This document shows, one piece after another, positions 1 through 26,992 of a DNA stretch of 26,992 bases. The position numbers and the translations under genes were made by a program. The notes beneath the pieces were generated by a model that saw only the letters and a list, made by a program, of their open reading frames with translations, did not search any database and was not told where the DNA came from. Source of the DNA: a virus. The number at the start of each line of letters is the position of its first letter. Position 1 is the first letter of the stretch. The DNA lies in IMG/VR virus record IMGVR_UViG_3300006077_000024, positions 1 through 26,992 of that record. The stretch is one strand, 5' to 3'.

Positions 1-375
1 ATCTTCTCCCATTGCTGTCTTTTTTAAGGCATTAGCGTACTCGCCTGACATTTTGCCTGGTACAATTGGTTTCATAGTTTTTCCTGTGTTTGTATTATTT
101 CCACCAAATGACCCAGCATTTGCTTCAGAAAGTTCTTTGACTTTCTGTGTTAATGCTTGCTCAAGCATTAAACCTTGCATATAAGTAGAATCATGTTGAC
201 TAGAATGAAACTTTGTTGATTGCTTATAATCAGCAATTGCCTTTGTAGTTTCGTTTAAATATTCGGTTGCTTGTTTTAAAGTTAAGTCTAAATCCAAATT
301 CACACCAAACTGCGATTCGAAAATTTTAGCGTACTTTGTTGAACTCTTTGGTTGTGCTAGTTGTTGTAAATTCAT
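1..375 (-). CDS. Hypothetical phage protein, partial (3' end outside window)
   Basis: An open frame starts at an ATG at 373-375 and stays open for 125 codons to the left edge, so the C-terminus is missing. The protein begins MNLQQLAQPK and is polar, rich in Gln, Thr, Lys and Ser, with a predicted helical middle and a Gly/Asn-rich stretch near residue 88-98. No signal peptide, membrane segment or catalytic motif is visible. The start lies 50 bases inside the preceding gene (326..838). A CATAAATA octamer at 417-424, 42 bases upstream of the ATG, could drive it as a late gene. I do not recognise the family; the company of small late genes suggests a virion or head-assembly role, but that is inference only. 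Confidence 0.7.
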   Translation of the reverse strand, partial: MNLQQLAQPKSSTKYAKIFESQFGVNLDLDLTLKQATEYLNETTKAIADYKQSTKFHSSQHDSTYMQGLMLEQALTQKVKELSEANAGSFGGNNTNTGKTMKPIVPGKMSGEYANALKKTAMGED

Positions 376-838
376 TTAGAAATCCTTTGCTTTTAATCTG
401 TTTTGAACGTTGTATGTATTTATGTAAGTTTAATTTTAATCGAAGTTGCTTATCAACATACTCAGTTAGTCTAGCGAGTAATATACTTTGCTCATCATGT
501 GGCGTGGATTTTAAACTAATTAATATTTTTGTATAAGCAATGTCATTTGATAAAAACTCAATTGCCCTATCGGTGTCAATGATATTCTTTGTCAGAGGAG
601 AGGCATTTCCTTTGTGTGCATTGCACCATGCAATCGCAGATGAAGAGTTAAACACTGTATTGATTAATTCATCTCCTTCACTAATGTATATCTTAAATTT
701 ATGTTTATCCTTTATGATTCTATATTCTCCATACACATGGAACGTATCGCCTTTTCGAGTAATTAAATTATCATTCTGTTCTTCTTTTTTGGATATTTTC
801 CTAAGTTTACGTTTTACTTGTTTGTAATTTTTTGTCAT
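326..838 (-). CDS. Conserved hypothetical protein, 170 aa
   Basis: A complete frame from an ATG at 836-838. The protein has a very basic N-terminus (residues 1-20 are rich in Lys and Arg), a central segment with a single WCNAH motif around residue 71-75, and a basic C-terminal helix region. There is no membrane segment or known catalytic motif. It follows the 840..1292 gene with a one-base gap and overlaps the partial gene at the left edge by 50 bases, which suggests translational coupling. The basic ends would suit nucleic-acid or capsid-surface contact, but nothing in the sequence proves it. I do not recognise the family. Confidence 0.65.
   Translation of the reverse strand: MTKNYKQVKRKLRKISKKEEQNDNLITRKGDTFHVYGEYRIIKDKHKFKIYISEGDELINTVFNSSSAIAWCNAHKGNASPLTKNIIDTDRAIEFLSNDIAYTKILISLKSTPHDEQSILLARLTEYVDKQLRLKLNLHKYIQRSKQIKSKGFLNEFTTTSTTKEFNKVR
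417..424 (-). promoter_or_regulatory. Candidate late promoter CATAAATA
   Basis: The minus-strand octamer CATAAATA matches the T4 late-promoter -10 element at seven of eight positions. It lies inside the 326..838 gene and 42 bases upstream of the start of the gene that runs off the left edge. Position supports it; the motif alone would also occur by chance in AT-rich DNA. Confidence 0.4.
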
Positions 839-839
839 A

Positions 840-1292
840 TTAATTTAAGGTAAAGTATATATTTGCTTTATTGCAGTCTATGTAGTTATCGGTTATTGTT
901 TCATTTAAGTTGGTTAACATAGGAACATGGTTACAATCATTATACAAAGCACCAATTGGATTATCGCCATCACTCAACGCATCTGCTTGTTCGATTGCAA
1001 AGGTTAAACTCCATACATTATTCTTTCCTTTGAAACTGGTATCAAACTTGTGTTTGTTTAAACTTTCATTAACTGAGTCGTACGTAACAATGTTATAAAG
1101 TTGTACTCTTAATGACATAACCTGTAACAGAACTTCTAAGTTGCTTTGTTGTTGTCTAGCAAATCTCCACTCAAGTTCTCTTAATATAGTTACACCACTT
1201 TTTGTAGTAAATGGTAAATTGTCCATCTTAAAACTACGTACTACACCAGTTTCCGTAATATCAAATAATGTATGTACAGTTATTGATTGCAC
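840..1292 (-). CDS. Conserved hypothetical protein, 150 aa (GTG start)
   Basis: The frame opens at a GTG at 1290-1292 that overlaps the end of the 1280..1537 gene by 13 bases; the first in-frame ATG would be residue 23 (MDNLPF) and would remove a plausible beta-strand-like start. The protein has alternating hydrophobic residues, no Cys-rich site except two isolated cysteines near residues 119 and 139, and no transmembrane segment. It sits in a run of four or five overlapping small genes that is probably one transcription unit. The family is not recognised. A structural or assembly role is possible from context but is not shown. Confidence 0.6.
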   Translation of the reverse strand: MQSITVHTLFDITETGVVRSFKMDNLPFTTKSGVTILRELEWRFARQQQSNLEVLLQVMSLRVQLYNIVTYDSVNESLNKHKFDTSFKGKNNVWSLTFAIEQADALSDGDNPIGALYNDCNHVPMLTNLNETITDNYIDCNKANIYFTLN

Positions 1293-1537
1293 AGTACTTC
1301 AATTACCTTAAGTTTCTCCAGAGCTTCTTTAATTGCTGGATTCTTTTCTGCAAGAACATCCCAATCATTATTTCTTAAATAATGGTGCCAATCTAAATTA
1401 TTATCTTTATAAATTTGTCTTCTAGTGCTTATAGCAGAACCAAACTCACGTGCATACACTGTTTTGCCATTATCAGGACTTTCATAAATTGTTTTAATAT
1501 CTTTCATGTTATCTGTTAATCTTCGTAATTCCTGCAT
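1280..1537 (-). CDS. Small hypothetical protein, 85 aa
   Basis: An ATG at 1535-1537 opens the frame, with the purine-rich GGGGAAG about 8 bases upstream as a possible ribosome binding site. A second ATG at residue 11 (MKDIK) is an alternative. The protein is charged, with a WHHYL motif near residue 50 and a Lys/Glu-rich C-terminal helix. It overlaps the 1509..1649 gene upstream by 29 bases and the 840..1292 gene downstream by 13 bases, so these genes are probably co-translated. No known domain is recognised. Confidence 0.6.
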   Translation of the reverse strand: MQELRRLTDNMKDIKTIYESPDNGKTVYAREFGSAISTRRQIYKDNNLDWHHYLRNNDWDVLAEKNPAIKEALEKLKVIEVLCNQ

Positions 1538-1649
1538 CGTAACTTCCCCACTCTTTGTCAGTGTCTACCTTTTTCTTTATTTCTTTTTGATCTGCAAGTG
1601 ATACATAACGCTTAACTTGTTTTTTTGGTTCTTCTTTTTTCTTACCCAT
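1509..1649 (-). CDS. Very small basic protein, 46 aa
   Basis: An ATG at 1647-1649 opens a 46-codon frame (start MGKKKEEPKK, end ITKINR, stop TAA at 1509-1511). The strong Shine-Dalgarno GGAGA lies nine bases upstream of the ATG, better than those of most neighbours, which is the main reason to call it. It is the first gene downstream of the 1754..2032 late unit and its terminator, and it overlaps the 1280..1537 gene by 29 bases. The protein is short, highly charged and has no cysteine or membrane segment. Function unknown. Confidence 0.6.
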   Translation of the reverse strand: MGKKKEEPKKQVKRYVSLADQKEIKKKVDTDKEWGSYDAGITKINR

Positions 1650-1685
1650 ATTAAATCTCCAAATAGTGTAACGTTATTTAAGTCA

Positions 1686-1719
1686 TAAAAAAAGCCTAGT
1701 AAAAAAACTAGGCTTTTTC
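1686..1719 (-). terminator. Rho-independent terminator (possibly bidirectional)
   Basis: A perfect stem, AGCCTAGT (1693-1700) with ACTAGGCT (1707-1714), flanks a six-base loop and is extended by A/T pairs on both sides. Read on the minus strand it is followed by seven T. It lies 35 bases beyond the stop of the 1754..2032 gene and so ends that transcript. The A and T flanks would also let it work on the plus strand. Confidence 0.85.
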
Positions 1720-1753
1720 TTGTGTGCTTGTTCGCACTACATAAGATTAACTC

Positions 1754-2032
1754 TTAGTAGTTAGCTAATGCCGCTGATGTAACGCCTGTTACTCCACCGA
1801 AGTTAGAACCTGCCGCGATTGCTGGACCTTCTGTTACGATTGTAACTACGTCAGTTACGCCTGCTTCAAATGTACCAACTGCTGTAATTGTGTTAGTTGT
1901 CATGATAAAATCACAAACGTCGTTTAACTCTGCTTGTGTGATGTTAGTTTTGCTCATAGTTGTGATCGCAATGTCACGTCCGACTGCTTCAAATGCGCCA
2001 TGATTACCATGTACTTTAGTTACTGATGCCAT
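1754..2032 (-). CDS. Small Ala/Thr/Gly/Val-rich protein, probable abundant late protein
   Basis: A 92-aa frame begins at an ATG at 2030-2032, with AAAAAAGGAG as a strong ribosome binding site upstream. The composition is unusual for this window: Ala, Thr, Val and Gly dominate, with one Cys, no Trp and few charges, and the second half is nearly all small and beta-branched residues. It forms an isolated unit, with a CATAAATA late-promoter element 56 bases upstream and a strong terminator 35 bases downstream. Dedicated promoter, strong binding site and terminator are typical of highly expressed structural genes. I infer a virion or head-decoration protein; the family is not recognised. Confidence 0.7.
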   Translation of the reverse strand: MASVTKVHGNHGAFEAVGRDIAITTMSKTNITQAELNDVCDFIMTTNTITAVGTFEAGVTDVVTIVTEGPAIAAGSNFGGVTGVTSAALANY

Positions 2033-2087
2033 AATAGACTCCTTTTTTCTTTGTTTGTAGAATCAACAACCCGTTGCTTCTTACATT

Positions 2088-2095
2088 TATTTATG
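2088..2095 (-). promoter_or_regulatory. Candidate late promoter CATAAATA
   Basis: The minus-strand CATAAATA lies in the non-coding gap before the 1754..2032 gene, 55 bases from its start codon. With the terminator at 1686-1719 it frames a single-gene late transcription unit. Confidence 0.6.
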
Positions 2096-2162
2096 CAATA
2101 TTGGAGAAATTAGTCGACACCAATAACTATCCGGATCTTCGTCATATTCATCTTCATCGTCC

Positions 2163-2768
2163 TCATTTTATTATCCTTCCGTTAACTACCAATGAACTTG
2201 GTAAGTTGTCTTTGTCTAAGTTTGGTGTACTTCTGATGTCTAAATCCCCCTGAACAGTTAAGTTATCGGGGAGTGATGTGATTGGTGTACGTCTGAGCCA
2301 TAAATCCCCTGGAACAGTTAAGTTATCAGGAAGTGATGTGATTTTTGTACCTTCGATGTCTAAATTCCCACTGACAGTTAAGTTATCAGGGAGTGATGTG
2401 ATTAGTGTATCTTCGAGGTTTAACCCCCTACCGACAGTTAAGTTATCAGGAAGTGATTTGACTTGTGTACCACTGAGGTATAAATCCCCACCAACAGTTA
2501 AGTTATCAGGAAGTGATGTGATTGGTGTACCTATGAGCCATAAATCCCCTGGAACAGTTAAGTTATCGGGGAGTGATGTGATTGGTGTACGTCTGAGCCA
2601 TAAATCCCTACCAACAGTTAAGTTATCAGGGAGTGATGTGATTGGTGTATTATTGAGGTTTAAACTCCCGACTATTTTATTATTTCGAACACCTTTTGAG
2701 TGTAGTATTTTTTCTGTATCGACTTGTATTAACTCATCTGGACTGGAGTGGAACTTATAGAGGTTCAT
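2163..2768 (-). CDS. Leucine-rich repeat protein with 20-residue LPDNLTV units
   Basis: A 201-aa frame starts at an ATG (2766-2768) whose first base is the last base of the upstream stop (TAATG), so translation is coupled. After about 45 residues come seven units of 20 residues, each built on LPDNLTV-x-G-x-L-x-(L/I)-x-x-T-x-I-T-S, followed by a short cap. The spacing and the LP..L pattern resemble the LPX-type leucine-rich repeats of IpaH/YopM, which form a curved binding surface. There is no catalytic E3-ligase domain, signal peptide or membrane segment. The binding partner is unknown; a virion or host-binding role is possible. The next 75 bases carry an acidic out-of-frame peptide that might be a tail of this gene (see findings). 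Confidence 0.8.
   Translation of the reverse strand: MNLYKFHSSPDELIQVDTEKILHSKGVRNNKIVGSLNLNNTPITSLPDNLTVGRDLWLRRTPITSLPDNLTVPGDLWLIGTPITSLPDNLTVGGDLYLSGTQVKSLPDNLTVGRGLNLEDTLITSLPDNLTVSGNLDIEGTKITSLPDNLTVPGDLWLRRTPITSLPDNLTVQGDLDIRSTPNLDKDNLPSSLVVNGRIIK
2254..2673 (-). repeat. Seven 60-bp tandem direct repeats inside the LRR gene
   Basis: The plus-strand phrase ACAGTTAAGTTATC recurs exactly every 60 bases at 2254, 2314, 2374, 2434, 2494, 2554 and 2614. Most of each unit is conserved at the nucleotide level, with variation concentrated in the 20 bases that encode the x-G-x-L-x-L-x-x-T part. The units beginning near 2281, 2521 and 2581 are the most alike. Confidence 0.95.
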
Positions 2769-3343
2769 TACGTCAATCTATTCCAAATCTTTTGTAGCAT
2801 AGGGTACATATCAGAGTATCTTGCTTTTCCTGTACGCATTTGTAGCATTGCCCATCTGAGGTTTCTAATCTTGTCAAACGATGTCATTTCGTCGTACAGA
2901 TGTAGTTGTCTGCGAACACGTTGGTGGTCACTTGTCCATCCTCTAATAGTACGCATTAGTAATAAAAACAATTGATGATAGTCGTCCTCATCAACTCTGC
3001 CCATTGACATGTCACGTAGTATTCGTTTAATACGTAGCTCTGGTATAGTAATATCGTAGCGTGTTATAAGTCTGTCTGCATACTTCTCTTGGTGCAATAA
3101 CAATGTAATTGCGTTGTACATATCAGGTTGTGTTGTTCTGAATCCTTTGAACGCTGGTTGGTTCATAATATTACGTGCATACTTAATGGCACTTGCTCTA
3201 TCCTCGTGCCATATAAAGTTTAAAGCAAAGAACATATTAAGCATTAGTATCGCTAAGTCGTCTGCTTTTGTTCCATCAACAAGATTTAGATTTTTAAAAA
3301 TCCTTGCTTCTTGTAGTTCGCCAAAAAATTCAAACTTACTCAT
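2768..3343 (-). CDS. Conserved hypothetical helical protein, 191 aa
   Basis: The frame starts at an ATG at 3341-3343 inside the end of the 3336..4025 gene (8-base overlap) and ends in TAATG with the LRR gene. The protein is helix-rich, with many Arg and Met residues, a DDLAILMLNMFFALNF hydrophobic segment near residues 28-43 that could be a buried helix, and a basic Arg-rich middle. There is no recognised motif. Its place between a 229-aa unknown and the LRR protein in an overlapping string suggests a shared late transcript. Function unknown. Confidence 0.7.
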   Translation of the reverse strand: MSKFEFFGELQEARIFKNLNLVDGTKADDLAILMLNMFFALNFIWHEDRASAIKYARNIMNQPAFKGFRTTQPDMYNAITLLLHQEKYADRLITRYDITIPELRIKRILRDMSMGRVDEDDYHQLFLLLMRTIRGWTSDHQRVRRQLHLYDEMTSFDKIRNLRWAMLQMRTGKARYSDMYPMLQKIWNRLT

Positions 3344-4025
3344 GCTCTTTAAACCAATCTTGTGTTTCGCTTCTATGTAGGAATTCCAAAGTTCGGGACC
3401 CTTCCTGCCCTACACGCATAGGAACATTCCTTCCATGCATACTATCTAATTTTCCTGCTGAATCATGTGCAGGCTCGTGATTTAATTTCACCTGATGTGA
3501 TGAGCTGTCAATGTCCTTAAACCATTCACCGTTAAACTTAACCCAGTGTGTGCTATCGTTCGCTTCTACAAACTTTATTGGAACTACTTTTCCAGCCTGT
3601 AACATTTCAGGAGGCAAATGATCACCGTAGTTTACTTGGTGCTTTTCCCCTTCTGGACGTATCAAACTAAGTGTCATTAACTTTGTCATGTATCTTAACG
3701 CAATGCCCGTGTCCGTTTGCTTGGAAGTGGTTAAATCTACTAGTTGTTGAATTGCTTTTTCTGCTACGTCGTTTGGAGGTATTTCCATGTCGCGATATGC
3801 AAGTTGTTGCAACCGTGATGTTAGTTTTGTTTGGTTGGGTAAGTGTTTTAACTGTGATAATATGCTATTCCATTTATTCAGCCAATCCTTTGCTCTGTCT
3901 ACTATTCTGGAATCTTGTGCTCCACGTACAATAGCATCGCGCGTGCTCATAGCACTAAGTTTATTACTTAATGTATCAAAGTAAGTATCGGAAACCTCAG
4001 TGATTACAACTTCATTTACTTTCAT
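3336..4025 (-). CDS. Conserved hypothetical protein, 229 aa
   Basis: The ATG at 4023-4025 overlaps the end of the 4012..4260 gene by 14 bases. The protein starts MKVNEVVITE, a leader I associate with several pelagic T4-like phage proteins. It continues as a helical N-terminal half (about residues 10-125) and a more beta-rich C-terminal half with a WVKFNGEWFKDID segment near residue 162-174. No catalytic motif, signal peptide or membrane segment is visible. It is in the middle of an overlapping gene string that may be transcribed from the AATAAATA element at 4290-4297. Function unknown. Confidence 0.7.
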   Translation of the reverse strand: MKVNEVVITEVSDTYFDTLSNKLSAMSTRDAIVRGAQDSRIVDRAKDWLNKWNSILSQLKHLPNQTKLTSRLQQLAYRDMEIPPNDVAEKAIQQLVDLTTSKQTDTGIALRYMTKLMTLSLIRPEGEKHQVNYGDHLPPEMLQAGKVVPIKFVEANDSTHWVKFNGEWFKDIDSSSHQVKLNHEPAHDSAGKLDSMHGRNVPMRVGQEGSRTLEFLHRSETQDWFKEHE

Positions 4026-4260
4026 TGATCTTCTTTAAACTGCGTTGAAATTTACGGCCATCACGTGTTCTAACGGAATTAAGAAACTTTCGTGTTAGAT
4101 TATCCGCTTCCTCGATAGTATATGTATCAGAAATAAGATCTAATAATCTTCCTGTGCTTTCTATTAAGTTGTCGGCACGACTTCTAATGATATGCTTTGT
4201 ATCCTGCGCAATATGTAAATTTTCTAATTCCTCAAGTATGCTTCGTGTCCGTTTCTGCAT
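4012..4260 (-). CDS. Small hypothetical helical protein, 82 aa
   Basis: An ATG at 4258-4260 with CAGGAT upstream as a moderate ribosome binding site opens the frame. The protein looks all-helical, is basic at both ends and acidic in the middle, and lacks Cys and Trp. Spacing of hydrophobic residues fits a short coiled-coil or helical hairpin. It is the first gene after the replicative helicase and begins an overlapping string of four genes down to the LRR gene. Function unknown. Confidence 0.65.
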   Translation of the reverse strand: MQKRTRSILEELENLHIAQDTKHIIRSRADNLIESTGRLLDLISDTYTIEEADNLTRKFLNSVRTRDGRKFQRSLKKINESK

Positions 4261-4289
4261 ATCATATCCTGTTTAATGTACGTGTGTTG

Positions 4290-4297
4290 TATTTATT
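4290..4297 (-). promoter_or_regulatory. Candidate late promoter AATAAATA
   Basis: AATAAATA on the minus strand covers the stop codon of the helicase gene and lies 30 bases before the ATG of the 4012..4260 gene, the same spacing as the clearer late promoters in this window. It could separate late expression of the downstream unknown genes from the replication genes. Confidence 0.4.
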
Positions 4298-5681
4298 TCG
4301 TTTTAATGTTTTGCAAAAGACTTTGTAACTTGGCACTTTTAACTTCACCTGAAACTTTTGGAATACGTTGAACAGGATCAACTACACGTGTGCTTGCGAC
4401 TCCTGGTTTTATTTTATTCATTATTTCGCTTGTCAGGGGTGAATCTGTATCCGGTTCCAATCCTGCATCGGTAATACGCAATGTGTTTAAATCAAACTCT
4501 AATTCAACTTTTTGACCAACACCAGAACTCGAACGAGTTTTCATTAATTGTATTTGGTACTTGCCACGTTCTCGCATTGCACGACTTGTAAAAATACCAA
4601 ATACGTTATCTGCTGTATTAATTTTAGAAATACCGCCGGATATATGACTGTGATCAAATTCAATTTCCTCAACAGCAGATCTGTTTAACTGTGATGCAGT
4701 TACCATAATGATATCTAACTCCTTTGCTAAGTTACGTATTTCTTCCGATACGTACTTGTCCTTAACAAACAAATCACTTGGACTAACCTTTGTACTAACT
4801 GGCATTAATAAATCCAAGTAGTCAATGCACATACAGTCAACTTTAATACTTTCCTGTATCTCCAATTCCTTTACATATGATCGAATATCGTTAACTGTAC
4901 TTTGTGCTGGCATATATTTAATACGCATCTTACCAGATTTCTTTGCCAACATTTTAACTTTCATTTCAACGTTATCAATATCTTTGAAAATTCTACTAGA
5001 CGCGGTATCAGTCAGCATTGCGTCCATTCGCATACTACATAAATCTTCACTTAATTCCAATGTAATAAACACACAGTTCTTTGCGTCTTGAACCCAGTTA
5101 ATCATTAGGTTCTGCATAAACAATGATTTACCCGAACCCGATCCACCTGCAAATATTTGAAGTTCGCCTCTATTGAATCCACCGTACAATTTCTTATCAA
5201 GCGTAGGCCAGCCTGTACTTGTTTGTCCATTGTTATTTTTAATTGATAGTAATCTTGCTTTTGGATCAGCAAAGTAATCCGTTCCCATATCCTTTGTTAA
5301 ACTAATTTGTACTGCGTCCTTAATGAGCTTTTCAACTGGGTCAAAGTCTCCCTTTTCAAGTAAATCTGCACTTTCCAAAATTGCACGTTCAAGTTCTTGT
5401 CTACGCGTGAATCCTTCAAATTCATCCAAGAACCAATCATAGTGACCGTCATTTAATTCAGGTACTGGCTGTAAATTGTTATTAGTTACTGCATTAATTT
5501 GTTCAAGTGTAGGCAACGTACCGTGATCGATTGAATGCTCGCTAATCATAGTAGCGGCTTCTTGCAAGGATGGATCAAAGTTGTCTACATTATAAATATT
5601 TTGTACACGCACAAAACTCTGTGCGTCGTTTAACATCATTTCTAGAAATAACTTCTGAATATCTTTATTGTACTCTTTCAA
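4293..5681 (-). CDS. 41: DnaB-type replicative DNA helicase (T4 gp41-like)
   Basis: Hexameric 5'-3' helicase that unwinds the replication fork and activates the primase. The 462-aa protein has an N-terminal helical domain (about 1-130) and a RecA-like ATPase domain. Walker A is GGSGSGKS at 179-186, Walker B is the hydrophobic strand ending CIDYLDL near 285-291, and a TASQLNR segment at 328-334 fits the DnaB H3/H4 region. T4 gp41 is 475 aa, so the length is right. The start is a TTG at 5679-5681 preceded by GAGAGGAAG, a strong binding site; the next ATG would delete part of the N-terminal domain. It overlaps the primase gene by 17 bases, which agrees with the gp41-gp61 primosome partnership. 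Confidence 0.93.
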   Translation of the reverse strand: MKEYNKDIQKLFLEMMLNDAQSFVRVQNIYNVDNFDPSLQEAATMISEHSIDHGTLPTLEQINAVTNNNLQPVPELNDGHYDWFLDEFEGFTRRQELERAILESADLLEKGDFDPVEKLIKDAVQISLTKDMGTDYFADPKARLLSIKNNNGQTSTGWPTLDKKLYGGFNRGELQIFAGGSGSGKSLFMQNLMINWVQDAKNCVFITLELSEDLCSMRMDAMLTDTASSRIFKDIDNVEMKVKMLAKKSGKMRIKYMPAQSTVNDIRSYVKELEIQESIKVDCMCIDYLDLLMPVSTKVSPSDLFVKDKYVSEEIRNLAKELDIIMVTASQLNRSAVEEIEFDHSHISGGISKINTADNVFGIFTSRAMRERGKYQIQLMKTRSSSGVGQKVELEFDLNTLRITDAGLEPDTDSPLTSEIMNKIKPGVASTRVVDPVQRIPKVSGEVKSAKLQSLLQNIKTK

Positions 5682-6651
5682 TCTTCCTCTCTAATTCTTT
5701 TTTTGCCAATTTAATTTTAATACTACTTGCATTTCTACTTTCCAATATCTTTAACACAGTTGCTATTTTTCCATATGTTATAACCGCATCGTTAACATCT
5801 TTAATATTATCTCCCCAATTAGGAACACTTACATTAAATCCGTTCTCCAATGCATTATCAATTAGTTTTAGTCCTGCCTTATCTTGATCAGGAACAACAA
5901 TAATAGTTCGGTACAATTGTTTCAACTGTTGTGCTTGTTTATTACTTATTTTATTATGGAGTACAGCAATTCCATCTATACTTATGGCATCCAAAATTCC
6001 CTCAGTAACAATAGCAAATTTCCAATTATCCTTCTGTAAATCTAATCCAAACACATACCCAGGCTGTTGTTCGTTTAAGTATTTTGGTATTCTGCCGTCT
6101 AGGAACCTAGATGTGTAGCCAACTATTTTTCCTTTATTTGTGTACGGAATTATTATCCTATTTTTATTACGTGCTTTATCGCTTGGCGTAATCATAAATG
6201 CATATTGATTATATTTCATTGCACGGTTGTTTAAATAATCTACAAATCGTATATCAGATTCTTTAATTAATCTTGCAGTGCTAGGCAAACTAACTTCGTC
6301 GAATTTTATAGTTGATGTGATGGTTTTGTTTCGATCGTCTATAATATCGTTAATACTTTTACTACGCAAACTTTCTAAGTTTAGCCAATCAACGTCAACT
6401 TTGCTTACACCTAACCATCCAAGTAACTTGCGTGCTTTAACTCCAACAGGTTTTCCTAACGTAAATCCTGCAGTAAAATTACAATTAAAACAATGATAGT
6501 GCCAATCATGATCGTTTTCCAATAATACGCCGCCACGTCCACGCTTATCATAGGTCTCGCTATTATGTATGCAACAAACAGCATTAAATGAAATCCATCC
6601 ACTAGAGGATTTTTTGCGTTTAGGTGGCAAGTAAGAGAGTATATCTAGCAT
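5665..6651 (-). CDS. 61: DNA primase (T4 gp61-like), zinc finger plus Toprim
   Basis: Primase that makes RNA primers for lagging-strand synthesis with the gp41 helicase. I choose the ATG at 6649-6651 (328 aa); an in-frame TTG seven codons upstream is possible but less likely. Residues 26-57 form a zinc-binding motif, Cys26/Cys27 with His29, and Cys54 and Cys57. A Toprim core follows, with VTEGILDA near 215-222 (the catalytic Glu) and PDQDKAG at 254-260 (the Asp-x-Asp motif). T4 gp61 has 342 aa. The gene is followed directly by the helicase gene, and upstream lies about 350 bases of non-coding structured DNA. Confidence 0.9.
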   Translation of the reverse strand: MLDILSYLPPKRKKSSSGWISFNAVCCIHNSETYDKRGRGGVLLENDHDWHYHCFNCNFTAGFTLGKPVGVKARKLLGWLGVSKVDVDWLNLESLRSKSINDIIDDRNKTITSTIKFDEVSLPSTARLIKESDIRFVDYLNNRAMKYNQYAFMITPSDKARNKNRIIIPYTNKGKIVGYTSRFLDGRIPKYLNEQQPGYVFGLDLQKDNWKFAIVTEGILDAISIDGIAVLHNKISNKQAQQLKQLYRTIIVVPDQDKAGLKLIDNALENGFNVSVPNWGDNIKDVNDAVITYGKIATVLKILESRNASSIKIKLAKKELERKIERVQ

Positions 6652-7008
6652 GATAATATTATATATTAACAATTATATATACAGACAATTTAGGTTGATC
6701 GTATTGAACAGATAGGTTAGATAGCTCGTTGCGTACACACTCGAGCTAAACGTGCATGATTCGGGAAAGAAAACCGGTTGAAAAACCCTCAGTACTAACA
6801 CAATATTTTTGCATACGGCGTTATGCTACAGCAATGCTTCGCCGCGTTTAACAATTATTCATATAGTTAATCGAGGATAACTTATGTAAATTGCTACGCT
6901 ACTTTGTTTAGGATGACGCAAAGCAACGTCCACTTGTACTAAGACATGACATCCACGTAACGTACAAGTTAATAACACGACAACATGTAACCAACGCGTT
7001 AATGCAAA
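6652..7008. other. Non-coding segment with several inverted repeats; possible origin or structured RNA
   Basis: No convincing gene is present in about 350 bases on either strand. Parts are clearly less AT-rich than the neighbours (the 60 bases from 6721 are about half G+C). Visible inverted repeats: TAGCTCG/CGAGCTA (6722-6728, 6742-6748); GGTT-GAAA-AACC, a GNRA-type tetraloop (6776-6787); both enclosed by GTTAG/CTAAC (6716-6720, 6795-6799), giving a possible three-way junction. GCATA/TATGC lies at 6811-6826 and CGGCG/CGCCG at 6816-6844. GACG/CGTC lies at 6915-6930 and ACTTGTAC/GTACAAGT at 6932-6969. It could hold a replication origin, a small RNA or leader structures. Strand and function are not determined. 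Confidence 0.5.
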
Positions 7009-7734
7009 TTATACATTGATCAAATAGCTACCAATAATAGTTTTTAACACATTTGCTATTAATTGATGCCCTTGTTCGTTAGGATGCCCTTGTGGTTTGT
7101 AATTGTTATTAACAACATTTCTTATATTAATGTCGTGTAATGTATTCACATTAGCATTACTAGTTGCAAGAGCATTGAACTGTACGACAGGAATACCGTA
7201 TCTGGCACAAATACCATCAAAAAGACGTACTGTGGTTTCGTAGTTTAATTGGTATAGCTCGTCACATGCTGTCATATTTAAATAATGCTTGTGTAATTCA
7301 AACCATTCTTCATCCACATTAGTTCCTGCTCCATTTAACCATTGTGCATGTACATAATTATTCCACGGTGGATCATATCCTACCATGTTACCATTTATGT
7401 CCACTCCTCTGCTGTGTTTTGGATCGTACCAACTAATTCTACTTTCGTCGGTTAGTGAAATTAATAGTACTGAGCTACGTATGTACTCTTCTGTATGATT
7501 TTTTAACCACCACATTAAATTCCATTGCATTGATTGCAAACTAGACCCAGGAAATGATAAATTTTCCTGATGTAAGTTGTAATTATTTGCTAAAATGCCA
7601 GTGTAGCAGTGTTCTAAACGATATGGGTTATTTTCGTGGTTATTGGCATTCAATCCACTAGCTAGATTAGGATCTAGTAGTTCGTCACCGAATGCCCAAC
7701 TACATCCGAACGATACAATATTTTGAATTTTGAT
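7009..7734 (-). CDS. SGNH/GDSL-hydrolase-like protein (probable non-ATG start)
   Basis: SGNH hydrolases are esterases or acyl-hydrolases, and in phages may act on acetylated or acylated glycans. The frame is open back to a TAA at 7735-7737 and contains VSFGCSWAFGDEL, the block I motif with the nucleophile Ser. The C-terminal GHPNEQGHQLIA looks like the catalytic His block. The first canonical start (TTG at 7651-7653) would remove block I, so initiation is probably upstream. AAGGAG at 7741-7746 sits six bases before the ATC at 7732-7734, which gives 241 aa starting (M)KIQNIV. ATC is a very rare start, and a sequencing error or small mutation is the alternative. PhoH lies upstream. Two more SGNH-like proteins occur in the window. 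Confidence 0.7.
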   Translation of the reverse strand: MKIQNIVSFGCSWAFGDELLDPNLASGLNANNHENNPYRLEHCYTGILANNYNLHQENLSFPGSSLQSMQWNLMWWLKNHTEEYIRSSVLLISLTDESRISWYDPKHSRGVDINGNMVGYDPPWNNYVHAQWLNGAGTNVDEEWFELHKHYLNMTACDELYQLNYETTVRLFDGICARYGIPVVQFNALATSNANVNTLHDINIRNVVNNNYKPQGHPNEQGHQLIANVLKTIIGSYLINV

Positions 7735-7797
7735 TTATTGCTCCTTGAATCCTTTTTCTGTGCCGCCGACAGTATTTGGACCGCCTTTGTTTTCATC

Positions 7798-8511
7798 TTA
7801 GAAACCGTCTTTATGCACCAAGTATTTAGCTTGAATGTACGCCTTAACTATTCCAGATCTTACAATGTCATCGACTTCGAATCGATTAATAGCAAACCAA
7901 GTTGGCATCGACTCAAGAACTTTAACAAATTTTTTCACATCTTTGTCTTTATCTTTGCTAAAGTCGGTCTGCATAAAATCACCACAGAACATTGCTTTGG
8001 AATTTCTCCCAAGTCTGGTAAGCACAGAATCTGCTTCATGTGATGTGCAATTTTGGAATTCATCTAGTATAACAATACAGTTATCTAATGTAATGCCCCG
8101 CACATAGGACGTAATCATAAAACGTACTATGCCGTGTTTAACAAGAATTTCATATGCATCATCTCTGCTAAATAATTCAGAGCATACTTTTCTGTACGGT
8201 AATTCATATACTTGTGATTTTTCGTTTAGATCCCCTGGTAGAAACCCAATATCTCTAGTAGGCACAGCACTACGTACTATGACAATTTGACTTAAGTCTG
8301 TTCCACCATTGATTAATTCATCAAATGCTTTAAATAAACTTAAGAATGTTTTACCTGTTCCAGGGTATCCCATTAATATCTGGGATTTACCTTCATCGTA
8401 GTTATTAAAAAACGCCCCTTGTGCTTCTGTTATTGGTTCGATTCCTGCCAATTTTAAATGCAACTTCGATACAATACTGGCACCTGCATTTGCCTTCTTT
8501 TTTTTCGCCAT
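7798..8511 (-). CDS. phoH: PhoH-like P-loop ATPase
   Basis: The 237-aa protein is a PhoH-family ATPase, common in marine phages; its role is unproven, with suggested links to RNA metabolism or phosphate stress. Walker A is GYPGTGKT near residues 48-55 and Walker B is VILDEFQN near 150-157, followed by the family's TRLGRNSK and FCGDFMQTD motifs. The ATG at 8509-8511 has TAGGAA upstream. It is the size of the compact phage form, which lacks the PIN domain of longer homologues. The stop is followed in frame by 20 open codons before a second TAA. It lies between a virion-like gene and an SGNH-type gene. Confidence 0.92.
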   Translation of the reverse strand: MAKKKKANAGASIVSKLHLKLAGIEPITEAQGAFFNNYDEGKSQILMGYPGTGKTFLSLFKAFDELINGGTDLSQIVIVRSAVPTRDIGFLPGDLNEKSQVYELPYRKVCSELFSRDDAYEILVKHGIVRFMITSYVRGITLDNCIVILDEFQNCTSHEADSVLTRLGRNSKAMFCGDFMQTDFSKDKDKDVKKFVKVLESMPTWFAINRFEVDDIVRSGIVKAYIQAKYLVHKDGF

Positions 8512-8547
8512 TTATATTCCTATTAAATGTTTGTTTACTATTACTTA

Positions 8548-8940
8548 TTACGATACTTGAGGTAGTATATCTATTGTTCCTTGTGTTCCTGATTGTTCAT
8601 CAACATATGCTAATTCTGTTAACGAGTTAAACACACGCTGAATACTATAATTTGCACGTTGTGTTTCGACTGCTGACAAGTCGCTGTTTGTCAACGTTAC
8701 TCTTGCTTTTCCTTTCGATGGAGTTACAATAGTTAATGCCTTACTCATCAATAATGAATTTTCATTGATTAATTTAAACGTTAGTGTTGTGTTTTCTAAA
8801 TTAATAGGTTTTTGATCTTGATCAAGAAATTGAAACTCTAGAACAGTATCTACCCCTTTGACTGCTTTTAGTATTTGTGAGTACACGTAGTTAGTCCTCG
8901 GTAAGTGAACACCAGAAGTAATATTCGGGTTAAAGAACAT
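8548..8940 (-). CDS. Probable virion protein with BppU-like beta-sandwich domain
   Basis: The frame could open at an ATG at 8983-8985, but the minus-strand late-promoter elements at 8987-8998 would place the transcript start at or beyond that codon, so I prefer the second ATG (8938-8940), which gives 130 aa beginning MFFNPNITSG. No clear Shine-Dalgarno is seen at either. The protein reads as one beta-rich domain with the pattern DTVLEFQFLDQDQKPINL, then FKLINEN, then PSKGKARVTLT, and an N-x-R-A-N-Y-S strand. This layout recalls the BppU-type N-terminal domains of baseplate and fibre proteins. I infer a virion protein with moderate confidence. It is divergent from the plus-strand gene at 8996. 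Confidence 0.55.
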   Translation of the reverse strand: MFFNPNITSGVHLPRTNYVYSQILKAVKGVDTVLEFQFLDQDQKPINLENTTLTFKLINENSLLMSKALTIVTPSKGKARVTLTNSDLSAVETQRANYSIQRVFNSLTELAYVDEQSGTQGTIDILPQVS

Positions 8941-8959
8941 TGCTGTGTGTTGCTGGTTA

Positions 8960-8967
8960 TATAAATA
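8960..8967 (+). promoter_or_regulatory. Late promoter TATAAATA for the plus-strand gene
   Basis: A perfect TATAAATA on the plus strand lies 28 bases upstream of the ATG at 8996, the spacing seen at other late promoters here. It sits in the short gap between divergent genes. Confidence 0.6.
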
Positions 8968-8986
8968 AATCTTAGTTGAATACATC

Positions 8987-8998
8987 TATTTATTTATG
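8987..8998 (-). promoter_or_regulatory. Overlapping late-promoter elements AATAAATA and CATAAATA
   Basis: Two overlapping minus-strand octamers, AATAAATA (8987-8994) and CATAAATA (8991-8998), face the 8548..8940 gene. They overlap the start codon of the plus-strand gene at 8996, so the divergent promoters are back to back within about 40 bases. Confidence 0.5.
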
Positions 8999-9373
8999 GA
9001 AAATGAGTTATTTAAGAAAATAGCAGAGAAGTATCCATTCTTGTCAATTGTGATTTGCGCTGGCGAAGAATATATCGGAATCGTTATGAATCAAGATAGC
9101 GTACTGACAACAATCTACAACTTCGGTGATATAAATAATTCAGAGGAGAAAAAGTTATTTTTAGAACTAGGCGAGACATGGTGGTGGGAATCTAATAGGA
9201 GTATACCAATCAACCTATTCATTAAAGACGAATGGGAGATTTTTAAACCATACAGAAGAACATTTAATAATAAAACTCTCCAAATACTCAGCGGCCCGTG
9301 TACAAGTTTGCATAATATTGCCCAAAAACGTTCAAAAAGAAAATCGATTACATTAATTAAAAATATTGATTAA
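8996..9373 (+). CDS. Conserved hypothetical protein, 125 aa; only plus-strand gene
   Basis: The ATG at 8996-8998 opens a 125-codon frame with no minus-strand gene covering it, and a perfect TATAAATA lies upstream. No Shine-Dalgarno is visible, so the start could be weakly translated or rely on AT-rich unstructured RNA. The protein has a helical N-terminus, a WWW cluster near residue 62-64, a SGPCTSLHNIAQKRSKRK segment near 99-116 and a basic end. I recall similar KRSKRKSITL endings in cyanophage hypothetical proteins, but cannot verify it here. It converges with the miniature polymerase-like gene, overlapping it by 17 bases at the 3' ends. Function unknown. Confidence 0.75.
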   Translation: MENELFKKIAEKYPFLSIVICAGEEYIGIVMNQDSVLTTIYNFGDINNSEEKKLFLELGETWWWESNRSIPINLFIKDEWEIFKPYRRTFNNKTLQILSGPCTSLHNIAQKRSKRKSITLIKNID

Positions 9374-9944
9374 TAATATTCATGTGTAGTGCGACAAGCA
9401 TTGCATAACTTAATGAATGTGCTTTCTTGAAATAATACGAACCATCCTCGGGCTTGATCCAAACTGTTTTGGAAAGTTCTTCCCAACTTTGTCCTATTAA
9501 CTGCCGTTTAGCAGGCCTAATCACTGCTAAAAACATAGCCATTCTCTCAATACTATTGGGTTTCATATGAACAACTAAATTATAATTATTTGCAACATGT
9601 ACAACTTTGCTACAGAAATTTTTATCAAGTAATTTTTCCCAAGGGGGTTCTGTCGCTAACAACTCAATGTAGTGTTCATAATCTTTAATGTATTCGTACA
9701 CATTAACGTTTAAAAAATCAATTTTGAAATAGCCACGCTGTTCTGCTTCTTTATAATCTATACTAGCGCAATTATGAATAGGATCAGTAGGAATATCAGT
9801 TACATATACCCCACTATTATGCTGTTTACTTTCTGTATTTGACTCCTGTCTAGCAGGAACATGTTTAATTAACTTTAATATGTGTGTTCTGTCAGCAAAA
9901 TCAATATCAATATCTGCATCGAAAAATGTATCATTTTCGTTCAT
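9357..9944 (-). CDS. Miniature DNA polymerase III alpha-like (C-family) core protein
   Basis: The start is the ATG at 9942-9944, which overlaps the stop of the upstream gene as ATGA; an upstream TTG is unlikely. The 195-aa protein carries, in order, short matches to the palm and fingers of bacterial DnaE/PolC. DADIDIDF (9-16) corresponds to PDFDVDF of E. coli, with D401 and D403; HNSGVYV (42-48) to the HAGGVV segment; FKIDFL (73-78) to KFDFLGL, with D555; IRP (142-144) to the RPGP region; and KKAHSLSYAM (173-182) to KSHAAAYAL. All three catalytic aspartates appear kept (Asp13, Asp15, Asp76), but PHP, thumb, beta-binding and OB domains are absent. Whether it polymerises DNA is unknown. It may be a regulator or a relic. 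The similarity is by eye. Confidence 0.6.
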   Translation of the reverse strand: MNENDTFFDADIDIDFADRTHILKLIKHVPARQESNTESKQHNSGVYVTDIPTDPIHNCASIDYKEAEQRGYFKIDFLNVNVYEYIKDYEHYIELLATEPPWEKLLDKNFCSKVVHVANNYNLVVHMKPNSIERMAMFLAVIRPAKRQLIGQSWEELSKTVWIKPEDGSYYFKKAHSLSYAMLVALHMNIINQYF

Positions 9945-10213
9945 TTGTGATCCATTTTTCCAATAGCGCAAGAAACAAATGATTTGGCTTTTGCTTTGAC
10001 AGAGTTAAGGCCGTGTACTGAATCGGTTTCGGGGTAACCAAGTCCTAATAACACCTGTGCAATCTCCTCTCTTTTAGAGTCGTCAATGTCAATACTGATT
10101 GTGCCTTGTTCGATGTTGACATCAATATTTTCTGTATCAAAAACTTTTGATAGTTTTTTGATAATAGTGCCTGCGCAACCACCACATTTAATGTTTTCAA
10201 CTGTAATATTCAT
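9941..10213 (-). CDS. HMA heavy-metal-binding protein (CopZ-like)
   Basis: The 90-aa protein starts at an ATG at 10211-10213. Residues 1-65 fit a ferredoxin-like HMA fold, with the metal-binding loop IKCGGCAGT giving Cys10 and Cys13 in the CxxC arrangement, then a VNIEQGTISID strand. CopZ-type chaperones bind Cu(I) or similar ions and deliver them to a partner. Here the last 25 residues add a basic tail with one more Cys (residue 82) not found in a minimal HMA domain. Its stop overlaps the ATG of the miniature polymerase-like gene, so the two are co-translated, but the functional link is unclear. Confidence 0.85.
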   Translation of the reverse strand: MNITVENIKCGGCAGTIIKKLSKVFDTENIDVNIEQGTISIDIDDSKREEIAQVLLGLGYPETDSVHGLNSVKAKAKSFVSCAIGKMDHK

Positions 10214-10222
10214 AATTTTTAT

Positions 10223-10921
10223 TTACCATCCAAGATTAGTTAACATTTCTTTAACATACGAAGTTTCGTCGGGGTACTTATCAAACTTATCCTTCCATAT
10301 TTCAGGGTTAATAAAATCCCATATTATTTCTGTTTGTTCGCTTGATATAACTTCAAGAAACTTTATTCCGCTTGTGCAATTAAACAGCACCCATGAACTA
10401 AGTTTACCATTAACAATAGCGTAGCATATTTCATTAGGATTTCCATGGCGTAAGATATCCTTACTATCTACATTGTTTTTATTTGCCCATTTTATGCTAA
10501 ATTCAATTGCACGCGTTAATGCATCAACTGAATTCTCAGTCACTAATAGTTCAGACAAATATTCAGTGTATAGCTTATCACTTGTCCAATAATCAAGTTT
10601 TTTGTTTTTTTTGATTACAAACTCAACAAAACGAGATGGGTTTATTGCTTTGATATCAATGCAGTATCTTCCAAACTTTACAAACGCGATATAGTATGGA
10701 CTTTTAATAAAATCCATCATAGGTTTTAACTTGGTGGTTCTTTGTGTGTACTCAAAGAACTTATTAAACGCACCAAACCCAACTCTTACATCACTATCGT
10801 TTTGGTTATTCCAACGTCGTTTCTTCTCACACATATGCACAAATAGTGTTTTTTCACGCTTGAAGTTTTTGTTACAATATTTACACGTGTATACATTATT
10901 TTTTACCGCAGTCTTTAGCAT
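10223..10921 (-). CDS. Zinc-finger-bearing hypothetical protein, 232 aa
   Basis: The ATG at 10919-10921 has AAGGGAG ten bases upstream, a strong binding site, although it lies inside the preceding gene (26-base overlap). Near the N-terminus the YTCKYCNKNF segment gives a CxxC pair, followed by a His (HMC) at the spacing of a C2H2/C2HC zinc finger, ending with KKRRW, suggesting nucleic-acid binding. The remaining 190 residues are mixed alpha/beta with no recognised motif. It lies between a gp62-like clamp-loader gene and the HMA gene, so a replication or late-transcription accessory role is possible. I do not recognise the family. Confidence 0.7.
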   Translation of the reverse strand: MLKTAVKNNVYTCKYCNKNFKREKTLFVHMCEKKRRWNNQNDSDVRVGFGAFNKFFEYTQRTTKLKPMMDFIKSPYYIAFVKFGRYCIDIKAINPSRFVEFVIKKNKKLDYWTSDKLYTEYLSELLVTENSVDALTRAIEFSIKWANKNNVDSKDILRHGNPNEICYAIVNGKLSSWVLFNCTSGIKFLEVISSEQTEIIWDFINPEIWKDKFDKYPDETSYVKEMLTNLGW

Positions 10922-11363
10922 ACTGTGTTAACTCCCTTTTTGTATTAAGCTGACTCAATAGGACGATATCATCTTCCTTATATGTCGGATACATATCCCG
11001 TAACGTTTTTTTCCGATCAGCTTGTGCTTTGTTTGGGGGAGTTTTCTTCTTTCCTATCCATTTTCTACCAAAATTCCCAAACTTAGGACTACTGGCAACA
11101 ATCGTGAGCCACTGTAATTTTGGATGTTTATGTAAACTAAATAAATGCTTATTTGCGTAATAGTTTGTACTGGCTAGATAATAATGTAATGCTTCGTGGT
11201 CATTAATGTCAACACTAGCACTCCAACGCATAATAACAGGCGCTTTAAATGATTTACGTTCAATTTCACTTAGTTTATCGTATAACGAATAATCCTTTGA
11301 ATCAACTGCAGGTAAAATTTTATTAAATATATCTAACTTGTATGTTTTATTTTTGGTTACCAT
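10896..11363 (-). CDS. 62: Clamp-loader small subunit, gp62-like (divergent)
   Basis: T4 gp62 is the non-ATPase subunit that joins gp44 to load the gp45 sliding clamp. The 155-aa protein starts at an ATG at 11361-11363. The order of features fits the cyanophage-type gp62: a helical N-terminus, a KSFKAPVIMRW segment near 38-48, an NKHLF segment, then HPKLQWLTIVASSPKFG near 77-93 and the basic KWIGKKK turn, and a charged C-terminal helix ending YAKDCGKK. This is by-eye pattern similarity; there are no catalytic residues to check. gp44 and gp45 are not in the window. A different small replication protein remains possible. The ATG overlaps the upstream stop by 7 bases. Confidence 0.5.
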   Translation of the reverse strand: MVTKNKTYKLDIFNKILPAVDSKDYSLYDKLSEIERKSFKAPVIMRWSASVDINDHEALHYYLASTNYYANKHLFSLHKHPKLQWLTIVASSPKFGNFGRKWIGKKKTPPNKAQADRKKTLRDMYPTYKEDDIVLLSQLNTKRELTQYAKDCGKK

Positions 11364-11857
11364 GCTTGTGCGTAATCAACAACCTGTGAATTTCGGGACA
11401 CGTCCTTAATAAAATAAACAACGTCCGGCTTTTCTTTGTTGTTGATTGGAACTGCTAGATATTGCCCGTTTTTTAATCTTGGGTTATACCACTGAACTTC
11501 ATTATATACATCCATAACCTCAACAGGAAGAAAGTTTACCATATAACTACTTAAACTATTAAAAGAAAATGCTTTAAAATTTCTATCATTTATACTAGAT
11601 AAAGGAATCGCCTCCAAATCACCTGTCTCTTCTTCGCCTATCAATAAATGCCAATCAACGGGCATCTTCAGAATGTTTCCACCAATATTCAATACAAGTG
11701 CAGGGGAAGTAAAACTCTCCAGGAATATAAGAGGAAGAAAATAATAATCTACATCCTTTGGATTACTGTTATCAAGAACAGCGAACCTTATGTCGTCTAT
11801 TATTTCGGGAAGTTCGTTTAAATCGTATGCTGTGTTTTCAAGTGTGTGTATTTTCAT
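11357..11857 (-). CDS. Conserved hypothetical protein, 166 aa
   Basis: The start ATG is at 11855-11857. The protein is acidic in the first 40 residues, then has LVLNIGGNILKMPVDWHLLIG near the middle, a GDLEAIPLSSINDR segment near 98-111, and an aromatic-rich end. I recall similar proteins with a MPxDWxLLxG pattern among marine T4-like phages, without an assigned function. There is no membrane segment or catalytic signature. It begins the run of five coupled genes that includes gp62 and the miniature polymerase-like protein. The upstream gap of about 70 bases has no clear late-promoter octamer, so early or middle expression is possible. Confidence 0.7.
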   Translation of the reverse strand: MKIHTLENTAYDLNELPEIIDDIRFAVLDNSNPKDVDYYFLPLIFLESFTSPALVLNIGGNILKMPVDWHLLIGEEETGDLEAIPLSSINDRNFKAFSFNSLSSYMVNFLPVEVMDVYNEVQWYNPRLKNGQYLAVPINNKEKPDVVYFIKDVSRNSQVVDYAQAW

Positions 11858-11928
11858 ATAGTGTATTGTACGTAATTATTATTTCTTGACACAGTGTGTT
11901 TAACCTTTTAACCTAGTAAAGGTAAAAA

Positions 11929-12657
11929 TTATACTATTATATTATTGTTGCGTATATAGGTTAATAAAAACTCATTTAATACATGATGTTCTCCGATGTC
12001 GATATGTTTGTAAATATCATCAATGTCACGTTTCATATCTTCAGGAGAGAATTTAGCTCCATGTGTGTATTGGTATTCATTTGAATACCATTGGAAATTC
12101 TCAATAATCTGTTTGTAATTATTCATGTAATTAAGCTCTGCGTTATTTTTATATCGAGCAAATGTTACTTCAGCGGTGTTAAATACAACAGCAGTATGTC
12201 CATGTCGTAAAATACTATCAATCATTGATGTAATCGAATAAACTAATGTAATAATCCCTTCTGCTTCGCTAAAAACATCAAATTTTAATTTTAATTTACC
12301 GTACGTCTCTATATCATTCATATCAATGCCGCCGGTCAACGGCATGCTAGGCGAAGTAAATTGTTCACTAAAACTTGCATATTTGTCAGCATTGCTATCA
12401 TTGTCGTTAATTTCGACTACTGGAAGTTCAAATCTATGATTAAATGTTATACCTATTATGTATAACGTAGGCGTTGAATGATTGTAACAATCATTGAGTG
12501 TGGTTCGAATAATTCTCTGGTTAGATGCCCCTGTTTGGGCTAAACTATATATGTCATCTGGTTGTATGTTTAGTTCCTTCCCTAACGAAACGTGTCCGTT
12601 ACCAGCTGAATAATACTCCATGTAACTACATCCATTAACAACTACACGACTAACCAT
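11929..12657 (-). CDS. SGNH-hydrolase-like protein (second copy type)
   Basis: The 242-aa protein starts at an ATG at 12655-12657, with CGGAGAA upstream and a perfect TATAAATA late promoter 23 bases before the start codon. VVVNGCSYMEYY at residues 5-16 fits SGNH block I, with Ser11 as nucleophile. AQTGASNQRI (near 40-49) fits block II with the G and N residues. IIGITF (near 68-73) lies where the block III strand is expected, and a His in GEHHVLNEFLL near the end could be the catalytic His. The DxxH block is poorer than in the other two SGNH-like proteins here, so activity is uncertain. It directly follows uvsW. Confidence 0.6.
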   Translation of the reverse strand: MVSRVVVNGCSYMEYYSAGNGHVSLGKELNIQPDDIYSLAQTGASNQRIIRTTLNDCYNHSTPTLYIIGITFNHRFELPVVEINDNDSNADKYASFSEQFTSPSMPLTGGIDMNDIETYGKLKLKFDVFSEAEGIITLVYSITSMIDSILRHGHTAVVFNTAEVTFARYKNNAELNYMNNYKQIIENFQWYSNEYQYTHGAKFSPEDMKRDIDDIYKHIDIGEHHVLNEFLLTYIRNNNIIV

Positions 12658-12679
12658 TTTAGTATTCTCCGAACTTAAT

Positions 12680-12687
12680 TATTTATA
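12680..12687 (-). promoter_or_regulatory. Late promoter TATAAATA
   Basis: A perfect minus-strand TATAAATA lies just after the uvsW stop codon and 23 bases before the start of the SGNH-like gene at 12657. It would give that gene late expression separate from uvsW. Confidence 0.6.
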
Positions 12688-14148
12688 TTACTTCCATTCT
12701 AATTTTTTTACTGTAAATGGATAATTTGCTTCTTTATAGAACTTCTTACGTTTTGTTAAATGGCGTTTAGCAAACTTGCACGTACTTGTAATATCCCAGA
12801 TCTGAACAAAGTCTTTATCTTCTGCTTTACGCACACCACGTCCAATAGATTGGATTACACGAACAAAAGATTTGCCAGGCTCAATGAGCATTAAATTAAA
12901 GATTCTTGGAATGTTAATACCTACTGCCGCGACACCGTACGTTGCTACGATAATTTTATCATCAGTTTCTGAAACTTGATCGTACTGCTCTTTTCGATCT
13001 TTACCTTTAGTTGCGCCACTAACAAACACTGCATTATCTCCTAAACGCGAAACAAGTTCTTTACCCGATGCAACACGGTCAACAAGCACTAGCGTATTGC
13101 CTGTCTTATTTGCATCTACGACTAAATTTGCCAGAACGTCTAAACGATCTGGATTAGTTAATAGATATTTCAATTCGCTTTGATAATTAGCATGTTCGGC
13201 ATGATCAATTATCTGCATTACATTCACATGACAATTCGCAAGTACTCCTTTATCCTGAAGTTCCTTTGCTGACACACGATTAATAACTTCGCCTAAACTA
13301 ACTTGCAACGACTTAAACTCAAAATCTTCTTTAGGTACTGTACCTGTTAATCCCCAACGCAATGGAATTTTTGCCATTGGACCAGTTAATAATGATTTAA
13401 GTGCATCTGCTTTAGCACTATGTACTTCATCAACAATAACACAAACAACGCCTTCTAGGAAATCACCAATAGTAATATCCCCTTTGCCTGCTTTTGTATT
13501 TTTCATTAACGTATTAAGACTTTGCCAAGTACAGATTGTATGTAGTTTTCCTATTTCCTTCCTATCACCAAAGTAAACACCAACATCATGTCCTATGTTA
13601 ATGTAATCTTCTTCAGTCTGTATTACTAATGACTTGTTAGGAACAATGACAATACTTCTACCGTACTTCTCAACACGTTCGCTTAGCGCCGCAGTTACTA
13701 ATGTTTTGCCTGCGCCTGTTGCAATTTCTTGTAAACATTGCGGGTTCTTTAAAAACTCATTTACGATTGTAATTTGATAATCACGCAACACAATTGGATC
13801 GCCTGCTACTGGATGTTTCTCTGGCCATTTAATATATGCAAACGTATTCTCGTCTACTTCGGCTAAATCAAAGTTAGTCTGATAATCACGCCGATCATCC
13901 AATTCAATATCCCATCCTGCATTAATTAATGTTGGAAGAACTTCGGCTAACAAATTTACATATGTGCTACCGCCTAAATTGAAAAATGAAACAGTTCCAT
14001 CCCAACGACCCAATCTATACGCAGGCATAAATCTAGCACTTGGAATATCGTACTTAAACTGTCTTACAAGTTTCTTACGTGTGTCTAAATCTAAATCCTT
14101 AACAGAGCAGTTAACTTCATCTCTTACTACAATTGTTGCTTTTTTCAT
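12688..14148 (-). CDS. uvsW: UvsW-like RNA-DNA and DNA helicase (SF2)
   Basis: UvsW unwinds R-loops and branched DNA and switches T4 from origin-dependent to recombination-dependent replication. The 486-aa protein has a small N-terminal domain (1-110) with a GRWDGTVSFF segment near 47-56. The SF2 core follows, with LRDYQ at 121-125 (Q-motif-like), Walker A ATGAGKT at 143-149, DEVH at 240-243, GLTGT at 266-270 and the motif VI QSIGRGVRK near the end. T4 UvsW has 503 aa. No good Shine-Dalgarno is seen before the ATG at 14146-14148, but a perfect 11-bp stem lies 26 bases upstream in the leader. In T4, early uvsW mRNA is held back by leader structure. Confidence 0.92.
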   Translation of the reverse strand: MKKATIVVRDEVNCSVKDLDLDTRKKLVRQFKYDIPSARFMPAYRLGRWDGTVSFFNLGGSTYVNLLAEVLPTLINAGWDIELDDRRDYQTNFDLAEVDENTFAYIKWPEKHPVAGDPIVLRDYQITIVNEFLKNPQCLQEIATGAGKTLVTAALSERVEKYGRSIVIVPNKSLVIQTEEDYINIGHDVGVYFGDRKEIGKLHTICTWQSLNTLMKNTKAGKGDITIGDFLEGVVCVIVDEVHSAKADALKSLLTGPMAKIPLRWGLTGTVPKEDFEFKSLQVSLGEVINRVSAKELQDKGVLANCHVNVMQIIDHAEHANYQSELKYLLTNPDRLDVLANLVVDANKTGNTLVLVDRVASGKELVSRLGDNAVFVSGATKGKDRKEQYDQVSETDDKIIVATYGVAAVGINIPRIFNLMLIEPGKSFVRVIQSIGRGVRKAEDKDFVQIWDITSTCKFAKRHLTKRKKFYKEANYPFTVKKLEWK

Positions 14149-14173
14149 ATTATATTTTATTTAATAATAGGGT

Positions 14174-14210
14174 GGGTACAAAGCCAACAAAAAGGAAAAG
14201 CTTTGTACCC
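14174..14210 (-). promoter_or_regulatory. 11-bp stem-loop in the uvsW leader
   Basis: GGGTACAAAGC (14174-14184) and GCTTTGTACCC (14200-14210) are perfect inverted repeats around a 15-base A-rich loop on the plus strand. On the minus strand, the transcribed sense of uvsW, the stem ends 26 bases before the ATG and is not followed by a T tract, so it is more likely a leader element or processing site than a terminator. Confidence 0.65.
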
Positions 14211-14221
14211 GGGGTTGATAC

Positions 14222-14240
14222 AAACGCTCAATGAGCGGTT
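14222..14240 (-). terminator. Candidate short hairpin terminator after the AAA+ gene
   Basis: CGCTC/GAGCG (14225-14229, 14233-14237) with a three-base loop and outer A/T pairs, followed on the minus strand by TTTGTAT. It lies about 75 bases beyond the stop of the 14312..15316 gene. The T tract is weak, so this is tentative. Confidence 0.4.
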
Positions 14241-14311
14241 TATATCTGCTTAGTAGTGTTTATTTAGGGAGGGCTATATAGGGAATAACACATAAACACA
14301 TACTTAACCTC

Positions 14312-15316
14312 TTAAAAACTATTTTTCATACACGTATTCTTTGCCAAGACTTCCCACCTGCCTTCACTAATTGATCTTAGATCGGCGATCTTTAATGCCA
14401 TCCTTAAACTCATTTCACGTAAGTTATCTTTATTCTCTTCCATAAAATTGATGATTTCTAGTCCCTTTTCGGTATCAATTTTATCATAATCTTTAAATAA
14501 TTCACCTGTGTTTGCAATTTGTTTTACACGAAGTACTTTGTCACGCATCGTATCCAACGTTAAGTCTAAATAATGACATCTACTTTGTAGTGCTTCTAAA
14601 TGATCCTGTAATTTTCGACTGCGGACATGGTTGAATTTTAAATTAGTAATAAAAATTACAGCCCCTTCAAAATCAAACGATACCGGAATTCCTTCTCTTC
14701 GCAACATGTGGCTATCGGAATTCCAAAATAGTCTACGTTTTTTACCACTATCAAGTGCGGCTTTAAGTAAGTTAAGACTTAAATCATCTTGTAGTACCAT
14801 ATCACAGTCGTCAAATACAATTACATTACCTTCACCGGAATGCTTGTATAACGTAGCATACAATCCAAGTGGTGTCATAGCACCTTTAATTACTTCGTAC
14901 TTTGGACTAATACTAGCGATTACGTCAAACATACTCGCCTTTACTAGTTGTTTTTCAACACCGTATGATTTTCCGACACCAGGTGGACCAGAAACAATCA
15001 TTGCTCTGATGTCTGTGGCGATAGTTGCCTTTGTCATTTCATCTAAGATATCGAAACGTTCAGCAATGCGTTCCATTACTTCTTCGTCTGTTTCAGTACT
15101 TGTTGAACGTTGTTCTTTATTTAGGTACGTAACGTCATTAGGCAAAACTCTAATGCGCATAGTCTTTTGTCCTTTTCCAAATTTTTTATTTGGCCGAACT
15201 GTAATGAATGATCCGTTTTTGGTTGTTCGACATTCTCGAACTAAATCAAATGTTTGTTTAATAACCCTTTTGCCACAATACATCCCATTGGCAATTTTAA
15301 CTTTACCCTTTTCCAT
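14312..15316 (-). CDS. AAA+ ATPase
   Basis: The 334-aa protein has an N-terminal basic region of about 100 residues and an AAA+ module. Walker A is GPPGVGKS at 110-117 and Walker B is VIVFDDCD at 165-172. A sensor-1-like strand ending in FITNLKFN comes near 219-226, followed by a QSRC segment where the arginine finger region is expected. The ATG at 15314-15316 has AGGGAG upstream. Similar AAA+ proteins of unknown role are widespread in marine T4-like phages. It differs from gp44, lacking the usual clamp-loader layout. It lies just upstream of uvsW and just downstream of an isolated late gene, with a terminator separating them. Confidence 0.85.
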   Translation of the reverse strand: MEKGKVKIANGMYCGKRVIKQTFDLVRECRTTKNGSFITVRPNKKFGKGQKTMRIRVLPNDVTYLNKEQRSTSTETDEEVMERIAERFDILDEMTKATIATDIRAMIVSGPPGVGKSYGVEKQLVKASMFDVIASISPKYEVIKGAMTPLGLYATLYKHSGEGNVIVFDDCDMVLQDDLSLNLLKAALDSGKKRRLFWNSDSHMLRREGIPVSFDFEGAVIFITNLKFNHVRSRKLQDHLEALQSRCHYLDLTLDTMRDKVLRVKQIANTGELFKDYDKIDTEKGLEIINFMEENKDNLREMSLRMALKIADLRSISEGRWEVLAKNTCMKNSF

Positions 15317-15364
15317 ATAATACTCCCTACAAGTTTTAACAATGTAAGTCTATTATACACTAAT

Positions 15365-15394
15365 AAAAAAGCCAGTCAAATAGACTGGCTCTTT
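15365..15394 (-). terminator. Rho-independent terminator
   Basis: AGCCAGTC (15370-15377) pairs perfectly with GACTGGCT (15383-15390) around a five-base loop. On the minus strand it is followed by six T. It lies about 25 bases beyond the stop of the 15415..15921 gene and closes its transcript. Confidence 0.88.
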
Positions 15395-15414
15395 ATATAG
15401 GTTAGTAGTTAACT

Positions 15415-15921
15415 TTATGCAACTACAACTGGCGTCGCAACTGTTGTAATGTTGCACGTCATTGAACTACCCGATATAACATTGATATGTCCTGCACCTG
15501 CGTCTCCAGAAACGTCAGATCTATCATAAGACACGTCATCTATCTGTACGTTAGTTTTTACTGCACCGTGGCCAAATCCGTCATTGAACCAAGTAAATGT
15601 ATTAGTAACATCGTCTGCAGTATTTGCAGGCATATCTTCTTTAACGCCGCCTATACCATCAAGAATGACTGCGGGCATAACCCTTGTTGAATGATTAGCC
15701 GATAACGTAACGAATGTAATTCCTCCACTTGAAACTGTTAAATTACTTGCGATATCGCCAGACAATGCCTGATCAATGTCAAACTCGAATAAAGTTCCTG
15801 GAGCACTCTCGGTTCCTGTTACAGGAATGGTTCCACTAAAGACCTGTGTTCCGTTAAAATCAAATGTTGCTGTAGTTGGCTCATCATTGTAACCTACGAA
15901 GCGAATTTTTCTTGTTGCCAT
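15415..15921 (-). CDS. Probable abundant late virion protein, beta-rich, 168 aa
   Basis: An ATG at 15919-15921 with AGAGGAAAA upstream opens a 168-aa frame with its own perfect late promoter (TATAAATA, 30 bases upstream of the start) and its own terminator. The protein starts MATRKIRFVGYND, then alternates short beta-strands and Thr/Gly/Ser/Val-rich turns (TTATFDFNGTQVFSG near 16-30). It has one Cys and no long helix, like many phage decoration, fibre or carbohydrate-binding proteins. The isolated, promoter-to-terminator layout is shared with the 1754..2032 gene and implies high late expression. I infer a virion component. The exact role is unknown. Confidence 0.72.
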   Translation of the reverse strand: MATRKIRFVGYNDEPTTATFDFNGTQVFSGTIPVTGTESAPGTLFEFDIDQALSGDIASNLTVSSGGITFVTLSANHSTRVMPAVILDGIGGVKEDMPANTADDVTNTFTWFNDGFGHGAVKTNVQIDDVSYDRSDVSGDAGAGHINVISGSSMTCNITTVATPVVVA

Positions 15922-15951
15922 AATATTTTCCTCTAATAATTGTACTAATAC

Positions 15952-15959
15952 TATTTATA
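15952..15959 (-). promoter_or_regulatory. Late promoter TATAAATA
   Basis: A perfect minus-strand TATAAATA stands 30 bases before the start codon of the 15415..15921 gene in an otherwise empty gap. This is the clearest late promoter of the window because the gene also has a dedicated terminator. Confidence 0.75.
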
Positions 15960-15994
15960 CTTTTCGCGCTTTAAATTAACGTATGGGTTTTTAA

Positions 15995-16768
15995 TTAAGT
16001 ATCATTTTCTCTTTCTATATCCTCTTCAATACACTGGTCGCCGTACTGTATTTCAATAATTCTAACTGGTTTATCTGTTTCGTTACTTAACCTGTGCCAC
16101 CCACCAACAGGAATAACCAACTGTTCGTACAACTTATAATCGCGTTTTGATAATAGACGAGAATCACTTCCTTCTTCCACTGTTGCAACACCTTCTGAAA
16201 CAAACCAGAGTTCGCTTCTGTGTTGGTGTCGTTGTAAACTTAGACTCTTTCCTGGGTCCACTGTTAGTTCTTTTACTTTATGTGTGATTGTTTCATGAAT
16301 TACCCGGTAATAACCCCAAACTCTTTGTGTGCTCGGAGACATCCATTCTTTTAATATCCACGACGATGAATTCTTTTTATCTTCTCCACCAATACCAAAA
16401 TGGTACTCAACATTTGTCCAACTATTAACGGCTGAGCAACTCATTTCTGGAATATTCTCTTCTGTCCTGTCGCCACCGTTAATAAAATGTATAGTTGCAT
16501 CATAATACATACGTGCTGTCATTGCAATCGCATCACAAGCAGTATCGTCACTATCGTCGAATACTATTACATCACTTACACCGTTGATGTTACGTAGTAT
16601 TTCAACACGTTCTGACAAAGGCATGAACGAACGACCCTTCTTACGTGCTAGCCATTCATCGCTGTTAACACCAACTACGAGTCTGCCGATTTTATGTGCT
16701 TCTTTAAAATAAGCAAGATGACCGCTGTGAATTGGGTCGAATCCTCCAGTAACTAATGCTATATTCAT
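15995..16768 (-). CDS. Cytidylyltransferase-cupin fusion (sugar nucleotide enzyme)
   Basis: I start at the ATG at 16766-16768 (257 aa), one base after the methyltransferase stop; an in-frame TTG 33 bases upstream is inside that gene. Residues 1-125 are a nucleotidyltransferase of the RfaE2/TagD type, with GGFDPIHSGHLAYF at 8-21 (HxGH at 14-17) and GGDRTEEN near 98-105. Residues 155-250 are a cupin like the C-terminal domain of type II phosphomannose isomerases, with RHQHRSELWFV at 180-190 and PVGGWHRL at 220-227 giving likely metal ligands His181, His183, Glu186 and His225. Such enzymes activate or isomerise sugars for glycan synthesis. The substrate is not determined. Neighbours are a methyltransferase and a glycosyltransferase-like gene. 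Confidence 0.8.
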   Translation of the reverse strand: MNIALVTGGFDPIHSGHLAYFKEAHKIGRLVVGVNSDEWLARKKGRSFMPLSERVEILRNINGVSDVIVFDDSDDTACDAIAMTARMYYDATIHFINGGDRTEENIPEMSCSAVNSWTNVEYHFGIGGEDKKNSSSWILKEWMSPSTQRVWGYYRVIHETITHKVKELTVDPGKSLSLQRHQHRSELWFVSEGVATVEEGSDSRLLSKRDYKLYEQLVIPVGGWHRLSNETDKPVRIIEIQYGDQCIEEDIERENDT

Positions 16769-16769
16769 A

Positions 16770-17513
16770 TTATTGTCCGTACCAAATATTGCTATAATCA
16801 AGCCACTTAAGAACCAGATCTTCGCGCTTCATAAAACCATATTTATTAATACTGTCTGCTCCGGTTTCGGGTAACAATCCTTTATCTGCTAACTCGTACC
16901 ATGTAGTATCTTTTGGATCCATAGGCAAGACATCACTTTTGTAAACAACTAGTTTGATCCATTTATCATTGATGTGTTGCTGAAAAAACCCTGATTCACA
17001 ATCAAATCCACTAACCGCTAACATATGAATTAACCCATCTAATGTATAGTTAAAATAATGAAAGTTGGGCTGTGCTAGTGCTAATTTGTTATACTCTAAA
17101 TTAGTCGTACTAGGAACGATTATTACTAACATGCCACTTTCATCTAGTATGTGATACCAATTCTTTAAAGTCTCTACTGGATTTAGTGCATACTGAAAGC
17201 TATCATGACACCAAATAACATCAAACTTTTTATCCATTGGCGTTTCAAAGTCATGTTGATTATACTCGAAGTTATCATGTTTGAGTAGTGCGGTGTTGAA
17301 AACATCAACACCTGTACATTTAATATTCAATGCTATTGCACCATCGTCATCATCTACCTCTTGAGTCGCCCACCATTCCATATCAAATGCTTCTTTCCCA
17401 CAGCCCATATCGCATACACTATCTACACTTTCCATGAAATCAGAATAACTATATAATAAATCCAACGTCTCCAAACTATGCTGGTGACTTTCTATTTCCG
17501 AACTAAAACTCAT
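16770..17513 (-). CDS. Class I SAM-dependent methyltransferase
   Basis: The ATG at 17511-17513 overlaps the upstream stop as ATGA and is the likely start (247 aa); an earlier ATG at 17561 would add a 16-residue extension. Motif I is VCDMGCGKEA at 33-42, the acidic end of strand 2 is GVDVF at 68-72, and motif IV is DVIWCHDSFQY at 98-108. WYHILDESGMLVIIVP near 119-134 is the typical strand 4/5 region. The fold matches methyltransferases of the UbiE/small-molecule type rather than DNA methylases, as no DPPY/NPPY-type motif is present. The substrate could be a sugar intermediate, given the cupin fusion and glycosyltransferase-like neighbours. Confidence 0.82.
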   Translation of the reverse strand: MSFSSEIESHQHSLETLDLLYSYSDFMESVDSVCDMGCGKEAFDMEWWATQEVDDDDGAIALNIKCTGVDVFNTALLKHDNFEYNQHDFETPMDKKFDVIWCHDSFQYALNPVETLKNWYHILDESGMLVIIVPSTTNLEYNKLALAQPNFHYFNYTLDGLIHMLAVSGFDCESGFFQQHINDKWIKLVVYKSDVLPMDPKDTTWYELADKGLLPETGADSINKYGFMKREDLVLKWLDYSNIWYGQ

Positions 17514-18532
17514 TTCATTAACTCTAACATATGGGTGTGTTTTGTAATTGCATGTTCCCATTCCAATTTATTTAAATGTTGCATGTTATTACTTATACGC
17601 TTCCACAGACCCAGTCTTAAATCACAAAGTTCACTAATGGTGTATTGATTGCATAACCTACTCAAAATATTAATAACCATATTCATTCGAATATCTTCAT
17701 TAATTTCTAAGTCATACCTATGATCAATAATATCATCAAAGACATCAAACCCCAAATCCCTAACTGTTTGTACTGTACCAGGAACAGCAAACCACACAGG
17801 AAGTTGCCTGTACGCAAATGCTTTAAATGTTTTTTCAGTTATAAATATTTCTCGCCAGCTATCATCATCAGTCTGTGAACTTGTTTCAGTAATTACATTA
17901 ATTAAACATTTAAAAAAATCCACATTGGTGTGAAAATGTTGTTTAGTATCACTATCTACCATGCCGTCAATTAGTATTGGAAGTTTGTATGGATGTATTG
18001 CTTCTTTTAGATTAGGTGACTCACTAGACCATTCATTTGGTTGACTTCCACAACTAAGAATGTATTGTTCTTTATTAAATGTATCTAATATCTTTTTGGT
18101 GAATCTTAAACGTCCAATGGATGCTCTGCGTTGTAATGACATAAAGTACCTGTCAATTATTATATTCTCCCAATTGATATTCAGCGAGTTTACATGTCTT
18201 ACAAATCTGCAGTGTGCGACCATATGTCCAGGGAAACACGTGTATTTGTATTCTGTGGTTACTGTGGTTGGTATATTAAATAGTACTCTAACTTCTAACG
18301 CAGGAAATTCAGTACTAATAGCATCCAACATCACCTTTATGTCATTGGTACCTACTCCTTCATTCGTACAATCAAAAATACACAAATCGTGTATAACTGC
18401 ATTCTCATCCAAAACTTGAGATTTAAATAATTGAAGAAAATTGCCTTCTCTAACTACATCAAAGTCATTGTCCCATACGTTGTATATTGGAGTACCATTT
18501 ATGTACGTAAATACCGGTCTTTGTACTGGCAT
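17510..18532 (-). CDS. Glycosyltransferase-like protein with FITEKTFKA motif
   Basis: The 340-aa protein starts at an ATG (18530-18532) overlapping the uvsY stop as TAATG. A C-terminal segment, REIFITEKTFKAFAY, followed by LPVWFAVPG and RDLGFDVFDD (about residues 224-266), resembles the donor-binding region of GT-B enzymes, especially the DYVTEK-type motif of GT10 fucosyltransferases. The N-terminal half has no clear motif. There is no membrane segment. The second GT-like gene (22369..23343) has the same FVTEK core but little similarity elsewhere. The assignment is moderate; the sugar and acceptor are unknown. Confidence 0.55.
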   Translation of the reverse strand: MPVQRPVFTYINGTPIYNVWDNDFDVVREGNFLQLFKSQVLDENAVIHDLCIFDCTNEGVGTNDIKVMLDAISTEFPALEVRVLFNIPTTVTTEYKYTCFPGHMVAHCRFVRHVNSLNINWENIIIDRYFMSLQRRASIGRLRFTKKILDTFNKEQYILSCGSQPNEWSSESPNLKEAIHPYKLPILIDGMVDSDTKQHFHTNVDFFKCLINVITETSSQTDDDSWREIFITEKTFKAFAYRQLPVWFAVPGTVQTVRDLGFDVFDDIIDHRYDLEINEDIRMNMVINILSRLCNQYTISELCDLRLGLWKRISNNMQHLNKLEWEHAITKHTHMLELMK

Positions 18533-18984
18533 TACACAACTACATCTTCCATGCCTGCAGTACGTAATTTAACTATATAACCTAGTTGCCATTGTTTAGA
18601 ATCTAACCCCTTCATGATGCCTAGCCAACGATTTCTTAATAACGCAACCTCATTAATCAACAATTCAAAATCGATTACTTCATCTTCGCCGTCTACGTAT
18701 TTTTCTGCATCACGACTACTTAATACCTTTGCATATGCTTCTAAGTATTTTTTAAAATGTTTACGACGAATCCGCCTTAATTCGATATTAAGGAATTCAA
18801 GAACTGCTTCTATCTCTTGTAATTGATAAAACCGTTGCTCTGTAACACCAGGCAATTCTTTAATATTAGTTTCGACATGACCGTGGACAGCAACTTCCGA
18901 TTTGGCTGTTATTAATTCGTTACTATAATGCTCAATAAAGGGAGGTATATTTGCTAAATTTTGCGTAATCTTACTATACCACAT
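18532..18984 (-). CDS. uvsY: UvsY recombination mediator
   Basis: UvsY helps UvsX displace gp32 and load on ssDNA in recombination-dependent replication. The 150-aa protein starts at an ATG at 18982-18984 within the end of the radical SAM gene (11-base overlap). It is helical, with a basic RRIRRKHFKKYLEAY region near 68-82, followed by SSRDAEKYVDGEDEV and RNRWLGIMKGLDSKQWQLG near 117-135. These match the conserved C-terminal half of UvsY in T4 (137 aa) and in cyanophages. It lies in a group with uvsX and gp32, which supports the call, although sugar-type genes separate them. Confidence 0.85.
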   Translation of the reverse strand: MWYSKITQNLANIPPFIEHYSNELITAKSEVAVHGHVETNIKELPGVTEQRFYQLQEIEAVLEFLNIELRRIRRKHFKKYLEAYAKVLSSRDAEKYVDGEDEVIDFELLINEVALLRNRWLGIMKGLDSKQWQLGYIVKLRTAGMEDVVV

Positions 18985-20236
18985 TGCTTATACTCTCTTT
19001 TGTAAGATGCGGAAATAAAGACTTCCAATTTGTTCCACGTCGTTTATCAATTTCATTCATGTATACATAAAAATTTTCTACTTCTAACTGATTTATATCT
19101 GTACTATCGTTTAATAACTTTTGTACTCCTTCGAATAGATTAAACGTATTTTTTTCGTTAAATGTTGAAGTTTTCAACAGCGACATTACTTCGTCTAATT
19201 TTAATTTCCATATGTTGGGATTCCCGAATATGCGTGGACTTAAATGATCACAAAATACTGCTAATCCACCATAATGGCCTACGTCCTTCTGCCTACGCCA
19301 CTCATTAACTTTTTTAATAAGTTCAGGCATGGTGTGGATTGTTAAACTAGTAATAGTTTGATTAACATTTACCCTAAGCCATTCATCCTGTGATAGCAGA
19401 TATTCCATATTCTTTTCAAATGTCGCAAGTTTCATTCCGTAACGAACAAACTCTTGTTGTTCTCCCCAGCAATCAATACTAGCAGTAATATCTATACCTT
19501 TTAATTTTTTATCAGATACTAGTGTTTTTAGTAAATTTATGTAGGCTTTAAATCGGTCTGCATTTATCACAAGGTTGCTTACGATCGTTAGTGTTAAATT
19601 TGGACTTGGGTTATTACGAAAGAATTCAATACAGACGTCAAAATCATCTTGAAAAAATGGTTCTCCACCAAGTATATTTAAATGTTCAACACTATCTGAA
19701 TGTTTCTCTAACCATTTCCAGAATGATGCAATATTTTGGTCGTAGTTAGAATCACGTTGCATAAATTCATTGCGGAATAACCCAGGAACCTCAAACTTAC
19801 CAAACTTTTTATTCTCGTTTGCAATGCGAGAACTAAACCCAGCATGACAATACACACATGCTAAATTGCATTTATTATCTAAATATACTTCAACTGTGGT
19901 TGGCGTAGTAATTGTAGTAATATTATTATTTTCTAACTCAATTGGAAAAGTAGGTATACTATTTTGAAACATTCTATCACTGGTACCACCTACTTCTTCT
20001 ACGTCTCGGCAAAACTCACATCCGTTACCTGGCCATATATCCTGCAACATTAACTCTCTTTGTTGCAGTTTACCTGGTGTATTATGAAAATTATCAAAAT
20101 TGTTAACATCTATTGGTTCATTTGTGCATCTGTGACACGACGTAGTACTTCCGTAAAAAAATTTAAGAGTCGTCCAGGACCATTTAGACTTACAAGCTAA
20201 ATTGGAAAGTTTTGGAAATTTTCCTTGTGCATACAT
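18974..20236 (-). CDS. Radical SAM enzyme with extra N-terminal cysteine domain
   Basis: The 420-aa protein binds a 4Fe-4S cluster via CNLACVYC (Cys123, Cys127, Cys130) and has GGEPF at 190-194, both standard for radical SAM enzymes. Before the core, SCHRC (Cys34, Cys37) and GCEFC (Cys73, Cys76) form two more CxxC pairs that look like a zinc or second cluster site. After residue 330 there is no long SPASM-type Cys run, so this fits the 'twitch'-type radical SAM proteins seen in phages. The substrate is unknown. The ATG at 20234-20236 lies five bases after the small acidic gene, and the stop overlaps uvsY, so it is expressed with uvsY. Confidence 0.85.
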   Translation of the reverse strand: MYAQGKFPKLSNLACKSKWSWTTLKFFYGSTTSCHRCTNEPIDVNNFDNFHNTPGKLQQRELMLQDIWPGNGCEFCRDVEEVGGTSDRMFQNSIPTFPIELENNNITTITTPTTVEVYLDNKCNLACVYCHAGFSSRIANENKKFGKFEVPGLFRNEFMQRDSNYDQNIASFWKWLEKHSDSVEHLNILGGEPFFQDDFDVCIEFFRNNPSPNLTLTIVSNLVINADRFKAYINLLKTLVSDKKLKGIDITASIDCWGEQQEFVRYGMKLATFEKNMEYLLSQDEWLRVNVNQTITSLTIHTMPELIKKVNEWRRQKDVGHYGGLAVFCDHLSPRIFGNPNIWKLKLDEVMSLLKTSTFNEKNTFNLFEGVQKLLNDSTDINQLEVENFYVYMNEIDKRRGTNWKSLFPHLTKESISNVV

Positions 20237-20241
20237 AATAG

Positions 20242-20493
20242 TTAATAATCGTTACTATTGTCATCGAATAATCCAAACTCATCTTCATCTTCCGCGTCAA
20301 CAACAACATCGATATCATAATCAATAAGTGCTTTTTTAATATCATTATTTGTCGTTGCGTCCGCAATCTTTGTACCATCTATACCGTTTTCGATTAAAAC
20401 AGCTACAAAATCATCAGCGGCACCTTTAATATCACTAATATGTTCCTGCATAGTTTCCCAAATTTCCAAATGTAAGCTTATGTTAATACTCAT
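20242..20493 (-). CDS. Small acidic hypothetical protein, 83 aa
   Basis: The ATG at 20491-20493 has GAGGAAAA upstream and an AATAAATA octamer 23 bases before the start codon. The first 60 residues look helical with an amphipathic pattern, and the last 20 are very acidic (VVDAEDEDEFGLFDD), a composition common in small phage proteins that mimic nucleic acid or bind basic partners. It precedes the radical SAM gene by five bases and probably shares its transcript. No function can be assigned. Confidence 0.65.
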   Translation of the reverse strand: MSINISLHLEIWETMQEHISDIKGAADDFVAVLIENGIDGTKIADATTNNDIKKALIDYDIDVVVDAEDEDEFGLFDDNSNDY

Positions 20494-20515
20494 TTATTTT
20501 CCTCATTAAATATGC

Positions 20516-20523
20516 TATTTATT
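20516..20523 (-). promoter_or_regulatory. Candidate late promoter AATAAATA
   Basis: AATAAATA on the minus strand, 23 bases before the ATG of the small acidic gene, at the spacing of the other late promoters. It would give late transcription of that gene, the radical SAM gene and uvsY. Confidence 0.45.
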
Positions 20524-20556
20524 TCAGTTTGTATATACGCCTGTAACGGTTCGTCC

Positions 20557-21678
20557 TTAGTCATTAACTAATTCTTCATCCAAACTTGCATCAATTTCCA
20601 TTGTTTCGACATTTTCAATAGTTGCTGTTTCTACCAATTCAATAACTTCATCGTCTGAACTCATGTCGTTCATTAAAGTATCTAATGCGCCATCAGTATT
20701 CTTTTCCCATGCCTTACGAAACATAAGAATTTCTTCGCCTTCCTCTGCACCTTTAGGAAGATATTTCAAACGGTTTCCTTGCTTTATTAGTAGCCCGTGT
20801 TTCTCTGCCAAGTCAACTAAGCCACTGTATGGATTCATACCAGTTTCATACGGAATCTTAACTTGTACTGCTTCGAATGGCTTAGCATAACGTGTTTTCA
20901 TTACCTTACATGCCGCTCTAATACCTTTAACATCAGTCACTTTGTTGCCATCTGCATCTTCTTTTAGTTTAAGTTTACGCATAGCAACTACAATAGACGA
21001 AGCGTAAATAAAGCCTTGTCCACCGCTAATCTTATCGTCTGGATCAAACATATCCTGACTAGCATACGTGTGATTAGTAGCAATAATACCAACGTTGTAG
21101 GCACCAATCATGTTGACTGTGTTGCGTACTAATGAAGTTAATGCCTTTGGTTTACGTCCTAAGTCACCTTTCATATCACCTGCTTCAAACTGTTTAACGT
21201 CAGTTGGAGTTAATAGCATACCAAGTGAGTCAATGACAAAGACTACTTTAGGGCGTTCTTCTTCTGCCATTGCTTTGTAGTCAATCATAAACGTACTAAT
21301 TGTTTTAGCAACATCATCAATCATACACATACTAAGTTTTAATAACTTACTTGGGTCCGTATCAACACCTAACGCTTGTAACCATGCTTCGTCTAATGCA
21401 TTCTCCGAGTCAATAAGCACAACGAAAATACCTTGATCCTGTGCATTCTTTACTATATTACCAGACGCAAAGTACGATTTGCCTGCCCCGGATTCACCAG
21501 CAAACACTGTTACTTTACCTAACGGAATACCTTTATTAAAATCACCTGATACAAGGTAATTCAATGCATAATTTCCTGTTGAAATCCAATCAGTAGGATC
21601 ATGAAACCCAACTGATAATCCATCAATCGATTTTGTTATACTTTTTCTAAATTTACTTACATCAAATGGCTTTCCCAT
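20557..21678 (-). CDS. uvsX: UvsX RecA-like recombinase
   Basis: UvsX forms filaments on ssDNA and catalyses strand exchange for recombination-dependent replication and repair. The 373-aa protein starts at an ATG at 21676-21678 with AAAGGAG upstream. It has Walker A GESGAGKS at 61-68, a LIDSENALDE strand near 88-97, Walker B VVFVIDSL at 145-152 and the GGQGFIYASS segment near 220-229, where the DNA-binding L2 region is expected. The tail after residue 330 is acidic, as in T4 UvsX (391 aa) and RecA. Upstream, 14 bases away, lies an SGNH-type gene. Confidence 0.95.
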   Translation of the reverse strand: MGKPFDVSKFRKSITKSIDGLSVGFHDPTDWISTGNYALNYLVSGDFNKGIPLGKVTVFAGESGAGKSYFASGNIVKNAQDQGIFVVLIDSENALDEAWLQALGVDTDPSKLLKLSMCMIDDVAKTISTFMIDYKAMAEEERPKVVFVIDSLGMLLTPTDVKQFEAGDMKGDLGRKPKALTSLVRNTVNMIGAYNVGIIATNHTYASQDMFDPDDKISGGQGFIYASSIVVAMRKLKLKEDADGNKVTDVKGIRAACKVMKTRYAKPFEAVQVKIPYETGMNPYSGLVDLAEKHGLLIKQGNRLKYLPKGAEEGEEILMFRKAWEKNTDGALDTLMNDMSSDDEVIELVETATIENVETMEIDASLDEELVND

Positions 21679-21692
21679 TCTGCTTTCTCCTT

Positions 21693-22376
21693 TTAAATAA
21701 TATGTTTGATAATGTATTCACTAATCAAAACATGTTCTGTTGTATTTGGATGATCATCGTGTTCTAAAAAACGGTTTATAAACGTCCCATTAAATGTAAA
21801 CCATGACTCGTACTCAACTTCATCTAGTAACGCAAATGCTTCTTTTTTTATATCAAAATGTGCTAACTCTTCCTTTGGATCTGATATAGCACTAATGTAA
21901 TACTTAATATTATTATTCTTACAATAGTTTATCAGAATACTCAATGAACGCAAATGTTCTTTAAGAATAACTAATAGATCCTGATACTCGTATAGTTGTT
22001 TAAATAATTTTCCATACTTTGATTTTTGATCATAATGTAATCCTCCACTTACAATCCATTTTCTTACTGCACTGTGCTTAACTATACAATTAGATGCATC
22101 TACTTCCAATAAATCAACCATGGCATTGCAGTCGGGTATATCAACACTAACTTCAACATCCAACCTCCACAATGTAGGTAACACTATTATGCATGTATCA
22201 ACTAATGGCAACTTTTTCAAGAAATACAACGCTTCTGTTGTGATTCCTTTAATTCCCATTCCAGCTTTTGCAACTATATATGATGGATGAGTTTTGCTAA
22301 ACTCAACACTCCAAGGTATATCACTTTGCCACAATGGATCAGTAAAACTACACCCAGCTATTAACGTTTTATTCAT
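21693..22376 (-). CDS. SGNH-hydrolase-like protein (third)
   Basis: The 227-aa protein starts at an ATG at 22374-22376, overlapping the upstream glycosyltransferase-like gene by 8 bases. LIAGCSFTDPLW near 5-16 fits SGNH block I with Ser10 as nucleophile, AKAGMGIKGI near 36-45 fits block II, CIIVLPTLWR near 62-71 may be block III, and DDHPNTTEHV near 209-218 fits the Asp-x-x-His block, so a complete catalytic set seems present. SGNH enzymes often remove or add acyl groups on glycans. Its place beside a glycosyltransferase-like gene supports a role on a sugar, but the substrate is unknown. It is distinct in sequence from the other two SGNH-type proteins. Confidence 0.65.
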   Translation of the reverse strand: MNKTLIAGCSFTDPLWQSDIPWSVEFSKTHPSYIVAKAGMGIKGITTEALYFLKKLPLVDTCIIVLPTLWRLDVEVSVDIPDCNAMVDLLEVDASNCIVKHSAVRKWIVSGGLHYDQKSKYGKLFKQLYEYQDLLVILKEHLRSLSILINYCKNNNIKYYISAISDPKEELAHFDIKKEAFALLDEVEYESWFTFNGTFINRFLEHDDHPNTTEHVLISEYIIKHII

Positions 22377-23343
22377 GCGCCTTCAAAAATTCTAAATATT
22401 TTTTACTAAAATAATGATCATAATTGTATTCGATTGTATCCAATTCCATTAAATATAAATCATTCAAGTCATACGAAGATAATTTGGAGAATTTACTAAT
22501 CATTTCCATTAACCTAACTAACCTTTCTACTGGGTTTTTTATAATATCGAAACTATAATCAAATATTTTATTGTATTTTTTAAATCCAAAATATTTTTCA
22601 ACATGGTTATGCCAACTCGCCTGTCCATAAGTTACAAATAACCCACGCGTAACAACACTATATAAGAACTTTTCAGTTACAAACGGATAATAACTAGTTG
22701 ACATTGATTCACTAACCAAATGAACAAAACTTTCAGTTAATTTATATTCCAAATTGTATATATTTGATGCATGGTCATATTGTACATGCCCGAATGAATA
22801 AACAGTATTTGAGAAAGTTTCATCATTCACAAAAAACTTACTATATAAACGTTGCTGTGATTGGGTCAAATCCAAATTTAATAAATGACCGACTACATCC
22901 TCATCAGTATACTTGAAATTTTTACTGGTATAATTTTCATTAAATAACCCGAAATTATCAATAATAGAAGTTAGTAATTGTCTACCTACATGGTTTGACC
23001 CATTAAAACTGCATAAAAAATTTTTAAAGTTTATCTCTGGATGAATTTTGTAATCATTAAAATGACGGAAATCCATGTTGACTTTCGTATCTCTGGAAAA
23101 TTTTATATCTAAATTTGGATATTTTTTCAGAACCTCATTGTTAAACACATATTCTGTGATTATTTCATTTTCTATCTTTCTAGAATTCAGTGAATCAAGG
23201 AGATAATTTGAATAATCGTTTTTAAATCCACCTAAATGATCCCTTATTATTATTTGTTGGTTAGCAGGGAAATGAAACTCCCCGCTAATCATTGCTTTGT
23301 ACTGATGTGGATCAATTACTGGATACTCATCCCAGTTTGTCAT
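22369..23343 (-). CDS. Glycosyltransferase-like protein with FVTEK motif
   Basis: The 324-aa protein starts at an ATG (23341-23343) overlapping the gp32 stop as ATGA. The C-terminal part has YYPFVTEKFLYSVVTRG near 218-234, followed by a FVTYGQASWH segment. It resembles the FENSxxxDYVTEK donor-binding region of GT10 fucosyltransferases, and is shared in outline with the 17510..18532 protein. The N-terminus is rich in Asn, Phe and Tyr. No signal peptide or membrane segment is seen. Acceptor and sugar are unknown, and the GT call rests mostly on this motif. Coupling to gp32 implies expression with replication proteins. Confidence 0.5.
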   Translation of the reverse strand: MTNWDEYPVIDPHQYKAMISGEFHFPANQQIIIRDHLGGFKNDYSNYLLDSLNSRKIENEIITEYVFNNEVLKKYPNLDIKFSRDTKVNMDFRHFNDYKIHPEINFKNFLCSFNGSNHVGRQLLTSIIDNFGLFNENYTSKNFKYTDEDVVGHLLNLDLTQSQQRLYSKFFVNDETFSNTVYSFGHVQYDHASNIYNLEYKLTESFVHLVSESMSTSYYPFVTEKFLYSVVTRGLFVTYGQASWHNHVEKYFGFKKYNKIFDYSFDIIKNPVERLVRLMEMISKFSKLSSYDLNDLYLMELDTIEYNYDHYFSKKYLEFLKAHE

Positions 23344-24305
23344 GCATTCTGTCTTGCTCTAATTTGTGCAAGAATATCTTCTGCTTTTGAACCATTGGAT
23401 GTAGGGGCTTCATTAGTTTTAACTTCAGTTGCTCCTGTTGGCGTTTCAAACGGCGAACTACCAACATTAGATACATCAGCAATAGGTGTTACTTCAGGAG
23501 TAGTTGCATTGCTTGGTTTATCGACACCCCATGGACGGTAATAGTTACCCCATTTTTCAACGTCATACTGTTGCCCATCAACACTTGCTTCAAACATTTC
23601 ATGAATGATTTTTAATTCGACCTCGTTTGGTTTTGGTGGCAAGAAAGAGTTCAAGTTATTCAAACCAAATGTTTCAATTGCTGTTTGTTCTTGTTCTGTT
23701 ATTGCTGATTCCTTACGTGACCAAGTACTAGTACTGTAATCTGCATATCCGCCTTTACTTGTTTTAGTAATACGAAAATCTAAACCATTACTGTAGTCGG
23801 TTGGTAAATCTTCCATTTCCGGATCCATTAAACTAGCCTTAATGATTGTAAAGATTTGTGGACTAATCATAAACTTTCGAATTGGATTGTCTGGCGCGTT
23901 ATCTTCGTTAAGTGGATCTTGGTGTACAAACCCCTGCATTACCATAGTACGTTTCTTCCAATACTTACGGCCCATATCCTCTAAAGACTTATCTTTAAAC
24001 CACGGACGTACTTCCGCTAAAATTGGACACGCTTCGTTCTCGCCATACATTTCCACACATGGAACCTGTACTACTGTTTCTTTTGCGTCTCCGCCCTTAA
24101 TGCCCGCGAATGGCAAACGAATCATTGCACGTTCTGCCCAAAAGAACGGATTCTCTTGGTTTGCATCTGGAAGGAAACGTAAGATTGCTTGTGAACCCTC
24201 GTCAATTTTCCAATGTGGGTAAGTAAGTCCGCCTGATTGTTGATTATTGTTTGTTTTGTGATCTTGTGCCGCGAGACGGGCACGAATGTCTGCTAATGAA
24301 GCCAT
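23340..24305 (-). CDS. 32: Single-stranded DNA-binding protein gp32
   Basis: gp32 coats ssDNA at the replication fork and in recombination, with UvsX and UvsY as partners. The 321-aa protein has an N-terminal basic segment (LADIRARLAAQ) in place of the T4 LAST motif and an OB-fold core with WAERAMIRLPFAGIKGG near 56-72. The Cys-bearing loop VPCVEMYGENEACPI near 81-95 corresponds to the T4 zinc region with reduced ligands, and DPEMEDLPTDYSNGLDF near 161-177 follows. The C-terminus is Ser/Thr/Pro-rich and ends AEDILAQIRARQ rather than in a strongly acidic tail. Start ATG at 24303-24305 with a strong CAGGAGAAAG site. About 95 bases separate it from a CATAAATA element. Confidence 0.9.
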   Translation of the reverse strand: MASLADIRARLAAQDHKTNNNQQSGGLTYPHWKIDEGSQAILRFLPDANQENPFFWAERAMIRLPFAGIKGGDAKETVVQVPCVEMYGENEACPILAEVRPWFKDKSLEDMGRKYWKKRTMVMQGFVHQDPLNEDNAPDNPIRKFMISPQIFTIIKASLMDPEMEDLPTDYSNGLDFRITKTSKGGYADYSTSTWSRKESAITEQEQTAIETFGLNNLNSFLPPKPNEVELKIIHEMFEASVDGQQYDVEKWGNYYRPWGVDKPSNATTPEVTPIADVSNVGSSPFETPTGATEVKTNEAPTSNGSKAEDILAQIRARQNA

Positions 24306-24503
24306 TTTCTTTCTCCTGTATAATTACCTTTTCATTTTAACCTAAATCAACACAGCCTTCGCGACCGAGTTGAATACACATACACTTGTATGCGGTTTTA
24401 TTTATGCATATAAAACTTTTTTAAGTTTTTTGCACGTCGTAATTATATATAGAAAAATAAATGAGAAAATTTCAGAATAACCTGAATATGCATTTAGGTT
24501 ATA
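24306..24503 (-). promoter_or_regulatory. gp32 upstream leader: CATAAATA element and hairpins
   Basis: This 198-base gap contains CATAAATA at 24399-24406, a CATAC/GTATG hairpin at 24379-24392 and the strong binding site of gp32. An imperfect hairpin, AACCT/AGGTT, around 24479-24500 may end the upstream gene. In T4 the gp32 leader folds into a pseudoknot used for autoregulation; I can see stems here but cannot show a pseudoknot by eye. Confidence 0.45.
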
Positions 24504-25868
24504 TTATAGTCCTGCTAATGATTTAATTGCACTTACTTCGCTGATGGATTCTTCAACATCGTCTTCAACATCGTCTTCAACATCGTCGTAAACACCAACG
24601 TCCTGTAGAATATTTTCCATGCCTTTGAAATTAATTCCATGTGTTCCTAACCATGCAACAACTTCTGTACGTGCATCAGCAGTAGGATCTATTTCCGCCA
24701 TCTCGCCCAACGAATCAAATAAATCATCGTCTCCTATAAGGTCATAAAGAACCTCCGTAGCGTTAGTTGCATCAACTCCAACAGGTAATTCATGTTTTAA
24801 TATCTCTTTTAGCTTTTGTATTGCTTCAGGAGAATCAGGTATTGCCCATGTGCCTTCCGAAATATTTTGCGCCCAATTTTCAAACATTGCTATTTCTTTC
24901 ATAGTATCCTTACTCTCTGTAGTTATTGATGGTTTTTTAGTACGATATTCAGATATTAAATTAGCAAGCACAGGCAATACGTCATTAATTCTAGTGTCAG
25001 ATGAACCTTCAGGAGTCAATAAGTTACGCACTTGTTCTATCAACTCTTCATTTTCTGTTATGTCTGATGGACTCCAGGATTCTATATAAGATTTATATCC
25101 ACGAACACCACTCATGAGTTTTATGTTCTTTTTAAGTTTTTTATTATGATATTTACATGTCTCTATAATTTTACTAGTAGCGTCACTTTCGTTGATTGCT
25201 CTGACCCTTAAAAAACTTCCTAACGTGTTCGCATTATTGACTGTCTCAGTAATATGCAATCCAAATACATCATAAGGTGTTCCGCCCTCTGATACATGTC
25301 GAGACATTGCTCTAGCGCCTGCGATGCTTTTAAACGGCAACTTAAAACGCTCTCCATCACCATTCTCAACAAATATAGAATTAATATTGCGGAAACGCTG
25401 TTCACCTTCGCCTATACGTTTATTATGGCGCACGATCAAACGTGTTTTATTTCTTTGTGGGTTATAACTAGACTTACTAGTACCATTCCAACCCTCATAT
25501 AAACCTTCTTTAATTGCAGAAAGTCCTTGCATTGTATGCTTTAACTTATTAATGTTTTTAAGTGAAAAACTCATCATATTACGCTTAGCAAACATACGTA
25601 ACTGATACAATAAATCATACCACGTATTTTTGGCATCACGCTCTAATCCACGACCAATATTATCACCAAAGAAAATCTCAAAATTACCTTCAGAGCCTAG
25701 TAGTATAACAACGGTACCGTAATTTATGGTGTTACTAACGAATTCAAAACTAAAGATATCCGCATTTGTAGTATCTGTTACTGATTTTCCGTTAGCGTCA
25801 AGTAACTTAACACCAAAGTCTTTACTTAATAATAGATCAAATAGTTTTTGTGCTGTGTTTTCTTGCAT
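24504..25868 (-). CDS. Conserved hypothetical protein, 454 aa
   Basis: The ATG at 25866-25868 is followed by 454 codons. AATAAATA lies at 25893-25900, 25 bases upstream of the start codon. The first half contains a DLLYQLRMFAKRN segment near 84-96 and basic stretches around residues 130-165. The second half has MFENWAQNISEGTWAIPD near 329-346 and an LPVGVDATNATEVLYDLIGDD segment (near 359-379), a pattern I associate with pelagic phage proteins. It ends with a run of acidic DDVE units encoded by a 12-base repeat. No catalytic motif is found. Its neighbours are terminase and gp32. Function unknown; a structural role is a guess. Confidence 0.7.
   Translation of the reverse strand: MQENTAQKLFDLLLSKDFGVKLLDANGKSVTDTTNADIFSFEFVSNTINYGTVVILLGSEGNFEIFFGDNIGRGLERDAKNTWYDLLYQLRMFAKRNMMSFSLKNINKLKHTMQGLSAIKEGLYEGWNGTSKSSYNPQRNKTRLIVRHNKRIGEGEQRFRNINSIFVENGDGERFKLPFKSIAGARAMSRHVSEGGTPYDVFGLHITETVNNANTLGSFLRVRAINESDATSKIIETCKYHNKKLKKNIKLMSGVRGYKSYIESWSPSDITENEELIEQVRNLLTPEGSSDTRINDVLPVLANLISEYRTKKPSITTESKDTMKEIAMFENWAQNISEGTWAIPDSPEAIQKLKEILKHELPVGVDATNATEVLYDLIGDDDLFDSLGEMAEIDPTADARTEVVAWLGTHGINFKGMENILQDVGVYDDVEDDVEDDVEESISEVSAIKSLAGL
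24551..24586 (-). repeat. Three perfect 12-bp tandem repeats in the 3' end of the 454-aa gene
   Basis: The plus-strand unit CTTCAACATCGT occurs three times in a row and encodes repeated DDVE residues. It keeps the frame, so copy number can change without breaking the protein. Confidence 0.85.
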
Positions 25869-25892
25869 AATACGTCGTAGTAATGTTTTATG

Positions 25893-25900
25893 TATTTATT
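25893..25900 (-). promoter_or_regulatory. Candidate late promoter AATAAATA
   Basis: AATAAATA on the minus strand overlaps the end of the terminase gene and lies 25 bases before the ATG of the 24504..25868 gene. Confidence 0.4.
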
Positions 25901-26992
25901 TAAAAAAGTATAAATGGCATAGGTTCTATCACGGAATCGTTGTAGTCCTTAATATTATTACTTAATTCAGGATGATAGTTTTGTAGTGTTTGTAGCATTC
26001 TAATAATTAATACAGTTGACATTACTAAGTCATCTGTACTTCCTGGTTTTCCTGCATAACTCGTTCCGTGTGCTACAAATGTCTTAAACTCAGATATCAA
26101 TGATTTACTATGTATTGTTAGTTTATTTGTTTCAATTAATGTTTTCATCTTGGCACAGGCAGTTAATTTAGACTTATGTGTCGTTGTAAACCCTTTTCTA
26201 AAACGCCGTCCTTGGCCTGCTTTTTTAGATTCACTAAGCATCATGCCCGGAAACTGCTCTTCTCCAAACTCAGCAAGACTTATTAATGCGGCTTCGCCTA
26301 ATGTATTGTTTTCTAGTGTGTAGTAAATACTCTGTGGGTCATCTATTTCATCGTTAATGTAAGAAATAATTTCATGCATTATTCTTATTTGTTGTGGAAT
26401 AGTAGACTTATTGTGTCTCCACTCTGCTACTTGTGTAATGCTACCTGCTTCAAATACTTGAATAGCGGAGGGATCTCCACCTGTTCCTAAGCTGGGGTCA
26501 AGGGCAATACAGTACATTTTTCCTGGTTCGGGTTTTTTGTACCAACGCACTTGTCCGTGCTTAAACAACGGATCAATGCCTTCTAAATCAAATAATTTGG
26601 TAGCATTAATTAAGGTTTCGTCGTTAATGATAAACTCACACAAATGCTCACGTCTAAATCGTTCGTCGCCTATGCGACCGCGTTCTTCGTCTGCCCATTT
26701 TTTATCACGTTCTGGGTGGGCTTTCCATATAGTTTTAAATGCTTTGAATCCGTTGACACCTAATTCAGTCTCATTGCCGTACTCATCTTCGCGTTTATTA
26801 GCACCTTTCCAAATTAACGCAAATTGGTCTTCGTCACTATTCGGTGTACTAGTAATAATTGCTTGACCACCTGTACTTAATGTAGGCGAAATAGATGTCC
26901 AAAACTCTGTTGCAATAGTAGGTCTTACATATGCAAACTCATCTACGTACAATAATGAGATAGACAAACCACGTCCAGTTGTTTCAGTTGTT
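25900..26992 (-). CDS. 17: Large terminase subunit (gp17), partial (5' end outside window)
   Basis: The gp17 motor cuts and packages phage DNA into the prohead. The open frame continues to the right edge, so the N-terminal part with Walker A is missing; 363 residues remain. Near its visible start, SLLYVDEFAYVRP is Walker B with the catalytic Asp-Glu, and IITSTPNSDED is the coupling motif. The C-terminal nuclease has YCIALDPSLGTGGD (first Asp), YTLENNT (Glu) and STDDLVMSTVLI (last Asp), matching D401, E458 and D542 of T4 gp17. The stop TAA is at 25900-25902. Compared with T4 gp17 (610 aa) the length downstream of Walker B is normal. Confidence 0.95.
   Translation of the reverse strand, partial: TTETTGRGLSISLLYVDEFAYVRPTIATEFWTSISPTLSTGGQAIITSTPNSDEDQFALIWKGANKREDEYGNETELGVNGFKAFKTIWKAHPERDKKWADEERGRIGDERFRREHLCEFIINDETLINATKLFDLEGIDPLFKHGQVRWYKKPEPGKMYCIALDPSLGTGGDPSAIQVFEAGSITQVAEWRHNKSTIPQQIRIMHEIISYINDEIDDPQSIYYTLENNTLGEAALISLAEFGEEQFPGMMLSESKKAGQGRRFRKGFTTTHKSKLTACAKMKTLIETNKLTIHSKSLISEFKTFVAHGTSYAGKPGSTDDLVMSTVLIIRMLQTLQNYHPELSNNIKDYNDSVIEPMPFILF

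What the first reader, a model, noticed from the sequence alone, without database searches (positions are those of the whole stretch)
9357..9944. A 195-residue protein that looks like a shrunken DNA polymerase III alpha core with all three catalytic aspartates
Seen in sequence: DADIDIDF (9-16), HNSGVYV (42-48), FKIDFL (73-78), an IRP triplet (142-144) and KKAHSLSYAM (173-182), in that order. Established: these match the order of PDFDVDF, HAGGVV, KFDFLGL, RPGP and KSHAAAYAL in bacterial C-family polymerases, where E. coli D401, D403 and D555 are catalytic. Bacterial DnaE is about 1160 aa, so a 195-aa version lacks PHP, thumb, clamp-binding and OB parts. T4-like phages replicate with a B-family polymerase (gp43), so this could be a specialised nucleotidyltransferase, a decoy or regulator of the host replisome, or a relic kept for another task.
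Basis: partly seen in the sequence, partly recalled or inferred. Interest (0 to 1): 0.78.

Follow-up and report, generated by a model that had tools for sequence, protein, structure and literature searches.

The report
Half of a split phage DNA polymerase
This small phage protein is the metal-binding half of a stripped-down bacterial-type DNA polymerase whose other half is made from a separate, distant gene in related large phages; the arrangement was reported by genome comparison in 2021, and what this second polymerase does beside the phage's main one appears still untested.

Summary
Window 9357-9944, minus strand, encodes a 195-aa protein with the stated motifs. It belongs to PHROG phrog_11778 ('DNA polymerase', E 4.8e-61) and is a genuine C-family (Pol III alpha) relative: the AlphaFold model (pLDDT 93) matches only C-family polymerases. 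It starts just before the DxD motif and lacks the GRGS nucleotide-binding part of the palm. Relatives encode that part as a separate ~172-aa protein (phrog_11127) that aligns to E. coli DnaE 320-393 and stops there. All 10 reference phages tested with this half also carry the other half and a family-B polymerase; contigs of 200 kb or more pair the halves in 2 of 2 (C to N) and 7 of 7 (N to C). Catalytic motifs persist across 110 environmental homologues and selection is purifying (dN/dS about 0.09), so it is neither relic nor chance. Best explanation: a two-protein, thumb-less, PHP-less mini Pol III alpha that reconstitutes one nucleotidyltransferase site beside the gp43-type replicase. Iyer et al. 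2021 (PMC7824862) described exactly this split polymerase, so this is a new member of a known kind. The window is a 27-kb fragment; its own N-half was not found in it.

The parts
9357..9944 (-). C-half of split mini DNA polymerase III alpha (195 aa; phrog_11778): D11/D13(/D15) and D76 metal ligands, H42-G45, R143-P144-x-K146, K173-x-x-H176-x3-Y180
   Evidence: ORF; phrog_11778 E 4.8e-61 and phrog_405 (full-length phage Pol III alpha) E 5.5e-4; alignment; AlphaFold pLDDT 93.4, pTM 0.83; Foldseek PDB hits with probability above 0.3 are all C-family polymerases, best named BFVD hits too
9941..10213 (-). 90-aa HMA-domain protein directly upstream, stop/start overlap ATGA with the polymerase gene (probable translational coupling)
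   Evidence: PF00403 E 7.9e-9; overlap from coordinates and sequence
8996..9373 (+). convergent 125-aa conserved neighbour (phrog_11637), 3' ends overlap by 17 bp; a convergent small ORF sits in the same place in 121Q, RaK2, CBB, Atu_ph07 and others
   Evidence: (E 7.3e-35)
10223..10921 (-). conserved upstream neighbour (phrog_11058)
   Evidence: E 5e-58; same slot in 121Q gene 14
10896..11363 (-). conserved upstream neighbour (phrog_11758)
   Evidence: E 7.7e-15, partial; same slot in 121Q gene 13
11357..11857 (-). conserved upstream neighbour (phrog_11279)
   Evidence: E 2e-47; same slot in 121Q gene 12
12688..14148 (-). UvsW-type DEAD/DEAH helicase at the head of the syntenic block
   Evidence: PF04851 E 5.8e-18
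5665..6672 (-). DNA primase (gp61-like) downstream
   Evidence: phrog_47 E 4.7e-38
4293..5681 (-). DnaB-like (gp41) replicative helicase downstream
   Evidence: phrog_19 E 5.2e-66
20557..21678 (-). UvsX-like recombinase
   Evidence: phrog_97 E 1.7e-68
23340..24305 (-). gp32-type single-strand DNA-binding protein
   Evidence: phrog_1192 E 9.4e-62

Best explanation
The protein is the C-terminal half of a split, minimal C-family DNA polymerase. It supplies the beta-strands carrying the metal-binding aspartates (D11, D13, D76; E. coli D401, D403, D555) and a reduced fingers/template-binding part. The partner, a separate ~172-aa protein encoded elsewhere in the phage genome, supplies the other half of the palm with the GRGS nucleotide-binding loop (E. 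coli R362, G363, S364 region). The two would assemble into one nucleotidyltransferase site, without PHP domain, thumb or clamp-binding C-terminus, and copy DNA as an accessory polymerase beside the gp43-type family-B replicase. Its place in the primase/helicase gene block suggests short synthesis at primers or on the lagging strand, or repair. Shown: homology, split point, pairing in complete relatives, conservation of catalytic residues, purifying selection, co-occurrence with a family-B polymerase in relatives. Inferred: physical assembly, polymerase activity and the role at primers. Not shown: that the window's own phage carries the N-half, because the window is only a 27-kb fragment.
For: Family and homology: phrog_11778 E 4.8e-61, phrog_405 E 5.5e-4 for the window protein and 7.1e-7 for the Paride homologue; hhalign to a DnaE profile aligns residues 39-146 with E. 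coli 508-642 (E 5e-4, probability 31); the C-half profile hits DnaE in collinear pieces at DIDIDF, RP and K-HA..Y (E 0.08-0.8). Fold: AlphaFold pLDDT 93.4, pTM 0.83; the 12 best PDB hits are all Pol III alpha, probability 0.38-1.00; the best BFVD hits that carry names are phage DNA polymerases / DnaE. Split: the N-half profile aligns to E. coli DnaE 320-393, E 5e-6, hhalign probability 96.9, and the N-half model hits only C-family polymerases at high probability; N-halves end at or near 'EFLK', while C-halves start just before DIDID. Pairing: 10/10 reference phages, 2/2 contigs of 200 kb or more C to N, 7/7 N to C. Family B: 10/10 reference phages and 8/9 large contigs. Selection: median dN/dS 0.091 for C, 0.119 for N. 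Gene context.
Against: No biochemistry was found in the library. Without thumb and clamp-binding parts, processive synthesis is unlikely. Most of the fingers stretch between RP and K-H (about 114 residues in E. coli, about 28 here) is missing, so dNTP handling must differ. A DnaQ/epsilon-type exonuclease is present in only 10 of the 19 genomes searched beside the window. The N-half was not found in the window, as expected for a fragment when the two genes lie about 11 to over 180 kb apart in relatives.
Confidence: 0.75

Rival explanations
1. The two halves form a complex that uses the polymerase fold for something other than DNA synthesis, such as a scaffold or regulator of the phage or host replisome (including a decoy for host Pol III partners).
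For: The beta-clamp-binding, PHP and thumb parts are gone and much of the fingers is deleted; the phages already have a family-B polymerase.
Against: All metal ligands and the GRGS loop are essentially invariant across 110 C-halves and the N-halves examined; a scaffold or decoy would not need them. The parts of DnaE that bind host clamp, tau or epsilon are absent, so there is little for a decoy to compete with.
Confidence: 0.12
2. The assembled pair is a nucleotidyltransferase that is not a processive templated DNA polymerase, for example end-tailing, gap or abasic-site filling, or nucleotide-signal synthesis in the manner of other Pol-beta-fold enzymes.
For: A minimal Pol-beta-fold core without thumb could act distributively on short gaps (inference); located among recombination and repair genes uvsW, uvsX, gp32.
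Against: The retained motifs (RP, K-HA..Y) are those of the Pol III fingers/template region, and the gene sits in the primase-helicase block.
Confidence: 0.1
3. Decaying relic of a captured host dnaE.
For: Small size; a split gene is what decay might give.
Confidence: 0.01
4. Not a polymerase relative at all; chance resemblance of short motifs.
For: A single-sequence search of PDB finds nothing credible; Pfam and NCBIfam find nothing.
Against: Profile, fold and partner evidence all point to the same family.
Confidence: 0.02

Closest known systems
Split minimal DNA polymerase III alpha of group 2.2 jumbo phages (Iyer et al. 2021, PMC7824862; here matched to PHROGs phrog_11778 + phrog_11127)
   Same: Minimal Pol III alpha split into NTP-binding and metal/template-binding proteins, distant genes, family-B polymerase in the same phages, T4-like replication genes around it; Atu_ph07, which the paper places in group 2.2, carries the homologue.
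   Different: The window's phage is known only from a 27-kb viral contig and its N-half is not in the fragment. The best reference match is about 44% identical over about 90% of the protein; environmental relatives reach 71%. The kind also occurs in a 141-kb phage (Slicko01), below jumbo size.
Bacterial DNA polymerase III alpha (DnaE, E. coli; C family)
   Same: DxD plus D metal site, H..G motif, RP motif, K-H...Y motif; Pol-beta-type palm.
   Different: 195 aa against 1160; no PHP, no N-terminal palm with GRGS, no thumb, most of the fingers and all C-terminal parts missing; two polypeptides.
T4 gp43 (family B) replicase
   Same: A family-B polymerase is present in the same phages.
   Different: Unrelated fold and sequence; not what this ORF encodes.
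Split DnaE of cyanobacteria (intein-linked DnaE-N and DnaE-C; from general knowledge)
   Same: Pol III alpha encoded by two separate genes.
   Different: There the split lies in the fingers and is healed by a trans-splicing intein (general knowledge); here the split is inside the palm, just before DxD, and the short proteins end and begin with no room for an intein.

Membership tests
C-family DNA polymerase (Pol III alpha), catalytic core homology | Three metal-binding aspartates (E. coli D401, D403, D555) | tested here: met
   D11, D13, D76 in register; invariant in 63 sequences; spatial clustering not measured
C-family DNA polymerase (Pol III alpha), catalytic core homology | C-family palm/fingers fold | tested here: met
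   Foldseek: the 12 best PDB hits all Pol III alpha; best named BFVD hits are phage DNA polymerases/DnaE
C-family DNA polymerase (Pol III alpha), catalytic core homology | GRGS nucleotide-binding loop N-terminal to DxD | tested here: not met
   Absent from this protein; present in the separate partner protein of relatives
Full-length bacterial DnaE/PolC | PHP domain, thumb, beta-clamp/OB/tau regions in one chain of about 1000 aa or more | tested here: not met
   195 aa; residues 16-38 replace E. coli 406-508 and 146-173 replace 642-757
Split mini Pol III alpha of jumbo phages (Iyer 2021) | Belongs to the C-terminal protein family | tested here: met
   phrog_11778 E 4.8e-61
Split mini Pol III alpha of jumbo phages (Iyer 2021) | Separate N-terminal protein in the same genome, distant gene | tested here: inconclusive
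   Not in the 27-kb window; present in 10/10 reference relatives and in all tested contigs of 200 kb or more
Split mini Pol III alpha of jumbo phages (Iyer 2021) | Family-B polymerase in the same phage | tested here: inconclusive
   No family-B polymerase turned up among the window ORFs scanned, and the window itself was not searched for PF00136; found in 10/10 reference relatives and 8/9 large contigs
Split mini Pol III alpha of jumbo phages (Iyer 2021) | Conserved neighbourhood in relatives: UvsW - phrog_11279 - phrog_11758 - phrog_11058 - small ORF - C-half - convergent phrog_11637 - primase - gp41 (my criterion, not the paper's) | tested here: met
Split mini Pol III alpha of jumbo phages (Iyer 2021) | DNA polymerase activity of the reconstituted pair | not testable with these tools
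   No biochemical report found

The most novel reading that the evidence does not exclude
The pair is a dedicated second replicative polymerase, active only when the two halves meet, that extends primase products before hand-off to the family-B replicase. That would be a two-polymerase phage replisome with a bacterial-type primer extender, possibly a surviving minimal form of the Pol III catalytic core.
Probability: 0.15. Interest if true: 0.75.

Novelty: new member of a known kind. Interest (0 to 1): 0.45.

Why it matters
It would show what the bacterial replicase core can do without PHP, thumb and clamp-binding parts, and it bears on the proposal (Iyer et al. 2021) that such phages keep an ancient minimal form. 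Cultured phages that carry both halves, such as 121Q, RaK2 and Paride, make this directly testable.

Tried and rejected
Single-sequence PDB search: only a spurious fatty acid synthase hit, E 0.14. Pfam and NCBIfam: no family for the window protein; Pfam finger domain only below cut-off in relatives. Looked for the N-half in the window with one sequence and with a 58-row profile: none. Tested whether a DnaQ/epsilon exonuclease always accompanies the pair: no, 10 of 19. The bacterial genome scan gave 12 loci, 11 titled as MAG contigs and one as an uncultured-bacterium bin, which I take for mis-binned phage (inferred from titles and phage-like context, not tested locus by locus). A first dN/dS script failed on an aligner setting and was rerun. 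Relic, decoy and chance rejected as stated under rivals. No report of the split polymerase other than Iyer 2021 was recognised in the library searches; most hits of those searches were not read in full.

Full report
The observation. Window 9357-9944 encodes, on the minus strand, a 195-residue protein starting at ATG 9944. The catalytic numbering needs one correction. E. coli DnaE reads P400-D401-F-D403-V-D405-F (positions), so in the window's DADIDIDF the equivalents of D401 and D403 are Asp11 and Asp13; Asp15 is D405 and Asp76 is D555.

What family it is. hmmscan against PHROGs gives phrog_11778, 'DNA polymerase', E 4.8e-61, and the full-length phage Pol III alpha family phrog_405 at 5.5e-4; a homologue from phage Paride hits phrog_405 at 7.1e-7. 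Pfam, NCBIfam and a single-sequence PDB search are silent or spurious. A profile of 24 homologues hits DnaE structures only weakly (E 0.08-0.8) but in collinear pieces. Profile-profile comparison with a small (3-sequence) DnaE alignment places residues 39-146 on E. coli 508-642 (E 5e-4, probability 31). The AlphaFold model is confident (pLDDT 93.4, pTM 0.83). Its 12 best PDB hits are all Pol III alpha, and its best BFVD hits, where they bear names, are phage DNA polymerases or DnaE. The homology therefore rests on family profile and fold together.

It is half an enzyme. All homologues examined begin just before DIDID, so the GRGS loop and the first part of the palm are missing. A paper on phage CBB mentions a second, truncated Pol III alpha-like protein of 172 aa, CBB_328 (PMC5259590), and one on Atu_ph07 mentions gp316 (PMC6102473). 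CBB_328 ends in WGLGRGSSVSSYCLYLIGLHLVDSIKYELDVNEFLKW. The N-half profile aligns to E. coli DnaE 320-393 with E 5e-6 and by hhalign with probability 96.9. The AlphaFold model of an environmental N-half (pLDDT 91.1, pTM 0.67) also matches only C-family polymerases at high probability. The N-half thus ends near E. coli residue 394 and the C-half starts near 400: the gene is cut inside the palm.

Pairing. All 10 reference phages tested with the C-half have the N-half. In IMG/VR the two contigs of 200 kb or more with a C-half have an N-half, and the seven such contigs with an N-half have a C-half; shorter contigs mostly hold only one, as expected when the genes lie about 11 to over 180 kb apart. 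All 10 reference phages also carry a family-B polymerase, as do 8 of 9 large contigs. The window itself holds no detectable N-half, so for this particular phage the partner is inferred.

What is missing relative to DnaE. Between DIDIDF and the H..G motif the window protein has about 22-25 residues against about 100 in E. coli, which removes the thumb (domain limits from general knowledge of the E. coli structure). Between RP and the K-H motif it has about 28 against about 114, which removes much of the fingers. The PHP domain and everything beyond the K-H...Y helix are absent.

Selection and conservation. In 110 environmental C-halves D-x-D-x-D and RP-x-K are present in all and the other patterns in 109 each, with conservative exceptions. 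Median dN/dS is 0.091 for the C-half and 0.119 for the N-half among pairs with unsaturated synonymous sites. This argues strongly against a relic.

Context. The gene order UvsW, phrog_11279, phrog_11758, phrog_11058, a small ORF, C-half, a convergent phrog_11637, then primase and gp41 helicase is shared with 121Q and recognisable in most of the other reference phages fetched. The window also holds UvsX, a gp32-type SSB and PhoH.

How it probably works. The two proteins are expected to assemble into one Pol-beta-type nucleotidyltransferase site: nucleotide-binding loop from one, metals and template contacts from the other. With no thumb or clamp-binding region it should be distributive. The primase-helicase neighbourhood suggests primer extension or lagging-strand work, or repair; this last step is inference only.

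Prior knowledge. Iyer et al. 2021 (PMC7824862; [quoted passage not shown] The window protein is a further member of that kind, from a viral contig. What the present work adds is the residue-level split point, the pairing counts, the selection estimate, fold models of both halves, and the spread into a 141-kb phage and many environmental viral contigs. I recognised no experimental study in the library, where most hits were not read in full.

Noticed in passing
window 9941-10213 (-): A 90-aa HMA (heavy-metal-associated) domain protein sits directly upstream of the polymerase half with an ATGA stop/start overlap; 121Q has a different small protein (phrog_14909) in that slot.
   Followed up: partly
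window 15995-20236 (-): Between UvsX and UvsW lies a small cassette: radical-SAM protein, methyltransferase, and a fused cytidylyltransferase plus mannose-6-phosphate isomerase C-terminal/cupin protein, perhaps for sugar or cell-surface modification.
   Followed up: partly
window 14312-15316 (-): 334-aa protein of phrog_1250 (unknown function, E 3.1e-85) with a weak clamp-loader match (phrog_168, 5e-5) and a weak AAA match.
   Followed up: no
window 8548-8985 (-): 145-aa protein with a BppU N-terminal domain (baseplate upper protein, E 7e-6) inside the replication gene block.
   Followed up: no
L240:2520-4873 (Alicyclobacillus phage KKP_3916): A phage DnaE reading frame ends shortly after the GRGS motif and before DxD, followed by an ORF that looks like a LAGLIDADG-type homing endonuclease; a possible model of how an intron insertion could lead to a palm-split polymerase.
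   Followed up: partly
L237 (Bacillus phage KLEB27-3), L241 (Thomasclavelia phage TR-TP2): Phage Pol III alpha genes annotated in two pieces with an HNH endonuclease gene between them.
   Followed up: no
L044:1-2847 (Atu_ph07 gp276/gp277); W07 (Slicko01) 3529-5033: The family-B polymerase also appears to be split into two reading frames in some of these phages.
   Followed up: no
L242-L252 (genome contigs): Relatives of the C-half found in bacterial and archaeal MAGs, including Pelagibacter and Neomarinimicrobiota bins; these look like mis-binned phage contigs.
   Followed up: partly
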